From Candidatus Omnitrophota bacterium (GTDB lineage Bacteria; Omnitrophota; Gorgyraeia; Velamenicoccales; Velamenicoccaceae), in contig JAGVOQ010000030.1 of assembly GCA_020052645.1 (NCBI GenBank), positions 1 through 48,810 of the forward strand: a stretch of 48,810 nt of DNA, read 5' to 3'. Below are positions 1 to 48,810 of the stretch, piece after piece. The translations under genes and the position numbers were made by a program. Below the pieces are notes generated by a model. It worked only from the letters and a program-made list of their open reading frames with translations, was not told the origin of the DNA and did no database searches. Position 1 is the first letter of the stretch. Each line of letters starts with the position of its first letter.

Positions 1-14
1 AATATTTTAGCGAA

Positions 15-72
15 ACTCCGCGAAGTGCCGCAAAATTATGAAAGAATTTTGCGAGTCGTTACGCAGCGGAGT
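15..72. repeat. Long palindromic element, copy 1
   Basis: An outer arm (actccgc, 15-21) pairs with gcggagt (66-72). Inside it, cgcaaaatt pairs with aattttgcg across a short loop. A second member of the same family lies at 33815-33888. It has the same layout and similar edges (accccgcgaagt on the left, ttacgaagcggggt on the right), and the outer stem changes T-A to C-G on both sides. That compensatory change says the fold matters. There is no T tract, so this is not an obvious rho-independent terminator. The 12-bp word aatattttagcg occurs at 1-12 and again at 88-99. Confidence 0.6.
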
Positions 73-98
73 AGACAGACTTAATGTAATATTTTAGC

Positions 99-160
99 GC
101 ACCTTGCCTTACATCACCCAGCCTAAAAGGATAGGCTGGTGCGCTGCTTTCTGCAGCGGA
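99..160. repeat. 62-bp two-hairpin repeat, copy 1
   Basis: This 62-bp unit recurs at 231-292 with three differences. Its first hairpin is ccagcct/aggctgg with loop aaaaggat, and its second is cgctg/cagcg. Two of the three differences lie opposite each other in the first stem (C-G here, T-A in copy 2), so base pairing is kept. Neither copy sits in a credible reading frame. Function is unknown. Confidence 0.7.
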
Positions 161-234
161 GAGGCAAGTACATCGCCTACTGCTCTGCACTTTGCCATAA
201 TTGAGAGGCAAGTACATCGCCTACTGCTCTGCAC
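159..234. repeat. 32-bp perfect direct repeat (159-190 and 203-234)
   Basis: A 32-bp sequence starting gagaggcaagta is present twice with 12 bases between copies. It joins the two 62-bp hairpin units at 99-160 and 231-292, so the whole of 99-292 looks like a nested duplication in front of ribBA. Only two copies are seen and they are not evenly spaced with spacers as in a CRISPR array. Confidence 0.7.
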
Positions 235-292
235 CTTGCCTTACATCACCCAGTCTAAAAGGATAGACTGGTACGCTGCTTTCTGCAGCGGA
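231..292. repeat. 62-bp two-hairpin repeat, copy 2
   Basis: This is the second copy of the unit at 99-160, with a compensatory pair change in the first stem (ccagtct/agactgg). It ends about 37 bases before the ribBA start, so it would lie in the ribBA leader if transcription begins upstream. No RFN (FMN riboswitch) core is recognisable here. Any control of ribBA from this leader would have to be by another mechanism. Confidence 0.65.
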
Positions 293-329
293 TTGGCAAG
301 TGCGTGCTTGCTGCACGAATAGGAAAAAT

Positions 330-1553
330 ATGAATTTTAATTCCATGGAAGAGATTTTAGAGGATTTTAAAGCAGGCAAAATGGTAATCGTTGTTGATGA
401 CGAGGATCGCGAAAACGAAGGCGATCTTGTCATGCCAGCGAGTTTTGTGACGAGCGAACACATAAATTTTATGGCTAAATTTGGTCGTGGTCTTATTTGT
501 GTCTCTATGGAGGAAGAACGTTTAAAGGAATTGGATATATATCCTATGGTCAGTCCTGTTTCTAGAATGCATGAGCAGGAAGATCCTTATGCTACCGCGT
601 GGATGGTTTCTGTGGATGCTAAAGAAGGCGTGACAACGGGAATTTCTGCGCATGACCGCGCAAGGACTATTGGAAAGTTAATATCCAAAGGTGCTGTGCC
701 GAGAGATTTTAGCCGGCCGGGTCATGTTTTTCCGTTAAAAGCGCGTCGTGGTGGGGTCTTGGTGCGGGCAGGTCATACAGAAGCTTCAACAGATTTGGCA
801 AAACTCGCCGGCTTGCATCCGGCTGGAGTAATATGTGAAATCATGAACGAAGATGGTTCTATGAGCCGTTTGCCGCAACTGATCGAATTTTCCAAGAAAC
901 ATGGGCTCAAGATTTGTTCTATCGAGGATTTAATTGAATTCAGGCGAAGGAATGAAGTTTTCGTGAAAAAAGTTGTTCAGACAAAGCTTCCAACGGAATT
1001 CGGCGATTTTCAGCTTTATCTTTATGAATCTCTTTTAGATGGCACGAGTCATATTGCGTTATGTTTAGGATTGGAGGCAGGAGTCGATTTTAATAAATCG
1101 GTTTTAGTCAGGGTCCATTCTGAATGTCTGACTGGAGATGTATTTGGGTCATTACGTTGTGACTGCGGTAAGCAGCTTAGGAAAGCTATGGAACGGGTGT
1201 CCGAGGAAAAGATGGGGGTTATTCTCTACATGAAGCAGGAGGGGCGTGGCATTGGCTTGACTAATAAGCTTAAGGCATATTCGTTGCAGGATCAGGGTAT
1301 GGATACGGTTGAGGCTAATGAGGCTTTGGGGTTTGCCGCTGACTTGAGGGATTACGGCATTGGCGCTCAGATTTTAGCAGATCTTGGAATAAAAAAAATC
1401 AGATTGATGACTAACAATCCGCGTAAGGTCGTGGGTTTGGAAGGATATGGATTGCATATAGTAGAACGGGTTCCTTTGGAAGCTCAAAGGACGAAAGAGA
1501 ACCAGAGGTATTTGAAAATTAAGAAAGAAAAATTAGGGCATTGGCTTGAATAA
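330..1553 (+). CDS. ribBA: Bifunctional 3,4-dihydroxy-2-butanone-4-phosphate synthase / GTP cyclohydrolase II
   Basis: This enzyme carries out both entry steps of riboflavin synthesis. The N-terminal half makes 3,4-dihydroxy-2-butanone 4-phosphate from ribulose 5-phosphate, with [10 protein letters not shown] at residues 23-32, a TGISAHDR block and [10 protein letters not shown]. The C-terminal half is GTP cyclohydrolase II, with zinc ligands C266, C277 and C279 in SECLTGD...RCDCG, then GRGIGL and TNNPRK. The length of 407 aa fits a full fusion. I chose the ATG at 330 because agga lies five bases upstream; an ATG at 345 is the alternative. It is first in the cluster ribBA-ribH-nusB-PHP-ribD-ribE. 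The stop codon is the first base triplet of a hairpin element that also abuts the ribH stop. Confidence 0.97.
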
Positions 1554-1554
1554 G

Positions 1555-1642
1555 CGACGACATAACTTACGGAAATTTGATTGACGTAAGTTATGTGTCG
1601 GAGCTTACCCAGCACTGATTTTATATAAAATTAGTGCTGGGT
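1555..1642. repeat. Stop-codon-abutting two-hairpin element, copy 1
   Basis: Directly after the ribBA stop comes a hairpin with an 11-bp stem (cataacttacg 1561-1571, cgtaagttatg 1585-1595). It is extended by a cgac/gtcg pairing. A 36-base palindrome follows at 1607-1642 (acccagcact...agtgctgggt), perfect except for one G-T pair. The same arrangement, with the same taagcga(c/g)gacataactta start, follows ribH at 2383-2481. Neither copy ends in a T run. It may act as a processing or 3'-end structure, or be a mobile palindromic repeat. Confidence 0.65.
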
Positions 1643-1701
1643 TCAATTCGCGCAAATCAGTTATGTTATGAAAAACGTTCCTTGCCTACTGGCAGGCAGG
1701 C

Positions 1702-1909
1702 GTCCACCATTGAAGCAATGGCGGGCTCATGAAGGAAAAGAAACTTTACTCCGTATTTTTTAAATTAGAGAAATTAATGTAATTGTTTTGCTCCACATCT
1801 TTTCTGGAAATAACATTAATGAGGAAAGATTTGGAGTTAATTCCTGTAAAAATGCAGGAATTAAGAGTTCACTCGTCAGCCATTGAAGCAATGGCTGACT
1901 CATGAAGGA
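1702..1909. repeat. Duplicated ribH leader hairpin (1702-1736 and 1875-1909)
   Basis: A 35-base sequence containing ccattg-aag-caatgg and ending in ctcatgaagga occurs twice with about five mismatches. In the downstream copy the stem is a perfect 11 bp (1875-1885 with 1889-1899) and sits immediately before the ribH ribosome binding site. In the upstream copy the outer pairs are broken and no gene follows. Between them is another 10-bp hairpin (1837-1846 with 1855-1864). The rest of 1554-1916 holds no gene. Confidence 0.6.
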
Positions 1910-1916
1910 GGATGAT

Positions 1917-2381
1917 ATGCATAAGGTTCATGAAGGCGGGTTGGTTGTAAAGGGAAAGCGTTTTGGTGTTGTTGTCTCACGTTTTAATGATTTCGTGACA
2001 AAGGCGCTCGTGGATGGTTGTTTGGATACGCTCTTAAGGCATGGTGCTAAAGAACCTGATTTGGAAATATTCTGGGTTCCCGGGGCTTTTGAAATACCCA
2101 TCGTTGCCATGAAACTGGCAAAGAATAAAAAATTTGATGCAGTTATTTGTTTAGGAACAGTTATCCGCGGGGACACGCCGCATTTTGATTTTATTGCCAA
2201 TGAAGCTGCCAAGGGCATAGCTCATGTTTCTTTGCAGACAGGCGTCCCGGCGATTTTTGGAGTCATTACTGCTGATACTATGGAGCAAGCGATCGAGCGC
2301 GCAGGGACAAAAGGCGGCAACAAGGGTAAAGATGCGGCCCTGAATGCTATTGAAATGGTGAATTTGTTAGATATAATATAA
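1917..2381 (+). CDS. ribH: 6,7-dimethyl-8-ribityllumazine synthase
   Basis: Lumazine synthase condenses 5-amino-6-ribitylaminouracil with 3,4-dihydroxy-2-butanone 4-phosphate, the penultimate step to riboflavin. Family marks are SRFND near the N terminus, GAFEIP, the active-site block [12 protein letters not shown] with its catalytic histidine, and [14 protein letters not shown] at the C terminus. The length of 154 aa is normal for the subunit of the icosahedral or pentameric enzyme. The start at 1917 is fixed by aaggagg at 1905-1911. The earlier in-frame ATG at 1902 runs straight into that ribosome binding site and has none of its own. A perfect 11-bp hairpin lies just upstream of the ribosome binding site and could affect initiation. 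Confidence 0.97.
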
Positions 2382-2382
2382 G

Positions 2383-2481
2383 CGAGGACATAACTTAGCG
2401 AGTTGAAAACGAAGCTAAGTTATCGGTCCGAGTTTATCCGCCGAAGCTAAGAAAAAGAAAGCTCTTTAGCGTAGGCGGATA
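2383..2481. repeat. Stop-codon-abutting two-hairpin element, copy 2
   Basis: It begins at the ribH stop with the same words as copy 1 at 1555. Hairpin one pairs ataacttagc (2390-2399) with gctaagttat (2414-2423), plus ggac/gtcc outside. Hairpin two pairs tatccgcc (2435-2442) with ggcggata (2474-2481), with a gctaa/ttagc inner stem. Compared with copy 1, an outer C-G pair becomes G-C, while the loops and the second hairpin differ entirely. The structure is therefore kept while the sequence drifts. It fills most of the ribH-nusB spacer. Confidence 0.65.
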
Positions 2482-2514
2482 TATTATTGATTGAACGATT
2501 AGGTTTAAAAAATT

Positions 2515-2940
2515 ATGCGTAAACGCACAAAGGGCAGAGAATTAGCGCTTCAACTTCTTTATCAGGCAGACGTCACTAACATTGATGCAAAAGATCTTAT
2601 GGAAGATTTTTTTGCTATGGATGCTAACGCCAAAGAAGAAATTGACGCAAGGGATTTTGCCATTGATCTTGCCGGAAGTGTCTGCGCGAACCTTGAAAAA
2701 CTTGATAAGGCCATCAGTTCTTATGCGACAAATTGGCATTTGGATCGCATGGCAACAGTGGACAGGAACATTTTGCGTCTGGCTGCGTTTGAATTATTAT
2801 TTCGGCCGGACATCCCTCCCAAAGTGGCTATTAATGAAGCCGTAGAATTGGCCAAAAAGTATGGCGATGTTGATTCCGGTAAATTTGTTAACGGCGTTCT
2901 AGACAAAATCAATAAAACAAAAAACCCTCCCATAGAATAA
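2515..2940 (+). CDS. nusB: Transcription antitermination factor NusB
   Basis: NusB is a small all-helical RNA-binding protein. With NusE (ribosomal protein S10) it binds boxA in rRNA leaders and prevents premature termination. The 141-aa protein starts with the family block [10 protein letters not shown] and has an [10 protein letters not shown] core. It ends with the signature [17 protein letters not shown]...FVNGVLD. Location directly downstream of ribH is a common bacterial arrangement. The stop codon is immediately followed by the ATG of the PHP gene, so the two are very likely co-translated. Confidence 0.95.
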
Positions 2941-3762
2941 ATGAAGGTTGCAGATCTTCACGTTCATAGTCATTTTTCCGACGGGACACTTGCTCCCTCA
3001 GCCATTGTGGCAGAGGCTATCCGCAAAGGTCTTTCCTGCATTTCACTTACAGACCATGATACGATCGATGCCTTAGATCCGGCGATTGAAGCGGCGGGTA
3101 AGGATCTTGAGATTCTCCCGGGCATTGAGTTGACCGCTGAATTTCAAGGACAGGAAATCCATATCTTAGGGTATTTGATCGATTATCGTAATGATGCGTT
3201 TTTAAAAATGCTTGCCATGATGCAGGAAGTCCGCGTGAAACGTATTAGCGGTATATGCGAAAAACTAAAAAAGCTGAAATGTCTGATCGAGCCTGAAGAT
3301 GTTTTTAAATTTGCCGTCTACGGCAGTGTTGGGCGTCTTCATGTGGCGCGCGCTCTTTTACAAAAAGGTTATGTGGGGTCAACCTCAGAGGCTTTTGTCC
3401 GTTTCATCGGCGAAAAAGGAGCGGCTTATGTAGGAAAGTTTAAGATGACTCCTCAGGAAGCCATCAATTGGATTTTAAAAGTTAAAGGAATTCCTGTTCT
3501 TGCCCATCCTCATTTATTGGGGGATAAGACACTGATCTCTGATCTGGTAAAAGCCGGAATTATGGGGCTAGAGGCTTTTTATCCTGAACACTCAGAATAC
3601 CAAACTCAGGAATTTATAAAAATAGCTCAAAAGTATGATCTTTTGGTGACAGGCGGTTCTGATTGCCATGGTTATGCTAAAGAAGAAATTAAGCTCGGAT
3701 TGATTAAACTTCCTTATGAATATGTAGAAAAATTGAAGGAAGCCCAATGCAGGCTGAAATAA
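2941..3762 (+). CDS. PHP-domain metal-dependent phosphoesterase (TrpH/YciV-like)
   Basis: This is a 273-aa protein of the polymerase-and-histidinol-phosphatase fold. Visible metal-binding motifs are DLHVHSHFSDG (residues 5-15), ISLTDHDT, GIELTAEF with EIHILGY, VLAHPH and TGGSDCHG near the C terminus. The set and length match the TrpH/YciV branch, whose E. coli member is a 5'-3' RNA exonuclease, better than histidinol phosphatase. It starts on the base after the nusB stop and overlaps ribD by 16 bases, so it is locked into the riboflavin operon. The substrate cannot be read from the sequence. RNA ends are the family-based guess. The operon leaves open a role as the missing riboflavin-pathway phosphatase. 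Confidence 0.85.
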   Translation: MKVADLHVHSHFSDGTLAPSAIVAEAIRKGLSCISLTDHDTIDALDPAIEAAGKDLEILPGIELTAEFQGQEIHILGYLIDYRNDAFLKMLAMMQEVRVKRISGICEKLKKLKCLIEPEDVFKFAVYGSVGRLHVARALLQKGYVGSTSEAFVRFIGEKGAAYVGKFKMTPQEAINWILKVKGIPVLAHPHLLGDKTLISDLVKAGIMGLEAFYPEHSEYQTQEFIKIAQKYDLLVTGGSDCHGYAKEEIKLGLIKLPYEYVEKLKEAQCRLK

Positions 3763-4844
3763 ATAAATATATGAAACGCGCGGTTTACCTTGCGCGAAAA
3801 GCTGCTGGCCAGACATTTCCGAATCCTCTCGTGGGGGCGGTTATCGTTAATAATGGCCGCGTGGTGGGTGAGGGGTTCCATAGAAAAGCCGGCGGCCCGC
3901 ATGCGGAAATTTTTGCTTTACGTCAGGCAAAAGAAAAATCGCGCGGAGCAATTTTATTTTGCACCTTTGAGCCGTGCGCGCATACAGGGCGCACAGGGCC
4001 TTGCGTAAATGAAGTTATCAAATCCGGCATCAGCCGTGTTTATATAGGCACGAAAGATCCGAATCCCTTGACAGGCGGTAAGGGGATGGCTGCGTTGCGT
4101 AGAGCCGGCGTGCGTGTTCAGATGGGATTTTTAGAGAAAGAGATCAAAAGCCTTAATGAACCTTTTTTTAAGGCATTTCAGAAAAAGATGCCATTTGTTA
4201 CTATAAAAATCGCACAGTCCCTTGATGGAAAGATTGCTACGTCCGGCGGTGAGTCTAAATGGATCACTAACAAGACGAGCCGCGCAGCTGCCCATCAAGC
4301 GAGAAAATTTTATGATTGCATTATAGCGGGAAGTGGTACAGTTTTGGCGGATGATCCGAGGCTGGAGTCTCTTAAAGGCAACAGGCTTATAAAAGTATTG
4401 GTTGATTCGCAAATGAGGATTCCGTTGAGTGCGCGTTGTTTTAAAACTCGGCAGCCTGTTGTTGTGGCGGCAGTTAAAAGAAACAAGGAAAAGGAAGAAG
4501 CTCTTAAAAAAGCGGGTGTTCGTGTTTTTTATACAAAGCCTAAAAAAGGCCGTGTCGACTTAAAAAAGCTCTTGCAGTACCTTGGCAGTTTTGAAATCAG
4601 AAATATTTTGGTTGAAGGTGGCGCAACGTTGATTGGTTCGTTTTTGGATGAACGATTGGCGGATAAGGCCGTACTTTTTATAGCCCCGAGGATCATCGGA
4701 GGAGCACGATCAAAGTCTTCCGTTGCAGGCGTGGGGGCCATACGTTTAAGAGAGAGTATTTTTTTAAAAAATATGACTTTAAAAAAGATCCAAGATGATA
4801 TTTTTATCGAAGGATATCTAAAATATCCTAAACACGCGGGTTAA
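3747..4844 (+). CDS. ribD: Bifunctional diaminohydroxyphosphoribosylaminopyrimidine deaminase / 5-amino-6-(5-phosphoribosylamino)uracil reductase
   Basis: RibD performs steps two and three of the pyrimidine branch of riboflavin synthesis. The N-terminal deaminase shows the zinc site HAE and PCAHTGRTGPC. The C-terminal reductase shows KIAQSLDGKIAT, SGTVLADDPRL and LVEGGATLIGSF. At 365 aa it is full length. The ATG at 3747 has ggaag a few bases upstream and overlaps the PHP gene by 16 bases; a second in-frame ATG lies at 3771. It is followed four bases later by ribE. Confidence 0.97.
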   Translation: MQAEINKYMKRAVYLARKAAGQTFPNPLVGAVIVNNGRVVGEGFHRKAGGPHAEIFALRQAKEKSRGAILFCTFEPCAHTGRTGPCVNEVIKSGISRVYIGTKDPNPLTGGKGMAALRRAGVRVQMGFLEKEIKSLNEPFFKAFQKKMPFVTIKIAQSLDGKIATSGGESKWITNKTSRAAAHQARKFYDCIIAGSGTVLADDPRLESLKGNRLIKVLVDSQMRIPLSARCFKTRQPVVVAAVKRNKEKEEALKKAGVRVFYTKPKKGRVDLKKLLQYLGSFEIRNILVEGGATLIGSFLDERLADKAVLFIAPRIIGGARSKSSVAGVGAIRLRESIFLKNMTLKKIQDDIFIEGYLKYPKHAG

Positions 4845-4848
4845 AACT

Positions 4849-5424
4849 ATGTTTACGGGAATCATTGAAGAGTGTGGTCAAGTTCAGGCTCTGCAGATGA
4901 TCGGGTCGGTTTTAAAGCTTTCGATCAAAGCCGATAAGGTTTGTCACGAGGTTCAGATCGGCGATAGCATTTCAGTCGACGGTGTGTGTTTGACTGTCGT
5001 CGGATTAAAAGAAAAAGTCCTTTCATTTGATGTTATCCGGCAAACATCGGGCCTGACGACTTTAAAAAACCTAAAATACGGTGATTTTGTTAATCTGGAA
5101 CGAGCCTTGAAAATAGGAGATCGGCTAGGGGGTCATTTTGTAACAGGTCACATAGATTGTCTGGGTGTTGTAAGATCAAAAAAACAATTGAGGGGAAATT
5201 GGGAGATAGGAGTTGGTATTCCCGCTGCATTTTTAAAATTTGTGCTGAAAAAAGGATCAGTCGCTATTGATGGCATTAGTTTAACGATTGCTGATGTCAA
5301 GTGCGGCACGCTATTTGTCTGCGTTATCCCGCATACATTAAAAATGACAACTTTGGGCCGTAAAACTGTTGGAAAAAAGGTCAATATTGAGCTCGACATT
5401 TTGGCTAAAAGAAGTGCTCTTTAG
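4849..5424 (+). CDS. ribE: Riboflavin synthase, alpha subunit type
   Basis: The enzyme dismutates two 6,7-dimethyl-8-ribityllumazine molecules to riboflavin plus the pyrimidine reused by lumazine synthase. The 191-aa protein is an internal duplication of two lumazine-binding barrels. It opens with MFTGIIEE, has DGVCLTVV, LGGHFVTGHID in the first repeat, and DGISLTIA and IPHTLKMTTL in the second. It is slightly short at the C terminus compared with usual 200-220 aa members, but both repeats are intact. It is last in the rib operon, and a non-coding island begins after its stop. Confidence 0.96.
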   Translation: MFTGIIEECGQVQALQMIGSVLKLSIKADKVCHEVQIGDSISVDGVCLTVVGLKEKVLSFDVIRQTSGLTTLKNLKYGDFVNLERALKIGDRLGGHFVTGHIDCLGVVRSKKQLRGNWEIGVGIPAAFLKFVLKKGSVAIDGISLTIADVKCGTLFVCVIPHTLKMTTLGRKTVGKKVNIELDILAKRSAL

Positions 5425-5450
5425 AGGTTTTAAAGATTTTTTATCCCTAG

Positions 5451-5590
5451 TCAGAAATCCCCGGCTTTTAAGCCGGGGGATGAATGCATGGTCGTCTCGG
5501 GAGGGAATCCCCGGATAGGCAATAGTATTGCCGAGGAAATTGTTCTGATAAAAAAGGAGCCCCGGACTAAAGTCCGGAGAGTTCCACTAT
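5451..5590. repeat. CTTTAG-type two-hairpin element, copy A (diverged, with insertion)
   Basis: Hairpin one is ccccggctt/aagccgggg (5459-5467 with 5470-5478), followed by gatgaatg. Hairpin two is ccggact/agtccgg (5562-5568 with 5571-5577), preceded by ggagcc and followed by gttccact. Copies B (6574-6675) and C (15920-16029) share this order of words. Here about 50 extra bases, with their own ggcaat/attgcc hairpin, separate the two halves. A tcag/ctga pairing closes the first half. It starts 26 bases after the ribE stop, and no T run follows. Confidence 0.6.
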
Positions 5591-5625
5591 TCTTCGATTC
5601 ATGTCTTTTTGTTGTTATCCCACCG

Positions 5626-5654
5626 TTGTCAATCCTGTTAATTTATGATAAACT
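5626..5654 (+). promoter_or_regulatory. Possible sigma70 promoter upstream of tRNA-Pro
   Basis: TTGTCA (5626-5631) and TAAACT (5649-5654) are 17 bases apart, with TG one base before the -10 as in extended -10 promoters. The tRNA begins about 190 bases later, so if used it would give a long leader containing the twin hairpins at 5744-5821. The -10 is only a four-of-six match, so this is weak. Confidence 0.3.
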
Positions 5655-5743
5655 AGCTTGATATTTATAGACGATTTTCCTAAATGCTATGATTTAGTGT
5701 AGTTCTTGTGAGAGTTAACGAACAAGGAAATTTTTTAAGGTTC

Positions 5744-5821
5744 GTGGCTCAGCCCAAAAAGGGCTTCGCCACAGACTAAAATTTTTCGGGGACCGTGGCC
5801 CAGCCCTTCGGGCTTCGCCAC
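5744..5821. repeat. Twin GTGGC...GCCAC hairpins
   Basis: Two near-identical hairpins stand in tandem (5744-5772 and 5795-5821). Each has gtggc/gccac outside, a two-by-two internal loop, and agccc/gggct inside, with different apical loops (aaaaa versus ttc). Each is followed by aca(a)ga and an AT stretch. They begin gtggc(t/c)cagc, like the D arm of the tRNA just downstream, but have no anticodon or T arm. The rest of 5591-5843 shows no gene. Confidence 0.55.
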
Positions 5822-5843
5822 AAGATTTATATTTTACATTTCG

Positions 5844-5918
5844 CGGGGAGTGGCTCAGCTTGGCTAGAGCGCAACGTTCGGGACGTTGAAGTCGTGGGTT
5901 CAAATCCCACCTCCCCGA
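5844..5918 (+). tRNA. tRNA-Pro (anticodon CGG)
   Basis: A complete cloverleaf can be drawn. The acceptor is cggggag/ctccccg with C1-G72 and discriminator A73, as expected for bacterial tRNA-Pro. The D stem is gctc/gagc, the anticodon stem caacg/cgttg with loop ttcggga (anticodon CGG at 5879-5881, G37), the variable loop aagtc, and the T arm gtggg-ttcaaat-cccac. CCA is not encoded, so the CCA-adding enzyme encoded at 11458 would be needed. A 9-bp AT hairpin (taaattttg/caaaattta) follows directly. Confidence 0.93.
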
Positions 5919-6103
5919 CTAAATTTTGCGAAAAACAAAATTTAAACGATTCTTAGGTCTTTTAATTTTTATTGGGATTTGAAGCCGACCCGAGCGCCAC
6001 TGGTTTAAGCGAGGGCGGCCGGTTCCGAAGGAGCCGAGCGAATGCGAGGCGGGAGAGGAAAAATTCCACCTCCCCGACTAAATTTTGCGACAAGCAAAAT
6101 TTA
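5907..6103. repeat. Direct repeat of the tRNA-Pro 3' end (att-like)
   Basis: The last 12 bases of the tRNA plus the following hairpin (5907-5944) recur at 6066-6103 with two mismatches in 38; the first 25 are identical. In the second copy the following bases make a perfect 16-bp hairpin (cccgactaaattttgc/gcaaaatttagtcggg, 6073-6111). Duplication of a tRNA 3' end is the usual scar of tRNA-targeted integration. Only 159 bp separate the copies and no integrase lies between them. It could be a solo scar, a deleted element, or a partial tRNA duplication. Confidence 0.65.
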
Positions 6104-6242
6104 GTCGGGTGCCGATAAGGCCGCAGTGAGGCGAGTGCGAAGCCTCCCCGGAGGCGACAAGCCGAACAGCGAGCGTCCGCCACTAAAACATCGGCGGACG
6201 ACCGCTGATGAATTAGTAGCGGTCGTAGCGTTCGACACTATT
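5945..6242. other. GC-rich non-coding island with palindromes
   Basis: No gene is visible. The stretch is clearly more GC-rich than its surroundings and full of gcgag/gaggcg words. Hairpins include gcctcc/ggaggc (about 6151-6164), cgtccgcc/ggcggacg (6174-6200) and cgaccgct/agcggtcg (6199-6225). At 5980-5992 the word tgggatttgaa is the reverse complement of the tRNA-Pro T arm, suggesting another tRNA-derived fragment in inverse orientation. Confidence 0.45.
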
Positions 6243-6275
6243 TAGTCGATGGTCTATAGTCTATGGTCGATAGCT
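6243..6275. repeat. Short-word GTCTATAG repeat
   Basis: The words gtcgat, ggtctatagtctatgg and gtcgatag follow one another just before the acylphosphatase start. The same vocabulary reappears at 42018-42088. It is not a ribosome binding site, and none is visible for the next gene. Confidence 0.5.
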
Positions 6276-6288
6276 AAAAACTATTGTT

Positions 6289-6573
6289 ATGTTTGAAAAA
6301 GTAACTAAGCGAATTCACATAATTTTTAAAGGCAGGGTGCAGGGCGTAGGTTTTAGGTATGCAACTGTTGAGGCAGCAGAAGTTTTAAAAATTACGGGTT
6401 GGGTTAAAAATCTTTCAAACGGTGATGTGGAAGTGGTTGCGGAACAGCGCCAGGACATTTTAGAAGATTTTATTGAACGTCTTGAACGTGAATTTTGCGG
6501 TTATATAAAAAATAAAGAAGTAGGTTGGGAGCCCGCAACAGGCGTGTTTAAAGGTTTCAGTGTTTCTTTTTAA
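6289..6573 (+). CDS. acyP: Acylphosphatase
   Basis: This is a 94-aa enzyme hydrolysing acyl phosphates such as carbamoyl or 1,3-bisphosphoglycerate phosphates, a small cytosolic alpha/beta sandwich. The phosphate-binding loop GRVQGVGFR with its catalytic arginine and the [13 protein letters not shown] block with the catalytic asparagine are both present at usual positions. The length is typical. No ribosome binding site precedes the ATG. It begins a new gene run after the non-coding island. Its TAA stop is immediately followed by the best-preserved two-hairpin element (6574-6675). Confidence 0.93.
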
Positions 6574-6675
6574 TCCTCCGCAGAAATCCACGGGCTTTAG
6601 CCCGTGGGATGAATGGTGTTGTGCATTTTCTGTTCAGGAGGAAGCCCCGGACTTTAGTCCGGGGAACTTCACTCT
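6574..6675. repeat. CTTTAG-type two-hairpin element, copy B (best preserved)
   Basis: The structure is tcctcc (6574-6579) pairing with ggagga (6637-6642) around hairpin one (ccacgggct/agcccgtgg, 6588-6607) and the linker gatgaatggtgttgtgcatttt. Hairpin two follows (ccccggact/agtccgggg, 6645-6664) with gaag/cttc outside, then acttcactct. Copy C at 15920 replaces the closing helix by cctttag/ctaaagg and hairpin two by ccttaggactt/aagtcctaagg while keeping the linker nearly unchanged. The stems therefore covary. It resembles the hairpins at the ends of IS200/IS605 elements, but no tnpA or tnpB is present. Confidence 0.7.
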
Positions 6676-6701
6676 GCTTTCGATGTCGAAATAAGGCTTA
6701 A

Positions 6702-9433
<2,732 letters not shown>

Positions 9434-9434
9434 A

Positions 9435-9965
9435 ATGAAAAAAAATAAAATCTCAGTGTTTGTTATTTTTAATTTATGTTTTTATTTGTTGCTCGTATCG
9501 GGTTGTGAATCGTTGCAGAGGAAATTCACCCGTATCAACAAAAATAAGGCATCCAAAGAAACCATGATATTGACGCCGCGGGATTATAGCGCGCATCCTT
9601 TCCCGCCGGACGTTTTATACAAGCAATACTTTATTTATTGGAGGGCGTGGAACCAAGAGCTCATCACCAGTCTTAATGATTTAGCGCCTTATAAAAAGGT
9701 GAAAGATTGCATGGGTGAGACTTTGTCGAATCTTTTAAAGATGTCGACGTATCTTAATGAAGAAAAAGCCAAAGAACTGGGAGTTTATCTAAAAAAAGCG
9801 CAGGATTTGAGCTTGCGCATTGAAGATGCCAAGACCGTGCCGCCTTTACAAAAGAAAGATCTGCGTTATGACGCGGAGCGCTTATTGAGCAATGTGAACA
9901 GGAAGTTTGATTTGACCAAGATGAAGCCTTATCTAAAACAGGATTTCAAAAATGAAAATTTGTAG
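9435..9965 (+). CDS. Small predicted lipoprotein of unknown function
   Basis: A 176-aa protein with a lysine-rich N terminus, a hydrophobic stretch and a lipobox ending in VSGC at about residues 21-24, so it should be lipidated by Lgt and cut by LspA (both encoded downstream). The mature part is charged, probably helical, without repeats or catalytic motifs I recognise. It is sandwiched between ligA (one base) and an MBL hydrolase whose start overlaps its end by 14 bases. The function is not deducible. Confidence 0.75.
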   Translation: MKKNKISVFVIFNLCFYLLLVSGCESLQRKFTRINKNKASKETMILTPRDYSAHPFPPDVLYKQYFIYWRAWNQELITSLNDLAPYKKVKDCMGETLSNLLKMSTYLNEEKAKELGVYLKKAQDLSLRIEDAKTVPPLQKKDLRYDAERLLSNVNRKFDLTKMKPYLKQDFKNENL

Positions 9966-10551
9966 ATTACCCGTTGGAGAGTTGTCGACCAATTGCTATG
10001 TAGTTGTTTCTAGGGATTTGAGGGCTTTTTTGATCGATCCCGGAGACGAGGCTGAAAAGATCAAAGGATTTTTATCAAAAAATAAAATTGAAGCGAAATT
10101 TATCGTTCATACGCACGGTCATTTTGATCATATAAAAGCTGATGCAGCGCTTGGGCTTCCTGTGTATATCCATGAGAATGACGCTGATTTGATTCGGCAT
10201 CCTGAAAAAAATCCGATGATTGAACTTTTCGGACCCGTTGATGCGGTCACCCCAAAGAGGCTGCTCAAAGAAGGCGATAAAATCATTCTTGATGAATTAA
10301 CATTTAGCGTTATCCACACGCCTGGCCATACGTCCGGCGGAATCTGTCTATTTGGCGATGGTGTTTTATTTTCTGGAGACACTCTTTTTAAAGACGGGGT
10401 GGGAAGGACGGATTTTCCCGGGGCCAGTTCAGAAGAATTAGAAGTTTCTTTAAGAAAAATCGCCCAGCTTAAAGGTGATACAAAAGTTTATCCGGGCCAT
10501 GGCCCTGAAACAACGGTTGCGCGGGAGCTGGATCTTTCCCGTATGTTCTGA
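9952..10551 (+). CDS. Metallo-beta-lactamase-fold hydrolase (glyoxalase II-like)
   Basis: A 199-aa MBL-fold enzyme with HTHGHFDH at residues 53-60 supplying the dinuclear metal ligands, then HTPGHT, FSGDTLF and YPGHGPETT. Size and motifs match the short hydroxyacylglutathione hydrolase-like (YcbL) proteins, which lack the C-terminal glutathione-binding domain of classical GloB. True glyoxalase II activity is therefore not assured. It overlaps the preceding lipoprotein gene by 14 bases. Confidence 0.88.
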   Translation: MKICRLPVGELSTNCYVVVSRDLRAFLIDPGDEAEKIKGFLSKNKIEAKFIVHTHGHFDHIKADAALGLPVYIHENDADLIRHPEKNPMIELFGPVDAVTPKRLLKEGDKIILDELTFSVIHTPGHTSGGICLFGDGVLFSGDTLFKDGVGRTDFPGASSEELEVSLRKIAQLKGDTKVYPGHGPETTVARELDLSRMF

Positions 10552-10568
10552 GTGGGACAATAAGATTT

Positions 10569-11456
10569 ATGGAAAAATTTTTAGATATTTTTTTGGATTA
10601 TTTAAGCGTTGAGAAAGGTTTGTCAACGAATACGATCGAGGCTTATCGGCGCGATTTACTCGTGTATTCCAAATTTCTGGAAGCTATAGCTAAAAAAAGT
10701 TTTCTTTCGTCTTCGCGTGATGATATCCGGGATTTTATGTTGTATGAGAAAGATAAAGGACTGTCGGCAAACTCTATTTCTAGAAATTTGACGGCGTTGC
10801 GCATGTTCTATCGTTTTTTAACACGTGAACGCATGATAAAAGTCGATGTCTCCAGCTACATCGATACCCCGAAATTGTGGAAGAAGATCCCTGATATCTT
10901 AAATCTCGAAGAGGTCGAGCGCCTGATAGCGGCACCTGATCTAAAAAAAGACCAGGGGATCAGGGATCGGGCAATTATAGAATTGATGTATGGTACTGGT
11001 ATGCGTGTGTCTGAGGTTTCTAATATTAAGGTCCATGAAGTCAACAGGGAAGTGGGTTTTGTTCGGTGTTTGGGTAAGGGCCGTAAAGAAAGGATCATTC
11101 CTTTAGGGCGGCAGGCGTCGGAGGCTATCACAAGATATTTGGAAAAGGTGCGCCCGGCTCAGGTGAAAAGCCGAATGTCTCAGGAATTGTTTTTAAACCG
11201 TTCAGGGAAAAAGATCTCGCGCATCTCTTTATGGAAGCTGATAAAGAAATATGCGCAAGCCGCAAAAATTAAGAAACTTATGAAGCCGCATATTTTAAGG
11301 CATTCTTTCGCGACGCATTTACTGGAGCGCGGTGCTGACTTAAGGAGCGTGCAAGAGATGCTGGGGCATGCCAATATTTCAACAACTCAGATCTATACGC
11401 ATATTAACCGTGATCGTTTAAAGTCTATCCACAAGGCGTTCCATCCCAGAGGATAA
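10569..11456 (+). CDS. xerD: Site-specific tyrosine recombinase XerD
   Basis: This tyrosine recombinase resolves chromosome dimers at dif with XerC and FtsK. The 295-aa length and N-terminal SAM-like core-binding domain (VEKGLSTNTIEAYRRDL) are those of XerC/D, not of phage integrases. Catalytic residues are all visible: R146 (GMRVSE), K170 (GKGRKER), H241 and R244 (HILRHSFATH), H267 (MLGHANIST) and nucleophile Y276 (QIYTHI). XerD versus XerC rests on overall impression. It is one base upstream of the CCA/poly(A) polymerase gene. Confidence 0.92.
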   Translation: MEKFLDIFLDYLSVEKGLSTNTIEAYRRDLLVYSKFLEAIAKKSFLSSSRDDIRDFMLYEKDKGLSANSISRNLTALRMFYRFLTRERMIKVDVSSYIDTPKLWKKIPDILNLEEVERLIAAPDLKKDQGIRDRAIIELMYGTGMRVSEVSNIKVHEVNREVGFVRCLGKGRKERIIPLGRQASEAITRYLEKVRPAQVKSRMSQELFLNRSGKKISRISLWKLIKKYAQAAKIKKLMKPHILRHSFATHLLERGADLRSVQEMLGHANISTTQIYTHINRDRLKSIHKAFHPRG

Positions 11457-11457
11457 A

Positions 11458-12765
11458 ATGTTATTAAAAAAAATCAATGAGTTGCCTCAATCCTTGCTTG
11501 ATTTTGTTTTAGCTGTAGGCCGGTTGTCCGATTTAGAAAAAGTCCCGGTTTATCTTGTGGGGGGATTTGTCAGGGATCTGATGCTTGAGGGAAAAAATTT
11601 TGACATGGATTTTGTCGTAGAAGGGGATGCTATTTTGTTTGCGACTCAGTTGGCGCGAACGTTTTCGTACAAAATACTCACTCATCGCCGTTTTGGGACA
11701 GCGACATTAACAGGGCGTGAGGGCTTTAAAGTCGATTTTGCTTCCGCGCGTCGCGAAACATATGCCGCGCCTGCTGCGTTGCCTAATGTAACATTTGGTA
11801 ACATTAACGATGATCTCTTGCGGCGTGATTTTACGATTAATGCGATGGCGATACGGGTTCATGCGCAAGGTGTGGGAGAGTTGATCGATCGGGCAGGTGG
11901 CAAAAAGGATTTAAGTGAAGGGATCATCCGTGCCCTGCACGATTTAAGTTTTATCGACGATCCAACAAGGATATTGCGGGCTGTTCGTTTTGAGCAGCGT
12001 TTTGGTTTTCGGATTGAAAAAGAAACTCATACATGGATCAAGCGTTCGGTGGACGATGGAGTTCTCTGCCGTGTTCAGAAACATCGTGTCAGGGACGAGT
12101 TGGTCCTGATGTTTAAAGAGAAAGATCCCCTGAAGTGCTTCAAGCGCTTGCATGAGATTTGCGGGCTTTCATTCATTGCCCCGAGATTTAAGTTTCAAAA
12201 TCAGTGGAAGGCCTATTTTCAGGCGGCCTCTAAAAGGATTTCATGGTTCGCTGAGAATTTTCATTATAAAAAAAGTCATATCGAGCCTCATACGATGTTG
12301 ATGGGCTTGTTTTTTTATTGTCTTCCCTTGGGGGATTTAAAGAAGATGATGCATTCATTCGCTTTCCATAAGCATGAGACATCCCGGATCATATCTTTAA
12401 AATCGGAATTTCTGAAAGTGCATGAAGAACTTAGACGTAAGAATGTTAAGGCAAGTCGTATCTATAAGCTTTTAGAGCCATTGACGTATGAGGTTATATT
12501 GGCGATGACCGTATTGTCAAAAAATCATTTATTTTTTGAAAGGGTCAAGGAATTCCTATTTTTTTATAATGGTCAGCGGCTTCATGTTAAGGGTGAGGAT
12601 TTGAAAGCTGCTGGGTTGACGCCGGGGCCGATGTATAAAAGAATTTTAAATGAGCTTTTAAGCGCTAAGATTGACGGTGAGGTAAATACAAGAGAAGAGG
12701 AACTGGAATTTTTAAAAAAAATGACGCATCAGCATGGTTGTTTTAAAACAACGACAGTGCTATAA
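11458..12765 (+). CDS. cca: CCA-adding enzyme / poly(A) polymerase family nucleotidyltransferase
   Basis: A 435-aa class II nucleotidyltransferase. The head has LVGGFVRD, the metal-binding DMD in NFDMDFVVEGD, and RRDFTINAMA. The neck has DDPTRILRAVRFEQRFGF and HRVRDELVLMF. The C-terminal third is helical and poorly conserved. The family adds CCA to tRNA 3' ends or A tails to RNA, and these cannot be separated by eye. The tRNA-Pro in this window has no encoded CCA, so a CCA-adding activity must exist in the cell. It follows xerD by one base. Confidence 0.88.
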   Translation: MLLKKINELPQSLLDFVLAVGRLSDLEKVPVYLVGGFVRDLMLEGKNFDMDFVVEGDAILFATQLARTFSYKILTHRRFGTATLTGREGFKVDFASARRETYAAPAALPNVTFGNINDDLLRRDFTINAMAIRVHAQGVGELIDRAGGKKDLSEGIIRALHDLSFIDDPTRILRAVRFEQRFGFRIEKETHTWIKRSVDDGVLCRVQKHRVRDELVLMFKEKDPLKCFKRLHEICGLSFIAPRFKFQNQWKAYFQAASKRISWFAENFHYKKSHIEPHTMLMGLFFYCLPLGDLKKMMHSFAFHKHETSRIISLKSEFLKVHEELRRKNVKASRIYKLLEPLTYEVILAMTVLSKNHLFFERVKEFLFFYNGQRLHVKGEDLKAAGLTPGPMYKRILNELLSAKIDGEVNTREEELEFLKKMTHQHGCFKTTTVL

Positions 12766-12835
12766 GATGAGAAGAAGTTTTGAAGGATAAAAAGAGAGAG
12801 CCAAGGGTTGAATAACGAGAAATGGAGTTGATCGC

Positions 12836-13252
12836 ATGAGCCGAGTTGATAAGGTTGCTGAAGAGATTAAGCGTGAAGTGGGCATGATCATTCTTGAAGA
12901 GCTGAAAGACCCGAGATTGGGGTTTACGACGATCACTCATGTTGAGTTGACGCCGGATTTAAGGTTCGCGCGTATATTTTTTAGCGTTTACGGAAGTCCC
13001 GAACAGTGGAAAGGCACTCAAACGGGGCTTGATCATGCTGCAGGATTTATACGTCGTCTTTTAGGAGAGCGCTTGAATCTTCGTTTTGTTCCGGAGGTTG
13101 TTTTTAAAGAAGATCATTCATCGGAATACAGTGTTATAATCGAACAGCAGCTGGAGAGCATAAAACAGGAACAGGTCGTGAAAGCAAAACCAAAAAGGGC
13201 TAAAAATGCTACAAAAAAAACTACTCGACGAATTAAGAAAAAAAAGTCATAA
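12836..13252 (+). CDS. rbfA: Ribosome-binding factor A
   Basis: RbfA is a KH-fold protein that assists late 30S maturation at the 16S 5' end. It carries the family features SRVDKVAEEIKREV, LKDPRLGFTTIT, VELTPDLRFARIFFSVYG and LRFVPEVVF. The 138-aa protein is longer than usual because of a lysine/arginine-rich tail. That tail is encoded almost entirely inside the start of nrnA, which overlaps by 47 bases. It leads the set rbfA-nrnA-truB-ribF seen in many bacteria, but infB and nusA are not upstream. Confidence 0.94.
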   Translation: MSRVDKVAEEIKREVGMIILEELKDPRLGFTTITHVELTPDLRFARIFFSVYGSPEQWKGTQTGLDHAAGFIRRLLGERLNLRFVPEVVFKEDHSSEYSVIIEQQLESIKQEQVVKAKPKRAKNATKKTTRRIKKKKS

Positions 13253-14174
13253 GACTTACCTTGTATCGGCGCACATTCATTTAGAAGGCGATGCCTTAGG
13301 GTCTGAACTGGCGATGGCGCGTTTATTAAGGGCTTTGGGAAAAAAAGTTATTGTGGTTAATGAAGATTTTGCGCCACTTGAATACGAGTTTCTTCCGGGT
13401 GTCGGGGATATCCGACATGAAATGAAGAAGATCGATTACGATGCTGCGGTTATTGTTGATTGTTCGGATGTTTCTCGTATTGGCAAAGTAGCGTCTTTGA
13501 TCTGCGATAACAAGCCGATGATCAATATTGATCATCATATTTCTAATACCATGTTTGGGGATTTCAATTGGGTTAAGCCAAAAGCTTCGTGTGCCAGTGA
13601 AATGGTTTACGAATTGTATGGGGCGCTGGGTGTTGAAATCAAAAAAGAGGATGCCATTCTTCTTTATACGGGCATTTTGGCTGATACAGGATCTTTTCGA
13701 TATGCCACAACGTCGGCCTGGACCCATGAGGTTGTAAGCCGCCTGATGCGTCATAATATCGACGTGTATCAGATTCATCGTAGGATCAACGAGTCGTTCA
13801 GCTTTAGGACCATTCAGCTGTTTGGTAAGATCATCGCGTCTATTGAAACAGATGAGACAGGAAAAATCGCATGGCTCGTGATGCGTCAGCACATGGTTAA
13901 GATTGAACCGACTTTGGCGGATCAAACGGATGCTCTTATCCAGTTTGCCCGTTCGTTAAAAGGGGTGGAAGTGGCTCTGCTTTTTAAGGAGGTTCGCAAG
14001 TCTCGGGAGGTCAGAATTAATTTGCGCTCGACAGGTAAGGTGGATGTTAATGCCTTGGCGCATGTTTTCGGCGGTGGAGGACATCGGATGGCCAGCGGTG
14101 CTACGGTTCGTGGTTCTTTAAAACAAGTGGTCGCCCGCGTTGTTTTCGAAGCTAAACGAAAGGTAGGGAGATGA
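13206..14174 (+). CDS. nrnA: DHH/DHHA1 phosphoesterase (NrnA-like oligoribonuclease / pAp phosphatase)
   Basis: A 322-aa DHH-family protein degrading nanoRNAs and/or pAp. It shows DCSDVSRIG, the DHH triad at D109-H111 (NIDHH), TGILADTGSF, and the DHHA1-domain block GGGGHRMASGA. The first motif reads HIHLEGDALGS, with glutamate at residue 27 where most members have aspartate (DGD); the metal ligands H23 and D29 remain. The ATG at 13206 has aaaaggg seven bases upstream and overlaps rbfA by 47 bases. It sits between rbfA and truB as usual. Confidence 0.92.
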   Translation: MLQKKLLDELRKKSHKTYLVSAHIHLEGDALGSELAMARLLRALGKKVIVVNEDFAPLEYEFLPGVGDIRHEMKKIDYDAAVIVDCSDVSRIGKVASLICDNKPMINIDHHISNTMFGDFNWVKPKASCASEMVYELYGALGVEIKKEDAILLYTGILADTGSFRYATTSAWTHEVVSRLMRHNIDVYQIHRRINESFSFRTIQLFGKIIASIETDETGKIAWLVMRQHMVKIEPTLADQTDALIQFARSLKGVEVALLFKEVRKSREVRINLRSTGKVDVNALAHVFGGGGHRMASGATVRGSLKQVVARVVFEAKRKVGR

Positions 14175-14179
14175 ATCCT

Positions 14180-14279
14180 GTTAGACCTTTCGGCTTAAAC
14201 GTCGTTCATAAGGGAAGCGTTTTTAAATTGTGAATAAAAATTATTTTTATCGGTTATCCGCCACTTTGGGAGGTCTAAC
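14180..14279 (+). promoter_or_regulatory. Inverted repeat enclosing the truB leader and covering its ribosome binding site
   Basis: gttagacct (14180-14188) is exactly complementary to aggtctaac (14271-14279). The right arm contains the end of the truB ribosome binding site gggagg. A smaller ataaaaa/tttttat hairpin lies between. If the arms pair in the mRNA, truB initiation is occluded, so this could be a translational control point or just a folded spacer. No protein or known riboswitch match is evident. Confidence 0.4.
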
Positions 14280-14282
14280 GAG

Positions 14283-14948
14283 ATGAAAGATGGGATAATG
14301 CTGATTGATAAGCCTACGGGCATGACGTCGCACGATGTCGTTGCAATTGCTCGAAGAAAATTGAAGATAAAAAAGATCGGCCATAGCGGGACTCTGGATC
14401 CGGTGGCGACGGGCATTTTGGTGCTCTTGGTTGGTAAAGACACGAAGCTTTTTGCGAAGTTTGTCCATTTTGACAAAGAATATGAAGCTACCTTGCGCTT
14501 AGGCACTGTTACGTCGACGGGAGATTCGCAAGGACGTGTTTTGGTGGAAAAAGATATTGTCCATCTCTCGGATGATATTGTGCGTCAGGCCTGTAACAAA
14601 TTTATCGGTGAAAGAGATCAGATTCCTCCTATGGTTTCAGCGATCAAATATCAGGGGAAAAGGCTTTACGAGTTGGCCAGAAAAGGTATTGAAATCGAAC
14701 GAAAAGCGCGGCGCATCCGCATTTATGATTTACGTATCACGCGCATGGCTCTGCCGGAAGTGGATTTTTATGTTAAGTGCACAAAGGGGACTTATATCCG
14801 TCGGCTTGGAGAAGAGATAGGCGAAGAGCTTGGTGTGGGAGGATTTATTTCCAGTATTCGCCGTATTTCTTTAGGGCCTTTTTGTATTCGCGAAGCTATT
14901 GCTATCGAGGACATCCATGAAAGTCATTTACGGCCTTGGCGCTTTTAA
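14283..14948 (+). CDS. truB: tRNA pseudouridine(55) synthase
   Basis: TruB isomerises U55 in the T loop of elongator tRNAs. The 221-aa protein has the start MLIDKPTGMTSHDVV, the catalytic aspartate in GTLDPVATGIL, KYQGKRLYELARKG and CTKGTYIRRLGEE. It lacks a long C-terminal PUA domain, as in the shorter bacterial forms. A strong gggagg lies nine bases before the ATG, within the inverted repeat at 14180-14279. ribF starts inside its 3' end. Confidence 0.96.
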   Translation: MKDGIMLIDKPTGMTSHDVVAIARRKLKIKKIGHSGTLDPVATGILVLLVGKDTKLFAKFVHFDKEYEATLRLGTVTSTGDSQGRVLVEKDIVHLSDDIVRQACNKFIGERDQIPPMVSAIKYQGKRLYELARKGIEIERKARRIRIYDLRITRMALPEVDFYVKCTKGTYIRRLGEEIGEELGVGGFISSIRRISLGPFCIREAIAIEDIHESHLRPWRF

Positions 14949-15846
14949 AAAAAAATTAAAGGATTACGCGGCTGTTGTTACCGTAGGAGTTTTTGACGGT
15001 GTTCATCGCGGCCATCAGAAGATTTTGCGCAGCATTGTCAAAACTGCCCAAACCCGTGGACTCGTAAGTGTTGTTGTTACGTTCGCCTATCATCCATCTC
15101 ACCTCCTTGATTCCTCGAATAAAATTCCGCATCTTTTGACTTTAGAACAAAAATTATCTCTTCTTGAAAAAGAAGGGATCGATTATTGTTGTGTTATTTA
15201 TTTTGATAAAAGCTTTGCTTGTTTGTCGCCTGAGCATTTCATCGAAAATATTTTAATCAAGCAGATCAAAATGAAGGCTCTTTATGTGGGAGAGGATTTT
15301 TTATTTGGTCGTCGGGCTAAAGGGAATATTTCTTTGTTAAAAAAGTTGTCTCAAAAATTCCATTTTAAACTCGTTGTTTTTCGCCATTTAAAAATAAACG
15401 GGCGTGTTGTTAGCTCGACGCTTATCCGAAGATTAGTTCAGAAAGGCCAATTGGCGAGCGCACAAATTTTTTTAGGACGTCCTTTTGTTTTGTCCGGTAT
15501 TGTTGTTGCCGGCGAGGGGCGGGGCAGGCATTTGGGTTTTCCAACGGCGAACCTGCGCTTGAAAGAAAGGCCGCTTCTTTCTGAAGGAGTTTATGCGACG
15601 CGCGTCCTATGGAAGAGCCGCTCCTATAAAAGCGTTACCTATATCGGCACAAAGCCGACATTCCCAAGAAATAAGAAAAAACTTGTCGTAGAAGTCTATC
15701 TTTTTGATTTTTTAAAAAACATTTACGATCATTTGATAGAAGTTTATTTTATTAAAAAAATACGAAATGACCGCACTTTCCGTTCAGCGGAAGTTCTTAA
15801 GGATCAGATAGAACGTGATGTCAAAAATGCTCGATTCCTCCTGTAA
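14917..15846 (+). CDS. ribF: Bifunctional riboflavin kinase / FAD synthetase
   Basis: RibF phosphorylates riboflavin to FMN and adenylates it to FAD, finishing the pathway started by the rib operon at 0.3-5.4 kb. The N-terminal adenylyltransferase shows VGVFDGVHRGHQ, VGEDFLFG and SSTLIRRLV. The C-terminal kinase shows GRHLGFPTANL, GVYATRV and the VEVYLFDF block with its catalytic glutamate. I chose the ATG at 14917 (gagga five bases upstream) rather than 14899. This gives 309 aa and a 32-base overlap with truB. Confidence 0.96.
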   Translation: MKVIYGLGAFKKKLKDYAAVVTVGVFDGVHRGHQKILRSIVKTAQTRGLVSVVVTFAYHPSHLLDSSNKIPHLLTLEQKLSLLEKEGIDYCCVIYFDKSFACLSPEHFIENILIKQIKMKALYVGEDFLFGRRAKGNISLLKKLSQKFHFKLVVFRHLKINGRVVSSTLIRRLVQKGQLASAQIFLGRPFVLSGIVVAGEGRGRHLGFPTANLRLKERPLLSEGVYATRVLWKSRSYKSVTYIGTKPTFPRNKKKLVVEVYLFDFLKNIYDHLIEVYFIKKIRNDRTFRSAEVLKDQIERDVKNARFLL

Positions 15847-15919
15847 TCAATCCCTCGCTTAAAGGCAGTTCATTGTCTAATCTAACTCCTCTTTTTTCCA
15901 TGGTGTTATGTCATTTTAA

Positions 15920-16029
15920 TCCTTTAGCAGAAATCCTTTAGGGCTTTAGCCTGTCAAGATGAATGGTGTTGTGTATTTTTTACTAAAGGAGGAAGCCTTA
16001 GGACTTTAAGTCCTAAGGAACTTCACTCT
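15920..16029. repeat. CTTTAG-type two-hairpin element, copy C
   Basis: This is the same word order as copy B: closing helix tcctttag (15920-15927) with ctaaagga (15983-15990), cagaaatcc, linker gatgaatggtgttgtgtatttt, ggaagcc, then hairpin two ccttaggactt/aagtcctaagg (15996-16018) and aacttcactct. Closing helix and hairpin two have changed sequence on both strands relative to copy B, keeping pairing. Hairpin one is partly decayed here. It lies between ribF and the mraZ promoter. An AT-rich stem (16031-16055) with a T run follows it and might weakly terminate ribF transcription. The rest of 15847-16053 holds nothing recognisable. Confidence 0.65.
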
Positions 16030-16053
16030 AAAGAAACTTTAATAAAGTTTTTC

Positions 16054-16082
16054 TTGACAAAGGGAGGGATTTTTTCTATACT
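16054..16082 (+). promoter_or_regulatory. Near-consensus sigma70 promoter of the dcw cluster
   Basis: TTGACA (16054-16059) and TATACT (16077-16082) are separated by exactly 17 bases. That is six of six and five of six matches to the sigma70 consensus. The start site would be near 16089, about 100 bases before mraZ. The three GTGG(A/G) boxes begin just downstream of it. Confidence 0.8.
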
Positions 16083-16092
16083 TTGGTTACTG

Positions 16093-16117
16093 GTGGAGGG
16101 AAGTGGAGTAAAGTGGG
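16093..16117 (+). promoter_or_regulatory. Putative MraZ operator: three GTGG(A/G) boxes at 10-bp spacing
   Basis: GTGGA at 16093-16097, GTGGA at 16103-16107 and GTGGG at 16113-16117 repeat with a period of exactly 10. MraZ is known in E. coli and Mycoplasma to bind direct (G)TGGG-type repeats with this spacing in its own promoter region. Their place between the inferred start site and mraZ fits autorepression of the cluster. A cacccgggtg palindrome follows at 16122-16131. Confidence 0.7.
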
Positions 16118-16191
16118 AAATCACCCGGGTGCTCCTTATAAAGGGAGTTTATTGTAAGTCATTTTATTTATTTCAGTTAAAGGAGTTTTTG

Positions 16192-16632
16192 ATGTTTTAC
16201 GGAGAATACGACCACTCTATCGATAATAAAGGCCGTCTTATTTTGCCTTCTAAGCTTCGAGAAGTTGCCAAGGGCAATTTTATCGAAAAATTTTATATAA
16301 CCCGCGGATTGGATAAATGTCTTTTTATGTTCGGTGAGGAGGAGTGGAAAGCGACTGAGCAGAAGTTCAAGTCCATGTCTTTCACCAAACAGGATGCGCG
16401 TAAATTCAACCGTCTTTATTTTTCCGGAGCCGCGGATATGGTTCCCGATAAGCAGGGCAGGATCCTGATCCCCGCGTATTTGAAAGACTACGCCGCAATC
16501 AAGAGAGACGTTGTCATTATAGGAGTTTCGAACAGGATCGAAATATGGGCTAAGGACCAGTGGCAAGAATTTTATAGATCCAATTTGGAATCTTTTGAAG
16601 AAACTGCGGAAAAACTTATTGAAGAGGCATAG
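16192..16632 (+). CDS. mraZ: Transcriptional regulator MraZ
   Basis: MraZ is the conserved first gene of division/cell-wall clusters, a ring-forming SpoVT/AbrB-fold DNA-binding protein that represses its own operon. The 146-aa protein begins FYGEYDHSIDNKGRLILPSKLRE and repeats the fold with DKQGRILIPAYL. The ATG at 16192 has aaaggag at 16178-16184; the open frame extends upstream but without homology. Its probable binding boxes lie at 16093-16117. Confidence 0.96.
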   Translation: MFYGEYDHSIDNKGRLILPSKLREVAKGNFIEKFYITRGLDKCLFMFGEEEWKATEQKFKSMSFTKQDARKFNRLYFSGAADMVPDKQGRILIPAYLKDYAAIKRDVVIIGVSNRIEIWAKDQWQEFYRSNLESFEETAEKLIEEA

Positions 16633-16689
16633 CGCATGAATCACCTAGCGGAAAAATTAAGGTATAAGAACGTTATCCCTTGTCTAAAC

Positions 16690-16736
16690 ACTTTAAAATT
16701 TTTCAACCAGCGCGCTCGGGGTGAAAATTTTAAAGT
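16690..16736. repeat. 13-bp perfect inverted repeat between mraZ and the PilZ gene
   Basis: actttaaaatttt (16690-16702) pairs perfectly with aaaattttaaagt (16724-16736), and a further caacc/ggggtg pairing is possible after a bulge. There is no T run after it. It could be an mRNA processing or attenuation structure, or another intergenic palindrome of the kind seen elsewhere in the window. Confidence 0.5.
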
Positions 16737-16801
16737 AGACTTCGGGATTAAATTTGCAAGGTAAAGAAACCATTAGAGGCAAATTTAAGGAGGGTTTTAC
16801 C

Positions 16802-17164
16802 ATGAAAACCGAAACTTTTGTCCCGGCAACAAACCAGGTCGTAAAGTCCGACAGCAGGATATTTTTTCGCAATCAGCTTTATGATGTTAAAGCTCGGGTC
16901 AAGAATGTTAATACCGGCGATAGGTTTGCGGCTTTATTAAAAGATATCAGCGGCTCAGGGATGGGATTGGCGACTTCAGAAAAATTTTCACGAGGGACTA
17001 TTTTTGAGATATCTTTGGAAATTCCTGATGGGTTCGGCCCATTAAAGCTTTTGGGCAGAGTCGTCTGGTCTCAAGAACTGGATTTTTTTGGCGTCAGGAC
17101 AGGTGTTGTGATTCTGAATCCGCGGTTCATGTCCGTTTCGAGAATTTTAAAACTCTTTTTTTGA
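16802..17164 (+). CDS. PilZ-domain protein
   Basis: A 120-aa protein consisting of little more than one PilZ domain. The c-di-GMP-binding signature is present: RIFFR (an RxxxR) near residues 20-24 and DISGSGMGL (a D/NxSxxG) near residue 45. It should therefore be able to bind the second messenger. Start at 16802 is decided by aaggaggg at 16787-16794. It lies between mraZ and rsmH, which are normally adjacent. This position suggests that cell-wall or division gene products, or their assembly, are tied to c-di-GMP, but that is inference. Confidence 0.82.
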   Translation: MKTETFVPATNQVVKSDSRIFFRNQLYDVKARVKNVNTGDRFAALLKDISGSGMGLATSEKFSRGTIFEISLEIPDGFGPLKLLGRVVWSQELDFFGVRTGVVILNPRFMSVSRILKLFF

Positions 17165-17190
17165 TTGATATTGTCTTAGAGCCACGGAGG

Positions 17191-17210
17191 GGTTATAAAA
17201 AATTATAACC
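17191..17210. repeat. Short hairpin before rsmH
   Basis: ggttata (17191-17197) pairs with tataacc (17204-17210) around aaaaat, in the 105-base spacer between the PilZ gene and rsmH. No T run follows. Confidence 0.4.
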
Positions 17211-17269
17211 GGTGCGCTAAAGCTCAACAGGCATTGCCTCTTTTAGAAGAGAGGGAAAGGTTGCTTTTT

Positions 17270-18166
17270 ATGTCAGAGGTCAGGCATACGCCCGTTATGC
17301 TCGAGGAAACACTCGCGTATTTAAACTTAAAGAATGGGATGACCGTTGTTGATTGTACGTTGGGATTAGGGGGGCACGCGTTAAATATCTGCGAAAAAAT
17401 AGCTCCTCGCGGCAGGCTGATTGGCATTGATAAAGACGAAGAATCTCTCGCTGTTGCTAAAAAAAAATTAAAAAATTTTTCAAAGAATTGCGTTTTTGTG
17501 CATGATGATTTTCGTAATTTCGATAAGGTTTTAGACCAGTCGAATGCAAACGGAGCGGACGCGGTGTTGTTTGATCTGGGCGTTTCTTCATTTCAATTGG
17601 ATAATCCGGCTCGTGGTTTTAGCATTAAAAATGAAGGTCCTTTGGATATGCGCATGGATCGAAAGAGTTTTATTTCTGCCTATGATCTTTTGAATAATTT
17701 GACAGAAGAAGAGCTGTCTTCTATACTCTGGCGTTTTGGCCAGGAGAGATTTTCGCATCGCCTGGCTCATAGTTTTGTCGAAGCACGGGATAAGGCTCCG
17801 TTGTCCTCAACTAAACAGTTAGCGGAATTGGTTATGCGCGCCATGCCACCTAAGGCGCGTTTCCAGAGGATCCATCCGGCCACTCGGACTTTTCAGGCTT
17901 TAAGAATTGCCGTGAACAGAGAACTGGATGCGCTTGAGGAAGCTTTAAGGAAAAGCGCTCTTTATTTGAATAAAGGCGGCAGAATTTGCGTGATCTCATT
18001 CCATTCGCTTGAAGATAAGATTGTAAAAGAAAATTTTAAAGAATTGTTTAAGACGCAGAGGTTCCGTTTGGTTTTTAAGAAAATTTTAAGACCTTCTGAA
18101 GAAGAAATTCAGAATAACGTGCGCAGTCGCAGCGCTAAGATGCGGGTTATTGAAAGGGTTAAATGA
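17270..18166 (+). CDS. rsmH: 16S rRNA (cytosine(1402)-N4)-methyltransferase
   Basis: RsmH (MraW) methylates N4 of C1402 in the 16S decoding centre. It shows HTPVMLEE at the N terminus, the SAM site VVDCTLGLGGHA, FDLGVSSFQLD, the RGFS-type block, THPATR-like IHPATRTFQALR and ISFHSLEDKIVK. The 298 aa begin at the ATG at 17270, preceded by gagggaaagg. The frame opens earlier at a TTG but without conservation. ATGA overlap with ftsL. Confidence 0.96.
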   Translation: MSEVRHTPVMLEETLAYLNLKNGMTVVDCTLGLGGHALNICEKIAPRGRLIGIDKDEESLAVAKKKLKNFSKNCVFVHDDFRNFDKVLDQSNANGADAVLFDLGVSSFQLDNPARGFSIKNEGPLDMRMDRKSFISAYDLLNNLTEEELSSILWRFGQERFSHRLAHSFVEARDKAPLSSTKQLAELVMRAMPPKARFQRIHPATRTFQALRIAVNRELDALEEALRKSALYLNKGGRICVISFHSLEDKIVKENFKELFKTQRFRLVFKKILRPSEEEIQNNVRSRSAKMRVIERVK

Positions 18167-18540
18167 GAACATCGCGGTGTATTCTTTATACGGCATTAGT
18201 AACGGGGTTTTGTCTCCTGTATGTTTTTTTGCAGACTGAAGTTGTTAAGCTCGGGTATAGGATCACGGCCGCTCAGAAGACCCTCGAGACATGCCTGGAC
18301 CGTAAAGAAGCCCTTGCCTTCACGCTTGCGACCCTTGAATCACCCTTAAGTCTTGATAAGAACCTTCTTAAAGATAAACCTTATGAAATCGCCAAAGATT
18401 ATCGTCTTGTGATGCTGACGACGGGTACTTCTTCAAAACAGGCGAAGAGCAGCGCAACGGCTAAAGATTCGTTGTTCAAGCGTCTGGCATGGCAAAACCT
18501 TTTTGCTTCGCGGCAGGCTGAAGCGCGAACGATCAAGTAA
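18163..18540 (+). CDS. ftsL: FtsL-like division protein
   Basis: A 125-aa bitopic protein with a short cytoplasmic end, a hydrophobic segment at about residues 7-24 and a helical, coiled-coil-like stretch after it. The sequence is weakly conserved, as FtsL always is. Assignment rests on topology, size and position between rsmH and ftsI. FtsL partners FtsB and FtsQ to activate FtsWI. The start overlaps the rsmH stop (ATGA). The tail beyond residue 90 is rich in A, K and S and looks unstructured. Confidence 0.8.
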   Translation: MRTSRCILYTALVTGFCLLYVFLQTEVVKLGYRITAAQKTLETCLDRKEALAFTLATLESPLSLDKNLLKDKPYEIAKDYRLVMLTTGTSSKQAKSSATAKDSLFKRLAWQNLFASRQAEARTIK

Positions 18541-18612
18541 AGAATTAAAATGTGCGTTTTTATACGTACTTCTATAATTTAAATAGATTTGTTTTCCATC
18601 TTTAACCTTTAA

Positions 18613-20286
18613 GTGCAACCAAAACTCAAATCTTTAAGGCTCTGGGTAGTCCTCATCTTTTTTATAGGACTACTGTCTTTTTTTTTAGGGGAACTTGTCT
18701 TTTTTCAGTTATTCCGCTCGACTTTTCTTTCCAAGCTAGCTGCTAAGCAACATACTTATTATATAGAACTTCAGCCTCAACGGGGGACCATCTATGACAG
18801 GATGATGCGTCCTTTGGCGGTCAATGTTCCTTCATTTTCTCTTTACGTCGTTCCAGGGCAGATAAAAAACAAGAAGGAGACAGCCGAAAAATTAGTAAAT
18901 CTTTTTGGCCTGAATAAAGATGTCGTTTTAGAAAAGCTATCTCGTAATAAACAGTTTGTTTGGCTGGTGCGAAAATGCGATTGGCAGACGATGAAAGATG
19001 TTAAGGCGTTGAAAATAGAAGGAGTTCATTTCTTAAAAGAAAGTAAGCGTTCTTATGCTAATTCTAAATTGGCCAGTCAATTAATAGGATTTGCAGGGCT
19101 TGATAATGTGGGACTGGATGGGTTGGAAATGAAGTTTAATAAATATTTAAAAGGAGAAAGCGGCTGGACATTCGTTTTGAGGGATGCTAAAAGACGCGAT
19201 GTGGCGCTTTCGGATATTCTGCAGCCTCCGGTTGACGGATATTCTCTTGTGCTTACGATCGATCAGGTGGTTCAGTATATCGCCGAGCGTGAGATCGATA
19301 AGATTTTTGAAAAATACCATGCAAAGGGCGCCATGATTGTTGTGCTGGATATTAAAACAGGAGAAATCCTGGCACTTGCAAATCGTCCAACTTATGATTT
19401 GAATGATCCTTCTCAGTATCCAACGGATTCCCGTCGTAACCGCGTGATCACTGATTTTTTTGAACCCGGTTCTGTTTTTAAGATTGTGACGGCTTCCGCG
19501 GCGTTGAATGAAGGTAAGGTCAGTTTAGAAGATAAGTTTTTTTGTGAGAACGGCCAATACCGGGTGGCGAATCATACGCTTCACGATGTTCATCCTTATG
19601 GATGGCTGACATTTAAAGACGTTATTGGAGAGTCGAGCAATATCGGTACGACTAAAGTTGCTCAGAGGATAGGTGCGTCGGATGTCTATAATTATGGCAA
19701 GGCATTCGGCTTTGGAGATTTGACGCATGTGGATATGTCAGGAGAAGTCACGGGAGTTTTTAAGCCTGTATCGGCCTGGTCTAAGACGTCTATTGGCGCT
19801 GTGCCCATAGGGCAAGAGGTGTGCGTGACGACCCTTCAATTGGCTTCGGCGATCGCCGCTATCGGTAACGGAGGGGTCTACATGAAGCCTTATGTGGTGC
19901 ACGCTATTGTGGATAGAAGAGGGGAAGTGATCAAGGTTTTTGAACCTCAAGTGGTCAGGCGTGTTATTTCTGAAGATACTTCAAAAAAAATGCGCGAAGT
20001 TTTAGCCAATGTTGTTGTCAATGGCACGGGAAAATTAGCTCAGTCGAAAATATTTGCGATGGCGGGCAAGACCGGCACAGGCCAAAAGGTTGAATCGAAT
20101 GGCACGTATTCTCATTCAAAATTCATGGCTTCATTTATTGGATTTGCCCCTGCGGAAAATCCTGAGATCGCTATTGCCGTGATTGTGGATGAACCGCATC
20201 CGTACTATTATGGGGGTGTTGTTTCAGCCCCTGCTTTTAAGGCTGTGGCCGAAGATGTACTTAAGTACAGACAGTTGTCGTCTTAA
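18613..20286 (+). CDS. ftsI: Division-specific peptidoglycan transpeptidase (class B PBP, FtsI/PBP3-like)
   Basis: Monofunctional transpeptidase cross-linking septal peptidoglycan with FtsW. After an N-terminal membrane anchor (residues 8-30) come the PBP dimerisation region (PQRGTIYDR, LAVN) and the transpeptidase domain. Active-site motifs are S287-V-F-K, S341-S-N343 and K486-T-G. There are no PASTA repeats, and 557 aa is a normal length. A TAA directly precedes the GTG at 18613 in frame. That GTG is thus the only possible start that keeps the anchor, although no clear ribosome binding site is seen. Confidence 0.93.
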   Translation: MQPKLKSLRLWVVLIFFIGLLSFFLGELVFFQLFRSTFLSKLAAKQHTYYIELQPQRGTIYDRMMRPLAVNVPSFSLYVVPGQIKNKKETAEKLVNLFGLNKDVVLEKLSRNKQFVWLVRKCDWQTMKDVKALKIEGVHFLKESKRSYANSKLASQLIGFAGLDNVGLDGLEMKFNKYLKGESGWTFVLRDAKRRDVALSDILQPPVDGYSLVLTIDQVVQYIAEREIDKIFEKYHAKGAMIVVLDIKTGEILALANRPTYDLNDPSQYPTDSRRNRVITDFFEPGSVFKIVTASAALNEGKVSLEDKFFCENGQYRVANHTLHDVHPYGWLTFKDVIGESSNIGTTKVAQRIGASDVYNYGKAFGFGDLTHVDMSGEVTGVFKPVSAWSKTSIGAVPIGQEVCVTTLQLASAIAAIGNGGVYMKPYVVHAIVDRRGEVIKVFEPQVVRRVISEDTSKKMREVLANVVVNGTGKLAQSKIFAMAGKTGTGQKVESNGTYSHSKFMASFIGFAPAENPEIAIAVIVDEPHPYYYGGVVSAPAFKAVAEDVLKYRQLSS

Positions 20287-20292
20287 AGAAAA

Positions 20293-21771
20293 ATGAATAT
20301 TAAACAGATTATCAAAGACGTTTCGGTTTTAAAAATGAACGGTTCGTTGGAGTGCCTTGATATCTCTGGCATTACCGATGACTCAAGAAATGTCCGCCAG
20401 GGTGTTCTTTTTGTCGCGGTGGAGGGAGTGCTTCAAGACGGACATCAATTTATTAAGGCTGCTGTCCAGGGAAAAGCTGCGGCTATTATTTTATCGGATG
20501 AAAAATTTTTGTCGTTCATTCCTTCTCAAGTCCCCGTCCTTTTGGTGAAAGACGCAAAAAACGCGTTAATAAAAATTACGGATGTTTTTTTTAAAATGCC
20601 CACTCAACATATTCATTGCGTAGGTGTCACGGGAACGAACGGGAAAACGACAGTCTCATTTTTAATCAGGGATATTCTTCTGATCGCTGGGATTAAATGC
20701 GGCTTAATTGGCACTATCGGTTATAAAGTAGATGACGCGATGCAACCGTTAAGAAATACAACGCCGGGAATCGTGGAATTAAGGCGCTTGATGAGAGAAA
20801 TGATCGATGTTGGTGATCGTTATGTGGCGATGGAGGTGTCGAGCCACGCATTGGATCAAGACAGGGTGGCCGGTATTGATTTTCGATCTGCGATATTCAC
20901 AAATTTGACTCAGGATCATCTAGATTATCATAAGACAATGGAGGCCTATTTTCTAGCCAAGCAGAAGCTTTTCCTTGAACATACAAATAAAGACAGCTCT
21001 ATGATCATCAATCAGGATGATCCCTATGGCTTAAGGCTTTTTAATTCTTTAAAAGGCTCTAAATTGAGCTACGGTTTTTCTAATAAGTCCGATGTGAGCG
21101 TTGAGCGTTTCGAGCTCAAGAAAGAGGGGAGCCAAGCCATTCTTAAGACACCTAATGGCATTCTAGAAATTAAGACGAAATTAGTTGGCCGGCATAATCT
21201 TTATAATATTTTGGCTTCTGTGGCGTTTGGTATCTCTCAAGGTATCAAGCTTGATGTTATCGCAAAAAGTATTGAGCAAACCGTTTTGATTCCAGGCCGC
21301 TTGGATAGGATCGATAGCCGTAAAGGTTTTATGGTTTTTATCGATTATGCGCATACGGATGATGCGTTAAAAAATGTTCTTGAATCTTTGCGCGTCCTTG
21401 CCCATAATGGCAGAATCATTACTGTTTTTGGTTGTGGTGGAGACAGGGACAAGGGCAAACGGCCGAAGATGGGGCGCGTGGCATCGTCTTTATCTGATGT
21501 CTGTATCATTACTTCTGATAATCCACGCAGCGAAGATCCCCAGGAAATCATTAAACAGATTGTTGCCGGAATCTCTTCGGCGAATTTTGAAATTGAGGCG
21601 GACCGGGCAACGGCCATTCATAAGGCCATGCTCATGGCCGAAAGAGAAGATATCGTTTTAATAGCGGGCAAGGGACACGAAACTACTCAGATTGTCAAAG
21701 ATAAGACGTTCTCATTTAGCGATAAGGCCGTTGTTTTAGAGGTTTTAGGCGAAATGGAGAATAATGTTTAG
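20293..21771 (+). CDS. murE: UDP-N-acetylmuramoyl-L-alanyl-D-glutamate--2,6-diaminopimelate ligase
   Basis: MurE adds the third amino acid to the peptidoglycan stem peptide in the cytoplasm. It has an N-terminal UDP-binding domain (ITDDSRNVRQG), the ATP loop GVTGTNGKTT, EVSSHAL, and a C-terminal domain with VFGCGGDRDKGKR. The DNPRSEDP motif, whose arginine contacts meso-diaminopimelate, predicts DAP-type peptidoglycan instead of lysine-type. The 492 aa are complete. murF begins eight bases before its end. Confidence 0.96.
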   Translation: MNIKQIIKDVSVLKMNGSLECLDISGITDDSRNVRQGVLFVAVEGVLQDGHQFIKAAVQGKAAAIILSDEKFLSFIPSQVPVLLVKDAKNALIKITDVFFKMPTQHIHCVGVTGTNGKTTVSFLIRDILLIAGIKCGLIGTIGYKVDDAMQPLRNTTPGIVELRRLMREMIDVGDRYVAMEVSSHALDQDRVAGIDFRSAIFTNLTQDHLDYHKTMEAYFLAKQKLFLEHTNKDSSMIINQDDPYGLRLFNSLKGSKLSYGFSNKSDVSVERFELKKEGSQAILKTPNGILEIKTKLVGRHNLYNILASVAFGISQGIKLDVIAKSIEQTVLIPGRLDRIDSRKGFMVFIDYAHTDDALKNVLESLRVLAHNGRIITVFGCGGDRDKGKRPKMGRVASSLSDVCIITSDNPRSEDPQEIIKQIVAGISSANFEIEADRATAIHKAMLMAEREDIVLIAGKGHETTQIVKDKTFSFSDKAVVLEVLGEMENNV

Positions 21772-23134
21772 CTGTAAAGATCTTATAAAAGTCACTGACG
21801 GGGTTTTAGCCGAAGGAACCAAACAAAGGCGGTGTTCAGGGATTTCTATCGATACGCGAACAATAGCTGAAGGCCAGGCTTTTGTCGCTTTGACGGGAAA
21901 TAACTTTGACGGACATGATTTTATTTCTAGGGCTATTGAGCTTGGAGCGACGGTGATTATTTATGCCGATGCCGGAAAAGTCCAGGCTTTTGAAAAAAAT
22001 GTTACGTATATAAAAGTTAAAAATACGATACAGGCCTTGGGGGCTATCGCGCGTTTTCATCGGCAAAAGTTCGATATTCCCGTCATCGCTGTTACGGGCA
22101 GCAGCGGAAAAACAACGACGAAAGAGATGATTTCATGGGTACTGTCGTCAAGATTTAATGTATTGAAGAATAAGGGAACGCAAAATAATCTGATTGGCGT
22201 CCCTTTAACGCTTTTGCAGATTCATTCCAAGCATGATATATGTGTGGTTGAAATGGGCACGAATCGCATGGGAGAAATTAAACAATTGACTCAGATCGCA
22301 TGTCCTAACATAGGGGTCATTACGAATATCGGGCCGTCCCACCTGGAATTTTTAAAAGACCTTAAAGGTGTTTATAAAGAGAAAGTTGAATTGCTGCGTA
22401 ATCTCAGTATTCCCGGCATCGCGTTTTTAAATAAAGCGGATGTGATTTTAGGGAAGCTTATCCGTATCCGCTCGAGGTCTTTTTTCTTTTTCGGTATTAA
22501 CAAAGAATGCGATTTGAGGGCAACGGAAATAACTTATAAAACCAACGGCATTTCTTTTCTTTTAAATGGTGTACATCCTTTTGAGATTCGTCATTGCGCT
22601 CTTCATTCGGTTGCGAATTCTTTAAGCGCCATTGGATGCGGTTTTTTATTCGGCTTAGACGCGAATGTCATTAAGGAGCAGATTGCTTCTTTTGATTCGC
22701 CCGATATGAGGCTTAAAGAAGTGCATCTTAAGAAATGTATTATTTTTGACGATACCTATAATTCGAATCCACAGTCTTTAAAACAGGCTATTGACGTTTT
22801 GTGTCGTCAGGAAACTAAAGGCCGCAGGATCTTGGTTATGGGGGATATGCTTGAATTAGGCGAAAAATCAGAGGAGTTCCACATTTATTTCGGACGTTAT
22901 GTTTCAAAAAAATCTGTCGATATCCTTGTGACGATGGGTAAGTATTCTAAAAGTACGGCTGAGAGCGCTAGGAACAGCGGCATGAATACAGCTACGGTTC
23001 ATCATTTTGACGATAGCCATGCGGTGTTGGAGTTTTTGCATGCCTCTATCAAGGATGGGGACGTGCTTTTGGTCAAAGGGTCACGCTCGATGCGTATGGA
23101 ACGAATTGTTTCTTTTTTAAAAGAGAGAGGCTAG
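21764..23134 (+). CDS. murF: UDP-N-acetylmuramoyl-tripeptide--D-alanyl-D-alanine ligase
   Basis: MurF ligates D-Ala-D-Ala (made by Ddl, encoded at 30773) to the UDP-MurNAc-tripeptide. Visible motifs are ISIDTRTI near the N terminus, AVTGSSGKTTTKEM for ATP, VVEMGTNRMGEI, ITNIGPSHLEF and DDTYNSNPQS. The length of 456 aa is normal. It overlaps murE by eight bases and is followed six bases later by mraY. Confidence 0.96.
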   Translation: MFSCKDLIKVTDGVLAEGTKQRRCSGISIDTRTIAEGQAFVALTGNNFDGHDFISRAIELGATVIIYADAGKVQAFEKNVTYIKVKNTIQALGAIARFHRQKFDIPVIAVTGSSGKTTTKEMISWVLSSRFNVLKNKGTQNNLIGVPLTLLQIHSKHDICVVEMGTNRMGEIKQLTQIACPNIGVITNIGPSHLEFLKDLKGVYKEKVELLRNLSIPGIAFLNKADVILGKLIRIRSRSFFFFGINKECDLRATEITYKTNGISFLLNGVHPFEIRHCALHSVANSLSAIGCGFLFGLDANVIKEQIASFDSPDMRLKEVHLKKCIIFDDTYNSNPQSLKQAIDVLCRQETKGRRILVMGDMLELGEKSEEFHIYFGRYVSKKSVDILVTMGKYSKSTAESARNSGMNTATVHHFDDSHAVLEFLHASIKDGDVLLVKGSRSMRMERIVSFLKERG

Positions 23135-23140
23135 AAAGAC

Positions 23141-24232
23141 ATGCTTTATTACTTTTTATACCCTTTGAGAGATTTGGTCGCGGGTTTCAATATATTTAAA
23201 TACATCACTTTTCGTTCTGCCATGGCGGCGATCACGACATTTTTTATTTGTATTATTTTCGGACAGAAGGTTATCAATAAGCTTGGGGCTCTTAAGATCC
23301 GCGAAAATGTCAGGCAGAAAGATGAGGTTCGAGAGCTTTATGATCTTCATCATCACAAGCAGGGAACGCCTACGATGGGTGGATTGATGATGGTCTTTGC
23401 GATTTTTCTGTCTACGGTCCTTTGGGCGGATTTAACTAATAGGTATGTTTTGTGGACTCTTTTGGCCTTTTTGTGGCTGGCCATTGTTGGTTTTGCCGAT
23501 GATTATATTAAGTTGAAATTCAAGCGTTCAAAAGGCTTGAGCGCGAAAGCTAAGATTCTCGGTCAGTTAACGCTGGGGATTATCGTCGGTGTTTTTGTTT
23601 ACCTGAATCCGCATACGTCAACAGTCCTGGATGTTCCTTTCTTGAAGAATCTTACTATAGATTTGGGTGTGTTTTATATTCTTTTTGTCATGCTGGTCAT
23701 TGTCGGGACTTCCAATGCGGTTAACCTGACTGACGGGCTTGATGGATTGGCGACAGGTTGCCTTTTGATGTCTATTGTATCATTCGGTATTTTGACCTAT
23801 TTGTCAGGTCATGTGAAATTCAGCCAATATCTTTTTATCCCCTATATTGAAGGTGTCGGTGAGTTGACGGTTTTCTGTGCGGCGATGATGGGGGCCTGTT
23901 TGGGTTTTCTGTGGTTTAACTGTTATCCGGCGGCAGTATTCATGGGGGATGTGGGATCGCTCTCGATGGGTGGGGCTATTGGCCTTATCGCTGTATTTAT
24001 CAAAAAAGAACTTCTCCTTGTCATTGTTGGGGGCATATTTGTCGTTGAGGCGCTTTCTGTTATTTTGCAGGTCGCGTCTTTTAAATTACGCAAGAAACGA
24101 ATTTTTAAAATGGCCCCGCTACATCACCATTTCCAAATGTTGGGCTGGCCGGAATCAAAAATTATCGTGCGATTTTGGATTATTGCGATCATCCTGGCGC
24201 TTTTTACGCTCACAACACTTAAATTACGATGA
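23141..24232 (+). CDS. mraY: Phospho-N-acetylmuramoyl-pentapeptide-transferase
   Basis: MraY transfers phospho-MurNAc-pentapeptide to undecaprenyl phosphate, forming lipid I at the inner face of the membrane. It is a polytopic protein of about ten membrane segments. Cytoplasmic loop signatures are present: HHHKQGTPTMGG, FADDYIKLK, NLTDGLDGLA, FMGDVGSLSMGG and APLHHHFQ. The length is 363 aa. Its stop overlaps the murD start (ATGA). Confidence 0.97.
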   Translation: MLYYFLYPLRDLVAGFNIFKYITFRSAMAAITTFFICIIFGQKVINKLGALKIRENVRQKDEVRELYDLHHHKQGTPTMGGLMMVFAIFLSTVLWADLTNRYVLWTLLAFLWLAIVGFADDYIKLKFKRSKGLSAKAKILGQLTLGIIVGVFVYLNPHTSTVLDVPFLKNLTIDLGVFYILFVMLVIVGTSNAVNLTDGLDGLATGCLLMSIVSFGILTYLSGHVKFSQYLFIPYIEGVGELTVFCAAMMGACLGFLWFNCYPAAVFMGDVGSLSMGGAIGLIAVFIKKELLLVIVGGIFVVEALSVILQVASFKLRKKRIFKMAPLHHHFQMLGWPESKIIVRFWIIAIILALFTLTTLKLR

Positions 24233-25485
24233 CATCCTATAAAAATAAAAAAGTTACCGTTGTGGGCTTGGCTCGAAGCGGCTTGGCGGCCGCGCGACTT
24301 TTGAAAACCCTTGGCGCTTCAGTCCGCGTTACTGAAAAAAATCAGTCACCTGTTTTATTTGAAACCGCCGAAGTTTTAAAAAAGGAAGGCATTCAAGTTG
24401 AAGTGGGGCAGCACCGCCGTTCTTTTATTGATGGTTGCGATCTCATTGTCATCAGTCCTGGGGTTCGCGATGACGCTGAACCCTGCCTTTGGGCAAAAGA
24501 ATACGGCATTGAGATTATCAGTGAAATCGAGTTGGCTGTATCTGTGTGTTCGGCGCCCATTATCGCCATTACTGGGACCAATGGCAAGACAACGACAACG
24601 ACCCTGATCGGCGAGATTGTAAAAGCTGCCGGAAGGAAATGTTTTGTTTTAGGAAATATAGGCCAACCCTTTTCTCAATACGTCTCTTTCATTAAGCCTG
24701 AAGATTTTGTTTCTCTCGAAGTCAGTTCTTTTCAGCTTGAGGCTATTAAGCAATTCCATCCTAAAGTTGCCGTTATTCTTAATTTGACCCCGGATCATTT
24801 GGACCGTTATAAGGACATGGATCAGTATCTAGAGGCAAAAAAAAGGATATTTATGAATCAGGATGAAAACGACTGGTTGATCTTAAATTATCAGGATGAA
24901 GCCTTGGTAAGAATTGCTCCTGAAGCCAGATCCCGGGTTCTTTTTTTTAACAGGAGTGGCGCAAGCGGTGATTTTAATCCCAATCAATTGGCGGTTTTGG
25001 CTGTTGCCCGGGCGCTTCAGATCGACCGCCAAGTCGTTCTCGATGTTTTTAAAAATTTTAAAGGTGTTGAACATCGGATGGAATTTGTGCGCGAGATTAA
25101 CGGCGTCGAGTTTGTGAATGATTCTAAGGCCACGAACATCGATTCGACGATTTGGGCGTTGACAAATATTAAAAAGCCGGCAATCTTGATCGCCGGGGGA
25201 AGAGATAAGGGCAGCGATTTTGCCTCCGTTGCTTCCTTGATAAAAGAAAAGATTAGGCATGTCGTCCTTGTGGGGGAGGCGGCCCAGCGCATTGAGCAGG
25301 CTTGGCATGGCATTGTGCCCATGACCGTTGTTCAAACATTTCCTGAAGCTGTTCGGCTGGCGGCTCAAAAGGCGTCTTGTGGTGAGATGGTTTTATTTTC
25401 ACCTATGTGCAAAAGCTTTGACATGTTCACCGATTATGAGCATCGCGGCCGAACGTTCAAAGAACTCGTGAATCAACTAAGTTAG
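24229..25485 (+). CDS. murD: UDP-N-acetylmuramoylalanine--D-glutamate ligase
   Basis: MurD adds D-glutamate to UDP-MurNAc-L-alanine. It has an N-terminal Rossmann-like domain (VVGLARSGLAAARLL), ISPGV, the ATP loop ITGTNGKTTTTTL, EVSSFQL, NLTPDHLDRY, ND-S-KATN and AGGRDKGSDF. The 418 aa are slightly short but all motifs are kept. It overlaps mraY by four bases. A 72-base AT-rich spacer separates it from ftsW. Confidence 0.96.
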   Translation: MTSYKNKKVTVVGLARSGLAAARLLKTLGASVRVTEKNQSPVLFETAEVLKKEGIQVEVGQHRRSFIDGCDLIVISPGVRDDAEPCLWAKEYGIEIISEIELAVSVCSAPIIAITGTNGKTTTTTLIGEIVKAAGRKCFVLGNIGQPFSQYVSFIKPEDFVSLEVSSFQLEAIKQFHPKVAVILNLTPDHLDRYKDMDQYLEAKKRIFMNQDENDWLILNYQDEALVRIAPEARSRVLFFNRSGASGDFNPNQLAVLAVARALQIDRQVVLDVFKNFKGVEHRMEFVREINGVEFVNDSKATNIDSTIWALTNIKKPAILIAGGRDKGSDFASVASLIKEKIRHVVLVGEAAQRIEQAWHGIVPMTVVQTFPEAVRLAAQKASCGEMVLFSPMCKSFDMFTDYEHRGRTFKELVNQLS

Positions 25486-25499
25486 TGCGTTGCGAGTCT

Positions 25500-25545
25500 A
25501 ACAATTGTTCATTGTTCATTTTTCATTGTTAATTTTATTGTTTTT
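25500..25545. repeat. TTCATTGTT short-word repeat
   Basis: Variations on ttgttcattgttcattt follow one another in the murD-ftsW spacer. This is the only real gap in the murE-murG run. Neither a ribosome binding site nor a convincing promoter is visible in it. Confidence 0.4.
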
Positions 25546-25557
25546 GATCTTAAAACT

Positions 25558-26652
25558 ATGAGAAGCGCCAGAATTACAATTTTTATAACAATGCTGATCC
25601 TGATCGGGATCGGTGTTGTCATGATTTATAGCGCCTCCTCAATTCCGATGTGGCAACAGACAGGAGAAAGCGGCCGTTTGCTTAAAAAACAGGCCAGCTA
25701 TCTTTTGATGGGATTTGTTGCCATGTTTCTGAGTATGGTCGTCGATTATCAGAAGCTGCGCAAATATACTAAACCCATTTTTTTTATCGCTGTTATTCCC
25801 CTGGTCTTAGTTTTGGTCCCAGGTATTTCGCGTGAAGTCGGAGGTGCCAAGCGATGGCTGCACTTGTTTGGGCTGAATTATCAACCGTCCGAATTCGTTA
25901 AGATCGCGCTTATTATTTACATGGCTGATTTTATTGACCGAAAATATTCGTATTTAAAAGATTTTTGGCGTGGTTTTGTACCGCCGATGGTTATTTTAGG
26001 CCTTGTTACATTTCTGGTTTTGCTTCAGCCCGACTTAGGGACAGCTATTTCTTTTGTTTTTTTGGTGTTTATCATGCTTTTTATTTCAGGCGGGCGCCCA
26101 ATTCATTTAGGTTTAAGCATCTTAGCTGCTTTACCCATTGCTTATCTTCTTATTTTTCGCGTGGCGTATCGACGCGCCAGGATATTAGCTTTTTTAAATC
26201 CATGGATGGATCCCAAAGGGAGCGGTTTTCAGATTATCCAATCACAGATCGCCTTGGCTTCCGGCGGTTTATGGGGGGTGGGGTTGGGCCAGGGGCGACA
26301 GAAGCTTTTTTATCTTCCAGCGGCCCATACAGATTTTATTTTTTCGATTATCGGAGAAGAGTTGGGGCTTTTGGGCGCGGGAGTCGTTATCTTGCTCTTT
26401 ATTTTTCTTATATGGAATATGGCCAAGGTCGTCTATGCTGTGCGCGACCCATTTGGAAAGTTGATCTGCGCTGGGGTCGTTGCGTTGATCGGTTTTTCGA
26501 CCATTGTCAACATCGGTGTCTCGATGGGGTCTTTTCCCACCAAAGGGCTGCCGCTGCCTTTTATCAGCTATGGAGGTTCTTCGTTGATTTTTCATATGGT
26601 TGCTGTTGGTTTGTTGTTGAATGTTTCCAGGGCTGAGGAGGTCACGCTGTGA
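25558..26652 (+). CDS. ftsW: Septal peptidoglycan polymerase FtsW (SEDS family)
   Basis: FtsW is a polytopic SEDS glycosyltransferase polymerising lipid II at the septum with FtsI. The 364-aa protein has about ten membrane segments. SEDS signatures are YSASS near the N terminus, QPSEFVKIAL, LLQPDLGTAI, HTDFIFSIIGEELG with the essential aspartate region, and GLPLPFISYGGSSL. FtsW rather than RodA is decided by position in the dcw cluster; the second SEDS gene at 47590 sits with mreBCD-mrdA. Its end overlaps murG (GTGA). Confidence 0.95.
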   Translation: MRSARITIFITMLILIGIGVVMIYSASSIPMWQQTGESGRLLKKQASYLLMGFVAMFLSMVVDYQKLRKYTKPIFFIAVIPLVLVLVPGISREVGGAKRWLHLFGLNYQPSEFVKIALIIYMADFIDRKYSYLKDFWRGFVPPMVILGLVTFLVLLQPDLGTAISFVFLVFIMLFISGGRPIHLGLSILAALPIAYLLIFRVAYRRARILAFLNPWMDPKGSGFQIIQSQIALASGGLWGVGLGQGRQKLFYLPAAHTDFIFSIIGEELGLLGAGVVILLFIFLIWNMAKVVYAVRDPFGKLICAGVVALIGFSTIVNIGVSMGSFPTKGLPLPFISYGGSSLIFHMVAVGLLLNVSRAEEVTL

Positions 26653-27740
26653 GTCAACTGCGTTCAAAACGACTTCTGGTTGTGGCCCAAGGAAGCGGAG
26701 GGCATGTTTTTCCTGCCGTGGCTTTTTGTCAGGAATTTATTTTAAAAAATCCCGAAAGTGTTCTGATAACATTTGTCACGTCAGCGAACGCAAAGTTTGT
26801 CGCTTCTGATGGTCAAAAAGCGAATAAAATAATTCCTGAAGAATTTCATCCTGTTTATTTGTCTGCGTCCAGATCAGCCTTAGGTATTTTGAAACTGATT
26901 TTTAGCAGTTTTGGGACGATTATTCGTGAAAGGCCGGATATTGTTTTTGGATTTGGAGGATATTTTACCGTTCCATTTGTTTTTTGGGCAAAACTTTTTG
27001 GAAAAAAAACGATTCTGCACGAGCAGAACGTTGTTTTAGGCCGAGCAAATATGTTTTTAAGCGGCTGGGTGGATAAGATTATTATTTCTTTTGAAGAAAC
27101 CAGAATGTATTTAAAGAAAAATAATAAAAAGACGCAATGGGCCCGGTTTCCTTTGAAGGAAAACCTGCGGCGGATGCCTAAGAACGAGGCTCTTCAAGTA
27201 TTGGGTTTTAAGGAAGGTTTATTGACTGTTTTGGTGGTTGGCGGTAGTCAGGGGGCTCGGTGCATCAACGAAAGAATACCTGAGGCTTTAAAAGAAAATA
27301 AGAATTTAGATCAACTTCAGGTGATCCATTTGGCTGGGCACAATGATTTTAAAAGTGTAAAAGAGCGTTACAGGGCTTTGCCGTTGTGTTCAAAAGTCTT
27401 TGAATTTTTTGATGATATGCAGGTGCTTTATTCGGCGGCAGACCTCGTGATCGGGAGGTCCGGGGCCGGCTGTGTGGCTGAAATTTCTCATTTTGCATTG
27501 CCTTCTGTTTTGATCCCTTATCCTTACGCAGGGGCGCATCAGATTGAAAACGCGCGCGTCTTAGCAAAAAAAGGCGCAGCCCTTTTGTTGGAAGAAGATA
27601 AAATCACAGCACCGTTGCTCTCAGGCCTCTTAGATATTTTTATTGAAGACGATATGAGAAGGAAAACGATGTCGAAGATCTTAACAACCATGGAAGAAGA
27701 AGCGCAAAAAATTTCTTTAAGCGAGGCGGTGTTCCTATGA
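26649..27740 (+). CDS. murG: UDP-N-acetylglucosamine--N-acetylmuramyl-(pentapeptide) pyrophosphoryl-undecaprenol GlcNAc transferase
   Basis: MurG converts lipid I to lipid II on the cytoplasmic face. The 363-aa GT-B enzyme shows the first glycine loop as AQGSGGHVFPAVA (usually GGTGGH). It also shows LHEQN, VVGGSQGARCIN, GRSGAGCVAEI and the donor-binding PYPYAGAHQIENA. The GTG at 26649 overlaps the ftsW TGA, indicating coupled translation. Its TGA in turn overlaps the start of an exported peptidase gene. Confidence 0.95.
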   Translation: MSQLRSKRLLVVAQGSGGHVFPAVAFCQEFILKNPESVLITFVTSANAKFVASDGQKANKIIPEEFHPVYLSASRSALGILKLIFSSFGTIIRERPDIVFGFGGYFTVPFVFWAKLFGKKTILHEQNVVLGRANMFLSGWVDKIIISFEETRMYLKKNNKKTQWARFPLKENLRRMPKNEALQVLGFKEGLLTVLVVGGSQGARCINERIPEALKENKNLDQLQVIHLAGHNDFKSVKERYRALPLCSKVFEFFDDMQVLYSAADLVIGRSGAGCVAEISHFALPSVLIPYPYAGAHQIENARVLAKKGAALLLEEDKITAPLLSGLLDIFIEDDMRRKTMSKILTTMEEEAQKISLSEAVFL

Positions 27741-28537
27741 AAAAAGTTTTTAAGTTATTCTTGTGTTTATCTTTTTTGACGATTTTTTTCGGCTTTGGAG
27801 ATTTTTCTGAAAAAAAGAGCACCCATTTTATTATTTATTACAAAGATATCCCGGAAGATTTCTTAGATGATGTTTTGGAATATTCAGAGCGCTATTATGA
27901 TGAATTAACGGAGAAACTAGGGTTTAGGCGTTTTAATTATTGGACATGGGATAATCGGGCCAAAATTTATATCTTTGAGGATAAGGAGACTTATGAAAAA
28001 GAAATGAACCAGCCGGCTTGGGCAGGAGGTTCAGCTTCTTATGTCGACAAAACAATTTGGACATTTCCGCAGGAATCAGGATTTTTCGATACGCTTTTGC
28101 CTCATGAAATAGGACATATAGTTTTCAGGGAAGTTGTCGGCGCTCATCGCAATATTCCTCTTTGGCTGGAAGAAGGCGTTGCTCAGTACCTGGAACAGGC
28201 CAAGCGGATCGGCGCTGAAAAACATGTTTTAAGCGCCATGTCGGAGGGTGCCTTTATTCCTTTTAAAGAGTTGATGGAAATAAATGGTCTTACGTTAAGA
28301 TCGCGCGATGATGTTAAAGTTTATTATGCGGAAGCATCCAGCCTGGTTAATTATCTTATCCAAAAGTATGGCGTTGATTCTTTTAATAATTTTTGTAGTA
28401 AGCTTAAAGACGGAAAAACTTTTGACAACGCCATAAGTTACGCTTATTTTTACATTAGGAACTCTTCAGATTTAGGCGAGGCCTGGGAACAGTATTTGAA
28501 AGATAAACTAAAAATAAAAGATAAAATGGTTCTCTAA
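27737..28537 (+). CDS. Exported zinc metallopeptidase (gluzincin, peptidase MA-like)
   Basis: A 266-aa protein with a signal peptide (basic MKK, then a hydrophobic run to about residue 20) and no lipobox, so probably periplasmic. The zinc site is H123-E-I-G-H127 with the third ligand E146 in PLWLEEGVAQYLE, the arrangement of peptidase MA-like gluzincins. It overlaps murG (ATGA) and precedes murC by ten bases, so it is an integral member of the dcw operon. The substrate is unknown. A cell-wall or division-protein target is suggested by position only. It is not one of the standard dcw genes. Confidence 0.82.
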   Translation: MKKVFKLFLCLSFLTIFFGFGDFSEKKSTHFIIYYKDIPEDFLDDVLEYSERYYDELTEKLGFRRFNYWTWDNRAKIYIFEDKETYEKEMNQPAWAGGSASYVDKTIWTFPQESGFFDTLLPHEIGHIVFREVVGAHRNIPLWLEEGVAQYLEQAKRIGAEKHVLSAMSEGAFIPFKELMEINGLTLRSRDDVKVYYAEASSLVNYLIQKYGVDSFNNFCSKLKDGKTFDNAISYAYFYIRNSSDLGEAWEQYLKDKLKIKDKMVL

Positions 28538-28547
28538 GGTTGGTTAT

Positions 28548-29903
28548 ATGACGCAACATGTTCATTTTATAGGGATCGGCGGAATAGGTGTTAGCGGTGT
28601 GGCACAGCTGGCCTTAAAGCAGGGGCATCAGGTTTCCGGATCTGACTTGAAAGAGTCTTCGATCACGCGTCGTCTTGTCCACGAAGGCGCGCAGGTCTTT
28701 TTGGAGCACAGGTCAGAAAATATCAAAGGGGCAGATTTGGTGGTTTATTCATCCGCGATCAGCCCTAATAATCCGGAATTGGTTGCTGCGCGTGATTGCG
28801 GGATTCCTGTCCAACGTCGCGCTGAGTTTTTGAGCGTTTTAATGGCGAATAAAAAAGTGATCACCATTACAGGCGCCCATGGAAAAACAACAACGTCTTC
28901 TTTGGCGGCACACCTACTCATAAGTTCTGGGCTTCATCCAACCCTGGCGGTAGGAGGGATCTTGCGTGAAGATGGAGATAACGCCAAGCTGGGGGATAGT
29001 TCTTATTTTGTCGCCGAAGCCGATGAGAGTGACGGCACTTTTTTGTGTTACAGGCCCATGTATTCGATCATCACTAATATAGATCAGGAGCACATGGATT
29101 TTTATAAAACTACTGATAATCTTTTGGGATATTTTTCAAAATTTGTTTCTCAGACTGAAAAAAACGGATGCGTTTTCTATTGTTTTGAAGATGAAGCCTT
29201 AAAAGATATTATAAAGAAAAGCTCAGTCAGAAGCGTAAGCTTTGGTTTTTCTCCACAAGCGGATTTAGTTGCGGATAATATCCATTTGGATAAATGTCGC
29301 ATTAGCTTTTCTTGTTTTAAAAAGGGGGGCGCCTTAGGGGAGGTTGCGCTTGGGCTCGCGGGGAGGCATAATATTTTAAATGCGCTTTCGGTCATTGCCC
29401 TTGGCCAAGAGTTAGGTATTGATTTTAAGATGATCCAAAAGGCGCTCGCAAGCTTTAAGGGGGTTGAGCGCCGTTTTCAGATTAAATTCGAAAATAAAAA
29501 TTTTCTTGTTGTGGATGACTATGGCCATCATCCTACAGAAATTGCCGCGACGTTGGAAGCAGCCAAACTTTGCGGACGCCGAAGGCTTGTGGTTGTCTTT
29601 CAGCCTCATCGATTTTCGCGCACGCATCTATTGATGGATGCGCTTGCGCGGTCTTTGGAGGGCGCGGACGTATTGTTTGTAACGGATATTTATGCGGCCG
29701 GAGAAAAACCTATTGCAGGCGTTGGGGCAGAGCAGATCGTTGAGCGTGTGAAAATAAATTCGAGCATGACGGCTGAATATGTTCCTAAAGATCAAATTAT
29801 AGGAGAGCTTAAAAAAAATATTGTAGCTCAAGATCTTATCTTGTTTTTAGGCGCGGGGGACATTACGAAAATAAGTGATGAGTTCTCAAAAAGTTTTGAT
29901 TAA
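28548..29903 (+). CDS. murC: UDP-N-acetylmuramate--L-alanine ligase
   Basis: MurC begins stem-peptide synthesis by adding L-alanine to UDP-MurNAc. It has HFIGIGGIGVSGVA and GSDLKES at the N terminus, ITGAHGKTTT for ATP, EADESDGTFL, the NIDQEHMDFY block, GRHNILNALS and DDYGHHPTEI. The length is 451 aa. murB starts inside its last ten codons. Confidence 0.97.
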   Translation: MTQHVHFIGIGGIGVSGVAQLALKQGHQVSGSDLKESSITRRLVHEGAQVFLEHRSENIKGADLVVYSSAISPNNPELVAARDCGIPVQRRAEFLSVLMANKKVITITGAHGKTTTSSLAAHLLISSGLHPTLAVGGILREDGDNAKLGDSSYFVAEADESDGTFLCYRPMYSIITNIDQEHMDFYKTTDNLLGYFSKFVSQTEKNGCVFYCFEDEALKDIIKKSSVRSVSFGFSPQADLVADNIHLDKCRISFSCFKKGGALGEVALGLAGRHNILNALSVIALGQELGIDFKMIQKALASFKGVERRFQIKFENKNFLVVDDYGHHPTEIAATLEAAKLCGRRRLVVVFQPHRFSRTHLLMDALARSLEGADVLFVTDIYAAGEKPIAGVGAEQIVERVKINSSMTAEYVPKDQIIGELKKNIVAQDLILFLGAGDITKISDEFSKSFD

Positions 29904-30783
29904 AGGTTTGAAAAAGAACATTTCTTTAAAAAACCGCACGAGTTTTCGTATAGGCGGAAGAGCGGCCTATTGGTATGAGCCGAAAACAAGAAATGAGCTG
30001 AGTTGTTTTTTAAAAAAATCGCAATTTCTAAAGCCTTTTTTTGTGATAGGTGCCGGTAGTAATCTTTTGGTCAAAGAAGGTGTGATTAAAAAGACTTTTA
30101 TCCATCTGAGTGCGCAGGCTTTCAAAAAAATAACGATGAGGGGCGTATCTGTTGAGGTGGGTGCTGGCGTGCCTCTTAATCGGTTGATTTCGTTTCTTAT
30201 GCCTTTTGATTTAACGGGTTTCGAATTTTTGACAGGGATCCCCGGAACAGTGGGGGGCGCTCTTGTGATGAATGCCGGCGCAAAGAATGAGGCAGGAGAT
30301 AACCAGGTTTTAAAAGAAATCAGTGATATTGTTTCCTGGGTTGAGGTTTTGGATTTAAATGGACGTATTTTTAAATTAAAAAAGAAGGACATCATTTTTT
30401 CCTATAGGACCTCTTCATTGAAACCCTATGTTATTTTAAGGGCTGAGTTTCGGTTGAGGCGCGGGGAAAAAGGGTCGGCCCGAAAAAGGATCAAAGAGCT
30501 TTTTGAGGAAAGAAGGGCGCGTCAGGATTGGCGCTATGCGAGCGCAGGCAGCTTTTTTAAAAATCCAAAAAACGGACTGTCGGCAGGCCGGATGATTGAC
30601 TCTTGTCATCTTAAGGGGTTGAGATACAAAGGAGCGCAGGTAAGCGAAAGGCACGCTAATTTTATTCTTAATATTCGCGGTGCCAAGAGCCAGGATGTGA
30701 TACGTCTTATGGAAATTATTCAAAAAAAAGTGTATAATCGTTTCAAAATTAAATTGATACCGGAGGTTGAAATTGTCGCTTGA
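29878..30783 (+). CDS. murB: UDP-N-acetylenolpyruvoylglucosamine reductase
   Basis: MurB reduces UDP-GlcNAc-enolpyruvate to UDP-MurNAc using NADPH and FAD, and so depends on the RibF product. Signatures are NRTSFRIGG, GAGSNLLV, TGIPGTVGGALVMNAGA, SYRTSSL, and the AGSFFKNP block containing the catalytic serine. The absence of the extra loop and about 300 aa fit the shorter type II form. The start may be the GTG at 29875 or the ATG at 29878; both overlap murC by just under 30 bases. Confidence 0.94.
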   Translation: MSSQKVLIKGLKKNISLKNRTSFRIGGRAAYWYEPKTRNELSCFLKKSQFLKPFFVIGAGSNLLVKEGVIKKTFIHLSAQAFKKITMRGVSVEVGAGVPLNRLISFLMPFDLTGFEFLTGIPGTVGGALVMNAGAKNEAGDNQVLKEISDIVSWVEVLDLNGRIFKLKKKDIIFSYRTSSLKPYVILRAEFRLRRGEKGSARKRIKELFEERRARQDWRYASAGSFFKNPKNGLSAGRMIDSCHLKGLRYKGAQVSERHANFILNIRGAKSQDVIRLMEIIQKKVYNRFKIKLIPEVEIVA

Positions 30784-31702
30784 GGAAAAACGTATTGGGG
30801 TTTTGATGGGAGGGGCATCTTCTGAAAGAGATATTTCCTTAAAATCCGGCATGGCTGTGTTTGAAGCATTAAAGGCTGTGGGTTTAGATGCCGTTAGCCT
30901 TGAGGTTAAAAACGAAACAGAAGATGAGGTCAAGTCGCTTCTTTCAAATAGCCATGTGGACGCAGTTTTTATCGCTATGCACGGTGGTTTTGGTGAGGAT
31001 GGGCGTCTTCAGCATATTTTAGAAAAAATCCACATGCCGTTTACAGGCCCAAAAGAGAAATCGAGCCGGTTGGCTATGGATAAGCTTGTTTCGCGAAGGC
31101 TTTTTGAAAAATCCGGACTTCTGGTTCCAGCATATGTTTGTTTAAAAAAACAAGATTCTCTAAAAATAATTGATCGCCTTCATTTTCCTCTAGTCGTGAA
31201 GCCGACGTCTCAGGGTTCGAGCATAGGGATTTCTTTTATAGATGCTTTTGAAAAGGTCGAAGAGGCTGTGGCTTTAGCTTTTCAGTACGATGATACAGTT
31301 TTGATCGAGGAATTTATTGAAGGAAGGGAGATTACGGTTTCAGTTTTGGATGGTGAGCCGCTTCCAATTGTTGAGATCATCCCGAAGAAAAAATTTTTTG
31401 ATTTTCAGGCAAAATATGAAAAAGGAATGACAGATTATGTTGTCCCTGCTGATTTAAGTGAGGCAATAGCCCGAGCGTCGCAAAAAGACGCGGTTGTGGC
31501 GTATCGCACGTTGGATTGCCGTCATTTGAGCCGCGTTGATATGATATTAAAAGAAGATCGCTTGCCTTATGTTTTAGAAGTTAATACAATTCCTGGGTTT
31601 ACGGCCACGAGCCTTTTCCCAAAAGCCGCGCGGGCCGCAGGCGTAAGTTTTCAAGAATTGTGCACAAAATTGTTAGAGTTTGCCGTGAGGGACAATGGCT
31701 AA
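30773..31702 (+). CDS. ddl: D-alanine--D-alanine ligase
   Basis: Ddl makes the D-Ala-D-Ala used by MurF. This 309-aa ATP-grasp enzyme shows LMGGASSERDISLKSG, HGGFGEDG, PFTGPKEKSS, VVKPTSQGSSIGIS, EFIEGREITV and LEVNTIPGFT. The TTG at 30773 is chosen because ggagg at 30762-30766 lies six bases ahead; an earlier in-frame TTG touches the ribosome binding site. It overlaps murB by 11 bases. Confidence 0.94.
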   Translation: MSLEEKRIGVLMGGASSERDISLKSGMAVFEALKAVGLDAVSLEVKNETEDEVKSLLSNSHVDAVFIAMHGGFGEDGRLQHILEKIHMPFTGPKEKSSRLAMDKLVSRRLFEKSGLLVPAYVCLKKQDSLKIIDRLHFPLVVKPTSQGSSIGISFIDAFEKVEEAVALAFQYDDTVLIEEFIEGREITVSVLDGEPLPIVEIIPKKKFFDFQAKYEKGMTDYVVPADLSEAIARASQKDAVVAYRTLDCRHLSRVDMILKEDRLPYVLEVNTIPGFTATSLFPKAARAAGVSFQELCTKLLEFAVRDNG

Positions 31703-32489
31703 AAATAAAAAAAATAAACAAAATAATCAGTTTTTTCTTCTTGTCGTTTTGCCTCTTTTGGCTATTTTTGTATCTTCTTTGGCCATTTATAAGGGGTTGC
31801 AAAATTACATCACGTCATCGCACTATTTTAAGATCAGAGACGTTGTGATCGATGGCATCGCCGATGCACGCTATGTTGAGTGCATGAGGGAAGAAATTTT
31901 AGGGTCAAATATTTTTGAATTGGACGCGGAAAAATTAGCAGAAAGAATTAAAAAAAGATTTCCGACTTTTTACAACATTCGCGTGACGAGGGTTTTGCCC
32001 TCAAAGCTTGAGATTTTAGCTCGGGAACGCATTCCAGTGGCTATTGTCAGAAAAGAAGTTTATTATCTTTTCGATGCTCAAGGTGTCGCGATCGCGAGTT
32101 TTCCGCTGAACGCTCTTTTAAATTATCCTTCCATCGTAGGCTTAGATAGCAGGTTGCCGAAGATTCAAGTTGGGGTTTCGTATGAGGTCAGTGCTTTAAA
32201 GATTCCGCTTCGGTTGGCGCTTTTGCTGCGCGTCAGGATCCCCGCGCTTAAAATCGTCAAGATAGATGCCACGGATCTTGATAATTTGGTTTTTTATTTG
32301 AACGGCGATATCCAGGTCAAGATAGGCAATCGTGATTTTGAAGAACGATTGAATCTTTTGCCTGTAATCTTAAAAAGCCTAGGACCTGAAGTTTCGAATG
32401 TTTTGTATATTGACCTTCGGCATAAGGAGCCGGTGATTTCTTTTAAAAAGAACGATTCTTTACGATCGCGCAATCTCGGTGGCACTTGA
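31695..32489 (+). CDS. ftsQ: Cell division protein FtsQ/DivIB
   Basis: FtsQ is a bitopic divisome scaffold that links early and late division proteins through FtsB/FtsL. The 264-aa protein has a basic cytoplasmic end, one membrane segment at about residues 13-32, a POTRA domain (FKIRDVVIDGI... LGSNIFELDAEKL... PTFYNIRVTRVLPSKLEI split by loops) and the beta domain. The sequence is divergent but topology, POTRA pattern and position before ftsA agree. It overlaps ddl by eight bases. Confidence 0.88.
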   Translation: MAKNKKNKQNNQFFLLVVLPLLAIFVSSLAIYKGLQNYITSSHYFKIRDVVIDGIADARYVECMREEILGSNIFELDAEKLAERIKKRFPTFYNIRVTRVLPSKLEILARERIPVAIVRKEVYYLFDAQGVAIASFPLNALLNYPSIVGLDSRLPKIQVGVSYEVSALKIPLRLALLLRVRIPALKIVKIDATDLDNLVFYLNGDIQVKIGNRDFEERLNLLPVILKSLGPEVSNVLYIDLRHKEPVISFKKNDSLRSRNLGGT

Positions 32490-32508
32490 TTCTAAAAAAA
32501 GGATTCTT

Positions 32509-33744
32509 ATGAAAAAAATTACTAAAAAATTTTTTTATAGTCTTGATATCGGTTCTAAAAAAATGACCTTGGCTGCAGCAGGAATTCAGCGAAACGGCGA
32601 ATTCGGCCACATTTTTATAGAGACAGGGCGTTCCGAAGGTATTTTTAAAGGTGTTGTTAATGACTTGGCGGCGTTGAGCGATGCGATGCTGCAGCTTTTT
32701 AAAAAAATGGAAGCTAAGTGCAACGAGAGAGCGGCACAGGTGGCCTTGAGCATCAATGGTCACTACATCAACGCGCGGCATAGCAGCGCGGCGATCGCTT
32801 TGGCGGAGCGGGGAACTCGTTCGATCACGCGCCGCGATATCGAAAAGCTTGGGCTTCAGGCAAGGACCTTAGGGCTTGAATTGAATGAATATCTCTTGCA
32901 TGAATATCCTCAGCGTTATGCCATTGACAGGCAAAATACGACGCTCGTCCCTCTAGGGTTGCACGGAAGAAAATTCGAGATGGATCTTCTCTTGATCTGC
33001 GCGGATATGGGATATTTGCAAAATATCACCAAGGCGGTGGAGCAGATCGGCTTAGACGTTGTTCAACTGGTCTTTTCTGGCGTCGCGGCCAGCGAAGCTG
33101 TTTTGTCTGAAAGCGAAAAAGAGGAAGGGGTCGTTTTAGTGGATATTGGTGATTCTCTTACAAATGTCCTTATTTTTAAAGACGGCGTTCCTCGTTGTTT
33201 TCACGGTTTTTCTTTTGGCGGCCGCAACCTTACTGAGATTATCTCTAATTATTTTAAGATTCCTTATGAGCTGGCCGATGGGATCAAAGAATCATCCATG
33301 GAGATCGACAGCGAGCTTCTTGAAACAGAAGAAGTCATGATTAAAACGGAAGAAGTTTATCGTCCTATAAAAAAGAAAGAACTTTTGTCGATCACAGGGC
33401 CTGAGATAGATAAATTTATCGCGACTCTACGCAGTGTTATTTTTAACTGTGGGTTGGATGGTATACCAGGGATGTCAGTGGTGGCCACAGGGGGTTTAAG
33501 TTCACTGGCGGGGTTGTTGGAGAAAATGGAACGGGATTTAGGCTTAACCGTAAAATTAGGATTGACGAAAAACCTCCAGGATGCCTCGGCTTCTCAGGGG
33601 CCCGCTTATGCCGCGGCCATAGGTTTGTTGTGCCGGCAAAGGGATCAGTATCGTAAGAATGACCTGTTGAATACATCCAGTGGAAAAAATAAAGTATCCA
33701 AAGTTGTTGATTATCTTGTTAACCTCTATCAGGATTATTTTTAA
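32509..33744 (+). CDS. ftsA: Cell division protein FtsA
   Basis: FtsA is the actin-fold membrane tether of the Z ring. The 411-aa protein has FYSLDIGSKKMTLAAAG (phosphate 1), the 1C subdomain (RAAQVALSINGHYI... TRRDIEKL), VVLVDIGDSLTNV (phosphate 2) and VVATGGLSSLAG (adenosine). It ends in an amphipathic-looking helix (VVDYLVNLYQDYF) suitable for membrane binding. The ATG at 32509 is preceded by aaagga; the frame opens earlier at a GTG. FtsA normally sits immediately before ftsZ, but no ftsZ follows here. Confidence 0.9.
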   Translation: MKKITKKFFYSLDIGSKKMTLAAAGIQRNGEFGHIFIETGRSEGIFKGVVNDLAALSDAMLQLFKKMEAKCNERAAQVALSINGHYINARHSSAAIALAERGTRSITRRDIEKLGLQARTLGLELNEYLLHEYPQRYAIDRQNTTLVPLGLHGRKFEMDLLLICADMGYLQNITKAVEQIGLDVVQLVFSGVAASEAVLSESEKEEGVVLVDIGDSLTNVLIFKDGVPRCFHGFSFGGRNLTEIISNYFKIPYELADGIKESSMEIDSELLETEEVMIKTEEVYRPIKKKELLSITGPEIDKFIATLRSVIFNCGLDGIPGMSVVATGGLSSLAGLLEKMERDLGLTVKLGLTKNLQDASASQGPAYAAAIGLLCRQRDQYRKNDLLNTSSGKNKVSKVVDYLVNLYQDYF

Positions 33745-33749
33745 CCGAA

Positions 33750-33789
33750 AGGCACTCATTTTAGTTTTGGAGTCTGCAAATAAGTGCCT
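33750..33789 (+). terminator. Weak candidate terminator of the dcw cluster
   Basis: aggcact (33750-33756) pairs with agtgcct (33783-33789), six bases after the ftsA stop, and tttttccttt follows shortly after. The loop of 26 bases is long and the stem short, so termination efficiency is doubtful. It is the only terminator-like structure at the end of the cluster. Confidence 0.3.
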
Positions 33790-33814
33790 AAGGCAGTTTT
33801 TCCTTTTGAGGTTA

Positions 33815-33888
33815 ACCCCGCGAAGTATTGTAAAATACTCCGATCCGCTATGCGGGAGGGCAATTTTACAATACTTACGAAGCGGGGT
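33815..33888. repeat. Long palindromic element, copy 2
   Basis: accccgc (33815-33821) pairs with gcggggt (33882-33888). After a bulge, agtattgtaaaat pairs with attttacaatact over 13 bp, and a small ccgc/gcgg hairpin caps the structure. Edges and layout match the element at 15-72, with compensatory C-G for T-A in the outer stem. It lies in the gap after ftsA. No reading frame of note occupies 33745-34022. Confidence 0.65.
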
Positions 33889-33987
33889 CGAACAGGAAAT
33901 CATGCTCGAATAAATCTTTGAATCAATCCAAGGATCAACTCAGACAGATAGCTTAATTTACTTCATTGTCTCTAATCTATGTCCTCG

Positions 33988-34016
33988 TTGACACTCCTCG
34001 TCTTTTGTGTTAAGTT
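33988..34016 (+). promoter_or_regulatory. Putative promoter giving leaderless yggS mRNA
   Basis: TTGACA (33988-33993) is followed after 17 bases by TAAGTT (34011-34016) with TG one base upstream (extended -10). Seven bases after the -10 is 34023, the first base of the yggS ATG. No ribosome binding site precedes yggS, which fits a leaderless transcript. The -10 itself is only a three-of-six match. Confidence 0.4.
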
Positions 34017-34022
34017 ACCCCA

Positions 34023-34730
34023 ATGGTCAAAGAGAATCTGGCATTTTGCTTTGAGAAAATAAGGATTTCAGCTGTAAAAGCAGTGTATTCTCTCCATGAT
34101 GTTACGCTTATCGCTGTGACAAAAGGTGTAGGGATAGATTTTATAGAAACTGCGATTGATAATGGCGTATCGCATATCGGCGAAAATAAGATACAGGAAG
34201 CTCTTTTGAAATTTGAAATAATCAACGCTTACGCCAGGCAAAAGGGTGCGCATCTCGATTGGCATATGGTCGGTCATTTGCAGACCAATAAAACAAGAGA
34301 TGCGGTCAGGATGTTTGATTTGATTCAGTCGGTGGACAGCCTTCGTTTAGCACAGGAAATTGATTGTCAGGCTTTTAAGCTTGGTAAAATTCAGAATGTT
34401 CTTTTGGAAATTAAGACATCTGAGGAAGCGACAAAATACGGTTTTTTGCCTTCGCAGGTTGAGTCTGTTTTGCCTTCATTGGCAGCCCTTAAAAATTTGA
34501 GAATTCAAGGGTTGATGACTATTGCGCCTGCTGTTATAGCGCCGGAAACAGCGCGTCCTTATTTTTCTAAATTAAGGCAATTGCAGGATAAGATTAATCA
34601 ATCTTCTATTTTCGATTTTCCATTATCGGTTCTTTCGATGGGTATGACAGACGATTTTGAAACAGCCATCAGCGAAGGCGCCACTATGGTGAGGTTGGGC
34701 CGCGCGATTTTCGGTGAAAGACAATCATGA
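34023..34730 (+). CDS. yggS: YggS-family pyridoxal phosphate homeostasis protein
   Basis: This is a 235-aa single-domain TIM-barrel PLP-binding protein (PLPBP/YggS) involved in vitamin B6 and amino-acid homeostasis, without known catalysis. The PLP lysine is in LIAVTKG. Other marks are HIGENKIQEA, WHMVGHLQTNK, LSMGMTDDFE and EGATMVRLGRAIFG. It overlaps proC by four bases (ATGA), the usual yggS-proC pairing. No ribosome binding site is visible; see the promoter at 33988. Confidence 0.94.
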   Translation: MVKENLAFCFEKIRISAVKAVYSLHDVTLIAVTKGVGIDFIETAIDNGVSHIGENKIQEALLKFEIINAYARQKGAHLDWHMVGHLQTNKTRDAVRMFDLIQSVDSLRLAQEIDCQAFKLGKIQNVLLEIKTSEEATKYGFLPSQVESVLPSLAALKNLRIQGLMTIAPAVIAPETARPYFSKLRQLQDKINQSSIFDFPLSVLSMGMTDDFETAISEGATMVRLGRAIFGERQS

Positions 34731-35560
34731 ATACGGATAAAAAGGTCATTGGTATTATTGGTTGCGGAAATATGGGCGCAGCTTTGGTTGAGAATCTTAA
34801 AAAAAAGCTTCAACTTAAAAGCATCCTTGTTTTTGACGTTGACAAAGCGAAACAGGTTGGATTGGAAAGGAATTTCGGTGTCAGTGGTGCGTCTAGCCTC
34901 GCAGAGCTTGCTTCAGAAAGCGATATTGTGATCATCGCAGTTAAACCGCAGGACATAGAGGGCGTTTTAAAAGAGTTGAAATTTAAGGATAAACTTATTA
35001 TTTCTATCGCCGCTGGCATCTCTCTTGATTTTATGGAGAAGTTTTTAGGTCAAGAGGCTATGCTTGTGCGTGCCATGCCTAATTTGAATGCACTTATTGG
35101 GAAGAGCGTGACAGCTATATGCAGCAATGCGGCAGCTGGTGGCGTGGGTTTAAAAACAGCTGAAGAAATATTTAAATGTGTTGGCGAGGTTGTGTCTGTT
35201 AAAGATTCTCAAATGAATGCGGTGACGGCGATTTCTGGAAGCGGGCCTGCGTTCGTTGCTTATCTCTATCCTGATGTGGGTATACAGGAGATAGAAAAAG
35301 TTATGATTAAAGACGCCATTGGCTTTGGTATCGATGGTAAAAATGCGGCAGTTTTAGCGAGTACAACCACAGCTGGGACTCTTTCTATATTGGGGATAAA
35401 TCTTGATCCTGAAATGTTGATCAAGCGGGTTTCTTCTAAGGGTGGGACAACTGAAGCAGGGATGAAAGTCCTTGAGCAAAAAGGAAAGACCGAAGCAGCG
35501 CTGTCTGAGGCGATTCGTGCTGCTGAGAAGAAGGCTGGCGAATTATCACGGAGGTTTTGA
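34727..35560 (+). CDS. proC: Pyrroline-5-carboxylate reductase
   Basis: ProC performs the last step of proline synthesis, reducing pyrroline-5-carboxylate with NAD(P)H. The 277-aa protein has the Rossmann start IGIIGCGNMGAALVENL, AVKPQD, AAGISLDFME, RAMPNLNA, AISGSGPAFVA and the C-terminal KGGTTEAGMKVLE. The segment after SGSGPAFVAYLY is a little unusual (IQEIEKVMIKDA instead of the common EALADAA-type helix). The fold motifs are intact. mtnP starts on the base after its stop. Confidence 0.93.
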   Translation: MNTDKKVIGIIGCGNMGAALVENLKKKLQLKSILVFDVDKAKQVGLERNFGVSGASSLAELASESDIVIIAVKPQDIEGVLKELKFKDKLIISIAAGISLDFMEKFLGQEAMLVRAMPNLNALIGKSVTAICSNAAAGGVGLKTAEEIFKCVGEVVSVKDSQMNAVTAISGSGPAFVAYLYPDVGIQEIEKVMIKDAIGFGIDGKNAAVLASTTTAGTLSILGINLDPEMLIKRVSSKGGTTEAGMKVLEQKGKTEAALSEAIRAAEKKAGELSRRF

Positions 35561-36421
35561 ATGGTAAAGATCGGGATCATTGGCGGAAGCGGCGTTTACA
35601 AAATTGAAGGAATAAAAAATTTAAAAGAGATTAATGTTAAAACTCCTTTTGGAAAACCTTCTGATGTTTTTCGAACCGGTGAGCTCAATGGGGTGGAGGT
35701 TATTTTTTTGCCACGCCACGGTTCCAAGCATACGATCAGTCCTACGGAAAGCAATTACCGCGCGAATATCTTTGGTATGAAAAAATTAGGAGCCCAGCGC
35801 CTTATTTCTGTTTCAGCCTGTGGTTCTCTGAAAAAAGAGCTTAAGCCTCTTGATTTTGTGTTGCCGAATCAATTTGTGGACAGGACTAATTTTGGCCGCG
35901 AAATGACATTTTTTCAGGGTGGGATTGTGGCCCATATCGGTTTTGCGGATCCTATTTGCATGGAGATGGCTCAAGGTGTTTACGATTGCGCCAAGAAGCT
36001 AGGTTTAAGTGTTCATTTAGGTGGCACTTACCTTAATATGGAGGGGCCGGCTTTTTCTACGCGGGCGGAGTCCAATCTATACCGTTCGTGGGGTATGGAT
36101 ATTATCGGCATGACCAATATGGCGGAAGCAAGATTGGCCCGGGAAGCAGAAATGTGTTTTATGACCCTGGCGGCCATTACGGATTATGACTGTTGGTATG
36201 AGTCAGAGGAAACAGTGACGGTTGAGATGGTGATCAATAATTTAATGAAGAATGCGGATAATGCCAAACGCCTGTTGAAAGAATGTATTACGGTTGTGGC
36301 TCGCCAACCTCATTGCCTTTGCCATGAAGCATTGAAAAATGCTATCGTAACTTCCAAAAAGGATATAGCGCCGGCGCTTAAGAAAAAACTTTCTTTGATC
36401 ATAGGGAAGTATATGGTTTAG
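35561..36421 (+). CDS. mtnP: S-methyl-5'-thioadenosine phosphorylase
   Basis: MTAP splits methylthioadenosine, a by-product of polyamine synthesis, to adenine and methylthioribose 1-phosphate for methionine salvage. The 286-aa trimeric-PNP-family enzyme shows GIIGGSGVY, PRHGSKHTISPTE, VSACGSLKKE, EGPAFSTRAES, IGMTNMAEARLAREAEM and TDYDCW. The last motifs favour MTAP over purine nucleoside phosphorylase. It directly follows proC. The other methionine-salvage genes are not in the window. Confidence 0.9.
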   Translation: MVKIGIIGGSGVYKIEGIKNLKEINVKTPFGKPSDVFRTGELNGVEVIFLPRHGSKHTISPTESNYRANIFGMKKLGAQRLISVSACGSLKKELKPLDFVLPNQFVDRTNFGREMTFFQGGIVAHIGFADPICMEMAQGVYDCAKKLGLSVHLGGTYLNMEGPAFSTRAESNLYRSWGMDIIGMTNMAEARLAREAEMCFMTLAAITDYDCWYESEETVTVEMVINNLMKNADNAKRLLKECITVVARQPHCLCHEALKNAIVTSKKDIAPALKKKLSLIIGKYMV

Positions 36422-36424
36422 AAA

Positions 36425-36497
36425 CAGGCAGCAGGTAACAGGCAACGGGCATCAGTAAAAAGTTTTCTGATCCCTGACGCCTGATCCCCGTTCCCTG
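36425..36497. repeat. Quasi-palindromic short-word spacer (CAGG/ATCAG words)
   Basis: The left half is built of degenerate words (caggcag, caggtaac, aggcaacggg, catcag). The right half, beyond an AT-rich turn, is built of their complements (ctgatccctg, cgcctgatc, cccgttccctg). The arms are related but do not match base for base. The same layout with different words is seen at 42018-42088. It lies between mtnP and ileS. Confidence 0.5.
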
Positions 36498-36522
36498 AAA
36501 ATTATAATAATAGAAAAACATT

Positions 36523-39303
36523 ATGGATTATAAATCTACTTTAAATTTACCTAAGACCGATTTTCCCATGAAGGCGAGCCTGAACGTGCGCGAACCTGAG
36601 ATCTTAGAAAATTGGGAAAAAACAGGCCTTTATTCGAAGATCCGCGTTCAAACTAAAGGGAGGCCGCTTTTTATTCTTCACGATGGCCCTCCGTATGCCA
36701 ATGGCCGTATTCATATCGGCCATGCCTTAAATAAAATTTTAAAAGATATTATTATTCGATATAAAACCATGCGTGGGTTTAATGCTCCTTATATACCGGG
36801 GTGGGATTGTCACGGGCTTCCTGTCGAACACCAGCTTTTTAAAGACTTGAAAAAAACGAAAGAACAGATCGACCGCGTCGCGTTTCGTCAGCTCGCGCAT
36901 GATTATGCCATGAAATATGTTGATCTTCAAAAAGAAGAGTTTAAGCGGCTTGGCATCATGGGGGAATGGGCGCATCCGTATTTAACGTTGGATAGAAAAT
37001 ATGAGGTCGCTATTTTGACTTCTTTTGCCCGGCTTGTCGATAAAGGATTCATTTACAGAGGCCTCAAGCCTGTTAACTGGTGTTTTAAGTGCGAGACAGC
37101 CTTGGCTGAAGCGGAGGTCGAGTACAATGATCATGAGTCTGATGCTGTTTTTGTGAAATTTGAATTAAAAAATAACGATACAGCCAAAAAAATAGGGCTG
37201 ACTTTTAAAGAAAAATCTTACATTTTGATTTGGACAACGACACCTTGGACATTATTGGCCAATGTGGCGGTGGCTGTCCATCCTGATCTGGAGTATTTGA
37301 TTGTTTCATCCAAGGGAAATGTTTTTATTGGTGGCAAGGATCTTTTTTTAGGGTCGCTTCATGAGAAATTGGGGTTAAGCGATTATAAGATTTTAAATAC
37401 AATAAGAGGCTGCGATTTGGAAGGGCTTCTTTATTCCCATCCGTTCGGTTTAAGGGAAGGCCGGGTCGTATTGGCTGATTATGTTTCTAAAGAAGAAGGG
37501 ACGGGTTGCGTTCATACGGCACCAGGGCATGGCCAGGAGGATTTTCAGACGGGATTAAAATATGGCTTAGACGTTATCATGCCCGTTGATGAAAAAGGAC
37601 GTTTTGATGCGTCGGCTGAAGAGTTTTGCGGCCAGCATGTGTTTGCGGCCAATGCTCTCATTCTAGAAAAACTAAAAAGTTTAAATCTTTTAGTTCTTCA
37701 TTATAAATTTAACCATACATATCCGCATTGCTGGAGGTGTAAAAATCCCATCATTTTCAGAGCCACTCAGCAGTGGTTCCTAAAAATTGACCATAAGGGG
37801 CTGCGTCAGGAATTATTAAGCGCTGTGCATAAAGATGTTAAATGGATTCCTGTTGCGGGCGAAGAACGCATCGCGTCCATGATTGAGAATAGGCCTGATT
37901 GGTGTTTGTCGCGCCAACGGTATTGGGGCGTGCCAATACCTGCGGTTATTTGTAAGAAATGCCAGCAGCATATTTTAGATGCGGCCATTATTGATCGTTT
38001 GTCTCTTACGGCTAAAGAAGAAGGAACAGACGCGTGGTTCAAAGGTGCTGTATCCGAATTTTTACCTAAAGGTTTCAATTGTAAATGCGGTGGCACTGAG
38101 TTTGAAAAATCGACGGATATTCTTGACGTTTGGTTTGATTCTGGGGTGAGTCACCAGGCTGTTTTAAAGGACAACCTTGATGCAAATCTTCCTGCTGATT
38201 TGTATCTCGAAGGTTCTGATCAGCATCGAGGCTGGTTCCAGGCGTCTTTGATTGCGTCCATGGCCATAGACAATAAAACTCCATTTCTTTCCGTTCTTAC
38301 TCATGGTTTTGTGGTAGATGGCGATGGGCGCAAGATGTCTAAATCTCTTGGTAATGTCATCGCTCCGCAGGAGATCATTAAAGATTATGGAGCGGACATT
38401 GTCAGGCTTTGGGTGTTGTCGAGCGATTACAATGAGGACGTCAGAATTTCCAAAGAAATCCTAACATTCACGGCAGATGCGTATCGCAAGATCAGGAATA
38501 CCGTGCGTTTTCTTTTGGGGAATTTGAACGATTTTGATCCTGATAAAGATGGGGTTAAGCCGGATGAGCTGGTAGCTATTGATCGTTGGGCCCTTTATAA
38601 GGTTTCAAAGCTTATTGAAGATGTGAGCGATGAATATGAGGCGTATAAATTTTACCATGTTTTTCAACGGATGTTTAGTTTTTGTAATGAGGAGATGTCT
38701 TCTCTGTATCTGGATATTTTGAAGGATAGATTGTATACAGCTGGAAAGAAATCGGCCTTAAGGCGTTCGGCACAAACTGTGCTTTATGAAATTTTGAAAT
38801 GTCTTGCTAAAATTTTAGCACCGGTTTGTCCTTTTACCGCGGATGAGATCTATAAATATATGCCTAAGGAGAATGAGGACGCGTTTGAAAGCGTGCACAT
38901 GTCTCTTTGGCCAAAGATGAGGCCGGAATTTGTTTTTGATGAAAACGACGTCAAGGAAATGGACCATGTTTTAAGTTTCAGGACACTTGTCCTAAAGGCT
39001 TTGGAAGAGAAGCGTTCTAAAGGTGCAATCGGCAGTTCTTTGGAGGCTAAGGTGATTCTGAACGTAAAAGACGAAAACACCTTTCAGATCTTTAAAAAAT
39101 TCGCCCAAGAGCTGCCTTTTATTTTTATCGTTTCGCAGGTTGAGGTTGTAAAAAAAGATGGCATGACCGAAGCTCTTGGTGTAGCGGTAGCGCCTTCTTT
39201 AGGGATTAAGTGCGCACGATGCTGGAATTATAGTGTTGATGTTGATGTTTTCAAGGATTATCCAGGGATTTGCGGTCGTTGTGTGGAAGCAATCAAAGGA
39301 TAA
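36523..39303 (+). CDS. ileS: Isoleucyl-tRNA synthetase
   Basis: This class Ia synthetase charges tRNA-Ile and edits valine. The 926-aa protein has the HIGH motif at H64-H67 (GRIHIGH), the CP1 editing domain (TTPWTL, EEGTGCVHTAPGHG), DWCLSRQRYWGVPIP and KMSKS at K604-S608. The anticodon-binding domain and a C-terminal zinc site follow (C897, C900, C917, C920). The C-terminal zinc finger is typical of the E. coli-like type. A TATAAT at 36503-36508 lies just upstream, but without a good -35 and with only a short leader and no ribosome binding site. Confidence 0.97.
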   Translation: MDYKSTLNLPKTDFPMKASLNVREPEILENWEKTGLYSKIRVQTKGRPLFILHDGPPYANGRIHIGHALNKILKDIIIRYKTMRGFNAPYIPGWDCHGLPVEHQLFKDLKKTKEQIDRVAFRQLAHDYAMKYVDLQKEEFKRLGIMGEWAHPYLTLDRKYEVAILTSFARLVDKGFIYRGLKPVNWCFKCETALAEAEVEYNDHESDAVFVKFELKNNDTAKKIGLTFKEKSYILIWTTTPWTLLANVAVAVHPDLEYLIVSSKGNVFIGGKDLFLGSLHEKLGLSDYKILNTIRGCDLEGLLYSHPFGLREGRVVLADYVSKEEGTGCVHTAPGHGQEDFQTGLKYGLDVIMPVDEKGRFDASAEEFCGQHVFAANALILEKLKSLNLLVLHYKFNHTYPHCWRCKNPIIFRATQQWFLKIDHKGLRQELLSAVHKDVKWIPVAGEERIASMIENRPDWCLSRQRYWGVPIPAVICKKCQQHILDAAIIDRLSLTAKEEGTDAWFKGAVSEFLPKGFNCKCGGTEFEKSTDILDVWFDSGVSHQAVLKDNLDANLPADLYLEGSDQHRGWFQASLIASMAIDNKTPFLSVLTHGFVVDGDGRKMSKSLGNVIAPQEIIKDYGADIVRLWVLSSDYNEDVRISKEILTFTADAYRKIRNTVRFLLGNLNDFDPDKDGVKPDELVAIDRWALYKVSKLIEDVSDEYEAYKFYHVFQRMFSFCNEEMSSLYLDILKDRLYTAGKKSALRRSAQTVLYEILKCLAKILAPVCPFTADEIYKYMPKENEDAFESVHMSLWPKMRPEFVFDENDVKEMDHVLSFRTLVLKALEEKRSKGAIGSSLEAKVILNVKDENTFQIFKKFAQELPFIFIVSQVEVVKKDGMTEALGVAVAPSLGIKCARCWNYSVDVDVFKDYPGICGRCVEAIKG

Positions 39304-39310
39304 AAAAAGG

Positions 39311-39339
39311 TTGCTTAATTTTTTATTTCAATATATAAT
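39311..39339 (+). promoter_or_regulatory. Possible promoter for dksA-lspA-lgt-rluD
   Basis: TTGCTT (39311-39316) and a perfect TATAAT (39334-39339) are 17 bases apart, starting seven bases after the ileS stop. The -35 matches only three of six. It would give a leader of about 75 bases to the dksA/traR-like gene. Confidence 0.4.
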
Positions 39340-39419
39340 TGACCCCGTTACAAAAAAAGTTCGAAGTTTTTACAATCTTTTTAAGTATTGGTTCGGCTAT
39401 TTAAAAGTGGAGGTTGCTC

Positions 39420-39809
39420 GTGAAATCAAAAAAACTCGCTAAGAAAAAAAGCGAAATGTATAAGAAGCTTCTTTTGGACAAAAGAGAAGAGTTAGTTGGA
39501 GATATCAGCCATATTTCGGAAGAGACTCTTAAGAAATCTCAAAAAGACGCCTCCGGAGATATTTCGGGCTATACATACCACATGGCGGATGTCGCAACCG
39601 ACAATTATGATCGAGAATTTTCTTTAGGGCTTGCTTCTAAGGAACGTGATGTCCTTGCCGGGATTAATCTTGCTTTGCAGAAGCTCCACGATGGGAGTTT
39701 TGGGTTGTGCGAAACATGCAAAAAGTCGATATCTCAAATACGCCTCAAGGCTGTCCCTTACGCGTCGTTGTGTCTTAAATGCCAGCAGAATAAAGAAAAA
39801 AAGCCTTAG
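39420..39809 (+). CDS. DksA/TraR-family zinc-finger transcriptional regulator
   Basis: A 129-aa protein with a lysine-rich start, a helical coiled-coil region and a C4 zinc finger: C97-x2-C100 and C118-x2-C121, with the family phrase RLKAVPYA and FGLCETC. DksA/TraR proteins enter the RNA polymerase secondary channel, with or without ppGpp. Shorter relatives are found near lspA in many bacteria. The GTG at 39420 is fixed by ggagg at 39409-39413. Whether it acts like DksA depends on tip residues of the coiled coil that I cannot judge. Confidence 0.87.
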   Translation: MKSKKLAKKKSEMYKKLLLDKREELVGDISHISEETLKKSQKDASGDISGYTYHMADVATDNYDREFSLGLASKERDVLAGINLALQKLHDGSFGLCETCKKSISQIRLKAVPYASLCLKCQQNKEKKP

Positions 39810-39910
39810 AAGTTCTTTTCCTTTCGAACATTTAAGATTAACGGGTGAGTTTTAGAAACCTAAAAAAGTTCATTCGTCGTCTCTTTCGTGAAAATCGGCT
39901 TTTTTCCACT

Positions 39911-40393
39911 ATGTGTAAACGCAATTCTAACCTCAGTTCATTTTTTTTGATTTTTTCTTCCGTACTTATTCTGGATCAAATCTCTAAATTTATTTTTAAA
40001 AGTTTGTTGGCTGGTCAGGATACGGTTCCGATCATCCCGGGATTTTTTCATCTGACCCTTGTGCATAACACCGGTGCAGCATTCGGGCTTTTTAAGGGTG
40101 CGACAGCTTTCTTTGTGGTGGTGACGCTTGCGTGTCTCTCAGTGGTTGTCCTTCTCCTCAAGAGAAACGCTTTTGTAAAAAAAGTTTTGCCGTTGGATGA
40201 AAATGACGGTTGGATCCGATTGTCCCTTGCCCTTGTGGCCGCGGGGGCCTTTGGCAATCTTTTGGACCGCCTGCGATATTCTTACGTGGTGGATTTTTTT
40301 GATTTTAGGATCTGGCCTGTGTTTAATGTTGCTGATTCCGCGATTACTATCGGAGGCATTATTTTATTTTTTAAATTGTTAAAAACTTCTTAA
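39911..40393 (+). CDS. lspA: Lipoprotein signal peptidase (SPase II)
   Basis: LspA cleaves the signal peptide of diacylglyceryl-modified prolipoproteins in the inner membrane. The 160-aa, four-helix protein has ILDQISKF, HNTGAAFGLF, and the catalytic aspartate motifs GNLLDRL...VVDFFDF and FNVADSAI. The frame is open from a GTG at 39845, but the ATG at 39911 gives the family's usual length. Neither has a clear ribosome binding site. lgt follows within five bases. Confidence 0.93.
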   Translation: MCKRNSNLSSFFLIFSSVLILDQISKFIFKSLLAGQDTVPIIPGFFHLTLVHNTGAAFGLFKGATAFFVVVTLACLSVVVLLLKRNAFVKKVLPLDENDGWIRLSLALVAAGAFGNLLDRLRYSYVVDFFDFRIWPVFNVADSAITIGGIILFFKLLKTS

Positions 40394-40398
40394 ATTTC

Positions 40399-41133
40399 AT
40401 GAAACCTGTCCTTTTTTCGTGTCAATTCTTTTCAATCTATACGTATGGCGTATTTGTCGCTTTTGGTTTTTTTGTGTCCACTTTTCTTATATCTCTCGAG
40501 GCCCGTCGAAAGCATTTGAATGAAAACATACTCTTTAATCTGTGCCTTTTAATTCTTTTTTGCGGTATTGTGTTTGCCCGATTATTTTATGTCGCATTGA
40601 ATTTGGATTATTTTACAGAGAACTGGCTTGAGATCGTTATGCTGCAGCACGGAGGCCTCGTTTGGTTCGGAGGATTTTTGGGGGCCACAGTCTCTTGTCT
40701 TCTTTTCATAAGGATAAAAAAACTCCCACTTGGAGTAACGTTGGATTTGCTCGTTCCTTACGTGGCCCTTGGTCAATCCCTTGGCCGCATCGGTTGTTTT
40801 TTTAACGGATGTTGTTATGGCAAGCCTTTTGGCCATGGAATTTATTTTCCTGTTCACGGAGCGACCTTGTTTCCTTCCCAACTTGTTGATTCTTTAACAT
40901 TATTGATGATTTTCGTCATTTTAAGAATTTGGGCTAAAGTTTCGAAAAGAGATGGAGAAGTTTTTGCGCTTTCTTTTGTTTTTTTTGGCCTCCAAAGATT
41001 CTTGATGGAATTCATAAGAGGGGACGAGAGGCCGTTTTATTTTTCTTTAAGTATTTTTCAATGGATTAGTCTATTTGTAAGCGTTGTTGGAATCATTGCC
41101 CTCATTTATTTATGGAAGAAAAAAAGTGCCTGA
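40399..41133 (+). CDS. lgt: Prolipoprotein diacylglyceryl transferase
   Basis: Lgt attaches diacylglycerol from phosphatidylglycerol to the lipobox cysteine, the step before LspA. The 244-aa polytopic protein shows YTYGVFVAFGF, QHGGLVWFGGFLGA, the signature GQSLGRIGCFFNGCCYGKP and FLMEFIRGDERP. It is adjacent to lspA and overlaps rluD by 22 bases. The lipoprotein at 9435 would be one substrate. Confidence 0.96.
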   Translation: MKPVLFSCQFFSIYTYGVFVAFGFFVSTFLISLEARRKHLNENILFNLCLLILFCGIVFARLFYVALNLDYFTENWLEIVMLQHGGLVWFGGFLGATVSCLLFIRIKKLPLGVTLDLLVPYVALGQSLGRIGCFFNGCCYGKPFGHGIYFPVHGATLFPSQLVDSLTLLMIFVILRIWAKVSKRDGEVFALSFVFFGLQRFLMEFIRGDERPFYFSLSIFQWISLFVSVVGIIALIYLWKKKSA

Positions 41134-42014
41134 TCACTCCTGAATTTTCAAGCGTCCGTCTTGATGTTTTTTTACGATCTCAAGAACCGGATTTTTCTCG
41201 TACACATATTAAGGATATCATCCTTTCGAAAGAAATAACCGTTAACGGAGATTTTGTTAAGCCTCACTATAAGCTAAAAAATGGCGATGAAGTCTGCTGG
41301 CAGAAGCTTGTGGCTCAAGATACAACATTGAAAAAAGAGAATATTCCTTTAAGCATTATTTATGAAGATAAGGACATTCTTGTTTTAAATAAACCCAGCG
41401 GGCTCGTTGTTCATCCGGGGGCGGGCAACAAGACGCATACGTTGGCCAATGCGCTTTTGTTTCATACAAGTGAACTTTCAAATCTGAGCCCCGATCGGCC
41501 CGGGATTGTTCACCGGTTGGATAAGGACACGTCGGGGGTAATGGTCGTTGCTAAAAATAATAGTGCCCACATGAATCTGATCAAGCAATTTAAAAAGCAT
41601 TCGATCGAACGCTGTTACATCGCTTTAGTTGAAGGCAAGATTGAATTTGACGAGGGGATAATCGACGTGCCTTTAAAGAGGCATTCGGTTGATCGAAAAA
41701 AGATGTCTGTTAGTTACGCTGATGAGGCCAAAGAGGCTCACACGGTATATAAGGTATTAAAAAGATATCCGGCCGTAACCGCTGTTGCGCTTTTTCCACA
41801 GACAGGCCGTACGCATCAGTTGCGTGTTCACTTGAATTATTTGGGGCATCCGATATTAGGAGATATGACGTATGGGCTTAAAAAGAATTTTCCGCGTCTT
41901 GCGCTTCACGCAAAAACCCTCGGGTTTTTTCATCCATCCACTAATGATTTTGTAAAGTTCGAATCACCCCTGCCGAAAGAGATGAAAGATGCTATGCCTG
42001 GCGTAAAGATCTAG
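41112..42014 (+). CDS. rluD: RluD-family 23S rRNA pseudouridine synthase
   Basis: A 300-aa RluA-class pseudouridine synthase with an N-terminal S4 domain (RLDVFLRSQEPDFSRTHI split over residues 17-35, VNG). The catalytic core has LVLNKPSGLVVHPG-like NKPSGLVVHPGAG, the catalytic aspartate in VHRLDKDTSG, LFPQTGRTHQLRVHL and LALHAKTLGF. The S4 domain and length fit RluD, which modifies the helix 69 loop of 23S rRNA, but RluC or RluB-like specificity is not excluded. Placement after lspA is common. Confidence 0.92.
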   Translation: MEEKKCLITPEFSSVRLDVFLRSQEPDFSRTHIKDIILSKEITVNGDFVKPHYKLKNGDEVCWQKLVAQDTTLKKENIPLSIIYEDKDILVLNKPSGLVVHPGAGNKTHTLANALLFHTSELSNLSPDRPGIVHRLDKDTSGVMVVAKNNSAHMNLIKQFKKHSIERCYIALVEGKIEFDEGIIDVPLKRHSVDRKKMSVSYADEAKEAHTVYKVLKRYPAVTAVALFPQTGRTHQLRVHLNYLGHPILGDMTYGLKKNFPRLALHAKTLGFFHPSTNDFVKFESPLPKEMKDAMPGVKI

Positions 42015-42017
42015 TCA

Positions 42018-42088
42018 ACGGTCAATAGTCGATAGTTTAAATTTTAGAAGTTTGGACCATAGACCATTGTCTATAGACTACAGACGGT
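42018..42088. repeat. Quasi-palindromic short-word spacer (GTCAATAG words)
   Basis: The left half has gtcaacggtcaatagtcgatag. After an AT-rich turn the right half has the complementary words (ggaccatagaccattg, tctatagacta, cagac). Arms are similar but not exact complements. The vocabulary is shared with 6243-6275, and the architecture with 36425-36497. The word tagact in the right arm doubles as the -35 of the promoter at 42074. Confidence 0.5.
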
Positions 42089-42103
42089 TCTTCGTGATAT
42101 AAT
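42074..42103 (+). promoter_or_regulatory. Putative aroA promoter with near-leaderless start
   Basis: TAGACT (42074-42079) and a perfect TATAAT (42098-42103) are 18 bases apart, and TG precedes the -10 by one base. The inferred start site near 42110 is only about three bases before the aroA ATG at 42113. aroA has no ribosome binding site, so leaderless translation is likely if this promoter is used. Confidence 0.5.
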
Positions 42104-42112
42104 TCCTTCAGT

Positions 42113-43420
42113 ATGAAACCTATCATTATAAAACCTTGCAGTGGGTTAAAAGGAATAATTCGCATCCCCGGCGACAAATCTATTTCGCATCGGGCTGCTA
42201 TCCTTTCTGCTTTAGCCAAGGGGAAAACTGAAATAAAAAATTTTCTTTTTTCCGACGATTGTTTGGTGACATTGAACACGCTTAAACACTTAGGAGTTCG
42301 TGTTGTTACGCGGCCGCGTTTAAGTGAAGCTGTGATTATTTCGCCCGGTTTTTTAAAAAAACCTTCTCGTTTTTTAAATATGGGAGAATCAGGAACGAGC
42401 GCGCGGATGTTTTTAGGATTACTCGCTGGTCAAGATTTTTGCTCAATAATAGGCGGGGCTTCTTCTTTGTTGCATAGGCCGATGCTACGAGTCCTTGAGC
42501 CTTTAAGGCTTATGGGGGCTTGCGTGCGCGCAAGAAAAATAAAAAATGATGAATTTCTTCCATGCGAAATTTTTTCTAACGAATTACATGGTTTCACCTG
42601 GGAACAGAAGGTCCCAAGCGCCCAGGTTAAATCAGCCATACTTCTTGCGGGGTTGTTCGCAAAGGGAGTAACTTCTGTTGTTGAACCTGTTCGAACACGT
42701 GATCATACGGAAAGGATGCTAAAACTTTTTGGCGCTCAAATCAGCATTGAACACAAAACGTTACGAATCAGGAAGTCTGTCCTTAAGTCCCCGGGAGAAA
42801 TATTTGTGGCTTCAGACATTTCGAGCGCGGCTTTTTTTATAGTCGCGGCGCTTTTAATAAAAAACTCTAAAATTATTCTTAAAAATGTCAGCATTAATCC
42901 AACGCGCATGGGCGCGATCAGGGTTTTAAAAAGGATGGGGGCTTATATTAAGGTATCTTTAGTAAAAGAATCTTTTGAGCCAAGGGCTGACCTAGAAGTC
43001 TGTTTTAGTTCTTTAAAAGGGACAATCGTAAAAGCACGCGAGATTCCAGCTCTTATTGATGAGCTTCCTATCTTGATGGTTGCAGCTTCAAAAGCTAAAG
43101 GAAAGACTTTGTTTGAGGGGGTAGGCGAATTGCGAGTAAAGGAAACTGATAGGATAAGATCCATGGAATTCAATTTGTTAAAACTTGGTGTAGATATTAG
43201 AGTTAAATCTCTAAAAGAAAGTGAAAATATAGAAATTCAAGGCGCTGATTCCTTTAAGGGGGCTTGTTTAAAGAGCTTTGCGGATCATAGGACTGCCATG
43301 AGTATGATTGTTGCTGCTTTGTCCGCGGATACAGCGTGTTCAATTGATGATGTTTCGTGCATCTCTAAGTCTTTTCCGCAGTTTTTGACCCTCATAAAGA
43401 CATCTTGTTGTATTTCATAG
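42113..43420 (+). CDS. aroA: 3-phosphoshikimate 1-carboxyvinyltransferase (EPSP synthase)
   Basis: AroA makes EPSP from shikimate 3-phosphate and PEP in aromatic amino-acid synthesis. The 435-aa protein shows PGDKSISHRAAILSALA, GESGTSARMFLG, LHRPMLRVLEPL, VPSAQVKSAILLAGL, TRDHTERML, DISSAAFFIVAA, IDELPILMVAA, LRVKETDRI and FADHRTAMS. The usual GNxGT(A/T) phrase reads GESGTS. It stands alone between rluD and mreB, with promoters on both sides. Confidence 0.96.
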   Translation: MKPIIIKPCSGLKGIIRIPGDKSISHRAAILSALAKGKTEIKNFLFSDDCLVTLNTLKHLGVRVVTRPRLSEAVIISPGFLKKPSRFLNMGESGTSARMFLGLLAGQDFCSIIGGASSLLHRPMLRVLEPLRLMGACVRARKIKNDEFLPCEIFSNELHGFTWEQKVPSAQVKSAILLAGLFAKGVTSVVEPVRTRDHTERMLKLFGAQISIEHKTLRIRKSVLKSPGEIFVASDISSAAFFIVAALLIKNSKIILKNVSINPTRMGAIRVLKRMGAYIKVSLVKESFEPRADLEVCFSSLKGTIVKAREIPALIDELPILMVAASKAKGKTLFEGVGELRVKETDRIRSMEFNLLKLGVDIRVKSLKESENIEIQGADSFKGACLKSFADHRTAMSMIVAALSADTACSIDDVSCISKSFPQFLTLIKTSCCIS

Positions 43421-43446
43421 AGTTTCGCTTCATTTAAAATTTTATA

Positions 43447-43475
43447 TTGACTTATTTTATTAGGTTTGATATATT
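43447..43475 (+). promoter_or_regulatory. Putative sigma70 promoter of the mreB operon
   Basis: TTGACT (43447-43452) and TATATT (43470-43475) are 17 bases apart, five of six matches each, in the AT-rich 94-base gap after aroA. The start site would be near 43482, shortly before mreB. Confidence 0.7.
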
Positions 43476-43541
43476 TATTTAATCGTTCTAAACGTATTAA
43501 AACAGCATAAACATATGACGCATCCTTTATTAAAACTTCCC

Positions 43542-44600
43542 ATGAAATGTTTTGGCTATATTTCCGGCCTATTTTCCAATGATATGGGAATAGACTTAGG
43601 CACAGCCACGACCTTGGTCTACGTGAAGGGCGAAGGCATTGTTCTTTGCGAGCCTTCCGTTGTTGCTTTAAAAAAAGGGTCAACGATTAACAGGGTGCTG
43701 GCTGTTGGCGATGAAGCTAAAAAAATGTTGGGCAGAACACCTGGAAATATTTTAGCGATTCGTCCTATGAAGGACGGTGTCATCGCTGATTTTGATATTA
43801 CGGAAGCGATGTTGAGATATTTTATAAAAAAAGTACATCGTCGTCGCGTCTTGGTGAGTCCTCGAATGGTTATCGCGATTCCTTCAGGGATCACTGAGGT
43901 TGAACGCAGGGCTGTAAAAGATTCAGCGATGCGTGCAGGAGCGCGTGAAGTTCATTTAGTGGAAGAGCCTTTGGCTGCTGCCATTGGTGTCGGCTTGCCG
44001 ATCCACGAACCCGCTGGAAATATGATCGTTGATGTCGGTGGCGGTACAACGGAGGTTGCCGTTATTTCTTTATCTGGTGTTGTTTTTTCAAAATCGATTC
44101 GGATTGCCGGTGATGAATTGGATGTTGCGATCGTTGAATATATGAAGAAGAATTATAATCTCATGATTGGAGAACGTACGTCAGAGGAGATCAAAATTAA
44201 AATCGGCTCTGCGTATCCTTTGGAAGAAGAATTGAATTTAGAAGTTCGCGGAAGAGACCTGGTGGCTGGACTTCCTAAAATGGTTAACATTACTTCCGAA
44301 GAAATTCGGGATGCGATTTCAGAACCTGTGCGTGCGATTGTTGATTTGGCTAAGATCGCCCTGGAACGCACGCCGCCTGAGTTGGCCGCAGATTTGATCG
44401 ATCGTGGAATTGTTTTGGCAGGAGGCGGGTCTCTGTTAAAAGGACTGGATCGCATGATTGCTGAAGAGACCGGCCTTCCAGTTCATATCGCCGATGATCC
44501 TGTTACAGCCGTGGCTTTAGGTACTGGAAAAATATTGGAACTTGAAAGCAGATTCTTAAGAGATGTGACTGTCTTGACAAAAGGTCAAGAACCAGCCTAA
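43542..44600 (+). CDS. mreB: Rod shape-determining protein MreB
   Basis: MreB is the actin homologue that orients lateral wall synthesis. It has the phosphate 1 loop [36 protein letters not shown] (split), [39 protein letters not shown] and [12 protein letters not shown]. The ATG at 43542 gives the usual short N terminus before [12 protein letters not shown] (352 aa). An in-frame ATG at 43515 would add nine residues, and neither has a ribosome binding site. It is first in mreB-mreC-mreD-mrdA-rodA. Confidence 0.96.
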
Positions 44601-44625
44601 GATATTTTTATACTATCTTTCAAAT

Positions 44626-45411
44626 GTGTTTTTCCCAAAAATTAAACTTATAGCAGTCCTTTCCATAGTTTTTCTGATCTTCTTCGTTTTTTTTCATTCC
44701 TCACAGTCCTTCACCGCCAATTCGAGATCTCTTTTCGTTGATTTAAATAAGCTTCCTCTTATATTTGTTTCATTCCTTTCGCATGAAGCAAGGGCTGTCG
44801 TGTTTTTCCACAAGAGCTATTGGCAAAATAAAAGGCTTTTGATTGAAAATGAGGCCCTCAAAACTCAATTGTTGCGATACAAAGACGAAGAAGCGGAAAA
44901 TGTGCGTCTTCGGCAGCTCCTCGATTTAAAAGCCAGGAGTACTTATCATACGATTACCGCAAGAGTTATCGGGAAAGATTTTTATTCATTGCGGGCGTAT
45001 CTTATCATTGATAAAGGCCGCATGTCCGGAGTGAAGAAGTATGCTCCTGTCCTGGCATCGGCAGGGCTTGTGGGAAAAATTTTTGAAGTTGGTTTGTATT
45101 CAAGCAAAGTTATTTTGATCAATGACCCCGATCTTTCGGTTCCGGTGTTGAATGCGCGCACGCGCGAACACGGGCTGGTTTGCGGAACGCTGGACGGAAA
45201 AAGTAAGTTGCGTTATCTGGATTTAGAAAGTGATATCCGTCCGAATGACGAAATTGTCTCCAGTGGCCTGAACATGAGTTATCCTGAGGGCATTAAAATC
45301 GGGATCGTTAAGGCCGTTGCGACAGAATCCTCCGGTTTAGGAAAGTTTGCTATCCTTGAGCTCGCTGTTAAAATCTCCTCGTTAGAAGTAGTGCTGATCG
45401 TTACCCCTTAA
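44626..45411 (+). CDS. mreC: Rod shape-determining protein MreC
   Basis: MreC is a bitopic elongasome protein that activates PBP2. The 261-aa protein has one membrane segment near residues 8-22, a coiled coil (LLIENEALKTQLLRYKDEE), then the two-lobed beta domain (ARVIGKDFYS, IDKGRMSGVKKYAPVLASAGLVGKI in pieces, INDPDLSVPV, SSGLNMSYPEGIKIG). The start is a GTG at 44626 without a clear ribosome binding site; an out-of-frame ATG overlaps it. Confidence 0.92.
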   Translation: MFFPKIKLIAVLSIVFLIFFVFFHSSQSFTANSRSLFVDLNKLPLIFVSFLSHEARAVVFFHKSYWQNKRLLIENEALKTQLLRYKDEEAENVRLRQLLDLKARSTYHTITARVIGKDFYSLRAYLIIDKGRMSGVKKYAPVLASAGLVGKIFEVGLYSSKVILINDPDLSVPVLNARTREHGLVCGTLDGKSKLRYLDLESDIRPNDEIVSSGLNMSYPEGIKIGIVKAVATESSGLGKFAILELAVKISSLEVVLIVTP

Positions 45412-45416
45412 AAATT

Positions 45417-45905
45417 ATGGACATGATTCTTTTAACGTTCGTTTTACTTTTTTTAAAATTTGCGTTTACGAATTTTTTCAGTCTGCCTTTTTCGTTTTTC
45501 GATCCGCTGTTATGCATTGTGATCATCTATACTTTTTTTCATAGTCTTGATTTTTTTGCATTTGCGGCCCTGGCGATCTTTTGTGGAATATTAAGAGATG
45601 TCTTTAGTCTGGATGTTTTTGGCGTTTATTTTTTCAGTTTTATGCTTTGCACTTTGGCGGTGGTTTTTGTCGCACGCCTCGTCAACCGGGACAATTGGCT
45701 TATTGTTCTTCCGATTGTTTTCCTTTGCGTCCTATTCAATAATTTTCTTGCCATGTTCTTGAAGCCCTTGCTTGGGTCTTTTTCTTCTGAAGGAATTTCG
45801 GGTTGGTTTTTGATCAGAAATTTTATAGAGGCTCTTGGAACGACTGCGTTGGCGTACTGCTTGATAATTTTTTCAAAAAAATGCGATTTAAAGCTTATAC
45901 GATAA
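45417..45905 (+). CDS. mreD: Rod shape-determining membrane protein MreD
   Basis: A 162-aa very hydrophobic protein with about five to six membrane segments. MreD has few conserved residues, and the call rests on hydrophobicity, size, GILRDVFSLDVFG (the usual G-x-x-D-x-x-S/G pattern) and position between mreC and mrdA. It starts five bases after mreC and overlaps mrdA by 25 bases. Confidence 0.87.
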   Translation: MDMILLTFVLLFLKFAFTNFFSLPFSFFDPLLCIVIIYTFFHSLDFFAFAALAIFCGILRDVFSLDVFGVYFFSFMLCTLAVVFVARLVNRDNWLIVLPIVFLCVLFNNFLAMFLKPLLGSFSSEGISGWFLIRNFIEALGTTALAYCLIIFSKKCDLKLIR

Positions 45906-47593
45906 CATTACTTTTACTTTTCTTTTTTCTCGGACTCGTGCTTTTTTGGGTACAGGTTTTTCGAGGCGGGTATTACTATCATTTAAGTTTACGTAATTCC
46001 ATACGCTTGATCTCGGAAGTGCCGAGGCGCGGAAAAATCCTGGACAGAAACCAGAAGGTTTTGGCAGATAATATTATTTCTTTTGATGTTGTTGTTACCC
46101 CTCAGGAATTTAAAAATAAAAAACATATCTTTCAGAGGCTCTCTGAGATCTTGTCGAAAGACCCAGAAACTTTGTCAAGGATTTACGAAAAAGGTTATTT
46201 GAATCCATTTACGCCTGTTGTGATCGCTTCAGGCGTTCCTAAGACCACAGCTATTATCGTGGAAGAAGAGGGGCTTGATTTGGGGGGCGTTAGCGTACAG
46301 CTGAACGCGCGGCGTTATTATCCGCTTTTAACAGGGGCGTGCCATGTCTTGGGTTATATGGGGGAAATCGACAAGAGTCGTATCACAAAGCTTAAAGACT
46401 ATGGATATGATATTAAGGATCTTGTGGGTTATAGCGGCATTGAAGAGGAGGATGATTTGTATTTAAGGGGTGAGCGCGGCGGACAACAAGTCGAGGTTGA
46501 TAGCGCCGGCCGTCAGGTGCGTATGTTGGGTTATAAGCCGCCGTTGGTTGGTAAAGATGTGGAATTAACACTGGATTTAGATATGCAGAGTGCCGCCGAT
46601 AATCTTTTAAAAGGGAAAAAAGGCGCGTTTGTTCTTTTGGACATTGAGACGGGTGAGGTTTTTGTTTTAAGCAGCGCACCGGCATTTGATCCGAATATTT
46701 TTGTTGAAAAAAAAGACCGCAAGGCTCTTTCGGATGTCCTGACGTCTTCCTCGGCGCCTCTTTTTAATCGGGCCATCAGCGGGCAGTTCCCCCCGGGTTC
46801 AGTATTTAAAATTGTGACCGCGGTCGCGGCATTAAAAAATAAAAAAATAACTCCTGCGACGAGCTATCTTTGTCCGGGAAGCCTGAAGGTCGGAAACAGG
46901 AATTTCAAGTGCTGGAGCACTCATGGGCTCCAAGATTTTTATCAAGCGATGGCGTATTCCTGTGATGTTTATTTCTACCGGTTGAGTATTTTAGCCGGCG
47001 CAGATGCTATGACAGAGGCCGCTCATGATTTTGGTTTTGCGGCAGTGACCGGAATTGATTTGTCTCATGAAGCAACAGGGTTTATACCCAGTCGCTTATG
47101 GAAACGTTTAAAATATTTTGATAATTGGTATGATGGGGATTCCGCGAATTTTTCTATTGGACAGGGTTTTGTTTTGGTGACACCGCTTCAGTTGGCGCGG
47201 ATGATGGCGACGGTTGCCAATGGAGGATATCTGGTTGAGCCGTATTTGACCAAAGCCGTCGATGGTGTTTCTGTGGAAAGAAAAGAGCCCAAGAGGATCG
47301 ATGTCCCGGAAGATGTGATTGGCGTTATTAAAGAATCTTTGCGTTTACCTGTTCAGCTTGAAAGCGGGACCGCGCATAGCCTTGAAGTGGCTGGTCTTGA
47401 AATTTGCGCTAAGACAGGAACGGCACAGGTTTTTGGCGCAAAAGCTCATGGTTGGGTCGCTGGTTTTTTCCCGATGAGTAAACCGAAATATGCTTTTTGT
47501 ATCCTTCTGGAAAATGTTGATACGAGTCATTATGCCTGTGAGTTGGGGCGTGAATTTTTCCAAGAAATGAAAGAGAAGGGGAAGTGGCTATGA
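45881..47593 (+). CDS. mrdA: Elongation-specific transpeptidase PBP2 (MrdA)
   Basis: A class B PBP cross-linking lateral-wall peptidoglycan with RodA. The 570-aa protein has an N-terminal anchor (residues 5-25), the PRRGKILDRN block, the pedestal domain and the transpeptidase motifs S307-V-F-K, S360-C-D362 (SCD, as typical for PBP2) and K511-T-G. The ATG at 45881 directly before the membrane anchor is preferred to the open frame further upstream within mreD. It overlaps rodA by four bases. Confidence 0.95.
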   Translation: MRFKAYTITLLLLFFFLGLVLFWVQVFRGGYYYHLSLRNSIRLISEVPRRGKILDRNQKVLADNIISFDVVVTPQEFKNKKHIFQRLSEILSKDPETLSRIYEKGYLNPFTPVVIASGVPKTTAIIVEEEGLDLGGVSVQLNARRYYPLLTGACHVLGYMGEIDKSRITKLKDYGYDIKDLVGYSGIEEEDDLYLRGERGGQQVEVDSAGRQVRMLGYKPPLVGKDVELTLDLDMQSAADNLLKGKKGAFVLLDIETGEVFVLSSAPAFDPNIFVEKKDRKALSDVLTSSSAPLFNRAISGQFPPGSVFKIVTAVAALKNKKITPATSYLCPGSLKVGNRNFKCWSTHGLQDFYQAMAYSCDVYFYRLSILAGADAMTEAAHDFGFAAVTGIDLSHEATGFIPSRLWKRLKYFDNWYDGDSANFSIGQGFVLVTPLQLARMMATVANGGYLVEPYLTKAVDGVSVERKEPKRIDVPEDVIGVIKESLRLPVQLESGTAHSLEVAGLEICAKTGTAQVFGAKAHGWVAGFFPMSKPKYAFCILLENVDTSHYACELGREFFQEMKEKGKWL

Positions 47594-48687
47594 GGTTCAG
47601 TCCTTCAAAAATAATTATTTTGGTTCTGATCTTGATCATAGGTTTCGGGCTTTTATGCCTTTTTAGCAGCTGTCATCAAAAGAATGCTTTTATTAAACAA
47701 GAGATTTTTAATAAACAGCTTCTTTGGGTGGGGGTGAGTCTATTGGCTATGTTTTTTGTTTCGCGTCTGGATTATCACAAATTGATGTTTTTGGGGGCTC
47801 CGCTTTATGTTGTGTCGTTTTTATGCCTGGGGTTTGTTTTATTTTTAGGGCGCTCTATCATGGGGGCCCAGCGTTGGATTTCTTTAGGAGAAATTTCTTT
47901 TCAACCGTCTGAATTAGGAAAGTTTACCCTTGTGTTTGTCTTGGCAAAATATTTCAGTAAAAAAGATCTTTTGGATGTTCATGTTTCAAGAAATACGACA
48001 GGTTTTGTAAAAGGAGTTTTCTTGCCTTTAGGCATGACTTTGATTCTGACAGGGCTTGTTCTGGTGCAGCCGGATTTAGGAACTGCGATTGTTTATTTGT
48101 TTATATTCTTTTCTATCGCTCTTTTGGCCGAAGTTCCTTTACGTTATTTGTTGAGCTTTATTATGACGGGTATTTTATTGTTTCCGTTTTTCTGGCATTT
48201 TTTAAAAGGATATCAGAAATCTCGTTTGCTTGTTTTTTTGAATCCCAACATAGATCCCTTGGGTGCTGGTTATACGATAATCCAATCTAAAATCGCCATC
48301 GGTTCAGGAAGGCTGTTGGGCCGGGGTTGGATGGCCGGAACTCAAAGCCAGCTGAATTTTTTAGCCGAACGTCACACGGATTTTATCTTTTCTGTTGTGG
48401 GAGAAGAGTGGGGGTTTTTGGGAAGCGTTCTGCTTCTTGTTCTTTTCGGAATTCTTATTGCCAATATGCTGAAGATTGGTTCATTAGCTAAGGATGCGCT
48501 GGGGCGTCTTTTGGCTGTAGGATTTGCCTCGGTGATTTTTTTCCATGCTTTTATCAATATCGCGATGAATGTCGGTGCCTGTCCAGTCGTGGGCCTGCCT
48601 TTGCCTTTTATCAGCTATGGTGGCTCATCTCTTTTGATCAATCTTATTGGCATGGGGATTGTGCTTAATATTGCAAGACAAAAATAA
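47590..48687 (+). CDS. rodA: Peptidoglycan glycosyltransferase RodA (SEDS family)
   Basis: RodA polymerises lateral-wall glycan strands with PBP2. The 365-aa polytopic protein carries GAQRWISLG, FQPSELGKF, LVQPDLGTAI, GWMAGTQSQLNFLAERHTDFIFS (in two parts), VVGEEWGFLG and GLPLPFISYGGSSL. Assignment as RodA, not FtsW, follows from the mreBCD-mrdA context. The ATG at 47590 overlaps the mrdA stop (ATGA), with aaggggaag as ribosome binding site; a GTG two codons earlier is possible. Confidence 0.96.
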   Translation: MRFSPSKIIILVLILIIGFGLLCLFSSCHQKNAFIKQEIFNKQLLWVGVSLLAMFFVSRLDYHKLMFLGAPLYVVSFLCLGFVLFLGRSIMGAQRWISLGEISFQPSELGKFTLVFVLAKYFSKKDLLDVHVSRNTTGFVKGVFLPLGMTLILTGLVLVQPDLGTAIVYLFIFFSIALLAEVPLRYLLSFIMTGILLFPFFWHFLKGYQKSRLLVFLNPNIDPLGAGYTIIQSKIAIGSGRLLGRGWMAGTQSQLNFLAERHTDFIFSVVGEEWGFLGSVLLLVLFGILIANMLKIGSLAKDALGRLLAVGFASVIFFHAFINIAMNVGACPVVGLPLPFISYGGSSLLINLIGMGIVLNIARQK

Positions 48688-48711
48688 GTTATAAGGTCAC
48701 AAGTTAAAATC

Positions 48712-48810
48712 AGAAGATAGAAGATAGAAGATAGAAGATAGAAGATAGAAGATAGAAGATAGAAGATAGAAGATAGAAGATAGAAGATAGAAGATAGAAG
48801 ATAGAAGATA
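48712..48810. repeat. Perfect 7-bp tandem array (AGAAGAT)n, running off the window
   Basis: Fourteen uninterrupted copies of agaagat plus one base fill 48712-48810 with no mismatch, starting 24 bases after the rodA stop. The array continues past the window or marks a contig end. It is not in a reading frame of any gene. Arrays this perfect usually change length by slippage. Confidence 0.95.

Follow-up and report, generated by a model that had tools for sequence, protein, structure and literature searches.

Few bacterial gene neighbourhoods are as well conserved as the dcw cluster, so the inheritance of an additional gene within it suggests a peculiarity in the way a lineage builds its wall or divides. 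The 48,810-nucleotide stretch of DNA analyzed here (the window; contig JAGVOQ010000030.1) carries a dcw cluster in which a gene for a putative exported zinc peptidase lies between murG and murC. Does this gene belong to the cluster, and if so, what might a peptidase do there? The source genome (1.7 Mb in 55 contigs) is assigned to the Omnitrophota, a phylum of very small and mostly uncultured cells, and shares its family with Ca. Velamenicoccus archaeovorus LiM.

Features of the locus are listed in Table 1. The murG stop at 27740 produces a 4-base ATGA overlap with the peptidase start, and murC begins ten bases past the peptidase stop, in agreement with the overlap and gap given by an earlier sequence-only reading of this DNA. 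Its further claim that the gene is translated together with murG and murC is supported as probable translational coupling within dcw. Cluster genes were named from Pfam matches for mraZ, rsmH, ftsI, ftsW, murG, murC, murB, ftsQ and ftsA, from sequence and position for mraY, murD and ddl, and from position alone for the two genes at the murE and murF positions.

Table 1. Location of the peptidase gene, its predicted functional sites, neighbouring genes and the paralogue locus
Feature	Coordinates	Strand	Basis
Exported Peptidase_MA_2 gluzincin gene (predicted)	27737..28537	+	ATG start, 266 aa; PF13485, AlphaFold2, Foldseek
Sec signal peptide (predicted), ~residues 1-21	27737..27799	+	Hydropathy of this protein and its orthologues; AxA-like cleavage site in the orthologue alignment
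HEIGH zinc-binding motif (predicted), H123-E124-x-x-H127	28103..28117	+	Invariant in 118 aligned homologues and 43 further linked copies
Candidate third zinc ligand E146, within PLWLEEGVA	28172..28174	+	Invariant in 118/118
Candidate transition-state Tyr, Y197	28325..28327	+	Invariant in 118/118; role by analogy with M1
murG (lipid II glucosyltransferase)	26649..27740	+	Pfam Glyco_tran_28_C 5.4e-36, Glyco_transf_28 6.1e-20
murC	28548..29903	+	Mur_ligase domains
dcw cluster: mraZ, rsmH (mraW), ftsI, murE/murF-position genes, mraY, murD, ftsW, murG, peptidase, murC, murB, ddl, ftsQ, ftsA	16054..33744	+	
T2SS-operon paralogue locus	L173:260-8052 = G000 contig C14, 4759-12551; peptidase L173:4154-5074		

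The product matched PF13485 (Peptidase_MA_2; E 3.8e-16) over profile positions 22-200 of 201, and its score of 59.9 bits passed the Pfam gathering cut-off of 32.4. Its one hydrophobic segment is N-terminal, with a Kyte-Doolittle maximum of 2.33 at residue 4 and no value above 0.9 elsewhere, so the remainder is predicted to be soluble. A hydrophobic N-terminus of the same type was present in 61 of the 62 orthologues scored, consistent with the signal peptide proposed earlier. AxA-like cleavage sites were found in aligned orthologues (LCA-ED in L004, AHA-YD in L007), and the peptidase N-terminus contains no lipobox. The protein would thus be a Sec substrate exported to the periplasm, with a mature form computed at ~245 aa, 28.9 kDa and pI 5.1.

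The gluzincin site described from the sequence alone, HEIGH plus a downstream glutamate, was complete throughout the alignment, with H123, E124, H127, E146 and Y197 all kept in 118 of 118 homologues. H127 and E146 are separated by 18 residues (HExxH-x18-E), the spacing found in 79 of the 118 homologues, with gaps of 17-20 in the others. Three residues past E146, A149 was shared by 85/85 linked copies and 97% of free copies, and an E-x-x-A pattern fit 117 of the 118. Because the motif had served as the search seed for 78 linked loci derived from GTDB, its conservation in those loci is partly built in, and copies obtained by profile were therefore examined separately. HExxH and the glutamate were kept in all 43 of these additional linked copies, sampled by profile and not by motif; 42 had the full HExxH-x-E-x-x-A pattern, the sole deviation being Ser for Ala in L219. 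A mutated HExxH in relatives, named beforehand as an observation that would speak against the proposal, was never encountered in the copies seen. H123, H127 and E146 would bind zinc and E124 would act as the general base. It is exceedingly improbable that the protein is a catalytically silent scaffold or inhibitor, as HExxH and the third ligand are invariant in all copies seen and we found no point in support of that role. Median identity to the window was 43% for the peptidase compared with 36% for MurG, 28% for FtsQ and 33% for FtsA from the same clusters, a comparison favored by the selection of loci for peptidase similarity.

We compared the predicted structure with known peptidases, as the sequence-only reading had proposed. 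The AlphaFold2 model, built from a 19-row alignment, had a mean pLDDT of 85.9 and a pTM of 0.81. Its top Foldseek matches in the PDB were peptidase domains of M9 collagenases (E 5.3e-8, TMq 0.58-0.67), followed by M1 enzymes. A sequence search of solved structures returned only a chance match to a phage portal protein.

The order murG-peptidase-murC was found in the window, in all of the loci L004-L019 and also in L025 and L027. Nearly all of the best 80 loci in GTDB genomes had the peptidase next to murG and/or murC; the exceptions were a short stretch with no other dcw gene (L131) and a copy in a type II secretion (T2SS) locus (L151). From an even sample of the phylum (193 genomes, of which 136 belong to the window's class by count of tables and 57 to other classes), the peptidase directly preceded murC in at least 59 of the 136, and among the matches listed it lay beside murC in 0 of the 57. 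Dozens of genera carry it in the dcw slot. In Ca. V. archaeovorus the orthologue lies on the minus strand of NZ_CP019384, at about 1251508-1252278. The median spacing was -4, an ATGA-type overlap, both from murG to the peptidase and from the peptidase to murC (75 loci), although the nearest start was taken in each locus, which biases these values toward coupling. Even in family f6, whose dcw cluster is fragmented, the peptidase gene remains next to murG, in the order prfB-like-murG-pep. Relatives without the peptidase have murG and murC adjacent, with no replacement gene between them.

Conservation rules out a chance or annotation artefact. PF13485 was absent from all 14 control genomes, and judged by presence across bacteria, the peptidase is not a standard dcw member, as had been recognized from the sequence alone. 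The expected gene order was conserved in relatives, but it is confined to part of one class and has been lost repeatedly. Occurrence elsewhere was not patchy in the way that would have weakened the original proposal, since most of the clade resides in the dcw slot and related copies sit mostly in other fixed contexts. By these comparisons of sequence and gene order, the gene is a real, conserved, lineage-specific member of dcw whose predicted active site is intact, and it does not represent a new kind of enzyme.

Several other features of these clusters were observed. Two records named "Planctomycetales bacterium" (L113, L145), probably in error, contain the peptidase within a dcw cluster of the Omnitrophota type. 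In many peptidase-bearing clusters murB was not matched between murC and ddl, which are ~40-90 bases apart (L087, L094-L096, L099, L101, L104, L106-L108 and others). Long murC frames of ~750-1115 codons were present in several genomes (G179, G163, G124, G150, G148, G145, G100, G121, G144, G076, G038, G050 and G016), suggesting that murC is fused there to an adjacent gene, for example ddl or murB. Verrucomicrobium and Chlamydia are reported to have murC-murB and murC-ddl fusions.

On a MurC+FtsW tree (FastTree, a fast method), most linked loci fell in one 82-row clade with a support of 99. Presence and absence of the peptidase required 14 state changes over the whole tree, a count that alone does not separate gain from loss; the most plausible history is a single early gain followed by roughly a dozen losses, with many of these in family f4. 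Family f12 has the same slot and is distant on this tree, with long branches in its placement. A tree that kept the dcw peptidases together had a higher likelihood (p-AU 0.609), so a single origin was not rejected, and because the f12 peptidases join the other dcw copies without penalty, a single capture is possible. A Peptidase_MA_2 gluzincin would then have joined dcw early in the history of a large clade within one Omnitrophota class and been inherited from there.

The losses bear on function. Six close relatives without the slot (G134, G143, G158, G176, G181 and G192) have no PF13485 protein, so the activity is dispensable there, and compensation by other PF13485 copies is not general. Because the slot was lost repeatedly, the enzyme is not universally required. 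Across 31 f4 genomes (19 with the gene and 12 without), neither YkuD (L,D-transpeptidase) nor M23 endopeptidase visibly co-varied with it; counts showed no visible difference between the two groups, and thus no link to these wall remodelling enzymes was seen.

Related peptidases occupy other operons. The source genome has one Peptidase_MA_2 paralogue, on contig C14. In this genome and in several Omnitrophota classes, sister peptidases lie between gspF and gspG in the operon gspE-gspF-pep-gspG-I-J-K; the same slot was found in L175, L180, L182, L186, L188, L189 and others. Members of a third clade (L177, L178, L192) occupy a conserved operon with genes for an F1-type, alpha-like ATPase, for a fused ATP synthase b/delta subunit and for a GGDEF response regulator. 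The dcw, T2SS and F1-ATPase-like contexts formed separate groups on the peptidase tree. In L177 and L178 the peptidase also adjoins an exported ~230 aa protein and a very large ORF. We found no description of this paralogue pattern across dcw, T2SS and ATPase operons in the open-access literature searched, and the T2SS placement of the closest paralogues, including one in the source genome, is new here.

Related copies in unrelated operons, and a gene that roughly a dozen lineages can do without, could be explained by a general protease for periplasmic quality control or nutrition that rides the dcw operon for constant expression. We consider this unlikely, as the slot next to murG has been retained across great divergence, even with dcw split, and the three contexts are separate tree groups that show no swapping. 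Velamenicoccia are proposed epibiontic predators, and a secreted predation or scavenging enzyme, sent onward by the T2SS, would fit the collagenase-like fold, the sister copies in T2SS operons and the predatory habit of the related Ca. V. archaeovorus (PMC10066038). That role is very unlikely for a protein reduced to one domain and lacking any module for binding or recruitment, whose neighbours are wall synthesis genes and not adhesion or secretion genes, and whose losses are scattered inside one family.

We give about an even chance to the reading that the gene encodes a putative lineage-specific periplasmic metalloendopeptidase, co-produced with the enzymes of lipid II synthesis, that acts on a protein involved in wall synthesis or division. 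The features behind this reading are the predicted signal peptide and zinc site, the murG overlap, the conserved slot with its later losses, and the T2SS sister group; the many independent losses and the six PF13485-free relatives count against it. Position in the operon suggests co-expression and does not imply a shared pathway. The M1 substrate motif GxMEN occurred in 0 of the 118 homologues, which argues against an M1-type aminopeptidase and hence for an endopeptidase that would cleave a protein at peptide bonds within its chain. The target would most likely be a periplasmic component of wall synthesis or division, which the enzyme may trim or turn over; the T2SS paralogue may act likewise on the secretion machine.

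Alternatively, the enzyme might be a peptidoglycan peptidase that cuts stem peptides or cross-links, either for new strands (dcw) or for passage of the secretin through the wall (T2SS), since both of the fixed operon settings must handle the sacculus, one through wall synthesis and the other through a machine that spans the envelope. To our knowledge, however, wall endopeptidases belong to other families (M23, M15, M14, NlpC/P60). The nearest folds all cleave L-peptide bonds of proteins, the mature peptidase is acidic, and neither YkuD nor M23 visibly co-varied with the gene in family f4. In addition, the periplasmic gluzincin domain of VgrG2b has no peptidoglycan hydrolase activity and was negative on both sacculi and muropeptides (PMC6899460). 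A cross-link-cutting role is thus quite unlikely, and the fold, the VgrG2b precedent and the T2SS-operon paralogue favor a protein target.

No ftsZ follows ftsA in the window (32479-34023), and when 193 Omnitrophota genomes were searched with Pfam Tubulin and E. coli FtsZ queries, no match was convincing, the sole signal being a weak one in G034 (E 0.0018). The window encodes FtsA, FtsQ, FtsI, FtsW and MreB as well as the lipid II genes, and many dcw loci also contain ftsA. An elongation cluster of the mreB-mreC-PBP2-rodA type lies at 43515-48687 of the window, ~10 kb downstream of dcw. Few dedicated factors of FtsZ-less, FtsA-containing division or wall systems are known. Omnitrophica have been listed among bacteria lacking FtsZ (PMC8178401), while the opposite has been claimed for at least one Omnitrophota genome (PMC5147048; PMC5945725). 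We treat the absence of FtsZ as context, outside the main finding. More tentatively, exported gluzincins may be fixed parts of several Omnitrophota envelope machines (the wall and division cluster, the T2SS and the F1-ATPase-like operon), each copy a dedicated periplasmic maturation protease and the dcw copy a lineage-specific factor of the FtsZ-less, FtsA-containing apparatus. A large group of Omnitrophota has in any case kept an extra exported peptidase gene behind murG over long evolutionary time. Searches of the open-access literature on Peptidase_MA_2, gluzincins with peptidoglycan, and dcw with metallopeptidases found no description of this gene.

Among known systems, the collagenases ColG, ColH and ColT (M9) share the fold of the peptidase domain (TMq up to 0.67) at 14-18% identity. 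A149 corresponds to ColG Ala558, three residues past the third ligand, an alanine that forms a "basement" under the zinc in collagenase (PMC3711286). However, the third ligand lies 18-21 residues after the second histidine in the group studied here and 28-30 residues downstream in M9 (PMC3711286). The activator or helper domain and the collagen recruitment domains are missing from the 266-aa single-domain peptidase, and no M9 Pfam model matched it. The HExxH-x18-E spacing of most copies is shared with the M1 aminopeptidases LTA4H and ERAP1 (PMC3405069), which were lower-ranked fold matches, whereas the Pfam M1 score of 13.8 bits is under the 27.7 cut-off. Given M1 ligand spacing without GxMEN, we file the enzyme only as a predicted Peptidase_MA_2 gluzincin, M9-like but not a member of M9. 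PF13485 (clan MA), the profile it matches, models a loosely described superfamily; in the open-access literature searched, Peptidase_MA_2 was named in a single paper, on a Treponema genome, and no dcw role was found. Flagellinolysin (NCBIfam NF033876) is also an M9-like gluzincin and forms part of a surface machine (PMC5595980); its profile gave a weak match in the catalytic part (32.1 bits against a cut-off of 205 bits), but the peptidase is not a flagellin. The C-terminal metallopeptidase of VgrG2b is a gluzincin that works in the periplasm and interferes with wall and septum: it disturbs septation and pulled down MltC, PBP5 and PBP6a (PMC6899460). VgrG2b is, however, a DUF4157-type antibacterial T6SS effector with an immunity gene, and the comparison does not extend to sequence. 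Within the Omnitrophota, the T2SS-operon peptidase forms the sister group of the dcw copy and has the same domain, motifs, export signal and a fixed slot of its own. Unlike the dcw copy, it occurs in several classes and often has an insert ahead of the Y197 region, and it provides a second context for finding what this enzyme group cuts.
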